Shown one piece after another: positions 1 through 64,000 of a stretch of 64,000 nt of DNA (position 1 is the first letter of the stretch; the number at the start of each line of letters is the position of its first letter). Position numbers and translations under genes: made by a program. Under the pieces are notes generated by a model. It was not told the origin of the DNA. It did no database searches and was given only the letters and a program-made list of their open reading frames with translations. The stretch is from Sclerodactyla briareus (Eukaryota > Echinodermata > Holothuroidea > Dendrochirotida > Sclerodactylidae): positions 186,001-250,000 of the forward strand of contig JAODTK010005548.1 in NCBI GenBank assembly GCA_026419785.1, written 5' to 3'.

Positions 1-679
1 TGAATAAAGTTGCAACTGATTACCAGTTTTAGTGTCTTCAGTGCAGATCTCAACATGGCCTAACACAGAAAATGACACATTGCTGGAAAAAGAGTATAGC
101 ACCGCTTTTGGGGATGAGTCTCCACAGATATCCAACTCCAACATGGTGTAGCTGTCTTTTTACAGTCATACCAGGTATTCTCCTCCATCTAATATTTTAT
201 AATACTTTCAGTTCATCTCAGTGCACAGGGCTCTATGTTGGGATAGCTTTACTACTATATGACTAACAGGGTCTCATGCATGGCCAAAGAATATAAGCCT
301 GTATGTCTGACCGTGCTGAATAAAATGGTAAATTTACTGGTTTAATCATTTTTTCAATCTCTTGCACAAGTGTGGCATCATTCGTCCCCATCACAATAGT
401 TGTTTTGAGGACTGTTGTTTATATCAACGTACTGGTAGCACAATACAAGCGACTCCATTCCAGACCAAATCTGTTCCTCGCGAGATAATGCCCAATATTC
501 GTTATATCACCTGTCAACCCATCTTTCTATGCTACTGACAGGGTATTGTACCTGCATTCTGTAATATTTTGCACTAACTATTCACCGTCCTTAGAGATTT
601 ACCTCGAGAGATTAAAGCATCTCGGTCTAACTTTCCAAAGTTACCACCAATGGTGGTCATTGGCCTCATGCTTGTAATA
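1..679. other. unassigned left edge
   Basis: Only short random ORFs are seen. No repeat or gene could be assigned. It lies downstream of the candidate terminal exon at 680-917 and may include its 3' UTR. Confidence 0.3.
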
Positions 680-917
680 TTAGAACGCTGTCGATTGGCT
701 CATTCGGAAATATTTCTTCTCCCAGAGAGTTATTACCGAGTCGAATAGCCCTTCTCTGAAGAAGTTGTTCTGTCTAAGGGTGTTAATGCTCCAAGAACAG
801 TCTTGAGTTATTTTTCAGAATGGTGGGCGACTCTTTTGTCAATCTGGGATTCTTCTCTTTTTGGATTTTGTTGCTCCAGTCCTCTCATGAAGATCTGTCC
901 TTTCTGGCCCTCTTTCA
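680..917 (-). CDS. candidate terminal exon, type 3, copy a (unrecognised gene)
   Basis: Read on the minus strand, a TTTTAGTTTAG acceptor at 918-920 opens into a frame beginning VKEGQKGQIFMRG and running through KRVAHHSEK. A second frame continues with LRQNNFFREG and ends KKYFRMS...TAF, then TAA at 680-682. The same layout, acceptor included, recurs at 8343-8614 (VIKGQEGQIL..., LRENNIFRR...), so this looks like a duplicated last coding exon. No known domain is recognised; it is basic and probably helical. Two reading-frame changes are needed, either decay or sequencing indels. The type 1, 2 and 4 exons upstream on the same strand are likely parts of the same gene family. Confidence 0.4.
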
Positions 918-2510
918 CTAAACTAAAATCAATTTTAATCTCACTCCACATTCTCCCACTCCAGGCACCACCAGTCATCATACTACACCAAACTATCATG
1001 ATTATCCCCTTCAATTTGATGGCGGGGAAGTTTTTGTGCATTCAACTGCAATTCAATTGCCTCTGTCAAAACAACAGGGGCCCACGTTGATATACTCACC
1101 CTCCGCCTCCTATTTTTTAATATGGGGAGTTGCGCGAGCTTCCGAGTGTACGTTTAATGCCTCTCGTCTAGGGCTACCGCACAGTAGAGGATCTCTCAAA
1201 TAGTATGAGCCTCTGGACGAAAAACAAAAACAAGTTTCCATGTGGCACGTTTCCAATGTGGAAAAGAGCACCAGATACTATTACACATGCCATGATGCAC
1301 AAATGCATTCCCGAAATTACATGATCATACTTACTAACCTTCACATAATGGTTCTGCTGTGATGCTAGTGGACTCTCTGGGGCTACTGGAGTCTGTTCGG
1401 AGTACTTGCAACAGCTAGGTCTTGTCGGTCGGCTCTAGGCAGGTCACGTTGAACGTGAATCTCCTGCCTCTCTTCTTCCAGGTTCAGAGAGTGGTCGGAT
1501 CCTATTAGTAGAGTAGTAGGTTGGTCTCGTCCATCCGACATGCGCAGTGATCATCTTCCTCCGCCACTATTTTCACGATCTTGTTTTATTGTTCCTCAAA
1601 ACTGTAATGTCCTTGATTGCGATTTGCTTTTTCCGAGCAAGGTAGTCACGGTTTTCCCAACTGGCTTAGCCTTATGTCCCAATGCTTCTCTTAGAGCAAC
1701 TTCACAGGAGCGTCCTCTTGGATTCTTTCAACGTGACCAAAATCTCAATCTCCTTTGTGCTACTATGGATACCAAAGATTTTTGTTGGTCACATCAGAGT
1801 TCCTTTTCGGGTATCCAATTCTTATCAGTCCATAATCCGATGTTGTAGCAGTTTAAGGTGAAGGGAATGATATATTCATCAATTAAGGGCAATACAAACT
1901 GTGGATTTGAAAGTAAGACACAGGGTTCTTTCCTGGTTTTTTAATTGGTGTTAAGATTCCTTTTAATTTCTATTGGCATTACCTCGTTTTGGCTAGTTTA
2001 TTCAGTAATCCACACTATGTATTTCTTGGCATGGGGCATATTTGAGATGTTCACTGTGTTTCGAATATTGGCGAAATCTTCTATTTTTGCATCGGGTCGG
2101 ATCCTGGAGTCACCAACGTCCCTTTCGGAGGAGGGAGGTGAATGGCAGTTCGAGAAGCACTGGAATGGTTCACCGCTGCCTGGATATCATCTGATCATAG
2201 TCAAGGGATTTAGTGCAGTACTCTTTGCCACGATTTAACGTCAGGGTTTCCTGATGAGCCTCCTTGCGCTTCTGAACCATAGGATCAAATCAAATCCAAT
2301 CATGCTCGACAACCCATTCTGCATTGCCCTGGCATTGTTTTGTTTTTGTCATGCAAATTCTCTCTTGCAGAATGCCAAAGCTTTCACCAGACCAAAACCT
2401 GCATCGAACCCACAAGAAGGTTTACTTCCAAGGAAGGAATTTCTACTTGCATTGTTTAGGGTGGAGAGCTTCCAGCTACAAGGCTGCCATAGCGAGCTAA
2501 GTTGCTGACT
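918..2510. other. unassigned interval between exon 3a and SINE
   Basis: There are several ORFs of 80-100 codons on the plus strand, but none shows recognisable motifs, a splice context or a duplicate elsewhere in the window. On the minus strand around 1600-1830 a frame containing VALREALGHKAKPVG is open for a stretch, but nothing supports it further. Confidence 0.3.
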
Positions 2511-2910
2511 TGGGAGGCAGATTAGCTCAGTCCGGTAGAGCTCCAGACTGCAAAAAAACCATTGATTGCGAATTCAAAGCCCATGGGACCGGAGGACTTT
2601 CCGCAGTACTGTTGGACAAAGACATGTCTCCTGACCTGTTTCACGCACCCAGGTGTAAGGTGGGTACCTTGTGAGGTGACTTGTGAAAATTAGTGAGCGT
2701 TGTATGTGGCTGCCCCTATGGGAAGTCCCCAGGGGTACGATAAGCGAGTCTTGAAATGGTGCTTCTGGAAGGCGAACAAGCCATAAATGCTTGCTATATA
2801 GTACGGGTGTAACAAGTCACTAATGACAGGGGTAATACTGTGAAGCGCTTTGGAGCCTTGTGGAAAGCGCTATATCACCACTGTAAATTATCCTTATTAA
2901 TAATACTTAT
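2511..2910 (+). repeat. tRNA-derived SINE with LINE-like tail
   Basis: The head carries an RNA polymerase III A box (TAGCTCAGTCCGGTAGAG, 2523-2540) and a degraded B box (GCGAATTCAAAGCC, 2568-2581) at tRNA spacing. A ~300-bp body follows, ending in AAGCGCTTTGGAGCCTTGTG...AAGCGCTATATCACC and an AT-rich TTATTAATAATACTTATCATTATG tail. The GCGCTATATAA-type tail is shared by many CR1/L2-like LINEs and the SINEs they mobilise. The element is non-coding and sits between candidate exons of the minus-strand gene. Confidence 0.7.
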
Positions 2911-5096
2911 CATTATGACTCATTATGACTCAGTATTAATGATATTATCATTATGAACTCATTATGGAGCAGGACCCAACTGAAGGCACACATTCATCAA
3001 ATACCTGATATTTGGCTTTCCTTGGCCGATTCGATCTCTCTCAGGACTCCTTTTAAACAATTACTCCTCTTTGATCGAAGGAATGACTGTCTCCTTAAAT
3101 CCATTCTGTGAACAAAAAACAATGCACATTGGAAGGTGTCTACATTAAAACAGGAATTTGAATATTACAATACTGGGAAGAGGCTTGAATTTACCTTTCT
3201 TGGAGGGGAGATGAGTATAGATATTATTCATTATAAGTGAAAAGGCCTTTGATTTCAATTCATTCACTTGCCCATGGTGTAGCCTATGGATCCAGATCTC
3301 TAACAGATGGAGTTAATCATTATGGACAAATGGCACAATTCCCATGCTTTAACACGAACTGCCTATCAATCGCCATACATCATGTATTATAAATAGTGGT
3401 GCCAAAGTGATGCCGATGGGGGATTCACTTATTTACCAATATAAAGTGAAGTTACTTAATGATGATAATAATAATATATGATAATAATAATGGCAATCTT
3501 ATACAAGCAACTAACTCCAACAAAAAAGGGGAAGAATGTCTGAAAAGCCGTCAGAGGCTACAACAGGTGTTAACATAGACGCAGTCAAAACTGAGGGAGA
3601 GGACAAGTCTAAATTAAAGAATACATGCAGAAGACCATGTACTGTCTTACGTTGTGCGCTGTACCACTGGTGTCCTGAAGCATTACAGAGTGCATTCGGT
3701 GACAAACAATGAGGCAAACAGTCTGTGTTGACTTGTGTTTGACATAGTACATTAAAATTGCCATATTTGATATGTAATATCAATGCAAGACTGCATCTCC
3801 TCCCATCACAGGTGTGGTTTGGGGACATTTCTACAGCCAAGGCTTTTTTATAGGCGTGCGTTCCTGAATTTGGTTTCACGTGCCTGACACATATACAATA
3901 CTAAGTTACAACAAGGCATCGCCAAAAAGTGTCTCGCCTGTTTCGCGATCTGTGGTTTCTATAATTCACAACACTACCACTATACACACTACTAGTTCAT
4001 GCAGACCTCGTCATGTCAATGAACACACATATTTTCACATGTAACATATAAAAATTCCTAAAACTGACCAATAAGTTGACTCTTATTAACAAAAAATCCT
4101 TATTGGCTTTTTTTCTTCTTCATGCCCCCCAACTCTTCTCTCCAATAAATACTCAAATTTGAACAAAGTTTTATCGCTCATTCAACTCACTTCTTTGAAC
4201 CAAAATCCAACTTGAAATGTTCTAAATCCCCTTAGCATGCCGGGCTTCTTGTCCTTTTTAAAATACTTTTCCTCCATTATTCATTGCCCCTTCCATTTTC
4301 CAAGCATCCGACAGCACCCCCCCCCCCCTCCCAGGCAGCAAACACCCTCCCCCACCAACAAACTATCCCCACAGCAGTCAAGGATGTCCCCAACATATAT
4401 CTTTTGAGCACCTCCACTTGGTCCCCAGTCCCAAGCAAGAAGAGAGAGGAAAGAAGAAGGTTACAGTATTTTTGAAGGCCAAAAACCTAATCAAATTGGT
4501 TGGGTATAGAGGGTTGCCTGTTGGCAGCTCATAACAGCACAATGTCCACAGGAACTATGGTTTACTCGTTCTCGTGCTTTATTTAACAGAAGCTATTATA
4601 TGATTGAATTCGAATTCAATTCCTGAACATCAATACTGAAAATCTAATCATTCATCTACCTGTCATCCAGGTCCTACATGCCCAACTACCTCACGTAGCA
4701 CATACGGTTGCTTGCGGAATCCACTAACACTCTTAACATGATTGACATAAAATAGCTAATTACCCAACTTGATGACTTTGCTGCCCAAAATCTCAATCCA
4801 TATCGTGTACACCCAACCCTGGTGCTTACACCAAAATTTCATCATAATTGGCCTCACGTTTTGTGAAAATCCTGCAACGAGAAAGTGTACACACACACAC
4901 ACACGCACACGCCCACACATGCCATAGTGACCATATGTCCCTCTTCCGAACTTAGGCGAACAAAAACATCTCACGCCAGCATGAATTCAAATAGGAGGAT
5001 ATTGTTAGATTTGCCAGGGCCAGCAAACTCATGCCAGAACCTGTTGTGCTAATGATGAATCTCAGAAATGGCTTCAGCATCCTGTTATTTACATAC
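2911..5096. other. unassigned, low-complexity patches
   Basis: AT-rich DNA with ATTATG microsatellite at 2911-2960, ATAATAATA at 3463-3490, a C-rich run at 4316-4330 and a (CA)n tract at 4890-4915. A 122-codon minus-strand ORF at 3511-3879 has no recognisable motif and no duplicate, so it was not called. Confidence 0.35.
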
Positions 5097-5222
5097 ATTC
5101 CAAATCCAACACTGTCTCTTGCAAGGCTCTCCTTTCTCATGCCTTTCAGGCTTGAGACGGCGCTGCTTCTTCCTAGTACATTTAACGTTGCGTATCTTTT
5201 GTGACACTTCTTTACGAAAGTT
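5097..5222 (-). CDS. candidate internal exon, type 4, copy a
   Basis: The minus strand shows a pyrimidine-rich acceptor ending GGGATATCTAG (5223 upward) and a possible donor GTATGT at 5091-5096. Between them one frame reads NFRKEVSQKIRN, then TRKKQRRLKPERHEKGE and CKRQCWIWN. The nucleotide sequence aligns with the exon at 11657-11865 across the acceptor and the RKK region, with about a one-base difference, so the two are paralogous. The encoded peptide is strongly basic. Phase 1 at the 5' side matches the phase-1 donor of the type 1 exon at 5803, supporting a 1-to-4 junction. Product unknown. Confidence 0.4.
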
Positions 5223-5404
5223 CTAGATATCCCAGAAAAGATGAAATGGAATCATGTTTGGGACATGCTAACAGGAATAGTATGGATCAGCTAAGCTTAC
5301 CAAATCAATTCACATAATACTGGACAGTTATATGAACCTGAGAGTAACTTACTGTCCTCTGTTCCAAGTTTAATAATGTGAATGATACAAAAAAGTAGGT
5401 AGGT

Positions 5405-5745
5405 ATTTTCTGGCCGTTTATTCCCTGGCTCTTCTCTCTTGTTTCCTAGCTACTATTTCCTGGCTTTCATTTTCCGGCTCCTATTCCTCTGGCTACTGTT
5501 CCTGGCTCTATCCCCCAGGGCTCTCATCCTTATTTCCTGGCTTCTCATTCCCTGCAGGCTCTGATTCCCATCATTATATCCTGCTTAAATTCCCTGCAGG
5601 GCTCTCATTTCGTTAATTCCTGGCTTTCATTTCCTGACTCTTATTGCCCTGGCTCTTATCCCTGGTCTTATTCTCTCATGGGGCTCTCATTTCTTGATTT
5701 CCTAGCGCCATATCTTATTTCCGGCTCTAATTTCCTGGCTCTGAA
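5405..5745. repeat. degenerate pyrimidine-rich tandem repeat (TTTCCTGGCTCT)
   Basis: The words TTTCCTGGCT, GGCTCTCATT and CCCTGCAGG recur about twenty times with irregular spacing of roughly 13-27 bp. The strand asymmetry is strong: pyrimidine-rich on plus, AGAGCCAGGAAAT on minus. It lies in the putative intron just downstream of exon 1a on the minus strand. No coding frame is conserved across units. Confidence 0.7.
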
Positions 5746-5802
5746 GGGACAACCTTCAAAATGAAGAGAGCCTGTATTGAAACGTAAGCTCAAAATACTC
5801 AC

Positions 5803-6048
5803 CCAAGGATTTTTACCATGCTCCTCAAACTTCACACAAGACGTGATACTCCCTCTTTTGCATACAATCTCCCAATTCTATTGTGTGATCCCTGGTGTTG
5901 GTTCCCCATGTCGGCAGAATAAGAATGCGTCTCGGCTATAACTTCCCCCAATTCTTCAGTACTCTGCCTCCTTCTCTCCAATTCTGCCAGAACCTGATCA
6001 GAGTACACTGCCATAGCTCAGGCTTGGTGAATAACTCCATTGCATGAT
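5803..6048 (-). CDS. candidate internal exon, type 1, copy a
   Basis: Minus strand: acceptor TTTTTTACCAATAG (6049 upward), donor CCTTGG/GTGAGT (GT at 5801-5802). The central frame reads VYSDQVLAELERRRQST, EELGEVIAETHSYSADMG, NQHQGSHNR, and the exon closes with CEV-GAW-KSLG. The copy at 13361-13594 has YSDSVMGALEKRG, EDVGQVVAET and a cleaner end, VCDICGAWKKSLG. Both exons end in the same phase with the same donor. The pattern [YSD-V--LE-R...VxAET] suggests a helical segment, followed by a CxxC knuckle that could be half of a zinc-binding module. Frameshifts are needed near the start and after NRIGRLY. The family is not recognised. Confidence 0.5.
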
Positions 6049-6734
6049 CTATTGGTAAAAAACAACAATACCACATTCCACATATTTTTCCATTATTTTT
6101 ATGTAACATACCAAACCAGCCTATGCAAACAACACCCATCAGCAACTAAAAACCTTAACACAAACCCTTAAGAGGTTTAAGCCTCATCACACTGAATATG
6201 AACCGAGGGGGTTCTCACTTAGGAAATTAGTGCAAATCTAATGGCACTTGATTGTCGAGTAATACACGTTCTGAAATGTTCAGCTTCAGAGACCCTCATT
6301 TACAACAAGCATAGGTACCAGCCCAATACAGTCACTCAGACGCTTTGGCCGATTTGCCAGCATGAACTCTCGTAATGACTCTATACCCCATGGCAATGTT
6401 CTTTTCATTCTCAGTATCGACTGAATTATCAAATTCATTACTAGATGAATGGAAAACGGAGCCTGTGATATTACTTCATTAACTAATATCATACTGTTAT
6501 AATCCCCACTAAAAATGATTTTGTCTGAAATTTGGAGATATCCAATGTTTCTCTTGGGAGGTGGGGAGGGGCGACAAGTAGCCTATTAAATCCATACAAG
6601 TGGTATTTCCATACCCTTCCTCCTAATCTAAATCATGTTTAACATTGTCAAGATATCGGCATGAATATCACTGAATATTGGCAAACAAAAAAGTATAAAG
6701 CCACTCAAACACCATGGGCCATCACAATATACTC

Positions 6735-6827
6735 ACCCTTCCATTGTGCATGAAATTATCACTAACATTATTTTCACACAGGATGCCCATCACCATGAAT
6801 TTTGTTATTATGAGAACGGACAACTAA
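6735..6827 (-). CDS. weak candidate exon
   Basis: A minus-strand acceptor-like stretch (TACTATGTTTTTAG) and a GGTGAGTATATT donor bound 93 bases with an open frame containing VMGILCENNVSDNF. It has no duplicate and no motif. It is included only because both borders are good and it lies among the other minus-strand exons. Confidence 0.2.
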
Positions 6828-7057
6828 AAACATAGTAATTTCTAGCCATTCTTCAATCAAGTCCCAAAACAAGGGTGGTGGGAGAATTGTAACAACAGAA
6901 CAGCAGTTGTCAGGATATTGCATTGACAGGTGTTGCTCTTTCTTCTGGGGAAGGGGATAGGGGGTTGGTTGTAGGTATCTCACAGGGAGAGAGGGACAAC
7001 TCGTTTAGCTGACCGCACTCTAATACCCAGAGTTCACTGATAAAATAGCAGCTTTAC

Positions 7058-7212
7058 CCTCAGGCTCCCTTTCTTCAGATGATACTGTGTTGTCTGTGTC
7101 GCTGACAGGGTCCTTCCCAGAGCTTGATGGGTCGTCGTCCTCAGGTCTGTGAGGGGGGCTGAGGGTGGACGATGTCCCTTGGAGTGCTCTGAACGGTGTT
7201 ATAGGCATAGTA
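7058..7212 (-). CDS. candidate linker exon, type 2, copy a (intact frame)
   Basis: Minus strand: acceptor TATAGATCCTAG-like (7213-7214), donor GTAAAG (7052-7057). One uninterrupted frame reads MPITPFRALQGTSSTLSP, then PEDDDPSSSGKDPVSD and SSEEREPEG. It is a Ser/Pro/acidic, probably disordered linker. Two paralogous exons lie at 7735-7868 and 8826-8960, sharing the LQGxSSTLSP and PSSSxxxP words and the acceptor sequence ATCCTAGTAC (first two copies). Such linkers are typical of transcription regulators but carry no specific function. This is the best preserved of the three. Confidence 0.5.
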
Positions 7213-7734
7213 CTAGGATCTATACTTGACGCTGAGAACCATCACCGCTTGCTCGTGAGGTGGATGTCTTCGTCAAGCTTGTTATCTGATGAATGAGAAA
7301 ACATGTCCTGTCATACTTAATAGTATTCCAAGCAGGTAGAAATTTTTTTTTGAAAGACTCTGACGATTTTTTACATTGTTTTTTTTTAAATTTAGCAGGC
7401 TATCTGGTTTTCTAGCTTTCCAGATTCAGAACATGTTACACCCTCAGGCGTCAGTCACAATCATTCTTCGCAAACCCACCCTCATGAATTTCATCACCAA
7501 ACACATCACACGGCATCTTGGTCACTCACTGGCATCGCCCACATGAATACAGAGCAAATATATACCCTCACTCTTCCTCTCTCTCACTCACTCTCACTTC
7601 TCTCACGCTTGGTCATGCCCCTTTGCTTATTCATGACGACCAAATACCGGACAGATTGTTGGCAACTTTTCATTAGTAGGTTTCAGTTATCTGACACATG
7701 TCCAAAATGACATTTAAAGCCTTGCAATGTTTAC

Positions 7735-7868
7735 CTCGTCAGCCCCCTACTCTGGGGGTGAACTGTGAGCTATCCATGGGGGCCTCTTTGGAGCTTGATG
7801 GAGGTCTCAGCTGGGCTGAGCGTGGATGATTTCCCTTGAACTGCTTTGGGTGATGCTACAGGTACGTA
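7735..7868 (-). CDS. candidate linker exon, type 2, copy b
   Basis: Minus strand: acceptor GATCCTAG (CT at 7869-7870), donor GTAAAC (7729-7734). The frame VPVASPKAVQGKSSTLSP continues after one frameshift as PSSSKEAPMDSSQFTPR, then a TGA. It aligns with the type 2 exons at 7058 and 8826. A one-base indel in the middle and the stop near the donor suggest decay or read error. Confidence 0.42.
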
Positions 7869-8342
7869 CTAGGATCTATACTGATGACAATGCTACCTTC
7901 CTCGTCAGTAGCGAGTGGATCTACTCGCCAAGCATCATCTGAGGGACAAACAACATGTACTGTACTATTGACTGTGCTCTGGTACTCAACTCATGATTTT
8001 ATGAAGATTTTCGCAGAATATTTCATTGCTTTCATTTGTGAGGGGTGAAACCAATCAGACACGAATACAGGCTATGCATTTTAACATACTTGCTACATCT
8101 TAGCTGTCCAGATACAAGGATTTCATTTCAAAAACCCTTCCATGCACTGATATTTCATTCTACACAAAAATGAACCCGGCCTTAAATCATCTGCCGGAAA
8201 TTAATTCTTAAAATAACCCTTCTGTAATGGTCTAACATTCATTCCAAACATTTCCTAAGAATGAGAAATATGGGAAATTCAATGTCGAGAAGGCAAACGC
8301 CACGTAACCTCATGACCGATTGCCAAATAATGGGCAAACCGA

Positions 8343-8614
8343 CTACCAACTAGAGCACTGTCTCAAGTTTCGTGATGAACGTTGCAGAATGGACATTCGT
8401 AATATTTCTTTCTTCTCGCAGAGAGTGATCAATCAGTGGATTGTCCTTCTGAAAATATTGTTTTCTCTAAGATGGAATCGTTTCAAGAACAGTCTTGATA
8501 TTTTTTTCAGGAATCACGGGCGAATTATTTGGAGTTTTGGTTTCATTTTTCTTTCCTGGGATGTTGTGGCTTCGGTGTCGTTTATGAGGATTTGTCCTTC
8601 CTGACCCTTAATCA
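8343..8614 (-). CDS. candidate terminal exon, type 3, copy b
   Basis: Minus strand: acceptor TAGTTTTGTTTAG (CT at 8615-8616). The peptide pieces VIKGQEGQILINDTEAT, SPVIPEKNIKTVLETIP and LRENNIFRRT, then ITLCEKK and RMS, align in order with the exon at 680-917. Several stops and frame changes interrupt it. There is no known domain. Together with 2c, 4b and 1b it would form one gene copy running from about 13.6 to 8.3 kb. Confidence 0.38.
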
Positions 8615-8825
8615 CTAAACAAAACTACCTATTTGTGTGGCATCCACCGAATTGAACTTGTTAATGTCTATTGTTGACAAGATGGTCACTAACAAAACAG
8701 GCATCACACCATGCCTAGTGACCAGCTAACAACAACTGGCAATGACACACCCCTCGCACCCCCTATTAACCCCCCCCCCCCCCCTCCTCACCCCCTAATC
8801 AGCCCAGTATATATTGGCTCCTTAC

Positions 8826-8960
8826 CTTCTGGTGAGGACAAGTTATGCAGGCTATCTATTAGAGCCTCTTTAGAGCTTGATGGCTTGCTTCCCTTTCTCC
8901 AGCCGGGATAAGTTTAGATGATGGTAGGGTAGTATTGGGCTCTTCATTGTCACCAGTAAT
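8826..8960 (-). CDS. candidate linker exon, type 2, copy c
   Basis: Minus strand: acceptor TTTGTTCACACAG (CT at 8961-8962), donor CAGAAG/GTAAGG (8820-8825). Frame ITGDNEEPNTTLPSSKL, then after a one-base shift PSSSKEALIDSLHNLSSPEG up to the donor. The second half matches PSSSKEAPMD of the copy at 7735. Both splice sites are good. Ser/Pro/acidic linker of unknown protein. Confidence 0.45.
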
Positions 8961-9039
8961 CTGTGTGAACAAATCATTGATGACTTCCATGGATATCCAC
9001 ATATGGAAATTTGGAATTTGAAAAATCGTAACCTCGATC

Positions 9040-9570
9040 AAGTGCTGACGCATTCACGCCTTGCAAATATTCCCACAACAGGAAGGTTGGTGCTCAGTCG
9101 GTTCTCCATTGCTGCTCGTCTCTGTTGATGCCATTCCTGTGACAATCCGTGACAGCCGCAGGATTTATGTAAAGAAATCTCTTAAAACATACTTATCAAT
9201 TTACCCTTTTAAATTGTCAATATTCATTTCGTATCCTTTTAGGGTTGTTGGCATTTTGGGTTGTCCGTGGCCTGTTCTGTTTTGTTAGTGTACAATTTTT
9301 TTTTGCCTCCATAATTTTATATTTTTATATTATATTTATATATATATATTACTGCTTGTGCCAATTTTAATTTTGTATCCGGTTTTTTAAAAGGTTTTTT
9401 TTTAACTCCATTTCTGGACATTTTTTTCTCTAAATTTTACTTTTTTTTTTTTCCCTTCTTTTTCTACATGAATTGTATATTCACATTTGTTTTTAGGTTT
9501 CTTTTTTGTAAAGCGCCCTGATCCTTTGGTGAAGGGCCTATATAAGCACCGAGTTTTTATTTATTTATTG
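9040..9570 (+). mobile_element. 3' end of a CR1/L2-like LINE
   Basis: The frame at 9121-9215 reads DAIPVTIRDSRRIYV and KKSLKTYLSIYPF. This is the usual C-terminus of CR1/Jockey-type ORF2 proteins (WN-LP--IR...FKK-LKTYLF). A T-rich 3' UTR follows, with AAAGCGCCCTGATCCTTTGG, GGGCCTATATAAGCACC and (TTTA)n at 9512-9570. It is 5'-truncated, as most LINE copies are. It sits in plus orientation inside the minus-strand gene region. Confidence 0.65.
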
Positions 9571-10099
9571 AACCATGTCATTCTTGACCTTTTCTTTATT
9601 TCATACTGATGCCTCTCCATTGTCTTGGGAACCCAAGTACCCGGAATCTCTGATCTACAGGAAATTTCAAACCGCAGTCGTTTTACGTCTCCAGGCTACT
9701 TGTGCCTATACTTCCTAATGAACCTCCAGCCATGTAATATGTCCCAGTTAGCCCAGAAATCCTGCCTTTCCACATGTAATTCTGCTCTGTGTGAGTATTG
9801 TGAGAATCACTGGAGCCAAATGCCGCTGAACAAGATTACCTTAATTTACTACCACAGCATGATGGTCTTGGAAAAATTGATTTCTACTTGTAAGATTCAA
9901 TTTTGTGATTATGCATGTTAGTTGCAGTGGCATATGTTTTTAGTACTGTGTTTTTTAAATCAATAAAGTTGGCAGCAAGACCATTCTAGAACCGAGAAAA
10001 GCCAAAAGGCTCAGTGAATCCCATCGATCCTGACTTGATAACGCTGAGGCATTGCAACTCATATGCCTTACAATATTTCATTAGGGAGCATTTAGTATA
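9571..10099. other. unassigned
   Basis: Plus-strand ORF 9625-9921 (98 codons) has no recognised motif. A CAATAAAG polyadenylation-like word occurs near 9961. Nothing else is seen. Confidence 0.3.
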
Positions 10100-11100
10100 T
10101 TAAGGGGGACTCACATACCAAGTATGAGCTTCATCCATCCAGGTGAGGTCTTGTTAACACGCTAAAATTAGCCAAAATATCAATGTTTTCACACTTCCCC
10201 ATTTTCCCCCCAAACTGGCTCCAGCCTACACTAAAACGAGAGTTCATGTGCTTCCCATGAGAGCTGCATACCAATTTCAAACGATCTACAAACGAGAGTT
10301 CATGTGCTTCCCATGAGAAAGCTTGCATACCAAATTTGAACGACAAATCAGCATTCTGGACATACTGTGTCAACAAGAGTTTAGGCCTTTACCTTTTTTT
10401 TTTTTTTACCTTGATGAACTTGATATGGTCCCAAACACCAGGGATTATTACTCACTATGGAGAAGCCAATACTAAGTATGATTTCCGCCATCGGTGAGGT
10501 CATTTACTAGGTCACAAGCTAAAATTGGCCGCAAATATTCCATTTTTCACAATGTTCTCAATTTTCGCCCTGGTCTACACCAAACCATAGGTAAGTGCCT
10601 CCCCTAAAACAGCTGCATACTATTTTCAAACCGGATCAGACTAGGCATTCTATTCTGGACTCATCCTGTGAACAATACTACGTATTATGGGGAACCAAAT
10701 ACCAAATAAATTCATCAATTCACACTGATAGCACTCTGATCTTGAGACAGCAGCTAACTTCCTTCGGACCATCCCTGGAGAAATCAATGGTGGGGATGGG
10801 ATGGAAAACGGAAACGGGGCAGACCAAGCACATTGATGTCATCAGCGCACGGAACCATCTCTGGATTAATTGCGTGAAGGGCAACCAGAACCGGAAGGAC
10901 TGGAGGATAATGTCATGGTCATCGCCAGGGGTCGGACACGACTAGACAGTACAAGGTATATACCAAGTATGTACTTCATTCATCCAGGTGGTGTTTAGTT
11001 ATCATGTTAAAAAACTAGGTTCCCCACTACATCCATACCCTGTCATGACTGAATAGATTCCTTCCTCCCTCGTCAAGGAATAGAAAACACCCAGCTAGCA
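10100..11100 (+). repeat. degraded copies of the ~315-bp TGACCT repeat, with a 58-bp internal duplication
   Basis: Words diagnostic of the family are present: TACCAAGTATGA, CATCCATCCAGGTG, AAGCTAAAATTGGCC and, at the 3' edge, GATTCCTTCCTCCCTCGTCAAGGAA, the same tail as near 23245-23270. ACGAGAGTTCATGTGCTTCC is duplicated in tandem at about 10237 and 10291. About two to three diverged units. Confidence 0.65.
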
Positions 11101-11314
11101 CTTCAAATTCAATACCTGTGAGATTTCATTGGTCCAATCTGCTCTCGCCGGGAAGTACTTCAAATCACTCTCTCAGTGGTGATGAAAAGATTACACTCCT
11201 CCATCCGTCACTGAGGAATGAAAAAGTAATGGCCCGGGTCCTCTATTGGCATTTTCCAATCCATAATCTGAATAAGCGGAGGGCTCTACTTTCAATGCAA
11301 GAGGTCCAATGCTC

Positions 11315-11580
11315 TCCATGGTACGACTACAATACAACCTAGAAGGCAAGCTAAAGATTAGTGAAGCTGTGCCTACATGCTTTCCCCAGAGTTGTGGATG
11401 GTACAACTACACTACAACCCTAGAACACAAGCTAAAGATCAAGAAGCTGGGCCCACATGCTTCCCACCATAGTTGTGGATGGTACAACTACACTACAAAC
11501 CCTAGAAACAAGCTAAATCAAGCTAAACGTCATAAGCTGGGCCCACGTGCTTCCCACCAGAGTTGTGGGACAGCTTGGTC
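11315..11580 (+). repeat. ~80-bp tandem repeat, about 3 copies
   Basis: AGTTGTGGATGGTACAACTA, ACAAGCTAAA and AAGCTGGGCCCAC recur at about 11390, 11472 and (partly) 11563. The first unit at 11315 is partial. Units differ by small indels. Any ORF across it is repeat-driven. Confidence 0.75.
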
Positions 11581-11656
11581 CATGTCCTCAACTTCGCCAC
11601 CACATGTGCGCGCATCATGCCCACCTGTGGTAAGTAGTGCTATATTTTTTTTTAGA

Positions 11657-11865
11657 TTAGAAGGCCTTGTGTGGTGTGACAATGTCTGGACTTGATCTGC
11701 ATCTCAACCGTGGCTTGGTATCACTTATCTTACGCTCCCCATCTACACCTTCTGATGCAAGGCGCCTCCTCTTCCCCTTGACTCTAAGGCCTTGGGACTG
11801 CTCCTTCTTCTTTCTATACATCTTATGCGCGAATTGTTCTGTGAAAGTCTCTTCACAAAGAGAAG
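11657..11865 (-). CDS. candidate exon, type 4, copy b (open to stop)
   Basis: Minus strand: an excellent acceptor (CTTTCCTTCCTCAAATATCTAG, CT at 11866-11867) precedes an uninterrupted frame. It reads SLCEETFTEQFAHKMYRKKK, then GLRVKGKRRRLASEG, DGERKISDTKPRLRC and VTPHKAF, then TAA at 11657-11659. The peptide is basic, with a KGKRRR stretch that could act as a nuclear localisation signal. Its phase at the acceptor (1) fits the donor of exon 1b at 13361, giving ...CGAWKKSLASLCEETF. The exon at 5097-5222 is a paralogue. It may be terminal, or may splice out early at a GTGTAG inside. No known family is recognised. Confidence 0.5.
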
Positions 11866-12120
11866 CTAGATATTTGAGGAAGGAAAGAAAGAAAGACTAA
11901 CAGGTAATTTTGGAAGATAATTTGCAACTTAAAGTTTCGTCTGTATATCAACCGGCATTACAACAACGGTAAAAAGTTCATATGTGAGGTGTAGGATTAG
12001 TCATAAAGTGGGAAAATGTCATGCATATCTATCAACTCGCAATCAGTGACAACTGTATAATGAATCACCATAACGGATATCTTGGGGTTGTAGAATTTGC
12101 CTAAAATGCATAGTGCTGCC

Positions 12121-12494
12121 CAGGGTTGTAGCTAGAAAGTCCTGAGTGCCCAGACCTCTGCATCCTGAAAATTCTTTAAAGATTAGTCACGGATACTGTA
12201 CCGCCGGACGCGCAGCGGGTCATGGCCGAGGCCCAGGTCCACACAGAGGGGCATATTTGACTTTTTGTGACATAATAATGGGGCCTCCATCATGGACACC
12301 TATATTTGTGCATTAGATAGTGTATTCTCCTGACTAAAACCAAACCCCCCCCCCCCCAAAAAAACCTGAAATTTTTTTTTTTTCTCTCTTTTGTGGCGGG
12401 CGGCATGGCCCCGATTCGGCTCGAGTAGTGCCGGCTCACTACCCGATTGCCGGGTACCCCGCGCCCCGTGCCGCCGGGCTTAGCTACATCCCTG
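12121..12494. mobile_element. MITE with CAGGG(T/A)TGTAGCTA terminal inverted repeats
   Basis: The left end CAGGGTTGTAGCTA and right end TAGCTACATCCCTG are inverted repeats of 14 bp with one mismatch, about 374 bp apart. The flanks GTGCTGCC and GTGGCTGG could be a damaged 8-bp target-site duplication, which with CAGGG ends suggests the hAT group. There is no coding capacity. The interior has a long C/A/T homopolymer patch (12345-12385) and a GC-rich right arm. Confidence 0.65.
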
Positions 12495-13360
12495 GTGGCT
12501 GGCCACTACCCTGAGTCGGAGAGCCTAAGCAATAGGCAAGAGGGATTGGGATAAGGTTGTTTAGACAGCTAATGGCAGTAACCCATCAAACAAGTCCTGT
12601 GTTCCACACACAGCAGTCATAGGAGCTCCCAGACACTGCAGGCTTGGATACAACAGAGGTTATATCGTGGATAACGGAAAACTGATCTATCTCTACAGTA
12701 TAGGTCCAACCCATTCCAATACGATGTTCCCATGTGGATTTATTTGCTTACAAAGTTCGTCCATTAATGCAGAGAAGTGGGGAGAATCCCACTTGCGCAT
12801 AGCTGCAGGACGTCACACTTGGACAACTCGGGGAGTTATGTCATGCATTTCATTGTTTCATGTTGTTGAAAAAGTCAACAATTTAGGGCAGAAGTTTTGT
12901 GTCTTTTCTCGGGTCACCAACGGGACCATCAATACCTACCAATCCGCTACAGCAATCCTCTACCGTAGACTAAATGCTTTTTCAAAGTGAACATAATTTG
13001 TGAGTTTTCAATAGAAACAGATGTGTTTGCCGGGTTTGCAAGTATGACATAATTAATTATTGCCTGTGGATCTTTTCGTCTTGCACATCCCCATGCACAA
13101 CAGTCAAGGACTGTGACTATCCGTAACAGTAAGTTGACTGAACTTCGGGTTGGACTGCACGCATTTCGTTTTTCTCTCCCGGCTAAATAATCATCACCTC
13201 GTTTCAATAATCCATCCTGTAGTTGTCCCTTTAATTACTTACAGGGCACAATGTTGGGTGTGGCATTTCAAACTACCTTCCGGAGGTTTGTGTTGCAGAA
13301 ATCTGATGCATGACCACACAATTAACACTACATGCATAGAGAATCCCAGTTTATGCTCAC
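12495..13360. other. unassigned, some open frame
   Basis: Plus-strand ORF 12667-12990 (107 codons) and a minus-strand frame at 12947-13207 are open but match nothing recognised. A minus-strand frame near 12965-13040 reads CKPGKHICFY then a stop; it is too weak to call as a zinc finger. Confidence 0.25.
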
Positions 13361-13594
13361 CCAAGGATTTTTTCCATGCCCCGCAAATGTCACACACAAG
13401 GATAATCGCTCACAAACAGTCTCGCCCTATTGTGTTGTAGTCAGCACTTGTGGTTGGGTTTTGATCGCAGAATGAATAAGTCAGTTTCGGCTACGACTTG
13501 CCCCACGTCTTCGTTATTCGGCCCTCTCTTCTCCAAAGCTCCCATGACACTGTCAGAGTAATCTGGCCATAATCGGGATTGGTAAACAAGTCTT
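13361..13594 (-). CDS. candidate internal exon, type 1, copy b
   Basis: Minus strand: acceptor AAAAGCTCATTCAG (CT at 13595-13596), donor CCTTGG/GTGAGC (13355-13360). Frame YSDSVMGALEKRGPNNED, VGQVVAETD, then after shifts NRARLFVSDYPC and VCDICGAWKKSLG. It is homologous to 5803-6048 over its whole length, donor included. The phase-1 end joins the exon at 11657-11865 in frame. CDICG looks like the first half of a zinc knuckle. The gene is not recognised. Confidence 0.5.
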
Positions 13595-14039
13595 CTGAAT
13601 GAGCTTTTCGGAGAATTGATGGAAGACACCAATGAAACAGCATCTCAAATGGTACACATTTAGATATGTAAGCAGCATATTTCTGCCAACAAATGCAACA
13701 TTGATCAATTGTATTTTAACTGTCTAAGATGCAACACAAGCCTACTGTGCCTACATATCGTAAGGGATTTGATTGCCTAGTCTAATGATTTATGTCTAGG
13801 AATAACAGCGCTAGGCTATATTCCATGGATTACTGTTGTGCTATAAACCCAATTGTATAGCATTGTACATCTTTATGTCTGTGACAAAGAGTCCCTAAGG
13901 CTCAGTGATCCCTTGGCTTGCTGCAGACAATACTATGGAGGCAATGGCTGAAAAATGGACCGTAGCTCACCCTTAAGATCCAGCTAAGCATCGTGTACAG
14001 GGGTCAAAACTTTAACCGTGCCAACCTCAATGATCGGGC

Positions 14040-14640
14040 ACAGGAACGCAATGAGATTCATGCCACTTAATGGAGAACATACACATCAATACACAGTACA
14101 CCACCTCATCATCCATCCAGGCCTGGTTGATTTGTCATGTTTACAAGCTAAATAGCCAAAATAATAATTCCCAAAATTTGTCAATCTGTCTCTCATTAAG
14201 AAACATTAGGGTCCTTGTGATTCTTATGAAATGCTGAACAGAATTTTGTCCCCAGAGCAGTCATTATGGACTATCTGGTTAACTTGTATGTTTGGTTTCA
14301 CTTGACCTCATTGTGACCTTAGAAAGGAGACTTGGACTGACCCAAATAAGAGTTCATGAACCCATTATGGAAAACTCATGTTTCCAATTATGATTTCTCC
14401 TTGTTTTTACAAACTCAAGATTGCCTAAAATAATTTCTTGACTACATTCCCTGAATTTCTACCCAAAGTGAAATCTGATCAGTACAAGGAGTAGGACTAG
14501 GACACTTGACTCCAGGCCAATTATTGGGGCTTTTCCTCTTACAAATATTAACTCACTTTGTAACCTCTGTTGAACTGACCTGACCCCTTAACATGCATGC
14601 CTCTTCCATACAGCTGTTTCAGTGAGCATGTTTACAAACT
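14040..14640 (+). repeat. degraded TGACCT-family repeat
   Basis: CATCATCCATCCAGG, CATGTTTACAAGCTAAATAGCC, CTTGACCTCATTGTGACCTTAG and CCCATTATGGAAAACTCATG are all family words, in order, at roughly 300-480-bp spacing. About 1.5-2 units, strongly diverged. Confidence 0.55.
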
Positions 14641-16079
14641 AAACTAGCAAACATAATCCCCTTCCACGTCCTATATTTCCTACCAAAAAGACACTGGCCT
14701 CTACCAAAAAATGTCCCTGTACTCCTATAAGAAAGCTATGTACCTCCTTATCTACATAACCTTCATGTATTCTGTGAGGGACAGTTTTCCTCTTTTGTCC
14801 CATACCTAACCCTTGTGTGCACTTAGCAAATCCTCTCAAGTATTCTTACACCAGAACCTATTTTACCCACACAAAAGCAAGCATATGGAAAACGTCTTTA
14901 ATTTAAGCGAGTTGATGACGGAGTGTTGGTTGTAGAAACACCAATGTCATCAAACTAGGCCTAGAATTCGATTGGGAACTGCAAACCCACTACAAAAACC
15001 ACACAAAAAGAAACACATCATTGCCTGTCATATTACAGGTATGTTAGGGTTCCTAGGCTCCAATACTGACCAGTGATTGACTGGTTTGCTGTAATGTAAT
15101 AAAAGCTACATCGCCCTAACAGCTTAGGTTCTCACTTTGAAGTAAATGAATAACATCTGAAGGTCTGATGTCATTGTCAATAGAGTTACAATTAGGCTAA
15201 CCATCTTGATACATGAAAAACAATATATACTATACAAATGTCTGACATCCAGATGCAGCTTCCCATCAACTTTTATTTCTGGAGATTGTGTTCATCTGCT
15301 TGAGAGATCCAGACAGCTTCTTTGTTTTTCGCAGAACTCCCAATTACAATGTTTTATTCGGTCATTCGTAAGGTCGATCGCGTTGTGTGTTACGGTAACC
15401 TATTGGAGGAAATGTGTTGTTGAGATCATACACCGTATTGACCAAGGCAAAGAACCCATCAAGTTGGGAGTATGCACAACCAATATTCCACAATATTCTC
15501 GAATGCATATTCGGACAAATTAGTTGTATGCATACTTCACTACACAAATTCTGCAGGATGCCCAAAATCACGATTACAATTTATGACGGGGTTACATCCT
15601 GTACTCATAAGTCCCAAATTGTGTTATTCGGACAACTATTTGGAAAGCCATGTGCAATCTCCTTTCCCATTAAACGAAGAAATTGAATTCACAATGGAAG
15701 TGATACCACTTATCTATAAATCAGAATGAAATGTTTTAACAAGTGAATTAAGGGAGAGGAGGACTTGTACATATTGATGCAAAATAACAACAATAGTACT
15801 GGTTGATGTGTCCTAAGGTTATGCAAATCAGCACGGGCAACCCATAATGAAGCCGCAGGCCAAATTTAGCCCGCCAAATCGAATTCCCTGGGCTAGTAAT
15901 CTCTAGACCTAACTTGCTTTGACAACCATTAATCCCTACTTTATATTGGCCCCAGTTTTTTCCCACTGTTCTCAAAGGTTGTTTCAAAGTGTGCATACGG
16001 CCTGAAAAAGTTGCCCACACCTGATCAATTTGGTTTTGATGATTTTGTTAGATGATTAATTTCATACCTTAACCTGATT
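14641..16079. other. unassigned AT-rich stretch
   Basis: Overlapping ORFs of 60-105 codons at 15206-15730 occur in all frames without motif support. No repeat boundaries are visible. Confidence 0.3.
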
Positions 16080-16760
16080 CAGTGGCTGGACTCTAACCTA
16101 TCTTCCCCAAAGCATGACTTTTTGAAACCAAAATTTTTAATGTATTTGGCCTATGCTGTTAAAGTGAGAATAGCTAAAATTAGCAGAACTATAAACTTTC
16201 AACTAATGTCCTTGCCTATTGACATTGCCTTTGTCTACACCGGAAATATAGAGTCGTTCTTTTTGCAAAAAACCTACTGCCATGGCCACTTGATTGGATC
16301 ATGTAAGCTTTGTATCATGTTCACAATAATTTTCTGAGTTCACCTCTTCTGAACTATATATAAAAACTTTTCACCTGAAATAATGGGTGCATGAACTCAT
16401 GGAACCCCACTACCAGGAGCTTAATCAATTCATGCTTAATTAATCAAGTTATCATATTAGAGCTAAATATGGGGCCAATTATCAATTTTTAAGTAATTTC
16501 GGCATTTCTTTTCACTAAAAACCGTTTGCCATAGAATCATATGGTTCTTGCACTCCTCTTAATTTTACCTTGATCAGACCAAGTATTCTACACCCAGACT
16601 GTGCTTGCATATTTTGCTGATTTCCACAATGTTGACCTGAGTGACCTTTGACCTGACCCTATTAAGCCTGGATCATTCACCCATTATGGGCAAAACATTC
16701 CATTCATCCATCCACCAGTCCTGGTCTAGCATCGTGCATGCATCACTCCACAACATATTA
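16080..16760 (+). repeat. degraded TGACCT-family repeats
   Basis: Contains AGAGCTAAATATGGGGCCAA, ACCTTGATCAGACCAAG, TGACCTGAGTGACCTTTGACCT and TTCATCCATCC in family order. The TGACCT words at 16634-16660 are spaced 3 and 1 bases apart. Confidence 0.5.
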
Positions 16761-18325
16761 CATGCCCATCGCCAGTTCATTCATGACTATCAACTTCTGG
16801 CAGGTGTCTAGGAATTAATAACCATACTATGTTTTATTCTAATTCTACCAAAGTAAACATGATATTTCTAATTGAAATGTGAATGGATTTTATTATGAAG
16901 TGTTCAACACATCTGAAAACCATAATGCCTCAAATGATTTGGAGCCCTTGGGGGGCAGTGAGTTGTGGAATAGGCTCAGAATATATTTCATGTCAGCCTT
17001 TAAGGAATTGAAAGAAGGAACAAAGCCCAAGGAAACTTGGAAGAATACATATATACTATATCTTTTGGATATGCTGATAGAAAATTGGTAATCCACACAA
17101 CACTTGAAACAAGCATGGAGAGGAGTGGCTTATTCCAGTATCTTCCAAAGAAACCAGTATGTGCTGTGATTAGTTTGTGTACAAGCTGAATCTAATCCAA
17201 CGTTGCGCCAGGAAATAATGGTTGTTCGTGGATTTTAGTTAATATCAAGCTCTGCAGTATGTGTGTGACATGTCATCTGTAAGATATCACCAAGTCATCC
17301 AAACTCACGACCAGGGATTCGGGTCAGGTGAAACATGGCTCCCCCCAACCTCCTTTTGTACTATCAACATTCCACCAAAGAATTGTCTCCCAACACTCTT
17401 TTGTACTATCAACTTCCACCAAAGATTGTCCTCACTTTTTTTCCCCAATTGTCTTTTTGTTTCAATGAATAAACATATACATACAAAGTTTTGATATATT
17501 CAGGAGGAGTTCCACCTAATATACGTGTACGCCCAGGTTTTCTCCCCAATGAGGCATCATTCCCTGTGCTTTGGAATCGGCTTTAGCACAGAGAGCAAGT
17601 CACGCTCTTCTACAAAGCTAGGTCCTGACGTCCTCCACTCCGAGGGTACACAAGGCAGATTTTCACTGTTTCAGGACATTTTCAGTCAGGTTTGGAAGAA
17701 GAGCCTGCTCGATTAAATCTTCTACAGGGCAGCTAGACCTGGGAGAAGATCCCAATCAGAAAGTGAATTCTGTTCAGTGGATTCGAGTGAGGCAGATAAA
17801 ATACAGATATAATCCTGATCTAGGAACCATTCAAGTTCTCAAATTAGCACAGGAAAGGTGACTAGTTATTGGGATTCAAATTCACAACATTCCAATTAAT
17901 AGTCCGGAGCTTCTACCGTCCAACCGAGTATAGGGTGAGAAGCAGGTCATTGAAACTGCTGCATATACATGTGTACATGACCATTTGCACATCGTGAAAT
18001 TTCCACATCACCCTAGCAATACACAAGCCTAATTAAGTCCATATTAAAGAAAGTACAATGTTTTTTCTTAGTCAGGGGGGTGTGGACATGAAGGTACATG
18101 TACAGGGGAAGAGTTAGGGTAGTGGTATCACTGTTATTATCTTTCAACAGTACTACTTCTCCATATAGTACATATTCTTGGGGTATATTACATATTATTA
18201 TACATATAATGTTTATACTGCGACTCTCTTGCTCGCTCCCAGGGTCACATTCATCACAATGATACCTCCCAGTGTTACAAAATGACATGACACTAATTTA
18301 CTGCATTGTGATTATTAAAACTCAC
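16761..18325. other. unassigned, with a short local duplication
   Basis: At 17352-17430 CTTTTGTACTATCAAC and CACCAAAGA-ATTGTC are duplicated about 50 bp apart. The frame at 16879-17091 (SELWNRLRIYFMSAFKEL...) looks protein-like, but the acceptor is weak and no family was recognised. Confidence 0.3.
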
Positions 18326-18437
18326 CCTCAGCAACTGGCTGAAGGTTTCCACTTCACTACTGCCCAGAATTCCATCATCAGAGGGCTGTTGTCAACATCA
18401 TCATGTGGCTCGGCCTTGATGAGGATGAAGTCACTCT
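18326..18437 (-). CDS. candidate exon with IKAEP motif
   Basis: Minus strand: acceptor GCGTTCTCTCACAG (CT at 18438-18439), donor GCTGAGG/GTGAGT (ACTCAC at 18320-18325). The frame reads SDFILIKAEPHDDVDN, SPLMMEF, then after one base shift GSSEVETFSQLLR up to the donor. IKAEP fits the psi-K-x-E-P synergy-control sumoylation motif known from transcription factors. Both splice sites are strong and the peptide is low in stops. It lies upstream of the type 1-4 exons on the same strand and could be a 5' exon of that gene. One frameshift. Confidence 0.55.
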
Positions 18438-18616
18438 CTGTGAGAGAACGCGTTCAAACAGTCATAATTTCAATGAGTAGTTAGGTCTTGTATTAGTGTG
18501 GTGAGGAGGTGTATCAGATTGATCAGTGAGGTGAGTGTGAAGAGAGCAGAAGAGTGGTGAAACCGTATCATGACAGCTTGTCATACTTGTATGCAAGAGG
18601 TTGGGGTTTGTTCCCT

Positions 18617-19912
18617 GTCCACACACTGACTCACCCAATAGTGGAGCTTCCACACACTGACTCACCCAATAGTGGAGCTGTCCACACATGACTCACCCAA
18701 TAGTGGAGCTGTCCACATACTGACTCACCCATCACTGGAGTTGTCCACACACTGACCACCCAATAGTGGAGCTGTCCACATACTGACTCACCCATCACTG
18801 GAGTTGTCCACACACTGACTCACCCATCACTGGAGCTGTCCACACACTGACTCACCCAATAGTGGAGCTGTCCACACACTGACTCACCCATCACTGGAGT
18901 TGTCCACACACTGACTCACCCTCACTGGAGCTGTCCACACACTGACCACCAATCGTGGAGCTGTCCACACACTGACTCACCCAATAGTGGAGCTTCCACA
19001 CACTGACTCACCCAATAGTGGAGCTGTCCACACACTGACTCACCCACCACTGGAGCTGTCCACACACTGACTCACCCTCACTGGAGCTGTCCACACACTG
19101 ACTCACCCAACATGGAGCTGTCCACACACTGACTCACCCATTAGTGGAGCTGTCCACACACTGACTCACCCTCACTGGAGCTGTCCACACCTGACTCACC
19201 CAATAGTGGAGCTGTCCACACACTGACTCACCCATCACTGGAGCTGTCCACACACTGACTCACCCTCACTGGAGCTGTCCACACACTGACTCACCCAATA
19301 GTGGAGCTGTCCACACACTGACTCACCCATTACTGGAGCTGTCCACACACTGACTCACCCACCACTGGAGCTGTCCACACACCGACTCACCCACCACTGG
19401 AGCTGTCCACACACTGACTCACCCATCACTGGAGCTGTCCACACACTGACTCACCCATTACTGGAGCTGTCCACACACTGACTCACCCATCAGTGGAGCT
19501 GTCCACACCTGACTCACCCATCACTGGAGCTGTCCACACACTGACTCACCCATCACTGGAGCTGTCCACACCTGACTCACCCAATAGTGGAGCTTCCACA
19601 CACTGACTCACCCATCACTGGAGCTGTCCACACAACTGACTCACCCATCAGTGGAGCTGTCCACACACTGACTCACCCTCACTGGAGCTGTCCCCAAAAC
19701 CTGACTAACCCACACGGAACGTCACACATTGACTTCACCCATTAGTGTAGGCTCCACACACTGACTCACCATCACTGGAGCCTCCACACACTGACTCACA
19801 ACCCTAGTTGAGCTGTCCACACACTGACTCAACCCATCACTGGAGTTGTCCACACCCTGCTCACCCTGCATCACTGGAGCTGGTCCCAACCACTGACTCA
19901 CTAACAGTGGAA
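18617..19912 (-). repeat. 32-bp minisatellite, about 40 units
   Basis: The unit, on plus, is CTGACTCACCC-NNNN-ACTGG then AGCTGTCCACACA, 32 bp long. Two main variants differ at the core (AATAGTGG versus ATCACTGG, plus ACCACT, CTCACT and ATTAGT). Near the left edge two-unit blocks repeat as a dimer (18716-18812). The last ~230 bp are heavily mutated. On minus each unit contains GGGTGAGT, a consensus 5' splice site. The array lies between two candidate exons, 27 bp from the donor of the one at 19940. It is not CRISPR: there are no unique spacers. Confidence 0.95.
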
Positions 19913-19939
19913 GGCATACAATAGCGATTTTTCACTCAC

Positions 19940-20027
19940 CTTCCGTGTTGCTCCTAACCCGACACAGAATGTCCAACTACCTCACAATATCATCACCGTG
20001 GTCCCATGGTACCCTCCCTGTACCACT
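19940..20027 (-). CDS. candidate exon upstream of the minisatellite
   Basis: Minus strand: acceptor GAAAAAGACTATAG (CT at 20028-20029), donor CGGAAG/GTGAGT (19934-19939). Frame SGTGRVPWDHGDDIVR, one TAG, then LDILCRVRSNTEG across the donor. Short, with a good donor and a moderate acceptor. Possibly an upstream exon of the same minus-strand gene. Product unknown. Confidence 0.33.
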
Positions 20028-20580
20028 CTATAGTCTTTTTCAATTCTAAGAGGAAAGACGAACATAACATCCAGGTGAATATACCTATGTACAGTATAAG
20101 ACCATCAAACAGTGCATTTGGGTGACGTAAGGACTGAACTCATATTTCTGTAGGATGGAAAACTGGAATAAACTTGCCGCAGACTTACAGTACAAGAAGC
20201 CCAACCCTAATATTTTTCAATCACAGAATATCCTATGCAGGATCTCATTGTCATTAACCTCTTATCCCTAAGAGCCATTCTCCCAGAAGACTCTTTGAAG
20301 CCAGGCGAGAGGATGGCCATCCAGGTAAATCCAGGTAAAATCCAGTCATAAGAACTTCAGAGTGGCTTCTGGCAGGACAAAGGTGCTTCTTACGATAGTC
20401 CTGATTAGGCAGTTAGGCTTAGCTGGTCACTCAAAACGACTTCTACGGAGCCCACGCCTTCGTCATGGTGGGATATGCATAACCCACCTCTGGCAGGTGA
20501 GTCTTGTAGGTCTTGACAAGGTAAGTAATCCATTAGCAAGGGGGACTCACACGTGGGTCAGTGAGAGTGGAATAAGGTGT
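20028..20580. other. unassigned
   Basis: AATCCAGGTAAAATCCAG is a small tandem repeat at 20321-20345. A plus-strand CAG/GTGAGT word at 20493-20500 looks like a donor but has no matching exon. Nothing else is seen. Confidence 0.3.
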
Positions 20581-20589
20581 TCAGTAGGA

Positions 20590-20850
20590 CCGAGTGTTGG
20601 CCCACTTGGTAGAGGGTCAGGCTTCACGCTGAGATCTGGGTTCAAGCCCCTGGCGGGTTATACCAAGGACCTTCTTGCTAGCTGGGCATTCAATCACAAG
20701 GAGTGGAGCAAAGAGCTTATCTTCCTTCAACGCGGCGGGGTTTTTTACATACATCATTCACATCTTCCCACTTTTAGAGTGCGTATAGCGCTATAAAAGA
20801 CCAGTGTATATTATTAATAGTATTATTATTGTGTATTATTTATCATTTAT
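20590..20850 (+). repeat. tRNA-derived SINE
   Basis: A-box-like TTGGCCCACTTGGTAGAG (20597-20614) and a good B box GGGTTCAAGCCC (20638-20649) show tRNA-like spacing. The body ends in TAGCGCTATAAAAGACC and a TATTATTAATAGTATTATTATTG tail. The tail type matches the SINE at 2511 but the head differs. Confidence 0.65.
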
Positions 20851-20949
20851 CAATCCAGACGCATAGTAGTGTTAAACCTAAACACCACCGGTGTTTAAAT
20901 TTCTAAAAGAACCATTGTTCCAAATGTCCAACGATAAGCACTCAACCAG

Positions 20950-23275
20950 AAAACCGAAAAGGCCTCGGTGATTTCCCTCCTTGTACCCTCTTTTTTGAAA
21001 CCTATAGCCAGACACAAGGACAAATTGGAGATGGCACCATCTCATTATGGAACTATAACGTCTGACACATTCCCATTTTCCCCACCAACCATAAGGGCTC
21101 CTATACTCATGATAAGGAAGCTACACACTAAATTTTCGAGGCTTTTCATACTCTGACCTCTGGTGACCTCGAATGAACTCTGACCTGGCCCCAAAACAAT
21201 AGGGTTATGTACTCATCATGGGAACTCACATAACCAATCATGAGCTTCACCAGCTGGGTGGGGTCAAGTTATCAGGTTTACAATTCAAAATTGGCCAAAA
21301 TATTGAACTTTTCACAAATTTTATATGTGCGATTGAAACCGACAATCCCCTCCGACCTGACCCAAAATAATAGGGTTTCCTGTACCCCCATAAAATGCTA
21401 TAACACCAAATGTCAATCTGATCGAACCAACCATTCTGCGGTAGCGTGCTTACAGGTTTTTCAGACTTTGACCTCTGTTGACCCTCAGATGACCTCTGAC
21501 CTGAACCAAAATAGGAAGGATCCATGTGTCACTCATCATGGGGAACTCATCCATTATGAGCTTCATCCATCCAGGGTGGTTGGAGTTATCGTGTTTACAA
21601 GCCAACTTGGCCAAAATATCAGACTTTTCAAATTCTCCATTTTTGAACAATTCACCCGACCTGACCCAAAACATAGGGTTTCTGGTATCTCTCCATAAGA
21701 AAGCTATAACCAAATTTCAACTTGTTCGGACCAAGCATTTTGGACTTGCATGTTTCCAAGGATTTCAGACTTGACGTCTCGGGACCTACAGATGACTCAG
21801 AAGGACCCCAAAACAAAGAGGGGGCATGTACTCATCATGGGGAAAAACAGATAACCAAGTATGAGTTCAATTCATCCAGGTGGGATTGGGTTAGTGTGTT
21901 ACAAGCCAAAATTGGCCCAGATATCAACTTTTGACTATTTCATAATTTCTCCCCAAAATTACCCCCAATCAACACCAAAAACATAGGGTTCTTGTACTCC
22001 CCATAAGAGAGAGTTACACACCAAATTTCAGCTTGATAAGACCACCAACTGTTTTGGATTCATCGTGTTCACAAAGATTTTCAGACTTTGACCTCTGGTG
22101 ACCTCAGATGACTTTGAACCTGAACCCAAAAACAGTAGGAATCATGCACTCATCATGGGGAACACACTACCAAGTCTGAGCAATCTATCCAGGGTGGGGT
22201 TGAGTAGTGTGTTTACAAGCCAAAATTGGGCCAAAATATTACCATTTTTGCATTATTTTTTTATTCCTCTAAAAAATGACCCCAAATCAACACCAAAAAT
22301 GTGATAGGGTTCTTGTATTCCCCATGAGAAAGCTTACCACCAAATGTGAGCTTGAGCGGACCAAACGCTTTGCGACTTACGTTGTGTTTAAAGGATTTGC
22401 GGGGGAATTTGACCTCTGTGGACCTCAGATACCTTGACCTAACCCAAAAACAATAAAGGTCATGTAATCACATGGGGAACACTATACTAAGTATGAGCTC
22501 AATGCTTAATCTCAGGTGGGGTTTTGAGTTAGTGTGTTTACAAGCCAAAATTGGCAAAATATCAGTTTTTGACTATTCCCTAATTTCTCCAAAGAATGAC
22601 TCCCAATCAACACCCAAAACAATAGGGTTTCTTGTATCCCAATACGGAAAGCTACACACTAAATTCGCTTGGACCGGGACCAAATGTTTTGGACTTCTTA
22701 ATGTGTAGATAGGATTTCAGGGACTTTGACCTCTGGTGACCTCAAGATGGGACCTTGACCTGACCCCAAAACAATATGGATCATGTAATCATCATGGGGA
22801 AAACAATCCAAGTAAGAGCTCAATCCCTTCAAGTGGGGGTGAGTTAGGTGTGGTTTCAAGCCAAAATGGGCAAAAATATCAATCGTGTTTAAAAGCCAAA
22901 ATTGGGCCAAATATCATTTTTGACTATCCTCATTTCGCCCAGAAATGACTCCCAATCAACACCAAAATTAATGGGGTTATTGTAACTCCTCATAAGAAAG
23001 TTACAACCCAAATTTCAGCTTGATGGACCAACTGTTTTGGACTTACCGTGTTACAAGGATGTTTCGATTTTGGCTCTGATGACTCAGAGACTATTGACCT
23101 GACCCCAAAAACACTAGGATCATGCAGTCATATTGGGAACACGCATACCGTGTATGAGCTTAATCCATCAGGTGGGGTCGAGTTATCGTGTTTACAACAG
23201 TACATACATACAATTACAGACATACACACACAGGTATGACTGCCATAGATTCCTGACTTCGTCAAGGAAGGCAAA
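20950..23275 (+). repeat. tandem array of the ~315-bp TGACCT repeat, about 7 units
   Basis: The landmark GTGTTTACAAGCC (or variant) recurs at about 21274, 21591, 21895, 22209, 22533, 22853 and 23187, a period near 315. Each unit has, in order: a TTTGACCTCTGGTGACCT box, CCAAAACAATAGG, TCATCATGGGGAACACA, CAAGTATGAGCTTCATCCAT, CCAGGTGGGGTCGAGTTATC, AAAATTGGCCAAAATATC and ATAAGAAAGCTACACACC. The array ends in a (CATA)n/TTCCTGACTTCGTCAAGGAA tail. Non-coding. Units are roughly 75-85 percent alike by eye. Confidence 0.92.
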
Positions 23276-23650
23276 AACTATTAAAACTTCACAATTGGCA
23301 TGTGTTCAAATAGGTGTCTGGCCATTCGAAAGAGAGAAAATTGATTAAGATATTATTAACACGTTGATTAGAGTTAGAAACAGTGCGAGTGTTGGAACAT
23401 GATTTGAACATAACATTGTACACTACCCTGCACTGTTGGGCTACAAGCCAGTAAGATTGCAGGAAATCCCGGAAATCGATTAAAAAAAAACATTGAAGGC
23501 TACACGGGCGAGGTCGGGGTAAAATCGCTTACATGACCGATTCGAGAAAGCCCGCCGCCCACGGCATGGAAACGAGCCTATTGACAGTTATGGTGAGTGA
23601 TTTTACCTGCCCTGATCGCGTGCAATGGAACCAGGGCCTTGGACATTTCC
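23276..23650 (+). mobile_element. truncated copy of the TTAA/GGGC-rich element
   Basis: ACTATTAAAACTTCACAATT, GTTGGAACAT-ATTTGAACATAA, GGGCT-CAAGCC-GTAAGATTGCAG, CTACATGACCGATTCGAGAAA and CATGGAAACG match, in order, 42245-42670 of the element at 41854-42733. The left end is missing. The right end is diverged and holds only a short GCCCGCCGCCC. Confidence 0.75.
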
Positions 23651-25242
23651 GCTCGCACTCGCAAAATCGAGTTTAAAATATGCCGTGGAGACCAGTTTTG
23701 CCTTGGCGATCGCCAAGACTGGCGAGTGTCCAGCGCGCTCTAGCGTACCGTATAAATTTAAAAACTGCATGCAAAGTGTAGGCCTCACCATGCGAGCTCA
23801 CTTTAATATAGTCATGTTCTCAGATATAGGAACAATGCTTCTGCACCTGATGTTATTCATTTGCACGATCGCCACTGATAATGTACAGTGCACTACGCAT
23901 TATACTTAAGACTATCTGGCGAGCATGTATGTTACAATCGCCATTGTTGGCGAGTGTAGTGAGGTTTTTTTTTTGTCGAGGCCTGCTGATGGGAACGCGG
24001 TTAGGAGGTCGCAGTGTCAAATGTGATTAATAACTCCACCCCACAATGGGTACGCAAGAGAGGCGATCTACGAGCGCGATAAAATTAGTCTTATCCGGCA
24101 GAGTCGTTGGGAAGTCCCATGACGTTGAACTGTATGCGGTAAAACGGTTCGAGTTGTCGGTCTGTAAGGCAAGTAAAAAAAAAAAAACAGTTTCTCGTCC
24201 CGCTCCGCACGCGTTTTTAGATAGGCCTAATTGTCAAATTTCTTTTTTTTTTTGACAATTCACTGATATATAACTCTTCAAATATGGTGTAAAGGAAAAA
24301 GCTTACTAATGATGGCATGCAAACTATTTAAGGAAATTTTGGGATGGCTTTCTGGCCACTAGGGGGTATACACCTCAGGAAAAAAGAAAAAAAGAAGCCT
24401 CACGCCATTACAGAATGCGGTAACGCGAATGCAGTACTAAATATGGGTCTGGACTGTTCTGAGAGCAAAAAAAAAAAAAAAAAAGGCCCTACTCACGCCC
24501 AAACTTTCAGCCAAGTTAGGACGAGAGAAAAACATTTTTTTTTTTACTTGGACCTAACAGGAATCAAATGGAGCCTTGGCTAGCGCACTGTACATTACAT
24601 TGCCGTGGGATTGGCGACCACATGTTCCGAGCAGGGTATGTTCATAAGTCTGAACAAACTGTAGTGCACAGCATTGAGCCAATGAGCTAGAAACAGAAGC
24701 CAGTTTTATTAGACGGTAGGCATTACAATTTAAAGCTGCGATGTCGATGACTCATACCTGATCTCATCCCTGATTCTCACACTAAATCTCAGACTACATC
24801 CAGGTACACATCCTGACAGTGGTATACATCATGCAATATTTACCGAATTAGAATTTGGTACTTAGGCCTGGGCCTAGGCGCAGCCTATTATAGCCTAGGC
24901 GAAGGCTAGGCTAACTGTTCAGTGTAGTGTTATCATGTCGAACCGTTAGCCCCCTGTGGCCTTGATAGCTTGATTTGAACCACGTTTGAAAGCGAAATGT
25001 CCTTACAGTTCGGCCCTTATTCTTTTATTTCAACGTCGTATTCGACTCGCTGAAAGACAGACGGATACATTTGCGAGATGTGATCGTTGGAATTCTTCAA
25101 TCTTAGTTTTAACTTCAAAATAAGACATGAAAGTTGAAGGCACCCAACATCAATGTATCAACGACTATAACTATAGTTCTAGTTGGCAAGTTCAAGTTCC
25201 CAACTTCCATCCAGCCGATAATGAGGGTGGGCTAAATGTATG
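23651..25242. other. unassigned, homopolymer-rich
   Basis: Long A/T runs occur at 24177-24190, 24242-24254, 24467-24484 and 24535-24545. TTGGCGATCGCCAA at 23703-23716 is a perfect 14-bp palindrome. CTAGGC/GGCCTAGG words cluster at 24867-24910. No gene is recognised. Confidence 0.35.
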
Positions 25243-25710
25243 GATAGTATGGAAGCGGAAAACGGCAACGTTTAATTGGCGGACAAATAGGTATGGACCG
25301 TGATAAAATATGTGGAGATGCGTTAGATGTCAGGTGGCGATTTTAAAGTAACAGGTGACGAGGTTCCCAAATGAAGTGTTGATGGTATTTTTCCTTGGCG
25401 GTTGTAAATTCATGTGGCGATGCCCACATTATGTGACGATGTAATAAATCGAGTGGCGATGTAAATGTTCATGGGACGATGAATCTATTTGTTGTGATAT
25501 GATTGGACAGCTGGCGATGGGGAGCATTCGGACGATTACTTTATCATGTGACGGGATAAAAATAGTATTGGACGATGTAAAAGGAGAGGCGACGATGTAA
25601 AACGAGAGGTGATGATGTAAAACAGAGGTGACGCTAAATCCAGGCTACACAACTCGGTGTGTGTGTGATAGGAATATAAACATTAATAATGTAATGACAT
25701 TCATTGTAAG

Positions 25711-26603
25711 CAGGGGTCGTCGGAACCGTTTCGAAAATGGAGGGGGGGGGACAACATGATGGCAAATTACATATAAGCGGAGCGCCACACAAGTTGGCGC
25801 GAAGTTGTACCCAGAAAATTTTCAGATTTTCATTACCCTCAGTCCAGATCGACGGAAAACGGCAATTGACCAGGACTCAATAGCACCATCTACAGGGGGA
25901 TTGAGTAAGAGACAGACAAAAAAATTGTCATGTGGTGACTAAGATTGAGTTACGATAATCCACATAGTATTTTTTTATTAACTTTTATACTCTGGCTTTG
26001 TTTAGTGGGATCCAGGGGTCTACCGAACGGTCTCTGGTGGAATCGAGGAAAAAAGCCATAGGCGTACGGGATCCGCCAATTTGGGAGCAGAAAAATTGTG
26101 CCCGAATTTTACAAGTAAGCCATCGAAGACCACGGTCGCGAAAAAAATTGTATGTTTTCGGGCATTTTATCCGAAAAAGTCTGCAAAAAATTAGGCATAT
26201 TTTTTTTCACTTTCGCCTGTTCCTTCCTAAATGTTCAACGAATTTCGCCCGATTTTTCATCTCAGAAAAAATGGGGAGAGGGGTCAGTCTTACCCCAAGG
26301 CTTCTGAAGATTATTCGAGTGAACTTGAAAAAATTATGCACTTTTGCTATTTGATTTAAAAATTACGCAGAACTCGGTATGAAACATGGGTAATCCTCAG
26401 ACTTCGGCTTAGTCGGGTCCAGATCTTCCTGGGGTCCGCCCCGCCCTGGAATATAGTGGATTGGGCTCTAAGACAAAGTTCCAGGCGATCATTTTTGGTT
26501 AGACAAAATGAAATCAGTTTAGAGTGATAACAAATCGGCATGTGTGCCTATTATTTTTTATTACGGAACAAGTGGGGGGGGGGGGGACAAACGATATGAT
26601 ATC
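25711..26603 (+). mobile_element. family A repeat, copy 1 (main part; continues 28522-28563)
   Basis: It starts CAGGGGTCGTCGGAACCGTTT and carries AAGCGGAGCGCCAC...TTGGCGCG, GGTATTTTTTATTA-like, CTCTGGCTTTG, GGGATCCAGGGGTCTACCG and CGTACGGGA. It is the reverse of the copies at 48622-49455 and 52945-53750. At 26603 homology breaks exactly where a CAGGGGCGTCGC end begins and resumes at 28522 (GATGATATACCCCCCC...TTTTGAAAGTGGGGG). Non-coding, apparently without protein. Confidence 0.8.
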
Positions 26604-28521
26604 CAGGGGCGTCGCCAGATCATTCCTTTGGGGGGGGGGTGACCTCCTTTTTGCCGATACCATGCTGGTGGCCGACTAACCATGCGGAGTTTGCGACTTA
26701 ACCCAGCCTTCATAGAGGAAATGCGCCACCAAATGTCCCCCAACAGTGCGTCTGTACCACGGTTGTAGGCGGGGTGTGATTAATGAGGAGTGCAACCACG
26801 GATGGCGCAGAGGCAGAGCTTAGGAATTCTTGACCAAGGTACCTCAGATCTACATAGTTGGTACGGACGTTAGCTCAGGCTGCCATCTAAAGTAGTCGTA
26901 TTCTTATTTGGGCACTGGGGGGCCATGGGGGTGGCATATCAGTTGAGTAGATGGGATTTGGTATAATATCCAAGCGGAGCGCCACGCCTTATTGGTTGGC
27001 GCGCAGCGTTCCAGAAAAATTTTGGTTTCGTAAGCCCCCAGATGGCAGGAAACGGCCCTTCCCAAGTGATTTAAGCTGCATGGCACTAAGTGGAATTTCT
27101 ATACGCCATTGTTGGTAAACATTTTAACCTATCCTACCGGGCCTTTCAATTTTCAATTCTGAAAGTGCGCTGCAATTTTTCAAGTCCAAAAAGTTTTATT
27201 AGTCGGTTAGACAAAACTTCAGTTGAAGAATACTCTAGACGGACTAGACGTCAGCTGATTTTCCACCGAGATTAAGTGTCTGAATGTTTTGCCTCAATTG
27301 ACTCACTTTCACGCAAAGAAGGTGTTTGCCACTGCATCAACGGAAATTCCATCTATTAGACAGAAATTTCATTCCATCATTTCAAGAGCGTTTCTTCAAG
27401 CGGGAGAGCACACCTTTGGTCGGGCGGAGCCCGTTTAGAGACTTTTTGGTTTCGTAAGCCCCAGATGGCAGGAAACGCGCTCTTCCCAAGTGTTTTGAGC
27501 TGCATGGCATAAGTGAAATTTCTTAAACCACCACTGATTGCCAAACATGTTAACATCTCTTAACCGGGCATTCGCCATTTGCACTTCTAAAATGGGCGGC
27601 TGGACTGAATGTTCAGTCCCAACATTTTTATCAGTCGGTTAGACCAAAATTCAGTGACAAAAGAATGCTGTGAACGGACTAGACGTCAGATGATGATTTC
27701 CACTGAGATGAATGACTGAAATTTTGCCTCAAGTTAACTGACTGTCAAAGCAAGAAGGGTTGTTACCATGCCTCCAATGAAATTCCATTCATGGGACGGA
27801 AATTCATTCCTATTTTCAAGAGGAGAGCGTTGTCTCATTTGACGACTGGGCACCCAACAGTTTCCGTTCTAATTATACTGCCACAGATTTGCGGAGAGAT
27901 GCCCTCCCCAGACCATTTTAAGCCAGAGAATTCGGAAGAGTTGAATGTAAAAGTTTTTCACTTTCACTTTTTTCAAACCCTTCCTTATTCTCTTTAGCCC
28001 TCTATACGTGCAATTCGCCGACTGGGAGAAATTCAGTTCTAAACCACTATAAATGGCCAGCCGGACTTTGTAAGGGTTGAATGTACAAGTTGTTTTTCTC
28101 CTTTCAAAACCTTCCCTCCTCTCATTCAACATTTTACCGCCTCCGGGGTCAAATTAACCCTCGTATTTCATTTGTTCTCCATTGCGACGAGTGCACGAAA
28201 GTTTGGTTCCTTTCTTACGTTTCATTTGTCGTCAATTGGCCGGAACCTAGGCCCAAAAGTTTGGTTCTATACTACCATAGATTGCTGGAGTTGGAGCTGG
28301 ACCCACAGGCATTGTGAGCCAGAAAATATTGGGATTGGGTAAAGGTTGAGTTAAAAGGTTTGCTTTATTACTTCCATAATTTTTACATCTCTTTGCTACT
28401 AACTCTTTTACGTTGCCATTTCCTAATTGGGCCAAAATGGGGCATCATTTTGACGACCTCTGCCTGTGTTGAATGGGGGGGGGGGGGTGTCACACCCCTA
28501 ACCCCCTTAGCGACGCCCCTG
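26604..28521. mobile_element. 1.9-kb element with CAGGGGCGTCGC terminal inverted repeats
   Basis: The left end CAGGGGCGTCGCCAGA (26604) and right end TTAGCGACGCCCCTG (to 28521) are inverted repeats. The flanks share a TGATAT-like duplication. Inside, two ~420-bp direct units lie at about 26985-27410 and 27420-27845 (GGTTTCGTAAGCCCCAGATGG, GGACTAGACGTCAG), and a shorter repeat (GAGTTGAATGTA-AAGTT) at 27939 and 28074. No transposase frame was recognised, so it is probably non-autonomous. Confidence 0.75.
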
Positions 28522-28563
28522 ACCTGATGATATACCCCCCCCAATTTTGAAAGTGGGGGACGG

Positions 28564-29197
28564 TAGAGAGACCAGTAGTGCTTTTGAGACTTAGTTTGCC
28601 TGTTTTCGTTCACAAAATAGAGCTCTAACCTAAATAATAAAGGTACAAAATGCAGGGTTGGACAATGGCGCTAAATAGTTGTGATGAGTTTTTCAGGGGA
28701 CTTTAACCTGAAAAATTATGTGGAATTCCATAGTAGGAACATATCAGAAGTTACCCTCTGTTGCCTAATTGAATGTGAAGTGCTCGAGCACTATCAATTT
28801 TTTTTTTTCTCCCAAGGACCTCTCAGGATTTCGATCAATAACCATGCCCTACTATCACCTTATTCCTGCCTACACCATGTTGCAAAAGGTTGAGCTGAGA
28901 GGCACTCATTTCAGTCATGTCGGCAAAAGGCCTAATTACATTCACCAATGACTCAGCCAATGTTTTCTACCCAAAACAACAACAATGATTATCAAGAGAA
29001 AAATTGACTATGCCAAATTGTACTGGAACATGACACCAAATTGCATCTGAGGACGTTTTTTCAAAAACCAAAAATATTCCAAATATTTACAATGGGGGGC
29101 ACCCCTCCCGTTTAAACCCTCCCCCATATCATGGCAGTCTCTGGCATTCATGGATCTGTCGGCAAATCACAAACACCACATCTCTCCAACAAAATCT
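28564..29197. other. unassigned interior of the foldback-like element
   Basis: Overlapping 60-70-codon plus-strand frames at 28681-28951 have no recognised motif. GGGGGGCACCCCTCCCG at 29094-29110 is G/C-homopolymer rich. It might be a transposase remnant, but nothing shows it. Confidence 0.3.
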
Positions 29198-29735
29198 CCT
29201 TGCTCGCCTCTGGATTAGCGTCACCCTCGTTTTACATCGTCACCTCTCTTTGTAAATCGTCACCTCTTTTTACTCGTCAACTCTCTTTGGACAGCGTCAC
29301 ACGCTTATTACTCGCCAAACTGATGTGAAGCCTCGCGAAAGGCAAGAGTTAGGAAGATGATAGCGCCACCCATTAGTTACATCGTCAAATGGAGAAATAC
29401 ATCGTCCATTACTATTTTTCATCGTCACTTGATAAAGTATAGCGTCAATGGCTGGTTTACATCGCAGATGTCGAATCATATCACCACGGTAGATTGAAAT
29501 CGTAACATGAAAATTACTCGCCACTCGATCATAAACATCGTCACATAATGACTGGACTCGCCAAAGGATAATTTACATCGCCAGAGGAAAAATAACATCA
29601 CCACATCAGGTCGACATTCGTACCTGTTAATTTATCATCCCCAACTGACATCTACTTCATTGCCAATTAAAAATTCCGGCACTACCTTTTGCCGCCAAAT
29701 AACGTTGCCGTTTTCGCGTTCATAGTATGAACTTG

Positions 29736-30351
29736 AAAAAAAAACCCACTGCTCTCACGGCCTGGTTATCAGACCTTGGAACAGATCATATTTGTCTCAT
29801 GATAGGGATCCTCTGATGAATCTGATGAACACGGTGTTCCCACAGGTAGGTTTAGGGACCGCTTAGTCACATTGTACACTGATCTTATTTCGAGTAATTC
29901 CAACCCATCTGGACACCCATCTGGGAGGTGCATTGTTGATGATACTTAGTTGATTCACAGCTTCAAACCACAAATAATACCTCGGAAACATGCCTCAGTT
30001 GAATGCAAAGCTGTATATCTCGGACCAGGGATGGAGGTTGCTCTGATTCAACGATTCGAAAACTGAATTTATCATTCTCGGCTTACTGTAAGTTTATCAG
30101 TAGGTATTGCCATTAACTTCATGTGGTGAAGTCGCAAACCTCCCGATCGGAGGTTATTTCATAAGAACATGAAAAGGATAAAATTGTCGTAAAGGTTGAA
30201 GATGGTTTCCACTATATTTTCAATCTCAAAGAGATTAGAAAACATATATATTCGAAAAATGAGCACTTTGTTACATTCGTTCATAACAGTCAAGAGGATT
30301 ACTACAACAGCATAGATATGTGGACTGTTATGATTCAACACACATCGTGAG
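29736..30351. other. unassigned
   Basis: No motif, repeat or plausible exon was recognised in this stretch. Confidence 0.3.
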
Positions 30352-30525
30352 CAAATTCTTTGCACTGGTTGCCTGTTGAGTTTAGAATTGAAGTTCACAA
30401 TTATATTGCTTATTGTGTGTATAAAGGCATCTATAGTATGGCACCATCCTTTTTGTCTGACGAATTAAAACATCATTTCGGTATAAACGCTCTACTGCGT
30501 TTGCAATTGCACTTACTCGTACCAG
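30352..30525 (+). mobile_element. CR1/Jockey-like LINE ORF2 C-terminal fragment
   Basis: Frame SLHWLPVEFRIEVHNYIAYC then VYKGIYSMAPSFLSDELKHH. The pattern LHWLPV--RI-FKI---VYK-L-G-AP-YLS-LL is the well-known segment downstream of the reverse transcriptase in CR1/Jockey LINEs. Homology stops at about 30528, where a CAGTGGCGTACC end and a 20-base G run begin, so another element probably inserted here. Confidence 0.75.
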
Positions 30526-30527
30526 TG

Positions 30528-30600
30528 GCGTACCAATGGGTAGGGGGGGGGGGGGGGGGGGGGTTCAGAACCCCCAGGACCCAAGTGATCAATATTCTTT
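30528..30600. mobile_element. end of a CAGTGGCGTACC-type element
   Basis: CAGTGGCGTACCAATGGGT followed by a G run and GGTTCAGAACCCCC is a typical terminal region of short DNA elements. GGACCCAAGTGATCAAT at 30577 occurs again at 31199, so the two may bound one repeat. The opposite end was not located with confidence. Confidence 0.4.
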
Positions 30601-31734
30601 ACCAAAAAATGATTTTCGGCCGTTGTAGAGTTTGAAGCTGTTAGTAGAAAATTTTGCGGCAGCATTTGTCTAGGGGCCATAAATTAAACTTACATTGCCA
30701 ATAGGGAGGTTGCAATATGAGGAATTTATGAGGGGAAATGTCTTCAGTGGGTTAAACTAAGTTAGATAATCTCTCGGTCAGGCGCGTATACGCGCCTCCC
30801 TGATCTTACTGTTCCAAAAAAACAAAAAACTAATAAAACTGAAAAACCTATGGCGATCGAGCCTTTCCATCATCTGGCCTCAAGTTCTGAAACTGTTGCC
30901 CATCACAATTCAGAGTTCCCAAAACTCTTGCTGGTCAAGTCTCATTTGGAGACTTCAAGTGGGGCTTTTCATTGGGTTGTGTACAGCGCTATTGAATCGT
31001 GACCGGACAATTCCACCGGACAATTCCCACCAACAACTCCCCTCAAGGAATGTTTTTTGTTTGTAAGACTAGGGGTTAGGTTTAAAATTAGGGTCACGTT
31101 TGGGTTGGGAATTGTCCAGCGAGGTGGAAATGTTTAGTTGCTTTATGAGGTTTATATATTATTATTATTAGTATATTATTATTATATTAAATTATTATGG
31201 ACCCAAGTGATCAATAAATTTAACGCAAAAACCTCTCTTATGACTTAAAACCTCCCCTCATGACAATTGAATCGCGGCGTACGCTAAGCAAACAGTTGAA
31301 TGAGCGAGAATTACAGATACAAATGGTGGTTAAACTACGTTGGTGCAGGAAAGAAAAGGACATTCGAAACGTTCGACGTTGAAAAGTATCGAGAAGATGA
31401 TAATACCCAAAGTTTAACGGTTTCGGAACCAAATCATCTTTGTAATGGTGGTATAGAAAGGTGTCCCACGACCTAGCGTGGACCCCATCATATGCCGTTA
31501 TGAATGATTGATTTTAACCAAACCGGGGGGAACCAAATTCAGCGTTCCGTACCACTGGTATACGTGGTCCACCTATCGGGCCATTTCTGGCGCCCGCAAA
31601 CGGACACGTTGCCCCGGTCAGCAGGAGGTGGTAACTGGGGGGTATCCCACGACAATGTGGTAATCCGACAAACATTCATATGTGGCTGCTATTGTGACTG
31701 GTATTGCTTATTGTTTGGGTCCATGTAGGCTGCT
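30601..31734. other. unassigned, with hairpins
   Basis: Holds an 18-bp perfect palindrome AGGCGCGTATACGCGCCT (30780-30797) and an inverted pair at 31005-31130 (CCGGACAATTC / GGGAATTGTCC-G) around TTAGGG-like words (TAGGGGTTAGGTTT...TTAGGGT). (TTA)n occurs at 31157-31197. Nothing coding is recognised. Confidence 0.5.
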
Positions 31735-32910
31735 CAATGGGGCTGAAATATCAATTTCTCAACAATTCTCCCATTTTCCCCAGACTTGACCCGGTCAATG
31801 CCAGAAAACTTTCAATCTGTCGGACAAGGCAGTCTGGACTCACCGTTGTTAACAAGATTTCACTTCTATGACCTCTCTTGACCTCAGATTGCCATGTGAC
31901 CTGACACAAAAAAAATCTCGATACAAGTATGGGGAACCCACATGGACAAGTATGAACCTAGTGAACTATTCATGATTCAGGGGGCTTCGAGTTTATTGTG
32001 TGTAACAGGACTAGATTTGTCAAAAAAAAAATTGCAATTTCTCACAATTTTCTAATGTTTCCCCAAAACTTTAACCTCGGTCGACTTAAAAACAAAAGGG
32101 TTCTGTACTCCCCATAAAGCCAGTCAATTCGATCGAAGTGTCATGCCTGGATTATCGTGATACGAATAGTCCAGACTTTGGACCTCTCTTGACCTTTTTT
32201 GATGACCTTTGACATGACCTATAGGGAAAGGTAGGATCAGTAATGTATGGAGACTACAGACCAAGTATCAGCTTCATCCATCCAACCTCCAGGTGGGGTC
32301 GAGTATAGTATTAACAAATCAAATGCCAAATATCAAGTTCTCACAATCCTCCCATTTTCCACAAAACTGACCCCGGTCAATACCAGGTTTGGCACTCCAT
32401 AAGAGAGCTGCATACGAAATTTCAAACTGATCGGATCAGGCATTCTGGACTAACGTGTTGAAAAGATTTCCCCATTAGATTCCCCCTCGACTTCAGATTG
32501 CCATTTGACCTGACGACAAACAATGATCTTCTACTATTGGGAACACACACACAAAGTATGAACTTAACTATGATTCAGGGGGTCGAGTATTGTGTTAACA
32601 AGCTAAAAGTTGCCAGAATTCAATTCTCACAATTTTCCACAATGTTTCCTAAGACTACCCCCGTTCCGCACAAAAAACAAGGGGTTCTTGTACTCCCCGT
32701 GAGAAGCGCCATACCAATTTTAACCGACGAACTATTCTCGACTTATATGTGAGATTCCAGATCTTCAGATTTTGAACTATCTTCACTTCAGGACGACCTT
32801 TGACCTGACGCCAAAACAATAGGGGTCATGTTTTTCATTATGGGGAACCTATATGATACGAGTATGGGCTGCATCCAGCCAGGTTGGGTAGCGTTATCGT
32901 GTTATCAAGC
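31735..32910 (+). repeat. TGACCT-family array, about 4 units
   Basis: GTGT-AACA landmarks occur at about 32001, 32306, 32590 and 32896 (period near 300). Each unit has GACCTCTCTTGACCTCAGATTG, GACCTGAC-CAAAACAA, GGGGAACACACA-AAGTATGA and GGGGTCGAGTAT. It runs into a LINE 3' end at about 32920. Confidence 0.85.
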
Positions 32911-32919
32911 TGGCGTCAC

Positions 32920-33195
32920 CACAATAGGGGATAGAGTTTTCTCCTTTATTGCAGCCTACATGTGGAATTCGTTGCTGTCCTTTGGCGCAATGTTGAAGAA
33001 ACATGATATTTCAAGGTCCATTAAGAAAATATCTTTCCGAAAGAGGCTTTTCATTCGAGTAATTACAAGTATTTATTGCCATTAGTCTTTGCTTTTTGGT
33101 ATTCCTCTTGCGTTCGTTTGTGTAAAGCGCTTTGATATTAAGTCGGTAATGATGGGCGCCTATATAAAAAATAAAAACTATTATTATATTATAGA
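32920..33195 (+). mobile_element. LINE 3' end (CR1-like)
   Basis: Frame GDRVFSFIAAYMWNSLLSFG, then SIKKISFRKRLFI to a stop at 33083. G-RAFS-AAP-LWNSLP...FKK-LKT-LF is the usual ORF2 terminus of CR1/Jockey LINEs. The tail GTAAAGCGCTTTGATATTAAG, GGCGCCTATATAAAAAATAAA follows. Confidence 0.8.
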
Positions 33196-34984
33196 TTTTA
33201 TTATATACATCCCATACGCGAGGCCCAACGAGCACAAATCACGAGATATCATCATCAGAGCGGATCGTGAAATATAGGACATGACTGGGGTAGCGCAAAG
33301 GCTGAAGGTGAGGGCGGCAGAGGGGAAAGGTTAACCCTAAACGTGTAGTAGAAAGAAATTGCAAGTAGGCCCCGATCCAGTTCAAATTGTTTTATTTCGC
33401 TAGCACTTAAACCATCAAGCATAAAATTAGAGCAAGGGTTGCTAAAGGTAGATAATCATTTTTTATGCGTTGACTCATTATTCTACAAATAAGGAAACAC
33501 GCAGAGACACGACGTGTCGACTTTTTTATTCAGCCTATCGGGGTTGGGACGGCGGAAGGGGGCGGATTCGGTTCGAATTCGCTCTAATAAGACAGCAGGT
33601 CGAACTGTTGAACGACCACATGGGAGGCTACGACCCAGTGCCTAAGTTTAAGCAGGCGACGTATTTGTCAGCACTTTCGAGCGTTCACAGCCCCCTCGCC
33701 ACATGAGATTTGCAATGCATTGAAAAGCACTGACATTACAATAAGATTCACACTTGTAAAGCCTACGACTATCGCAACTACAAATTTACGGTAGACAGAA
33801 GGAAAATTTCTAGAATGGGAAGAATCTGTCTTCTCCCACTGAAACGTCTTCAAGAAATGGAAACTGCGTATATATACCAGTTTTTTTAATTAGTTCATTC
33901 GTGTCGAATCATCGTGGGTCAGCGAGTGACTCTAATATCCTGAAAGACTCAGTAGACTCAGTAGCCAATTGCAGTTTTCCATTTCCACGGTGTTCGGAGG
34001 CGGATTTCCGATGATGGAAGTAGAAACCGCATTAGTCACTTGCCTAATTTGTTAGACACCTTTGAACGGGATATCAGGTTTGAAGGTTAGCCTATCTAAG
34101 TCTAATATTTTCCCACCCAGTAGGCCCCTTGGTTAAGAACACACCACTTTTGCTTATATAGTGAGCTCGGTATTAATGTCACCACTGAGCCTATCCAACT
34201 GTACGGGGGTAACGTTCACGTTCATAAGGGCAGATTACACCTGCAATTACAGCTGGTCATTCAGTGTAGCCCCGATGGGAGAGGTGCATTCATAGAGTGC
34301 GGCCAGTCCATAAGGCTCATATTTCCTCTATGTGTGTCCTGGTTTAGGTTTATGATAATATCTTATGAGTGCCTTGTAGGTTGTATGTCCTGCTGTATGT
34401 TGTTGTGTATTTTGTGACGTGCACGTTCTGTCAGCACCTGCAGGAGTACAAGCAGCAGCGAACGCCATCAATGATTAATTGAAAACAGTCATTTACGTTG
34501 CAGAAATGTTGAAGACGGACTCGTTGTTCAGTAGTATATGTCAAAGCCATCAAAGGACTTGAGAAGACGAACCTCCGACCTCGAAATTCCGAGCTGGCAA
34601 AATATATATGGCAGGTGTACAGGCGCTATAAAGAAAGTTCGCCAGTAGTATTAAGATTAAAAATCGATACTGGGTCCTGCATGGCTAGAAGTACAGTGCG
34701 GTACAACACCTTGTTTATGTTAACCTGTCGCTACTGCAGCATTGCTGTTGTTCATTGTTAATAAACGGCATATTTCGAGTTCTCGTTAGCAGAAGTTTTT
34801 TCTTCTAACTAGAACGTACAACGAGTAGTAGTCCTTGCATCCTAGTGGTTGTAATGATTTGTAGGCGGAAAAGAATATGGTATTACATGGTATGAAACTC
34901 CCAAAGCCACAGGGCTCACTGAGCGGCCTGCCTTATATGCTCTGCCTGTAGCGAGATTGGACCAGATTGATGTAATGTTTCTTT
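33196..34984. other. unassigned
   Basis: Plus-strand ORF 33470-33706 has no recognised motif. GTATATATACC at 33869-33879 and TTAATAAACGGC near 34758 are promoter- or polyA-like words without an attached gene. No repeat is recognised. Confidence 0.3.
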
Positions 34985-35609
34985 GAACACCATGTATCAA
35001 TTCAAGATGCGGTTTCTTTCAACTGTGTTCTCTTGTGTCTTTTGACATAACCCTAGAAGAATAATAGGCACACTCACTCCATATGCCAACCCGCCATAAC
35101 AAATATGAACCCCCGCCCCCCACGTCTCGAATAAACAGTTATCACGTTGGAATGACGGCCACAAGGTATTCCAAACTTTGGATTCCGGTTGACCTTAGTG
35201 ACATTGGCCTGATAGCCAAAAGCAATAGGGGACATATTAGATACTCTTATATGACCAACACTTACATGACAACTATGAATCAATCTACATGTTTCCGTTG
35301 CACAGTTATTCTTGGGTTGAATCGTTATCAACGGTTCAATGCATCTACAACACAGTTATTGGGTTTACTGGCTCATGGCTTGGGGGGGGGAACCCTCTGT
35401 TCTTGAGGTGACCCTGGTCCTGAACCCAAAACAAAAGGAATATCTACTTTACATGGTCAGCTTACATACCAAGTGAGAGCCCTCTACTTCTAAAGATATT
35501 GTTTAGGCTATATGAGGTTTTCAGACATTGGTTTTGTTGATTTTAGGTGACCTTCAACATACACTGTAGAACCAAATCACCGGCCGAATTTGAGCTCTCT
35601 ACATAATTT
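34985..35609 (+). repeat. diverged TGACCT-family units
   Basis: GACATAACCCTAGAAGAATAATAGG, AACAAATATGAAC, AACAGTTATCACGTTGG, GGTGACCCTGGTCCTGAACCC and CATACCAAGTGAGAG follow family order over about two units. Confidence 0.55.
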
Positions 35610-36275
35610 CGTTGCAAAGTTATCATGCTTATAAGCGTTATGTATGGCGTGCTGCTGCTGCGCAATGAACTGCCTCAGCATAATTATTGCGAATGTGTGT
35701 AGACGGCTATTTTGAGGATAATCATTGTGGAGAGCAATATTACCAATGTTACACACCTTGTGCAATATTGGTATACACGCATTGTAGGTCTGGGTCAGAC
35801 TTACTGCTTATGCTTACTCGTCAAACACAGACTTTCCTAGAATGTCATAACAGCTAAGCTGAGCCGGCCAACTACAGCGCGAAGTTCTGTAATTCACTTT
35901 GATTTGTGGGAAAACGAGTTCAAAGACAACGTCAGGCGCAGTCCTACCCGAGTTAGGGGCTGTTCATCCACTCCATGATGAAGTCTAAGCCCACTACTAA
36001 TAGCAATACCAGGTACTTATAAGCGTCAAGCACCAAATTAACATGGCGCTCACAGGAAGACAAATGCATATTATGCTATTAAGAACAAATAGAACATAAA
36101 CGTGAGTCTTGAATGTGACCTTAGATGGTGTAGTTCAGATGGTAGTTGTCAAAGAGTCACAACATTCATTCGTCACAATTGGATTTGGAATCTCTTGTCG
36201 CTTGCTGTGGTTTTGGATAGATTATTGATAGATGATGATAGCAGATGTCTTCCCTCCTCCAAATATTATGGAGCC
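35610..36275 (+). repeat. direct duplication, copy 1
   Basis: GCCTCA-CATAATTATT, TGTGTGTAGACGGCTATTTTGAGGATA, CATTGTGGAG-GCAA, TTGTGCAATATTGG, ACAAATGCATATTA-G and TCTTGTCGCTTGCTGTGG all recur, in order and orientation, in 37085-37660. Non-coding as far as can be seen. Confidence 0.75.
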
Positions 36276-37084
36276 AGTCAATAAGAACTTTGAAGACGAT
36301 TCCAACATCTAAAATGTTTTATGGTTACGTTATATCTTTGCCCGTATACAAATGCTGCTAGATTTCCGTGGTCTTTCGGCATCATCGCAAACTTTAATCG
36401 ACTTTATTCGCTCTTATATCAGGGTAACAATTCGATTTTTACATTAATACCGCACCTCGCATCTCCACTTATGGAATCCTACCTTAACGCAGCCATGGTT
36501 CAGGTTCATGACCCAACCTCACTAGCTGTGTGAGGGGTTGAGTTGTAGTCTCGGTCCTTTCGCACGTGACGACTCATGGTCACTTGTCGATGCCGCCTAC
36601 CCCTTCCCCTGGCTTCGTTTTAGCTACCGGCCCGCCGTGGTCCGGAGGCACATCGAGAATATTTCAGGCAAAATGGGAAGTATAATGCAAGAATGCTAGT
36701 TTTTGGCACAGGGGGGATTATATGGGGAGGTGTCCCCCGGGACTCCAGAGTCCAGACCGCCTCCTCTTCCCGTCTGGGAATTCCTGGCGCTGTCCGTGAC
36801 TGTGAATGAGCAAATAGCTGTTTCAACAGCCCTCCACCAACACACAAACATAGAACTGGTAATAAGAATACAGCATTGTACACATTATATCCAATGAGCA
36901 ATGGATGTAAGATGTCCACATCCTCAGTGTCACCAACGTGCTGGCCATCTTTTTTCCAATGTGGTGCCCATTACGTTTAATCACCTACCTGAAAACCAAC
37001 AAGTCCCAGTTGGTAGTAACGCGTGCTTTGCATGCGAGCAGGCAGCTAGTTCTTTATTAGATCGTGATGAAAAACTCTACTGGT
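36276..37084. other. unique DNA between the duplicates
   Basis: A plus-strand frame at 36901-37086 contains CPHPQCHQRAG and CFACEQAASSLLDR, a CxxxxC...CxxC pattern. Splice context and family are unclear. Confidence 0.25.
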
Positions 37085-37660
37085 AGGCTATAACCAGCCG
37101 TATGGCGCTGGCTTGTGTGCTTAATTGAAACTGCAGCTGCTGCCTCACCATAATTATTTTAGCATATCGTCCCATGCGAGTGCGTGTAGAAGGGCGGCTA
37201 TTTAGGATACCCATTGTGGAGTGCAACACTATCGATGTTACATCATGTGCAATATTGGCATACACCCATTGTCAGTGTAGGAAATTCGTAACAGATGCGA
37301 GGTGCAAGTTGAGTCGGCACTACCAGCGCGATGGACGGGTGAGTCAGGGGCTTCACACAATAATACTATACTACGATATACCAGTCACTTATACGCGCTG
37401 AACACCGAGGTAACATAGCGCTTACAGGAATACAATGATACAAATGCATATAAAGAAGAAACAGAATTCAAACTTGCGTCTTGCGAAGCCTATTGAATGC
37501 GTCCAGTTCCGATGAGAGCAGAGAGGTTCCAGAGAGGTTTGCATAGAGTTCCATCGTTCACCAGCCACAATTAGGAATTTCTTGTCGCTAGCTGTGGTTT
37601 TGGATAAGCAGAAAAGAGGATTGATAAATGATCATGATGAAAAGGGATGCTACACTGGAT
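37085..37660 (+). repeat. direct duplication, copy 2
   Basis: Aligns with 35610-36275 over about 600 bp with many substitutions and indels. Spacing between copy starts is about 1.48 kb. The ends do not look like LTRs (no clear TG...CA, no primer-binding site), so segmental duplication is preferred. Confidence 0.75.
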
Positions 37661-39486
37661 TCGAGAAGCTCACGCTACTGTATTGAGAGGGATTCTCTCA
37701 GGACCCTCTCTAAAAAAAAGAGACCGAAAGCCCAAATTGCATCTAACCAGTTGACGACACTTTTTTTGATGTGAACTTCACACACGGCTCAGCTCGGCAA
37801 CCATCGGGATGTTATCATTGAAGTCTTTAATTGTGTACAACCGTCCCTCTGTGAAAAATATACTGTCTCCAGCGGCCCGAATTGCAGTTATCGTAAACTG
37901 TCCAAAGTCACTGAAGTCCCTTTTGTCACTTTGTTTTCAGAATGTGACGGGTATACAATAAAATGAAACTTATTATGTAACATCATTTCTATACTTTTTC
38001 TGTGACTAGGTAAATTAGCTATCTCGGTAGATACATCACAAAACCTTAAGAATTCCACTTGTAAGTGGAGATTTCAACTCAGCTTGGTACAAGTCTGAAT
38101 TGAAAGTGCCAAAAAACGCTGCTCGCTGGGCTCAAGTCTCGGCAGTCTCGGAATCTGAATTTCAACAACACTGTGTAACTAACAACATATCCCGAAATTA
38201 CACAACATTGTGTGAATGTTGTGGTTATTATACACATTGATTGTGTAATGGGTGTGCTAGTTACATAACATTTTGAAAAGTGTAGTGTCGGCACAGAGCG
38301 CGATTTTGGTAGATGTCGGATTCAAAACGGCATAACATTAGCCTCATTTCATCATGTTTCGAATTGATTTTACATGTTCGTGGAAGAAAGGAACCTTGCA
38401 TTAGTTAAGAATGTTACAACTAACGATGAATTTCATATCTCATTATTTACCCTGTGCCACCCTTCAAAATATTCTACAAGCTTGCAAAAATTTCCTAATT
38501 TTCAAATTTGAAACTTGGAAAGAGGGAGAGAGCGGGAGAGAGAGAGAGAATAAGCCTTTGAAGTTGCTTGAACATAATTGTTTCAATTATTTTTCACCTT
38601 TTCAGGATTTTTCATTTCTATTCTGTAAAAAATATACTGAACAGGCCTTTCTGAAAAATCAGTAATTTGAGCAGATTATCAAATTTGAAAGCCATGATTG
38701 GCGGGATGATCGATTTTGATTGATTCGATTTGAATTATTATTGGGATTCCTAATTCTTATTGGTCACGACATTCCCCCATACTACAAGCCTATTATGACC
38801 CAGTCATTTTCAACTGGAAAAAAATAGAACCTGGGAAAACTGGTGAGTCAATCACTCATGGGAAACAATCCCTGTAAGGCACTGTAACACCCGCTGCTTG
38901 TAGTCGTCATGGCAAGCGACCAGGCCAGAGCATAATCTCCGAATGTCAGAGTTAACCACAGATACGCGTCAACCAGTGGACAGAACACGCCTTTGAGAAA
39001 TATCTACTACTGAAAGACTACCGTATCTCCAGCGCAGCTGACTGTCACAGATTCTCATTACCCCAGGCTCTCTGAACACCCTGACTCTGACTCACGATCA
39101 TGCTAGTCACTATCAGCTGGTGGTAACCAAATATGCAACGGATTGCCATAAATCAACCTAGTCTCCGATTCAGTCAAATACGTACATGTCCTACCCGACT
39201 TAGACAATAAACGTAAACGTCACTATCACATCTACCGAATGAATCCACAGGTGAGCCTATTGTGTCCACTCACCCCAGACTCGCAGGACACAGGGACAAT
39301 GATGGTACTGACGGCATAGTGAGACGACTAAGTGGTCATCACTTGTTCTCCCATGGTGATATTGTGGATACGTGTCCTTATTTATTTGATCAAACAGCAC
39401 TAGGCCAGGCGAAATCCCTGCCAAACTTTGCTGCATTGCACATTTGCCGCCGCCCCATGCCATATACGTACACATCCATGCCATAA
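37661..39486. other. unassigned DNA upstream of the transporter gene
   Basis: ACACAACATTGTGTGAATGTTG and similar ACATTGTGT words form imperfect hairpins at 38170-38245. GAGAGAGAG occurs at 38522-38550. CAG/GTGAGC at 39247-39256 is a good plus-strand donor and could belong to a 5' UTR exon of the gene at 39526 (inferred intron about 270 bp). No coding exon is recognised. Confidence 0.35.
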
Positions 39487-39518
39487 TTATATTCATTTTT
39501 TTGTGTGATTATTTTCAG
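39487..39518 (+). promoter_or_regulatory. 3' splice acceptor of the transporter gene
   Basis: ATTCATTTTTTTGTGTG then ATTATTTTCAG is a strong polypyrimidine tract and acceptor, 7 bases before the ATG at 39526. It suggests that a non-coding first exon lies upstream. Confidence 0.6.
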
Positions 39519-39525
39519 AGAGGGA

Positions 39526-40553
39526 ATGACGGAGGAGAACTGCGAGCCGGATTATTCGATTGATCAACCACTCAAGCAAGAGCTGCTGGAAGGACCCAGT
39601 CATGAGGAAGACGATTCCATTCGTAGCACATTGATTACTGGCATGATATGGGCCGTGTTCGCCACAATCCGCCCTTTTCAGCTCCATAGGATTCTCGTTT
39701 GAATTCTTAGTGAGAGTGTTCATCCAATACAGCGTTGTTCATAAGATCCACCTTTCTTCTTATATTCGTTCTTTTCATCTCCTGGGAAGAGCCAGTGCTT
39801 ACTACTCGAAGATCTTTTGGCCAATTTTCTCTTCGGACTCTTCGATATTCTTGGAATGGGAGCGGGATACGTTGCAGTAGCACACATTTCCGTGGCTGAT
39901 ACCTCAGCGATCATTTTCAACAAACCGATACCGGCCTCGATACTGGCGTGGATATTCCTTGGGGAACCGTTCGACCTATTCGATTGCGGTCTCGCAGTCC
40001 TCAATGGAATCGGTTTGGTCGTAATATCGGAATCGACAGTGTTGTCGACAACAGAAACGATTACCGGAACCCCAGCCCTTGGCGTTCTTCTGCTCTTATC
40101 GGATTGCTCTTTCTGTCGATGATGTACAATTCAGCGCGATGGTTGTCGTTGAGACAGACAGAGGACCCATGCTTGCTCTGTTTCATGAGCGGTGCCATCG
40201 GAGTGTCTCTGTCGACACTGTATTTTGAGTTTGAACAACTCCTGGGGGTTACCGACTACCGTCGGACCTATATCCCTTTCCGGTCCATACTTGGCTTTGC
40301 AACGATGTTTGAATTGTATGCTATGATGATGGCGTTGAAGAACATAAGCGTACTGATTGTCAGTGCAATCAAGACTGCGGGGATACCTTTGACGTATATG
40401 TTCGTGATTGTAGTGAGAGGGGAAGTTGCGGCGTGGCCAACCTTTGTCGGCGTCGGGATGACGTTGGTGACTAGCATTTCTATATGCCTTAAGTCTTACT
40501 TCATGGAGAGAAGAGACCGTTCTCTCAACGAAACTATCCTGATAAATTCATGA
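39526..40553 (+). CDS. EamA / SLC35G-like drug-metabolite-type membrane transporter (frameshifted)
   Basis: About 340 codons in one exon. After a hydrophilic acidic N-terminus (MTEENCEPDYSIDQPLKQEL) the first helix reads TLITGMIWAVFA, then ALFSSIGFSFEFLVRVFIQY in a shifted frame. The first EamA repeat continues LANFLFGLFDILGMGAGY, VAVAHISVADTSAIIFNKPI, SILAWIFLGEPFDLFDC and GIGLVVISES. The second repeat gives IGLLFLSMMYNSARWLSLRQ, ILGFATMFELYAMMMALK, VLIVSAIKTAGIPLTYM and FVGVGMTLVTSISIC, ending at TGA 40551-40553. The VADTSAIIF and FLGEPFDLFD words are hallmarks of SLC35G/EamA proteins (known: DMT superfamily, ten helices, substrate often unknown). About four frameshifts (near 39660, 39745, 39770 and 40090) are needed. 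With so much hydrophobic sequence intact, read errors or a young pseudogene are both possible. Confidence 0.82.
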
Positions 40554-41535
40554 ATACATGCCATTCGGTTCATTCATGTCGTTGACATATTCGGGAACAA
40601 AATGTTAAATCAAAAGTATTCTAAGCTAAGATGACCGCCATTCGAACGATATACACTCTAAAAGGAAAACTTCAGTCAACTTGAATAGAATATTTATTAG
40701 AGGGGCCCGAACAAAATCTAGTCGGTTAAAATTTGGCTAGATTCGGTTGATCATTCGAAAGAAAATGAACAGTTTTGAGTCTAAAATAGTCATATATGAA
40801 CCGAGTCTAGTCAAATATTTGTTCAGCGTCGTATTCCTTTCCCCTTTAATAAGTATTCCGTTCAATTTGACTAGAGTATACCTATTATTGCATTCCCTCA
40901 TTATTGACCAATCCTTGATAGAGAATGAAGAAAAATTCACTGACATATTCACAAACATATATTTGCATTTGATGGCCTTGAAACCTCTTTCAGCTAATCG
41001 ATTGAGAATCAGTTAAGGTACTTAAGAGGGTGTAAAGAAAGCTATCAATGTAAATTCGAAGGTCCAGCAGTGCCAAAAACTGATGACCTTACCAGATAGA
41101 CCTCGTCGTTCACGACAAACCCATCTTATCACGTGACGATGGAATCTCTGGGCCAGATCATGTGACTTTATTGGCAGAAACTAACATTGGGCTGGTAGAC
41201 GTCAGTCGCCGATCATCACGAGCCTTCAAAGAAGGTGTGACATATCTCGCTCGAAATCTTTTAGCTGTGTGCATTTCTCTTAATAAATTAGAACTTTATA
41301 CCTACGGATATTGTTTAAACAATAACATATTTTTGAATTGAAAACCACTGTCAAAAAAAATTATCATAAAATCCTGAATGGTCACCGCAGTACTTATGCA
41401 GTTAATCACATCTTATTCTGCTTCCCGTTCACTTCAATCTTCGACCAAGGGCCTTCTAGTGGTACCTAACTGTAAGCGTGCAACTTATGGCCGCAGTCAT
41501 TTTCTGTAGCAGCTGTTCTTGAGCGCCACTGAGCA
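40554..41535. other. 3' flank of the transporter gene, unassigned
   Basis: AT-rich. CTAGTC-GTTAAAATTTGGCTAGATTC and GAGTCTAGTCAAATATTTG words recur at 40717-40820. A short ORF at 40747-41016 has no motif. No clear AATAAA was seen close to the stop. Confidence 0.35.
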
Positions 41536-41605
41536 TTGTGTTACACTTTGGATATTGGCGCTATATAAGTTTTTTGATGATTTGATAGATTGATTGATGT
41601 TACAG
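41536..41605 (+). repeat. SINE/LINE 3' tail remnant
   Basis: CACTGAGCATTGTGTTACAC, GGCGCTATATAAGTTTTTTG and (GATT)n are the same tail type as at 2870, 9530, 20790 and 33150. Confidence 0.6.
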
Positions 41606-41853
41606 AGGCGCAATTCTAGTTATCCACAGTAACTCGCGCGCACCCAGTAGAGAAGAAATATTTTGTGACACCTTTGGCTACCCACCAAGTCTGATCAGGA
41701 GCCCGACTTCGAGGACTCAACAGTGTACATTTATAGTAACACTGCCTACCTTGGATTACCAAGCATACGTGAGCTATGTCTCGTGTTCTCTCTTTCTTTC
41801 TGAATATCCAATAATCTTGGTCCTATACCATAGTATAGTGTATTATTATTGTA

Positions 41854-42733
41854 TTAAAGCCGCGTTTTCCATGCACGCGGGCGGGCGGGCGGGCGGGCGT
41901 TTTGGAAGACTCGTTTCCATGCACGCGGGCGGGCGGGCGTTTTCTCGAGGCACGCACCTCTCTCACTTTTAGTGTGTATTGCTCTATATAAGAAAACCAT
42001 GTAGTCGCCTACTATTCTTACTATGTTATTATTATTTTGTTATTATTATATTATATTGTGTTGTTGTTGTTGTGTTGTTGTAGTCGTCGTTGTTGTCGTT
42101 GTCGTCGTTGTTGTCGTTGTCGTTGTTGTCGTTGTCGTTGTTGTCGTTGTCGTCGTTGTTGTCGTTGTCGTTGTTGTCAAACACCGGGCGCATACTATTG
42201 TTTAAACTAAACACGCTGGTTCATTTTCTGAACGATTACGGCCCACTATTAAAACTTCACAATTGACGGGGTTTGGAAATTTAATTAGAAATACTTGAAA
42301 ATAATCGATGGTTTTATTGAAACATGTAAATATTGTGTTTCAAATATGTGTACTGACCGTTGAAGATAGAGACAATCTGTATAAAATTCCATCCTCAGTG
42401 GTGAACAGTTATGAATGTTGTTGGAACATTATTTGAACATAAATAAAATTGTCCTACTCTTCATTATCGGGCTTCAAGCCGGTAAGATTGCAGGGAAATC
42501 CCCGGAAAGTGAGTACGAAATCCCACGCGGACACGCAGGCGGGCGGAAAAATCGCTACATGACCGATTCGAGAAAAACGCCCGCCCGCCCGCCGCCCGCC
42601 CGCCCGCCCGCCCGCCCGCCCGCCCGCCGCCCGCCCGCCCGCCCGCCCGCCGCGTGCATGGAAACGCTCCATTGAAAATAACGATGAACGATTTCAGACG
42701 CCCGCTCGCCCGCGTGCGTGGAACGCCGCTTAA
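41854..42733. mobile_element. TTAA-flanked element with GGGC-rich inverted ends
   Basis: TTAA (41854-41857) precedes AGCCGCGTTTTCCATGCACG then (CGGG)n. The right end mirrors it: CGCCCGCTCGCCCGCG, GTGCGTGGAACGCCGC, TTAA (42730-42733). The TTAA target site is known for piggyBac and Kolobok-type transposons. The interior has a second (GCCC)n block (42577-42650), a GTTGTCGTTGTC minisatellite (42058-42178) and no transposase, so it is probably non-autonomous. A truncated relative lies at 23276-23650. Confidence 0.75.
42052..42180 (+). repeat. GTTGTC/GTCGTC trinucleotide-based minisatellite
   Basis: Units of GTTGTCGTTGTCGTC and GTTGTCGTTGTC repeat about nine times. The poly-Val frame on plus and the poly-Asn/Asp frame on minus are by-products, not genes. 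Confidence 0.9.
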
Positions 42734-44094
42734 CATGGTTGCATACGCATGCCACCTCACACGAATTTTGTTGTTAATTTGTTTGGCTGCATGCTTCCCC
42801 AATCGTGCCGGGAGGTATGATATATAGGATTGTACAAGATGCTGGTTTCCCAAGTTCGATGTGAATACGCCTGTTGCGGTACGTAATCGTCGTCGTAGTG
42901 TTCGAACCAATCTTGACACAGCCTTAACATCAGATAATATAATTGAATCCATGTGGTGTCAATTTACCGAGTGCCAATTCTATAAATTCATCTAGATGCG
43001 TGAGAAGGGTTCACATGATTGGGGTTCACCGACGGTCGAAATTAGTCACCTTATACTGGCAGAGCCTGTGCGGGTCGCACATCGTTTGACTTCTTAACTC
43101 ACAAACCAATGACTGACCTCATTTTAGTCTCAACAGAACTCTTTATTATTTCTCCATGTCAATCCCTCAAGTGATCAACTTCGAAAGGGTTCAGAACAAA
43201 CTACATTCCTAAATTACATTACATCGAACAACGATAAAGTCTAGGGCTCTACTTTAAACTGTTCAGCTCAACAATAAACAGACAATTATCAAAACGTAGA
43301 GAAGGGCTATTCCACCTCGGATGGTTGGGCCAATATCGACTAATGTCCGTATTAATGTGGCAAGGTGTTTTAGTCATCATGATCACGGGAGTGGTATTAT
43401 GCAACGTACTGCAAACTTCGCAGTATAACACATGCATCGAGTCTGTGCACAGGTTCCGACGTCGACGCAGTCTTCTGCTTCCCTGATTGCAACTAGTAGC
43501 GATCAAGTCTCAACTCTCAACAAGTTCACAGCAGTCTGACTGCAAACTAGCGCCGATAGAAGTAAATGGTCTGCATACGTCGCATACCCATCCACAGATT
43601 AGGCTCCGACAAGTTGCGAATAGTTGCACACCTTGGTTTCCAGACCATACAGTGAAAACGCAGTAACGAGCAGACCACGCAGCCGGGTTGCAGTATCGTC
43701 CGCGTCACGCTCGTGCCGTTCCTCCAGATGACACTTAGTCGCGGACAGTTGCATGTCATTTGCAAATCCACGAGTTGCAGTTCACTTGCAAACACGTTTT
43801 TTCCGTAGTGTGACAGAGGCATAAGTTAACTCGGCTGTACCGAAAAAATGCTAACAGATCAGTTGCTCCTCGGTCAGAAAATCAATTGGGGACATTTTTA
43901 AAATAAAAGTTAGATTGGAAACTAAGTATTAAAAACCTAGTAATAACCATGTGTATTCGAAAGTTCAATGAGTTTCTTTTTGGAGTTCGAAACAAGCAAC
44001 AAACCTGGGAACGATATTTTTATACCTTGTTTCTCTAGTTCCGATTGTTTTATTAACGAATGAGAGTGAGCTGATTAGATACCTATCACCATTA
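42734..44094. other. unassigned, with a TTGCA-dense block
   Basis: 43510-43830 is dense in TTGCA/TGCAA words (AGTTGCGAATAGTTGC, GGTTGCAGTATCG, AGTTGCATGTCATTTGC, GAGTTGCAGTTCACTTGC), probably an unclassified non-coding repeat. A minus-strand frame across it is repeat-driven. The remainder is unassigned. Confidence 0.35.
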
Positions 44095-44940
44095 ATCATC
44101 TTTTGGATAATGTCTAGATTTACGAGGCGGGTTGACACAGCACGCTGCTCGAGAATTCTCCCGAGAGCCTCCATACACACAGAATCGAACGCCTTGCGAA
44201 ATCGGGTAGGATGAAGGAGAGCCCCTACAGAATTCCCGCATCTGCTCAGACATGACACGGGAAGCCAAGAGGCGATCTACGGGGAATTTCTTGGGAGTGA
44301 ACCTTGGCTATTCATGACGCTGATGCGCAAGTGTAACCCCTTCATATTAATGCAGTCCCCTTTCCAGATTGGATTGACAAGTCCTCTTTTCCAGTGCTCC
44401 AAACAGAGCAGTTAGTGTTTATAAGGATCACACAACAACTCAAGAACAGCCCGGAGCATTTCTGATGTATGCCACAGACCCCAGGAGCTTTCCCACCCTT
44501 CAACTGCTCGTATATCTTTCCAGTTTCCCCTAATGGTAGGAATGCCACAGTCCACAGGCGGTTCAACCACCAGAGTTGCAACTTTATCTGAACTTTGGGG
44601 GCTCAGCCTTGTAAAAATCATCAAAATACCTAGCCAGTGGGCCCTCACATCGGTTTCCTCGATCAGGACCTGCCGTTCTTTTGCCTTAACAGCTGGGCGA
44701 CACACCACAGAGCCGGGGTGCGGAGTTCCCGGATTGCTCTGTAGGAAGGCTGCGAGGCATTTGTTGTCAGGTGCCTTTCCACATTGCTCACAGGGACGCC
44801 GAGCCTCCGCTTTCCAGAACCATACGCCGGAGCACTCCAAAAGCCGAGTCTTACCATCGAGTCTTGTCTGGCGACTCTGCAAACTGGTTGTGTGGAGACG
44901 TTGCCTTTTTTCTCTGAAATGAGATGGTTTCATTGTCATT
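44095..44940 (-). mobile_element. non-LTR retrotransposon reverse-transcriptase fragment (N-terminal RT)
   Basis: Minus strand, in order: VLIEETDVRAHWLGIL, TLVVEPPVDCGIPTI, IRAVEGWES and GGKAPGVCGIH (equivalent to the conserved GKAPG-DGI--E-L block), CSVWSTGKEDL, then FRKAFDSVCMEALGRIL (the KAFDSV of RT motif A). Homology is lost after RLVNL. Several frameshifts, no endonuclease domain and no YADD seen, so it is a dead fragment. It belongs to a widespread invertebrate LINE group; the clade was not fixed. Confidence 0.85.
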
Positions 44941-46054
44941 CAGTTCGTGTTGTTAAGAAGATGTCCAAGGTTTTATATATCTGGAATATGCTTCCAACTT
45001 TGCCAATACAGTTGCACGACTGCAAGCCTCAACACGGCATAAACTCGGTTGCTCTCATCGTAGCTCCTGCTGCTGATAGCGGGCACCAGTACAATATCAT
45101 GTATACATGACGGTAGAAGCGGTGGCGTAAAACCTGGAAGATTCGTAATAAATATTTTGCCTCGAAAATGGCACGTGAATTGATTTTGAAAATAGAGGGC
45201 AGTCAGCCAATTTATTAGAGCTGGAATGGCCAATCCCCGCCCCCGCGTGCCAAAGTCACCCCATTTTACAACCCATTCAACAAATGACGAGGGGCAGGCA
45301 CTTTTTTATTTCTGTCTGCGCATGGTCAACCCCTACCCCCCCCCCCCCCCCCCCCCCCCCACATTGAGGTACCGCCAAAGATGCATTACCTTAGGCTCAG
45401 CCTGACGCAAGAATCGCAGCCTACTAAAATCGCAGTATCCAGGTCTGCACCCTTATCGAACCTCGAATAAGTTCAATTCTACACCCGGTAAATATATAAC
45501 AGGAATGCGTTATGTATGCCCGTGGTGCCGATAAAAGCCTTGCAGCACCCCTTCACTTGGGATATGAAAAGTATATCTTTCGCCCTATATTCTAATAACA
45601 TGAGATCTATTATGACTTAAATCGTCTAGAGCAGTGTCGGATAGAGATACCATTTTTCAACCGACGATCGAAGCAATGGCATGATTGATAGTATGAGAAC
45701 CAGCTTCGTGGCCGCTATTAATTGCGAACAGCAAATCATCGCACACACGGACTGTGATTTGATGGGATTTATATGCAGTTCGCATCATATTATCCAGGTC
45801 TTTGTTGTGGAGGGAAAAGATACAAACGCTCGCTCGATGACTTTGACTCTTAATTATGCATAGGACTTTATTGGAAAGTTTATGGAAATAGATCTCCATA
45901 ACTTAGGCTAATGTTGACATTCATCCACCGGGCACCTGTTCACAACTGATGAATGGACAGCTAGCTCAAGAAGGGTTTTGTGTGTTAATTTCCAGAGTGT
46001 ATGAAGGAAGCCCTCAAGTTTATTGAACGGAGAAACTCTAGCCCTCTTTTAGTC
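44941..46054. other. unassigned, poly-C run
   Basis: A ~25-base C run lies at 45337-45360, with short ORFs around 45657-45899 without motifs. It may include Penelope 3' flank. Confidence 0.35.
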
Positions 46055-47300
46055 AGGGAGGGGCAGAGTATTGTACACATGTGATAGCTTGTAGCCACCT
46101 CCATCTTTGTTCATGGTATTCCTCTACGTATCCATATGGACCCTTTGGTTTGTCCCTCAATGATCCCGAGATAACACATCCAGAAACTTAGATTCTTCCA
46201 TTCAGGTAGGGAATTGCTGTAAACCATGTGGTCTGTGATAGCGGTGGTGTATTATTCTTGTTTGTGTTTAGCATGGCCGTGCTAGCCTTGGCTGACACCA
46301 CGGCTATTGCTCCATCCACTTCTTTGCTATGCTCGCCGAGTTTCGTGGGCAACTTTCTTTCCGCCTCTCCAAAGTAAACTTGGTCGCAGTTAGCACAACG
46401 GACTTCCGTAGAATCCACATTTGTGATCTCGTTCTTTGGGATGTATCACTCTACAGTCGGTTTCTTGTTATGGAGTGCAGAAGTTGTGCTGAAGTTATGG
46501 TCACGAAACTCTCAAGATACGTTCTGCCACATGCGAAATTGTCACATGCCCTCTCGTGTTAATGTTATAGTCTGCTTACCTGCTATACCTCTCTCTCCTT
46601 GAGTTGACCGTTCGTTACTGCATCCGTTCTCTCTTCATCTGTCTTTTCTCCCTATTGATAGTCCAGGATGGGTACCACCATCCGTGAAGCTTTTGTTATG
46701 GTTTTCAGGTAATGATTTGTGTGAGATCGTGTGAGATTGTGTGAGTCTCATTTCGCTATAAGACTCCTGTCGGTGTGGTGCCATAGTCATAAGCATTACG
46801 TCTACATCTATGAAGGGTTATATGGTCACCCACCCTCTCTTCGTGAGTGAACGTGGTGCTGTTGGTTGGGTCCACAGTGTGCAGGTAGTCATTAAGTGCC
46901 TGGGTTTTCCTCTTTTGAATTATAGCAAGGATGTCATCGACATATCTTTTCATGGGCGTAGTGAGCAACTGGCTGGGCTGTAACAAAAAACGGTACTATC
47001 AAGGTCTTCCATGATAGGTCGCTATGATAGGGACAACTGGACGCCAAATCGCAGTAACCGCGCAAAATTCCTGCTTGCAAACCTGTTACAAAACTGGATG
47101 TCGATACAATTCCTTAGCGTCATGATATCGTACGTAGGATCAATGATGTCGTACGTATGAGCTGTTTCGTACGCTGATTGGCAATGTGTGATCATCCCGA
47201 TCCAGTTCTCCCGTGAGCTTTCCTACCCTCCAGGGTCTCTTTGATAGGTGCGTTCGTGAAAGAGAGGTTACGTCAAATGACACAAAAGTTTCATCGCTAC
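46055..47300 (-). mobile_element. Penelope-like retroelement, RT plus GIY-YIG endonuclease, frameshifted
   Basis: Minus strand, in order from 47296: ETFVSFDVTSL (RT motif A region), GKLTGELDRDDHTL, LRNCIDIQF, a damaged GTAMGSPVS region, then KRYVDDILAIIQKRKTQALN (catalytic YVDD, 46930-46950), VDPTNSTTFTHEE and TLHRCRRNAYDYG. The C-terminal endonuclease region follows: VRCANCDQVYFGEAERKL and GEHSKEVDGA (GIY-YIG-like CxxC..VY-GE), then NKDGGGYKLSHVYNTL. This order is known for GIY-YIG (EN+) Penelope-like elements; the Poseidon type is most similar by eye. At least five frameshifts, 5' part missing. The gene copy is dead. Confidence 0.88.
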
Positions 47301-48621
47301 TAGTCTTGTGTTAAGACGTCGATATATTCCCGAATTTTATGGCTGTCTTTTATCCGGCATTAGATTTCTGCACTGCGCTACCATCTTCTGTATCAACGTC
47401 TTGTTCAAATTGTAATATTTGTTTAAACAGATATTATTTTCAGCCATGTTTAAAGTGTCAATGTCTAAACGGTAGATTCTCGATGTCGCTTATAGTAACA
47501 CGCTTTTATGGTCTGACCATTCAGGTCCTCTGCATTTTCCACATGATGTTTCTTATTTGTGCACCAAGAGGGAAAGTATGCTGCTAGGCAACGCGAGACA
47601 TTGTACGCAATAGACCTGTGATATCACATATGCCCGAGTGGGACATCCTTCTTGTGTATTTTTGGTGTACATACGAACGTGTGGGTGGTTTCAAGCGAAC
47701 AGGCCCTGCGAAGGGGGGGGGGGGTGCTGGGGGTGCTGCAGCACCCCCAGATTTTTCTGACGGGGTGCGGAGCACCCCCACCGATTTCAGGTCATTGTGC
47801 CAGCACCCCTTGCGATTTTGAGCGTAAAAGGCTGTCAGGTCAATATTTGGCACGCGAAATTTGGTATCCCGGTTTTCGATCAGCTGGCTGCGTAAGTTGT
47901 ATTTCAGTGCACTTGATGTCTAACTCATTTTTCTTATTAAAGATTGTTTAAAATTTTTGTTGAGAAGGCCGAAATGCAAGAAGAAAAAAAAATCGTGCTG
48001 CGCGCGCGGTATCCTATCTTTTCCTCTACATGTATAATATAGTGGGCCCACGTGTAAAATAACTTTGTCAGATTCTGGCATATATGATTTTTGTCCATAC
48101 GTGTCATCTTCAAGTGAGGTGAACATATAGGTAGGCCACGAGGAGAATTTGGTTTAGGACTTGATTCATAATTGCCACCCCCCCCCCCTCCCCACTACAA
48201 CGAAGCCGGAATCCACTTCGATTTTCTTAACCTGCCCAGTTTAGTCTACTTCTGATCTTATTGGTCAGATTGGCTTTGCCAGCTTGACGTGCTGCTTTTA
48301 ATAAAGATGAAGCTATATGTACCTAACTAAAACCGCAGGGCAGGGGGTCGGGTAACATTCGTATGGGTTTTTACGTGATTGACGTATGGAACTCTACAGG
48401 CGCGGAGCGGGGCAAAACAATTTTGAGACATGTGAAATTTGGACGAAAATTTTTGAGCGGATACTAATCTGAAAAATTGACCAAATTGTCTGCTGACGGC
48501 TCAATTCCTTTCAATCAAATGCCGAAAAATGCACACATTTTCCATGACAGTGATGTCCAAGCAAATGTTCGAAAGGCTCAAAATTTCCTTGTACCTATAC
48601 CGGCTATACGAGACCCATGAT
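47301..48621. other. unassigned, with palindromes and G/C runs
   Basis: GGGGGTGCTGCAGCACCCCC (about 47726-47745) is a perfect 20-bp palindrome, followed by GGGTGCGGAGCACCCCC, another imperfect hairpin. CTGCGCGCGCG occurs at 47998-48008. This is probably the end of a short DNA element. Nothing coding is recognised. Confidence 0.45.
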
Positions 48622-49455
48622 CATGGGCGTCAACAGGTGGGGGACGGGGAACATGTCCCCCCCACTTTCAAAAGTGGGGGGATAACTCCATATCGTTTGT
48701 CCCCCAGCACTTTTCCAGACCGTAATAAAAATAACAGGCACATGCCCGAATTTTTATCACTTTACACTGATTCAATTTTTGTCTAACCACAATAATCGCA
48801 TTGGAAATTGTCTTAAGTCCACTAATTCCAGGTGCGGACCCACGTGGAGATCTGGACCCGACTAGGGCCGAAGTGGAAGGATTACCAATGTTTTCATACG
48901 AGTGTTCTCGAAGTGTTTCGCGCGCAATGGCGCTTTTCTTCCAGGCGTTGTAGCTATTAAAATATGCGATGTAATGCTTCAATCATTTCGTTCACTCGAT
49001 TATTCTCAGAAGCCTTGGGCAACTGCCCCCCCCCCCATTTTTCTAAGATGAAAGTTCGTCAGAAATTTGTGAAAATTTTGGGAGGAACCAGCAAGTGAGA
49101 AAGCCTGAATTTTTTTGGCAGACTTTTTCGAAAAAAACCGAAAATAGCAAATTTTCTGCTCCCAAATTGAAGTGGTCCCGTACGCTATGGCTTTTCCCTT
49201 CGATCCCACCAGAGACCGTTCGGTAGACCCCTGGATCCCACGCAAAGCCAGAGCCAGAGTAGGAAAGGTAATAAAAAATACCATGTGCGATACTCGGTAA
49301 ACTTTCTTAGTATGCACAATGACAACTTTTTGTCTGTCTTTTACTCCAATCCCACATGTGAGAGGGTGCCAACCGCTGGTGGCGCTCCGCTTAATTGGTC
49401 ATTTGCGTTCAATGTGTCCCCCCCCCCCCCCCACTTTTCGAAATGCTCCGACGCC
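48622..49455 (-). mobile_element. family A repeat, copy 2 (full length, ~834 bp)
   Basis: It runs from CATGGGCGTCAACAGGTGGGG to CCACTTTTCGAAATGCTCCGACGCC. The ends are short inverted GGGCGTC/GACGCC words next to C/G runs. It contains AAGTGGGGGGATAACTCCA, CAATAATCGCATTGG, CGTACGCTATGGC, GGTAGACCCCTGGATCCC and GGTGGCGCTCCGCTT. It is the uninterrupted reference for the split copy at 25711. No ORF is conserved among copies. Confidence 0.85.
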
Positions 49456-49696
49456 ACTGCCACTGATGCTGGCCCAAATTGTAAGGATTAACATCAGATA
49501 CGTTCCTTCAAGAACGTTCTTGAAATACAAATTCTTGAAATTATTGCCAATTTTAGAGACGTTGCTCACTGCGCATACATGCGAATGACCGTTTCCTGCA
49601 ATCTCAGGGGTCTATAACACATTTCTCTGTACCCTACGCGTCCACGATGGTGGCGGCTGGCCCGAATTGTAAGGCATACACATCGATCAGTTCCTT
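49456..49696 (+). repeat. ~190-bp repeat family, copy 1
   Basis: GGCCCAAATTGTAAGGAT, CAGATACGTTCCTTCAAGAAC, ATTATTGCCAATTTTAGAGA, CGTTTCCTGCAATCTC-GGGG and GTACCCTACGCGTC, then GGCCCGAATTGTAAGGCAT again: a little over one unit. The same words occur in order at 53935-54345. It directly abuts family A copy 2. Confidence 0.65.
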
Positions 49697-50160
49697 CAAG
49701 GTTATTTGCCAATGACTGTGTGTTGTACAGAGAGATTCCATAACAATAGTGATCACATAACCCTCCAAGAGGATCTTAACACGCTAGTAAGCTGGCAAAA
49801 TAAATTGCAGGTGAGCTTCAATGCTAAAAAGTGTTTTGTTGTGCGTCTTACCCATGCTAAAATGCCAGATTTTTGGCTATAAGCTACAGGAACTTCCTTC
49901 TGCAAGGACTAGAGCCACTCCTACTTTGGTGTTACCCTGATATTATCTTTCTTGGAATGATCATGCAAACCAAATCGCTGCCACGGGGAATCACACTCTT
50001 GCTTTTGTACGAGGACTCTCCATCATTGCCCGCAAGGCGTCAAGGAGATCCGCCTATAAGACCTTAAGGCGACCCCTACTTGAATATTCCTCGAGTGTGC
50101 GGGACCCTCATACTGCACCTTAATGAATACCCTTGAATCTTTTCAACGTAAGGGCTTTCT
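49697..50160 (+). mobile_element. Jockey/CR1-like LINE, RT and thumb fragment
   Basis: Frame pieces in order: RLFANDCVLYREI (FADDC with one substitution, RT motif C), DHITLQEDLNTLVSWQNKLQ, VSFNAKKCFVVRLTHAKMP, then SHSYFGVTL, SAYKTL-RPLLEYSSSV and NTLESFQRKG. This is the classic Jockey/CR1 order downstream of motif C. Frameshifted. Cut off at about 50160, immediately before a family A end at 50172. Confidence 0.88.
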
Positions 50161-50171
50161 AGATCCTGCTT

Positions 50172-50480
50172 CAACACATGGGCGTCAATCCTGAGGGGGG
50201 GGAACAGGAGGACACGTCCCCCCCACTTGTCGAGTGGGGGGGACCACATATCAAATGTTCCCCCACTTTTTGATACCTCTATGAAGACGAAGTACATGTC
50301 CGTTACACACGTACCGTTAAGTGCTGTGTGGGCTGAGAAATATTGAGAAAGCAGCCTCACAAAGACCACAGTGGCCTTTATTCCGAACCTGATTTTCCTA
50401 AATTTCGCGCGCTGCGCGCGCAGGCGACCTGTAACTGTTTCTTCTATAGTGTCCGTGAGCGCTGCTTTTGAAGGCATATT
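50172..50480 (-). mobile_element. family A end plus related DNA, copy 4 (partial)
   Basis: CATGGGCGTCAATCCTGAGG, CACGTCCCCCCCACTTGTCGAGTGGGG and CATATCAAATGTTCCCCCAC match the start of the copy at 48622. Homology fades after about 50275. CGCGCGCTGCGCGCGC at 50404-50419 is a hairpin also seen in copy 3. The insertion may have split the LINE at 49697. Confidence 0.6.
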
Positions 50481-52944
50481 CTGGCGATATGAAGCTTTTG
50501 TGCAGTTTTCTCACTCATAAACATAAGTGGGACAAGGTTAAACACATCGAAACTAAGGTAGATTCACAATAAAATGTTCCATTGGATTATACCAATAACG
50601 GCGTTGGCATCTGAGACGATGGGAGTCAGAACTGCTTCCAACACATTATGGAAGTTAAGGCAAGTTTGCAGATCAAGGAACAACCGCTGGGCAAGATAGA
50701 CACAATGCATGCATACAAACCTGCCAACGTGAATAAATGGTCCACATGACAGCAGATTGCCGATTTCTCTTGTCGAAAGCCCGAGGATTGAGCAAAAATT
50801 TGTCATTCTTGTCAGTTTGGACGTTGTGATTTTATCGATGCCAGTAAATATGCAAAAACTTTCGTTTTCGGTATCCTATGGTTGTTTCGCTGTCAGTACT
50901 GTAAGCCCGTGCACGATAGCTAGAGATTCCGTGAAAATATTTTGAATGCAATTTTGTCAATTCTGGGACTATATTTACAAATTGCTTCTAGACATCGCAT
51001 TTCTAGCCCAGCTGAAGGCATCGACAGACGATGCACTCCAATTTGAAAATCTATATCTTGCACGTCAATTTCAACAAAAAACAGCCCGTGGCCCATATCG
51101 AAACGAGACAGCAAACATGATGTGGAGCTCGTCCGAGATATCCCACATTTTAATGCGCCTATATAGGAATGATATGTTATGTTAACATGTGCAAAACCCG
51201 GCAATAAATGTAATTCTAGTCAAAGATGAGAAGCATTCTTTTAAATCATAGGCTATACCGGAGAACCATGCGAAACTAGCACCTTTGACTTTTTGTGTGT
51301 TCGACCCTCATGATGGCACAAAATTCGAACACTTCATGATATCAGTCAAAATTGCCGTCGAAAGAAACGGGGACGAGCCCTGTCGAGCCTACGAGGCCAA
51401 ACGAAAAATTATAACCTTGTTTCTCTAGAATGGCTCACAGTCTGACTTCCACCCTTTCTTCTAGACCCCAACTAGGTGGTCCCATGGGAGGTAGGAACAG
51501 GCAATAACCACAAGCAGAAAACTTACTGCCTTGGTGACAGCACTTTTCGCACAAAAAAATCACATTTGAGAGCATGGATTTGCACCTACAGCCAAAATTT
51601 TTCAAAGATGACGGGAAAACCCCCTGACTGCCTGAGACCCTTCTCACAGGGCCCTACATAAATGGTGTTATCCCTTCGCCTAGTCAGACTGTCTTACGGT
51701 CACTGCTGCCGACAGAGTGAAACATAAATCTGACCTCAGTGGCGGATTCTAAGTTTTCCTTTCTTTCGCAACATAATCACATGGCCACTATCTTACAAAC
51801 TTTCGCAGGGCGACTACTTCACCCAAAAGCTCCTTTGAGCAACGCCCAGTCTGGACAAGAGTCACTAGCCTACATATGTTTGTTTACAACTCATTAATTG
51901 TAATCCAACTGCTTTGCTTCTGGCTCGACTTGAAGAACGCAAAGTTTATTCTGCGATGACAATTAGGGCACAATTTGAACAATAATTCGGGGAAAATCTG
52001 GACAGAAAAGGCAAAAAGTGAAGAAGCGCCAAATGCGCTGACTGGCCTGAATTTTCAATCAAATGCCAAAAAAAAACATGCACTTTTTCCCCCCCGCGCG
52101 CTTGGCGGCGCGGGGCTGCTTTTCTGTCCGTTCAGGCACAACATGTTCTGCTAAAACCGAGGGGCCCGTAAGACTAGGCCAGCTCATCAGCACTTTTTTC
52201 TCCTTCGATTTATTATTCTGCCGTCCGACGGACGAATTCATGCGACCCAATTGTTCCTGATGTGCTCAAACAGCTGGCACGGGCATCACATTTGGGTTTG
52301 CGTATAGTCAACGGCGCAATTCTCCTGGCTGAAATTTAAGGGTCCCAGGTGGTCAAGATGAAAACACATGTATACGAGGACTTCCAACAGTCCACCTTTT
52401 TCACAACCCCACAAAGACTGCGCCTTGGATTGAAATAGTCTAGATATACTCCCGTAATTGCTAATTGCACAAATTCATTTCAATCATTCATTTTTTCAAC
52501 CCCAAGTTTAGGTGATATTGTAAATGTATGCCCAATATAGTAAGCTGGTAAAGTATATCACGGATATGTACAGAACCAACTTAGGGCAATCAGTTATAAT
52601 ATCCGATGACTGGGTCGGGCCGGGTTCAGATACTTTGGACGAGTGGAAACACTACCGAAAAACCCAAATTCCGGAGAATAATGGAAGAAATTTGGGCAAA
52701 GTAAAAATGAAAAGTTTTTAAATTATGAATTTGGTGGCCGAAATTTTCCGTGCCATCATTACTGATATAGTTGTGCATATGAACTGCACTGAGCCACTAA
52801 CCTTTTTAGTCTGGATAAGTTGTTCTGCCCCAATTTACTGAAACTGTGATTGTGTACCGTGCACCTGGTCATTTATTATAGTGGGTGTGCGCTGGTTCAC
52901 AGTGATAATCATAATTTTGATTATCGTCCTAACATGATTAAATT
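50481..52944. other. unassigned
   Basis: Plus- and minus-strand frames at 50564-51204 and 51435-51661 have no recognised motif. At 52050-52080 TTTTCAATCAAATGCC-AAAAA matches 48512-48530, so a small repeat is shared. CCCGCGCGCTTGGCGGCGCGGGG at 52095-52117 is a hairpin. Nothing else is seen. Confidence 0.3.
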
Positions 52945-53750
52945 AATTGTCGACCGAACAATAATCGCGTTGGAAATTGTCTAAGTTCCACTAATTCCAA
53001 GTGCTGACCCCAGATGAAGATCTTGACCCCACCGTAGGCCGACGTCGAAGGATTACCCAAGTTTCAAACCGAGTGCTCTTCGAAATCTTGAACCGAAATG
53101 GCCAAAAGTGCATAAAGTTTCAATGGCGGGTTTTTCTAAACCGGCGTTGTGAATATGCGATGTTATCCTTCGAATCATTTTGTTCACTCGAATAATTTCA
53201 GAAGCCTGGGGAGACTTCCTCCCCCCCCAAAAAAAAAATTGTCTGAGATGGAAAATTCGGGCCACTTCGTGTCAAATTTTGGAAGGATAAAGGCAAAGTG
53301 GAAAATTACATGAATTTCTGCTGGGGCCTTTCTCGAAAAATGCTCGGAAAACATGCAAAAACTTCCGCGCGCTTCGCGCGCGCTGGTAGTCTCCCGATAA
53401 ATGACTTGTAAAATTCGGCCAAATATTTACTGCTCACACCCCCATGGAAGTCCCGTACGCCTATAGCTTTTTCCCTTCTCCCCGTTGATCCCCCAGGGAC
53501 CGTTGGGCAGACCCTGGATCCACGCAAACGAAGCCAGAGTAGAGAAGTAATAAAAAATACCATGTGTGATATTGGGTAAATCATCTTAGTATGCACCTGA
53601 CAACTTTTTTTGTCTGTCCTCACTACTCCGAAATCACACATGTAGATGTGCTATCGAGTCTGGCAAGTGCCGCAATCTGGAGGGTATGAAAAGCTGAAAT
53701 TTTCTTTGTACGCTTCGCGCCAACCATTGTGGCGCTCCGCTTGGATGGTC
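52945..53750 (-). mobile_element. family A repeat, copy 3
   Basis: ACAATAATCGCGTTGGAAATTG, GACGTCGAAGGATTACC, TTCACTCGAATAATTTCAGAAGCC, CGTACGCCTATAGC, CAGACCCTGGATCC, TACCATGTGTGATA and GTGGCGCTCCGCTT follow copy 2 in order. The outer C-rich ends are missing. It includes GCGCGCTTCGCGCGC (53366-53380). Confidence 0.85.
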
Positions 53751-53934
53751 AACACTATAGAGCCCGTTCAACAACACTAGCAGCAAATAAAGACTGCTAT
53801 ATTTTTCCTTCTTCCGAGAACGATCAGAAATCGAACAATCTAACTAAGCTATCGTGAACATCACCGATAGCGAAAGTTTCTAAAGCGGGCAGTCAAGTTC
53901 ATCTCGCAGCAAATCACGATTAATAATTCTGTTT

Positions 53935-54345
53935 TTTTCAACGCAATGCACAACCTATTCCTGCCCGCTTGGTTCCACCGGGACGTTGGCCAGTATCTAT
54001 CCCCTCAAGATCAAAGAACGTTTCTAAAGTATGATTCTGGAATCTATTGCCAATTTTTGGGACATGCTTACTGCCATACGGTCCTGGAATGCGGTCTCCT
54101 TCAATCTGGGGGGGGGGGGGGGGTATAAAACAAAGAAATTCTTGTACCCTACGCGTCAACAACCGACGGTGGCCAAATTGTACGGAATGATCATTGATCC
54201 TTCCATTCAGAATGTTTCTTCAATAAAACATTCGGGAATTCATTGAAACGATTTTTAGGGTTTGTTTGCATGCTTACGGCATTATGACCCCAGAAGTGCC
54301 GTTTTCCTCAAGCTGGGGGTCTGTGAACTGCAAATTCCCCTTTGT
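53935..54345 (+). repeat. ~190-bp repeat family, copies 2-3
   Basis: TTTCTAAAGTATGATTCTGG, CTATTGCCAATTTTTGGGAC, TGCTTACTGC, TCTCCTTCAATCTGGGGG and TACCCTACGCGTC match 49480-49660. A second, weaker unit (TTAGGGTTTGTTTGCATGC, TTTTCCTCAAGCTGGGGGTC) follows. A 15-base G run lies at 54109-54123. Confidence 0.6.
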
Positions 54346-56074
54346 TTCGCTACTCCCCCAAAAAACCAAGAAAGGCGGCCCTCATATTTCCCCGCAATAT
54401 TCAACACAGATCGCGCCGCCCTGATCATACAACTGAAGAAAGACAGTGACGAATTATTATCAGTGATACTATGAAAACAGGACACTCCCTTCCCTTATGC
54501 CCGCACTGACGGCGGGTCCATAATGGGGACCTGAGTTAACTTTTCTCCTCACAATCCAGAAAACCTGGCTATTACGTACGCCCGCGTGTCCACTGTTTAT
54601 TTTGCTTTTGCTCATGGCTCGCGCCTTGCCCTCTGCTGCTATAACAGATTTAGGTACCTTTACCGCGGGTACATAAGGTTGTACTGTACGTCTAATCGAA
54701 ATCACGCTACTCGCTATGAAATAACTATAAAACTAAAAAAAAGTACAAAACATTGCAAAAGAAAAACTATGAAAACTGAAATGACGAAAATATAGGTTTT
54801 TCCTTAGGGTGTAGGGTGGAGGTGTCTTTGTGTCAGTACAGCGCACCGAAAAACAGCTCAGCACCCCCCAGTATAAAATCGTTCGCAGGGGCCTGTTTCA
54901 GCAGTAGGGAACAATACGCTTTTGTGTTTCATAATTTCCCTCTCAGGAAACCTTTGTACTAAGTTGATTTGAAGCTTTTCATATGTTCTTCTTATCTGCG
55001 AGCATTAGCTCATCATCTCTCATAAAGATGTGGTGTTGTGAAAAAAATATTGAGATCCTTCACTCATCCTTCAACTTATTCATTGCAATGATACCACATG
55101 TATTCTTTCTGATTATCATTTGACGTCGATCATCCATTCGTCAAAAATAAGCTCTCTAACTGGACGTTCCTTTACTTTTTCTGTAACAACAGGATTCGCT
55201 CAAATCGTATCTAAGAATTGAGAGAGCCCGCAAATAGATAACTAGTAGGTAGGATTTCCAATTAAAACGGGGATTTGCCCAAATAATGGATTTTTTTTTG
55301 CGTATTCCAGTCATAATTTTTTCTATCTTCATCGCCATCAAAATACTCCAAAGCGCCTTTCGCATTTGATGAGATAAGTGTTTAACTATTTTCCAAGTTA
55401 TTTGGAAATTAAAATGACTGGTTTCAAATTTTCAGTGGATGCTGATGAGAATTCCGGGTATTGCCCTCTTGTGCAGTTTCAATTGCGGAATTGCTGTCCA
55501 ATTTCCCTTCTAGTTTAACTCTTCTGGAAATACCAGTGTTGTAGAGCCTTCTGGTCCTCTCATAACATTTGGAATAATACCGAATTTGTCTGCTATTGGA
55601 CAAGCATTAACATGGAACACGACGCATTTAGGATTCGCCACAACCACAAGCTTTGAACCGTTGCCTGTACCACGATGGTGCATATAGAAACATGTTTAGG
55701 AAGAGTTTATAACACGCGCTGTTCCAAAATTCATTTGGAAGAGGGTGGTTTTCGGCGAATACTTGAATACAGCTATTCGACTGCCTTGCCATTTCAAACG
55801 TGTAGCTTCGATGGCCGTAAGGCGAGCCTCAGGCTCATGACTCTCCAATTGCGCTTTTTAGCACCCCCCACAGGCGCATTTGCTTAGGTTAAAATTTCAA
55901 GAAAGCCTTCACATTATTCCTCAAAAGCCACCCAGTTAAATAAGACAAATCGAATTTCCCCTATTGAAACTCTCAGCTGATCGATCCATTTTGCTGTCGC
56001 GTTGGTCAGTGCGTATCCGTTCTTCTTCGCTAATATTCCGCCGCTAGCCGGCAGGTAACGTTAGTTGTTCTTAC
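54346..56074. other. unassigned
   Basis: CAGCTCAGCACCCCCCAG (54853-54870) and TTAGCACCCCCCACAGG (55858-55874) resemble the AGCACCCCC word at 47740 and may be ends of one small repeat. Several 60-80-codon ORFs lack motifs. Confidence 0.3.
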
Positions 56075-56077
56075 TAT

Positions 56078-56125
56078 CGTACACCTGAAGATGGAAGCTG
56101 CGTGCCTTTCGAAACGTCGTGTTGT
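56078..56125 (+). ncRNA. candidate minimal hammerhead ribozyme (Penelope-associated type)
   Basis: Core CTGAAGA (56085-56091) and GAAAC (56111-56115) flank a hairpin GGAAGC...GCCTTTC. GTC (56116-56118) stands where the cleavage triplet belongs. Stem I pairs ACAC (56081-56084) with GTGT (56119-56122). Stem III would be only AC/GT. Small hammerheads with such a short stem III are known from Penelope-like elements. No Penelope ORF lies next to it, so this is probably a remnant of a terminal repeat. The U before stem II is unusual and activity is unproven. Confidence 0.55.
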
Positions 56126-56895
56126 TTTGTAATATAGTAGCATGGGACCTTTGGTTTGTAAATACATATTAATGCTAATATTGAAAACTGTGTATATTTG
56201 TGTTATTGTTTTACTCAACTGCGTGCGGAAAAGAACCTTTCGGAATTCAGATTCACTGACGACGAAAAAACCACGAGACTACAACATAAACCCGAGACTC
56301 TTCAATCGACCATCATGGTGATTTCAGTAAAATCGTTGGTAGTGTGCGGCGTTGTTTTTATTTGTATCGGTCGTGCTAAGCTACAAAGAGCGTTTGAAAT
56401 GAGGATTCGCCTACGTTACCCTAGAACGGCGTGAATATCTTCCCCGAATATCTTCCAAAATGTGATACCGGCAGTCTTGGATCGATATCAACCAAAAGTT
56501 TGGTAATGGGCGTAACCGGACGTTAGATCTCCAAAATACAGTTAAACACCGAACTCCTGATCCTGCCAGTAGGGTTTTGGTCTCGTTGCAGACGAGGTCG
56601 AAAACATCAGGGCAAATCTAACTAACACAAGAACCCGAGACTCTACACGAGTACAACAAAACTGCTTGAAAGTAGAACGCTGTTTGATTTATGTACAACA
56701 TGGTTAACTGAGACTTTTTCTTTATTGTAACCCAGCGAAGAACGAGATATACCGTTTGGCACGAAAGCACGTTTGGGCTGAGTAAAGATTCATTCGATTT
56801 CTGTCGCAGAGTTGACATTAGGGTTCTTTTCGACCCTCTGTGTGTCGATGAAAAGCCACAATTCATGCAATCGTTAAAAATGGATACTCCATCTT
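56126..56895. other. unassigned, possible Penelope remnant
   Basis: ATATTGAAAACTGTGTATATTTGTG and short ORFs at 56198-56434 have no clear RT motif. GAATATCTTCC is duplicated at 56431-56455. Nothing else is seen. Confidence 0.3.
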
Positions 56896-57300
56896 AGAAA
56901 TATTGCTGTTGCCCGAAATATGCTCTGTAAAAGTGCAACGAAGTCCCTCTCAACAGGCGCTCGTACTCTCCCCGTTTTCGACTAAGGAACAGTCCCTTGA
57001 CGGTATCAGCGCAGCGAGGATTTGATGAGTAAACTGCAAATGTTCCAGAACAGGATGCGCGACTCATCAGGCTTCCCACACGAGCTCACCACAGCTACAC
57101 ATACTACGTCTTTCGCGACCCTACATGGTTACCTGTTCGTGCGAGGATTGAGTCCAAGTTATACTGTTTTTTAAGATCCTGCATGATGGAGTTCCTCAAT
57201 GCCCTTCGTTTACAGAGCTACATTTCCGCAACTTTCACTGCGATCCCTAGACAATATCGTTGGTTAGCACCGATTTACCGTCTGACAGCTTTGGAGGGTG
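56896..57300 (+). mobile_element. LINE ORF2 C-terminal fragment (CR1/Jockey-like)
   Basis: Pieces: TLPVFDYGTV-like (PVFD, stop, GTVP), LMSKLQMFQNRM, then in shifted frames AHHSYTYYVFRDPTWLPVRA, RIESKLYCF, LRLQSYISATFT and IPRQYRWLAP. The order LQ--QNR---I...WLPV-ARI--K--CF is the usual segment after the RT in these LINEs. Heavily frameshifted. Confidence 0.7.
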
Positions 57301-58084
57301 AGCATCCATGAACGTTCCCCCCCCCCACCACCCGTCTTTCGAACAAGCAGGTGATTAAGCGGTCTGCAATCACCTCGACCAATTTGGGGAATATCAAGAA
57401 AGTTCCCAAGACCATCCTGTTCCAGAATATTCCAGGATTCTCAGCTGACTTCTTCGAGGAGCGCATTTGAACAATGTCTCGGCAATGGATACCTGGGCTT
57501 GATGATCCCCAGAAGCTGGAAAATTAAGATGAGGTGCTGAACCATGGTGGCTGAACCGGTAGACTTTGACGTGCCTATTACTGAGGAAACTCCCGAGGCA
57601 CTGGAGCAGTGGAGGGCGGGGAAGCCCTTGGGGTCGGTGGATACATCCCAGAGGATGCTTGGGAGGGCTGACATGAGACTCATCCGAGATGTTGCATGGT
57701 ACATACCTTCCATGTTCGGAACACTGCTTTATCCAGTGACTGGAAAAAGCGGGAAAAAGTGATCTCTGGGTTTGCAAAACAATATAGAGGGGTACACTCC
57801 TCTCAGTATCTGGTGGAGTCTTTGCTAGAATCATTCTGAACCTGATATCTGTCTTCTGCTTATCTGTGGCGTATCTGCTGTGCCAACCATTCCTGTAACA
57901 CCTTGAATGTTTCTCTGTATTCTAGGAGTGGGAGTGGTGTGAACTGTGGAGTCTCTTACTTTTCTGACTTCTTTCCTCTGGTGTCACAGGTGTGATAGAT
58001 GTGTTAAACTAGCCCCAACACTTCCTACGTGTACGAAGCTGGAATTGGAGAGGGTTGCGGATAAGTCCTGACGCGGGGTCTCTT
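57301..58084. other. unassigned, possible coding remnant
   Basis: Plus-strand ORF 57544-57762 reads MVAEPVDFDVPITEETPEAL and ADMRLIRDVAWYIPSMFG. A 146-codon minus-strand ORF overlaps it. Neither is recognised. The stretch could belong to the LINE at 58085. Confidence 0.3.
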
Positions 58085-58760
58085 CTGTGGAGATTTTCTG
58101 ACCTGGACTTTGCTGATGATGTCGCATTACTTCTCGAGTTTGTGGATCTCATGTTGCTGCCCTTGGAACACCAGTCCACAGCAAATTCGTTAAGGAGGCC
58201 TCCATGTGGCCATGGACTGAGATTAAGATCCATTCTTCTAGTGGAATCTTGGACAGTAATATGCTGGATCTGCCTAGATGGTAGGCGATATTGTTGGAAG
58301 TCACCAAGTCAGTTGTTTATGTAAACTCTGTCATTTTTTTGACTCCGATGTCAGTAGACCCTATGACTGGGGCCATATAGCGTAACGAAGTCACCGAATA
58401 GTGCTGTGAGATGGTCCCGATATTCAAGCAGAGCAACCAAGCTCTATTATGCTTCCAGTCTTGCTATGTTCTAGTGAGGCTCGAACGCTCACTATTGGCC
58501 AGATTGTATATATCGAAATCTGCCGGGTTTTCGTGCAGCGGGAATGGTGAACGTTGGCTGCATGATTCGCGATCACCATTTGCGCTTCTTTTGGCATGAC
58601 GGTCCGTTTCCCGGCGGACGATCGTGCCCACTTTGTCCTGTGTGAATAGGATCCGGTGGATGGGGCGACTGCGGGATGCCCTCGGACTCAGGGGGGGGGT
58701 TTTTTGGCCCCCCCGCTGCATCGCGGGTACCTCAAGAGTTGGGGACGGTACGAGCCAGAC
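58085..58760 (+). mobile_element. non-LTR retrotransposon RT C-terminal fragment
   Basis: Frame FSDLDFADDVALLLEFVDLM (RT motif C FADD), then in other frames a weak NSLRRPPCGHGL stretch, followed by RDHHLRFFWHDGPFPG, which matches the RRLRFFGHVAR-P word common in LINE C-termini, and further shifted DPVDGATAG. It may belong to the same LINE group as 44095-44940, which lacks this part. Dead copy. Confidence 0.75.
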
Positions 58761-59362
58761 CTAGACCTGGTCATCGTATTGCTTTTCAGCTGCAGGAAAT
58801 GTCATTCTCGCACCTTCCCTGAACTTTAGTGAGAAAGTTACTCCCCGCCAGTAGTGTTTTTTCTTTGCAGAACCTTTCTTGCTATATGCTCTCTCTGAAT
58901 TCTAACCTGGTTCTCAGGGCCGACGTCTCTGAGATTCTCTCTCCTCTTCTGCCAATCTTGCAAAATAAGCACTACCACTACGGGTATATCTATGTGCTTC
59001 CATAATCTCGGAGGTACAGGCTCTCATATGCGTTCCAGAATCCGGTGACTTGGTTCCTGGATCGTGCTCTGGAAATCCCGGACCTATTAGATATTCTATA
59101 ATATGCCGGGTATCAGTGCCTTTGGGGTATCACTTGTGGCATCTTCGTTGTTGTCCCCTGGATTACATGAACTGTTTTACTTTTAACACTCTCATGCTGG
59201 GATTTTGTATATTTTTGTTATAAAGTATTCGAAAACAGTAGGATTTTCAGGAGAGTGTAGGGTGAGTAGGAGGTCAATGTCCATCAAGTAGGAGAGTGGA
59301 TAAACGTGGAGTAGCTGAGTGCCTGTCAACTCCCCCTGCACGAAACCTGTCGAACAGAGTCA
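58761..59362. other. unassigned
   Basis: A GGGGGGGGGTTTTTTGGCCCCCCC hairpin at 58691-58715 and short direct words are seen. No gene is recognised. Confidence 0.35.
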
Positions 59363-59699
59363 TCATTTTGCCGGGGACAAGCTATTGGAGGACACCGTAT
59401 CACAGCCGGTGAAGCCGTGAGTGGAGTGCAAGAATTCAGTCAGAGCCTCTGGATCTTCCTGAGATCGTATGAACCATTGGATGTAGTTACGAAGATTGGT
59501 AGTTTGTGCCCTGTCTGTGGTATACCGGCTTACCATACATCGGCAAACGGTCAAACCTGAAAAACGCGATGACGCAATGATACATTGAGGGGCATATATA
59601 CGCATCCTTTCTGCCGGATACCGTTTCATGCACCTCAATGTCAGCAGCTGTCACGGGTTGCCCTAGGCGAGTGGACGGATTTTTTGCAATATGTGACAC
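59363..59699 (-). pseudogene. fragment of an uncharacterised HGFTGCDTVS protein family
   Basis: Minus strand: VTAADIEVHETVSGRKDAY, CVIAFFRFDRLPMYG, then in another frame PEALTEFLHSTHGFTGCDTV. The word HALTGCDT-SAF is a hallmark of a multicopy uncharacterised family common in cnidarians, echinoderms and other invertebrates. The match rests mainly on this word. Two frames and no intact ends make it a remnant. Confidence 0.45.
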
Positions 59700-61494
59700 A
59701 TCCGGCGTTCCCCTAGGAGGAAAACTTTTGGTGAGGATTTCTTCTCAGATTGGCTAAATTTCGGCTAATATTCCTGCGAGTTGTTTTCTCCGATTGATGA
59801 CGCAATTTCAAAGAATCTGATGGAACCAATTCGAAAAGTAATCATTTCCAATCCATTTTAGGAACCCGGTTATATTTTCGTGCAAAGTCCGTCTCCGCTT
59901 TGCCAGAGATTATTGGGCTTTTAATTCAGAAATAACGCCCCTTTCAGTGGAGTCAATACGCAAAGTAGTCATTTCCCAGCCCATTCCAGAACCCGGTTTA
60001 TCACTATTCGTTCTCCGCCATGCAGAGATTCGTCGCGGCTATAGTTCAGAAAGTGCGCCCCGTCTGTTATATTCTTGGAAAAAAGCCGGCGAGTCGTTTT
60101 TGTGAGCACTTTATCATAGCGCCATCGCTTCTGGAAGCATCGAAATAGCTCCGGAAAGTTCGCTCGTGATTTGTCGACCTTGATCTATTCTCGGAAACAC
60201 GTCATTCGTGGCAGTCATTCTACACAAACATGAACAACACCGCGATAGCTTCTACGGTTATCTTGCTAAGGAGCTCTAGCAATAGCAACGTACCATATAG
60301 CAACATACTATGTTAAATGTAAATCAAGTACAGTCGACCCGGAGGCAACATGCAACGGTTCATTAGTAATCGCCCCATCGGTTTACCAATATACCCTGCT
60401 CACCAAGCAAGCGTGGCAATTCATACGGCTACACAACTAACCAAGTGATTGCCAAGTCTCGCGTGAGAAGAGCGAGATTTTCTAGAGTACCAATTGATGT
60501 TTGTAAGCCAGTGTAATTCATGTAGTCTTGGTCCCAAGTTTCACGAGATCCTAGCCCGATGCCGGTATAAGTGGAATCTGCCAACACTTGTTTGAAAATA
60601 ACAAATGCAGTTACGTAACTTACACAGACAGGCCTACATGACCGGCAGGAAGGTAAGTCAAGGAATGTAATCATCCAGTATCTAGATATTAAACTTCAAA
60701 TTATATTGATAGCACAACCTTCCCCTCTTGTTAAGTGTAATCAGATTCTCTTACTTTCTGAGAAGTGCATAGGCGTGTCACCGAAATTCCCATCAGGTTC
60801 CAGAACCAACATCCACGTCTCCACTGTCATGTGGTTAGAAAGTATTCGTATTTGCGTCAGCTTTATCGAAGTCACACCGATACTCTTCAATCAACCCTCA
60901 TTATTGGCCTTTTTCCGCAGTTTGAAAATGATAACACGGAGCCGATTTTGAAAGTTTAAAAATATTAGCGTAATTACCAGCTATCGAGACTCCCATTCAT
61001 AAACAATTTCCATTAACCTCCGTATTGAGGAAGTCCGACTGCTCAAATGATAGTTCAGCTTCCTTGTGGGATTATCGGCTCGTTTGCCGAATGAACAGGG
61101 AATTACGAACCCTCCAGATGAACGTCACTCGAATAGATCCACCGGCGCGGAGTGACCCAGGAATCTAACCTAACGTCCGGGAAATCTCGACTACCATCGT
61201 GTTCCATAGCTTAGCTTCTAACAATTACCAAGACGTGCGTCAATCGATAGTGGTCAGCTTGTACGGAAAATGGATACGGCTGTAGTAGTGATCTTGTTGA
61301 AAAAGGGGAGCACAGCGAAAGCTCCGTAAAGGTCCGAGTGACCATGATGGTATCCCCTTAGGGTCTAAATCCCAGGAAGATTTACTTATATGAGAGAGCT
61401 GATATTCATATAATAACCAAAAAACGCAAAAACTTCAGTATTGATCTCATCAGTCGGAATTTGGCTCGAAATGGGGGAATTTTTTTTTTGGGAC
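59700..61494. other. unassigned
   Basis: At 59860-60010, TTTCCAATCCATTTTAGGAACCCGG and TTTCCCAGCCCATTCCAGAACCCGG, with GCCAGAGATTA / GCAGAGATTCG, mark a ~130-bp tandem duplication. The rest shows no gene. Confidence 0.4.
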
Positions 61495-62520
61495 TTATTT
61501 GGCTTGTAAACACGATAACTCGACCCCATCTGGATGAATGAAGCACATATTTGGTATGTATGTTCCCCATGATAAATTCATGAGCCCTGTCGTTCTGTGG
61601 TCAGGTCCGATGTCCTCTGAGGTCACCCAGATGGTCACAGTTGGACACATTGTGACACCGATAAGTTCTAATGTTGGTTTGCAATCAAGTTGGAATTGTG
61701 TGTGTGGCTTCCTCATGAGGAGTACAGGAACCCTTTTGATTTTAGTTGAGGTGAGGGTTGTGCAATTTTGGTCAAAAATAGGAAAGTTGTGAAAAGTTTA
61801 TATTTCGACCAATTTTGAATTGTGAACACGATAACTCGACCCCACCTGGATGGATGAAGCTCATACTTGGTATGTGAGTTCTCCTTGATGAGTACACGAA
61901 CACTATCGTTTTGGGGTTCAGGTTAGAGGTTATCTGAAGTCAACAGAGGCCAATGTCTGAAAACCTTGTTAATACGTCCAGAATGGTCCAGTAAGTCCAG
62001 AATGGTTGAATCAAATTGAACATGGGTATAGCTTTCTTTCTCCTAGGGAGTACAGGAACCTCACCGTTTTTTTTGTATTTTTGGAGCTCAGGGTCATTTT
62101 TCGAAAATGATTAGACATGAACCCTATTGGTTTGGGCCCGAGCAGAAGACCAGGAAGAAAGAAAAAATTCTGTACCACTTGAAAAATAAAGTCTTGGTCT
62201 GATCCAGTTGGACTTTAAGTGTGGGTTTATTCTCAAAAAGCAGAGGTACGATGCGGTAGGCAGTTGTGTGAGAGTAACATCTTGTCCACTACAGCTTTTG
62301 AAAACATGATACCCTGACCCCCTTAGATGTTGACGCTCCATCCTCTTGTGCGCGTTTTCACCACGATGACTACTTGAATGGCAATATTTTGGGGTCGGTT
62401 GGGGGTTTAACAAGAGGCCTAATTTGGCAAATCATCCCTATAAAATTGATAGAGTCCAGAATGCTTGGTTTGATTTTTGTTTTTTTTATGAGTACAGGGG
62501 CCCTATTGCTCTTGTCAGAT
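61495..62520 (-). repeat. TGACCT-family array in reverse orientation, about 3 units
   Basis: CACGATAACTCGACCCCA-CTGGATG recurs at 61511 and 61827 (period 316). Reverse-strand words TCATACTTGGTATGTGAGTTC, GGTCAGGTCCGATG, CTGAGGTCACC and AGTACAGGAACC follow family order. The third unit is diverged. Confidence 0.8.
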
Positions 62521-64000
62521 AGCGCCATCAGTTTCGGGGAATGGTAGGTTTTGTCAGAATTCCTATGCGGCTTCATGATGAACTGGTACAATTTCTCATT
62601 TACAACCCTTGTGATGGCCATAGGTTGTCCGAATGATTCAAGGAATCACTTAGGCCTATCTGTCTTTCTGTCTAATAACTTGGCGCAATACTCTAGAAGG
62701 AACAACCTAAGAATAACTGGTGCCAAGAGCACAAGATAAAACACGAATGACCCCCCAAAAAGACGATAGGCGTTGGAGCTGCTTTTGCCTAAATCTTCCA
62801 GAATGAGTACGCTCTTATGTAGATCAGACAGCGCCGCCACTCAGCTGATGACCACCGAGCATCCATCGTCATACGACTGTACGTACGAGAGGACCTGACG
62901 AAAGGCAACCTTACGCTTTTGGAAATATGAAGGAACACGGGAGATACAAAACCTGTTGACCATCGATGTTCGAATCGTGGCTATCGTACAGGAATTCATG
63001 ACGTAAACATCTACTAGATGTTTCTGAACCATCAAGTGAATGGTTATGTTACTCGAATATCCGCGCGTGTGTGTATGCGTGGGTGCGTTGTCGTTGCTGC
63101 GTGTGTGATTAGGCGACCTCACTTATACTCCGAATTGTTGCTGTGTTGTTGTTGTTTGTGCATATTCGTATGCTTATCTTGCCTGGCTTAGATAAATTCC
63201 TTCTCCCCGATTCTTATCGAATCCAACATCCGACCCCCTATATATCGCTGCTTGGTGTAATTCGCTGATACTTGATCTTCATTCATGTTTGGAGGCGTGC
63301 TGTGTGCGCGCATAGGTGTGCGAACGCACGTGTATGTTCATTGGGCTTCGTCATGTATACATCTTTTTCGTATTGTGGATGACAGGCTGTGCGTATTCAT
63401 ATGCCTATCTTGCCTCACGTTTATTGCCTTACAAATATATGCCTTCTTCCTTCACGTTTATTGTCTTATAGATATATGCTTCTTCCTTTCGATAACCATG
63501 GATACTAGAATCTCACCAGAGATTGTCACCTGAATTAGTGGTCGATAACCTCTCCAGGATGGTATTGATAATCGCAGGGAACTTGCTGAAGTACATGAAA
63601 ACGACCCTATTGCAAAATGCCATTTTTAACAGCAACCAAACTCTCCGGAACATGAAATACATTGCGCCAGTGCACTAATTTTGTAACTTCACTCAACCCG
63701 GCTAACTATTGGTTTTTATTCGTTCGGCCTCCTGGCAAAAATGAATATCTTACAACACAAGCTAACCACAGATGCAGCAAATAATTCGAATATGCTTGTA
63801 CGTTTTATCCGCCTAAATGATTACTGAAATAGTCAATATCAAAATGTTTGCCAAAAATGATTGAGGAAAAGCGGAGCGGAACGGACCCAGTTGACACCCG
63901 AGCCCTATGTCAAAGGAAAAATGAAGCATACTTTTCTTGTTGGTGGTTTTCGCCTGAATTGTTGAAAATTAGGTGACAGTGATAGGTCAGGTTTACTTGA
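62521..64000. other. unassigned right edge
   Basis: (TG/GTT)n tracts occur at 63063-63165. A 46-bp tandem duplication (TTCACGTTTATTG-CTTA-A-ATATATGC) lies at 63414-63490. CCGCGCGTGTGTGTATGCGTG is a simple repeat. No gene is recognised. Confidence 0.35.

What the first reader, a model, noticed from the sequence alone, without database searches (positions are those of the whole stretch)
680..13594. Tandem paralogous exons of an unrecognised minus-strand gene
Four different exon types, each bounded by splice sites, occur two or three times on the same strand. The copies share splice sites and phase (type 1 donor CCTTGG/GTGAG both times; type 4 acceptor ATATCTAG both times; type 2 acceptor ATCCTAG in two of three copies). 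Joining exon 1b to 4b keeps the frame (CGAWKKSL-A-SLCEETF). This argues for a real duplicated gene family rather than chance ORFs. The conserved YSD-V--LE-R / V-AET / CxxCGAW peptide is not one I recognise and could be a lineage-specific family.
Basis: partly seen in the sequence, partly recalled or inferred. Interest (0 to 1): 0.75.

Follow-up and report, generated by a model that had tools for sequence, protein, structure and literature searches.

The report
Old tandem exon duplication, unrecognised gene
Part of what looks like an animal chromosome carries old, repeated exon-like pieces of a gene that matched no known protein family here, inside a stretch whose base composition suggests regular transcription; gene duplication of this kind is ordinary, but the protein may be new.

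Summary
Minus-strand blocks of types 1, 3, 4 and pairs 2a/2b and 2b/2c are related beyond chance (0-1 of 1500 random pairs score as high); 2a/2c alone is weak. Copies of types 1, 4, 3 keep one order, about 6.6-7.7 kb apart; DNA between them no longer aligns. Splice sites flank types 1, 2 and 4; type 3 lacks an acceptor. The seven exon copies so bounded all have lengths divisible by three (background 181 of 551). New here: 0-23.2 kb is CpG-poor (0.44 against 0.86 beyond, sharp step), as expected of a methylated, transcribed invertebrate gene.

No exon of types 1 or 2 is free of stops in any frame; codon-position tests are weak. Repeats nearby show many one-base gaps, so assembly error is likely, decay possible. 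No match in Pfam, PDB, viral or prokaryotic contigs; no animal genome could be searched. Best reading: old tandem exon duplication in a real, unrecognised gene.

The parts
19940..20045 (-). candidate upstream exon ('ex20'), single copy
   Evidence: acceptor rank 0.9%, donor rank 0.0% of minus-strand sites; at least one stop in every frame, length 106
18326..18437 (-). candidate upstream exon ('ex18'), single copy; reads SDFILIKAEPHDDVDNS in phase 1 and, in another frame, SDDGILGSSEVETFSQLLR
   Evidence: acceptor rank 3.0%, donor 0.4%; translations; length 112
13361..13603 (-). type 1 exon, copy b (243 bases)
   Evidence: alignment to copy a; donor rank 2.5%; acceptor only 15-21%
11734..11865 (-). 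type 4 exon, copy b (132 bases; similarity runs on to 11698)
   Evidence: alignment to copy a; acceptor 4.9%, donor 11.4% aligned with that of 4a; open in phase 1
8826..8960 (-). type 2 exon, copy c (135 bases)
   Evidence: alignment to 2b; acceptor 7.1%, donor 0.1%
8355..8625 (-). type 3 block, copy b (exon limits not supported by splice sites)
   Evidence: alignment to copy a; splice sites poor
7735..7938 (-). type 2 exon, copy b (204 bases)
   Evidence: alignment to 2a and 2c; acceptor 2.5%, donor 3.2%
7058..7285 (-). type 2 exon, copy a (228 bases)
   Evidence: alignment to 2b; acceptor 1.3%, donor 5.5%
5803..6048 (-). type 1 exon, copy a (246 bases)
   Evidence: alignment to copy b; acceptor 1.8%, donor 1.8%
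5097..5222 (-). type 4 exon, copy a (126 bases; similarity runs on to 5056)
   Evidence: alignment to copy b; acceptor 9.5%, donor 6.0%; open in phases 0 and 2
660..930 (-). type 3 block, copy a
   Evidence: alignment to copy b; no good acceptor, donor at 645 ranks 5.8%
1..23200 (.). CpG-poor domain holding all the blocks (its left end is not in the window)
   Evidence: CpG observed/expected 0.44 without the satellite; change point at 23.5 kb, gain 83.8 against at most 20.9 in 300 shuffles
23250..24250 (.). CpG-normal stretch just beyond the domain; the likely promoter side of a minus-strand gene (inferred)
   Evidence: CpG observed/expected 1.12-1.22 in 500-base bins

Best explanation
A minus-strand, intron-rich animal gene (or two neighbouring paralogues) starts near 23.2 kb and runs to or past the left edge of the window. 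Long ago a segment with exon types 1, 4 and 3 was duplicated in tandem (spacings 7.56, about 6.6 and 7.70 kb), and type 2 exons were multiplied. Introns have since lost their similarity while the exons stay about 70% alike, which implies selection on the exons for much of that time (inferred). The exons look symmetric, of lengths divisible by three, most simply phase 1 at both ends, so that copies can be added without breaking the frame (shown for lengths; phase inferred). The CpG-poor domain suggests long germ-line methylation, the usual mark of a regularly transcribed invertebrate gene (inferred from composition). The protein would be a chain of charged segments: type 1 with LFTxP and CxxCGAW or CVxFxxHGKNPW, basic type 4, serine-rich acidic type 2 linkers; with basic patches and an IKAEP sequence it is most likely nuclear, possibly nucleic-acid-binding (a guess from composition). 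Many frame breaks are probably one-base errors of this part of the assembly.
For: Copies beyond chance in conserved order; nothing alignable clearly beyond shuffles in the seven intervals tested between them. Splice sites in register for type 1 donors, type 2 acceptors, and type 4 acceptors and donors. Lengths 246, 243, 228, 204, 135, 126, 132: 7 of 7 copies divisible by three, background 181 of 551 site pairs; the type 4 donors and the 1b acceptor were chosen with the alignment in view, and the single-copy ex18 and ex20 (112, 106) are not divisible. Phase 1 gives the fewest stops in 2a, 2b, 4b and ex18 and ties in 1b (5 of 9). CpG step near 23.2 kb with TpG/CpA 1.25 against 1.13; one repeat family has CpG 0.32 (32 against 99.3 expected) inside and 0.59 (38 against 65.0) outside. 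GC skew negative in 19 of 21 kb-bins inside (two satellite bins left out), 21 of 41 outside. Codon positions of mismatches in blocks of 30 bases or more with one open frame: 17, 21, 31 over 7 of 8 blocks, p 0.03. One-base gaps in repeats: satellite 32 one-base deletions and 4 insertions, 14 changes outside three variable positions; 43-base duplicate 4 gaps, 0 changes.
Against: No frame of any type 1 or type 2 copy is free of stops; phase 1 is not the best in 1a, 2c, 4a and ex20. A frame-shift-tolerant protein comparison does not beat its null for 2a/2b, 3, 4 (p 0.87-1.00) and only hints at it for type 1 (p 0.11-0.21). The plus-strand control also favours third positions (p 0.009 and 0.042, from 2 of 20 and 1 of 8 blocks). 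T-A skew is 0.021 inside and outside. Error cannot be uniform: the EamA-type gene at 39.74-40.55 kb has one frame change in about 800 bases; and random one-base errors should have scrambled the exon lengths, which they have not. Other repeats have more changes than gaps (81-base units 1-2: 10 and 3; dispersed repeat: 12 and 6). Raw PacBio RS reads err towards insertions (PMC3504050, passage). Transposons are methylated in invertebrates too (PMC8857917, passages), so the domain need not mean a gene. No protein match in what was searched.
Confidence: 0.53

Rival explanations
1. Decayed copies: the exons once belonged to working genes and were kept by selection, but both units are now pseudogenes, so the frame breaks and stops are real mutations.
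For: Gaps of non-triplet length in each of the four exon pairs aligned; stops in every frame of the type 1 and type 2 copies; no coding signal for 2a/2b, 3, 4.
Against: Seven copy lengths still divisible by three; splice sites in register and a sharp CpG boundary. Some non-coding repeats of the same stretch show one-base gaps with few or no changes, which decay of a gene would not produce.
Confidence: 0.26
2. Non-coding duplication: the blocks are conserved non-coding elements or remains of an old mobile element, and the splice-like sites are incidental.
For: Type 3 has no good acceptor and no codon-position signal (12, 7, 11); similarity runs past some splice sites.
Against: Sites in register in copies of types 1, 2 and 4 and lengths divisible by three; no further convincing copies in 64 kb, unlike the dispersed repeats here; conserved order.
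Confidence: 0.14
3. Cassettes for mutually exclusive splicing (as in Dscam): the two copies of each exon are alternatives within one transcript.
For: Paralogous exons on one strand inside one CpG-poor domain.
Against: Alternative cassettes normally lie side by side by type (recalled); here series repeat (1-4-2-3, 2-2, 1-4-3), which fits block duplication.
Confidence: 0.05

Closest known systems
Tandem duplication of symmetric exons within animal genes (general kind, recalled)
   Same: Same-strand copies of exons with shared splice sites and lengths divisible by three; exons alike, introns diverged.
   Different: Several exon types repeat as a series rather than one exon; the gene itself is not identified; frames are broken.
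Gene-body-methylated invertebrate genes (mosaic methylation; PMC8857917, passages seen)
   Same: A CpG-poor block with a sharp edge next to CpG-normal DNA.
   Different: Methylation itself not measured here; only its compositional trace.
Dscam-type mutually exclusive exon arrays (PMC1397879, listing and start of abstract only)
   Same: Paralogous exons within one locus.
   Different: Copies are not clustered by type.

Membership tests
Tandem exon duplication in a gene | copies of exons on one strand, alike beyond chance | tested here: met
   (2a/2c alone weak)
Tandem exon duplication in a gene | splice sites in register at both ends of each copy | tested here: inconclusive
   met for type 2, for type 4 with fair donors, for type 1 donors; not for the 1b acceptor nor type 3
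Tandem exon duplication in a gene | copies symmetric, lengths divisible by three | tested here: met
   7 of 7 copies with splice limits; background 181 of 551; type 3 not measurable
Tandem exon duplication in a gene | copies share an open frame and show coding constraint | tested here: inconclusive
   stops in all frames of types 1 and 2; no, weakly yes
Tandem exon duplication in a gene | copies joined in a transcript | not testable with these tools
   no RNA data held
Gene-body-methylated invertebrate gene | CpG depletion with a sharp boundary | tested here: met
   left boundary outside the window
Gene-body-methylated invertebrate gene | measured CpG methylation and broad expression | not testable with these tools
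   no bisulfite or RNA data held
Any Pfam family or protein of solved structure | profile or sequence match to the exon peptides | tested here: not met
   best Pfam match E 0.045, below its cut-off; PDB no match up to E 10 in five of six searches, best E 0.61 in the other
Mutually exclusive exon array | alternative copies adjacent, grouped by type | tested here: not met
   order 1b-4b-2c-3b-2b-2a-1a-4a-3a from the coordinates; only 2b and 2a are neighbours

The most novel reading that the evidence does not exclude
A so far undescribed, lineage-restricted nuclear protein family whose gene grew by tandem duplication of a whole module of symmetric phase-1 exons (types 1-4-2-3), kept under selection and constitutively transcribed, so that one protein carries two diverged copies of the module.
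Probability: 0.3. Interest if true: 0.45.

Novelty: new member of a known kind. Interest (0 to 1): 0.3.

Why it matters
If real, it adds a protein family without recognised domains and an example of module duplication that gene finders would miss where an assembly carries one-base errors. It also shows that a CpG step in raw sequence can point to a transcribed invertebrate gene even where every reading frame looks broken.

Tried and rejected
Tried without result: Pfam with 23 typed exon peptides of this locus (8, 1, 7, 4, 3; three weak matches below cut-off: COX6B E 0.19, C1ORF64 E 0.045, Sirohm_synth_C E 0.29); PDB sequences; one type 1 query each against viral contigs (2 pattern matches, none confirmed) and prokaryotic genomes (56, none confirmed), searches that start from exact eight-residue patterns and so reach close relatives only; Rfam at gathering scores and tRNA (none). 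A C2H2 zinc finger reading of type 3b (YECPFC) was rejected because the cysteines are not kept in 3a (alignment). A fourth type 2 copy at 1212-1100, with strong splice scores (acceptor 8.6, donor 5.9) at about the expected spacing, was rejected because it does not align to type 2 (as good in 125, 23 and 16 of 200 shuffles against 2c, 2b, 2a). Relation of ex18 to type 2 was not supported (50 and 25 of 200). A paralogue-guided union of bases over exon 1 did not give one long open frame (longest 59 and 56 residues, 61 and 53 without it), although at the LFTxP-YSD junction adding the base that each copy lacks relative to the other would put both parts in one frame (read by eye). Local CpG maxima (251-750; 8001-8750) touch both type 3 copies, which could mean promoters there and two genes; 7 of 91 bins inside reach that level, so it is left open.
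Full report
What was checked. No genome is held for the window; from its intron-like and repeat-rich make-up it is taken as eukaryotic. A self-comparison of the first 20.1 kb gave same-strand pairs at 5795-6053/13353-13608, 713-927/8409-8624 and 7156-7226/7813-7882; full local alignment added type 4 at 5056-5294/11698-11920 and the 2b/2c pair. Against 1500 random pairs of window stretches each, types 1 and 3 were never matched, 2a/2b, 2b/2c and 4 once each, and 2a/2c 46 times. A profile of each type found no further convincing copy in 64 kb (best other E 0.42).

Order and age. On the minus strand the order is 1b, 4b, 2c, 3b, 2b, 2a, 1a, 4a, 3a. Types 1 and 3 lie 7558 and 7696 bases apart, type 4 about 6.6 kb. 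In seven intervals between the shared blocks the DNA does not align clearly better than shuffled sequence (shuffles as good: 20 of 40, 18 of 60, 99 of 100, 8 of 60, 44 of 60, 22 of 30, 8 of 30). The duplication is therefore old, and the blocks were kept while the rest drifted, which is what exons under selection do (inference). The local alignments do run some way past the acceptors, about 90 bases above that of 1a.

Splice sites. With simple consensus matrices recalled for animals, type 1 donors rank 1.8 and 2.5% among 3902 GT sites of the minus strand, the 1a acceptor 1.8% among 3935 AG sites, type 2 acceptors 1.3, 2.5 and 7.1%, type 2 donors 5.5, 3.2 and 0.1%, type 4 acceptors 9.5 and 4.9%. 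Type 4 has fair donors at 5097 (6.0%) and 11734 (11.4%), which align with each other. The 1b acceptor is poor (15-21%). Type 3 has no good acceptor, and only 3a has a fair donor (5.8%). Two further candidate exons lie upstream: 18437-18326 (3.0% and 0.4%) and 20045-19940 (0.9% and 0.0%).

Lengths and phase. Bounded by these sites, the copies are 246 and 243 (type 1), 228, 204 and 135 (type 2) and 126 and 132 bases (type 4): 7 of 7 divisible by three, against 181 of 551 site pairs 100-300 bases apart on the same strand. The 1b acceptor and the type 4 donors were picked with the alignment in view, so the odds (1 in 2187 if independent) are flattered. The single-copy exons (112 and 106) are not divisible. 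In phase 1 at both ends, type 1 reads HAMELFTKP...CEV*GAW*KSL (1a) and HSEDLFTNP...CDICGAWKKSL (1b), 2b and 2c carry PSSSKEA and 2a PSSSGKD, 4b is fully open (SLCEETFTEQFAHKMYRKKKEQ...), and ex18 reads SDFILIKAEPHDD. Against it, 1a has three stops, 1b two and 4a five in phase 1, whereas HGKNPW, joining 4a in phase 0, is open in both copies of the last type 1 block and 4a is fully open in phase 0, with 4b stopping near its end. So no single frame serves all copies.

Coding signal. A frame-shift-tolerant comparison against simulated copies with the same numbers of changes gave no excess for 2a/2b, 3 and 4 (p 0.87-1.00) and p 0.11-0.21 for type 1. Mismatches by codon position in blocks of 15 bases or more with exactly one open frame were 22, 27, 36 over 11 of 20 blocks (p 0.051); in blocks of 30 or more 17, 21, 31 over 7 of 8 (p 0.030). 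On the plus strand, as control, only 2 of 20 and 1 of 8 blocks had one open frame, and these too showed third-position excess (p 0.009 and 0.042). The signal is weak.

Sequence quality. The 32-base satellite at 18615-19901 shows 32 one-base deletions and 4 one-base insertions against its consensus, and 57 changes of which 43 lie at three variable positions. A 43-base duplicate at 17.3 kb has no changes and four one-base gaps; 81-base units 2 and 3 at 11.4 kb have 2 changes and 4 gaps, but units 1 and 2 have 10 and 3, and the dispersed repeat 12 and 6 (with lenient gap costs). Natural mutation usually makes far fewer gaps than changes (recalled), so part of the frame breakage is likely assembly error. 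Against uniform error, the EamA-type gene at 39.74-40.55 kb has one frame change in about 800 bases, a 35-base repeat at 42.58 kb has no gap, and random errors should have scrambled the exon lengths. Early PacBio reads are said to err towards insertions (PMC3504050, passages seen), so the platform is not settled.

The CpG domain. CpG observed/expected is 0.44 over 0-23 kb without the satellite and 0.86 over 23-64 kb. The best change point is at 23.5 kb with a gain of 83.8, against at most 20.9 in 300 shuffles, satellite bins left out; bins just beyond reach 1.12-1.22, and 500-base bins at 0.7 or more number 7 of 91 inside and 114 of 158 outside. Members of one dispersed repeat have 0.32 inside and 0.59 outside, so the difference is not only a matter of content. 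GC skew is negative in 19 of 21 kb-bins inside and 21 of 41 outside, as expected if the minus strand is the coding strand; T-A skew does not differ. In invertebrates methylation is described as lying mainly on gene bodies, promoters as usually free of it, and CpG depletion as marking housekeeping genes, while transposons are methylated as well (PMC8857917, passages seen). All blocks lie inside the domain. The stretch between the two units is as poor in CpG (0.45) as the units (0.48, 0.53), which leans towards one transcription unit, though bins at 8.0-8.75 kb reach 0.74-0.80.

Identity. No Pfam model reached its cut-off, no solved protein matched well, and no viral or prokaryotic contig was confirmed to encode a relative. 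Paper searches on methylation, gap filling, exon duplication and assembly errors were used for background only; no claim is made that this gene is absent from print. No animal proteome or genome could be searched, so 'lineage-specific' is untested.

Verdict. A real, old tandem duplication of exon-like blocks, with exon lengths that keep a frame, in what is most likely a transcribed minus-strand gene; the protein is unrecognised, its frame is not settled, and whether the copies are intact genes or relics hangs on accurate reads and transcripts.

Noticed in passing
39745-40550 +: EamA-type transporter gene (Pfam PF00892, E 4e-8 for the first part; the second part had no match), resembling SLC35G (recalled), with one frame change near 40.11 kb.
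   Followed up: partly
46191-46995 -: Fragments that look like a Penelope-type retroelement (YVDDILAI and a GIY-YIG-like end, recalled); Pfam gave no match.
   Followed up: partly
21143-23197, with kin at 10105, 10960, 14109, 31746-32910, 61498-61976: A roughly 318-base tandem repeat and its dispersed relatives; copies inside the CpG-poor domain hold fewer CpG than those outside.
   Followed up: yes
18615-19901: 32-base satellite of about 41 units with many one-base deletions, a gauge of local sequence quality.
   Followed up: yes
25244-26598, 48689-49460, 52935-53742: A repeat family shared by these stretches; the copies at 48.7-49.5 and 52.9-53.7 kb are inverted relative to that at 25.2-26.6 kb.
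   Followed up: no
1100-1212 -: A candidate exon with very strong splice scores where a further type 2 copy would be expected, but without convincing similarity.
   Followed up: partly
251-750 and 8001-8750: Local CpG maxima inside the CpG-poor domain touch both type 3 copies; possibly promoters of two tandem genes, or chance.
   Followed up: no
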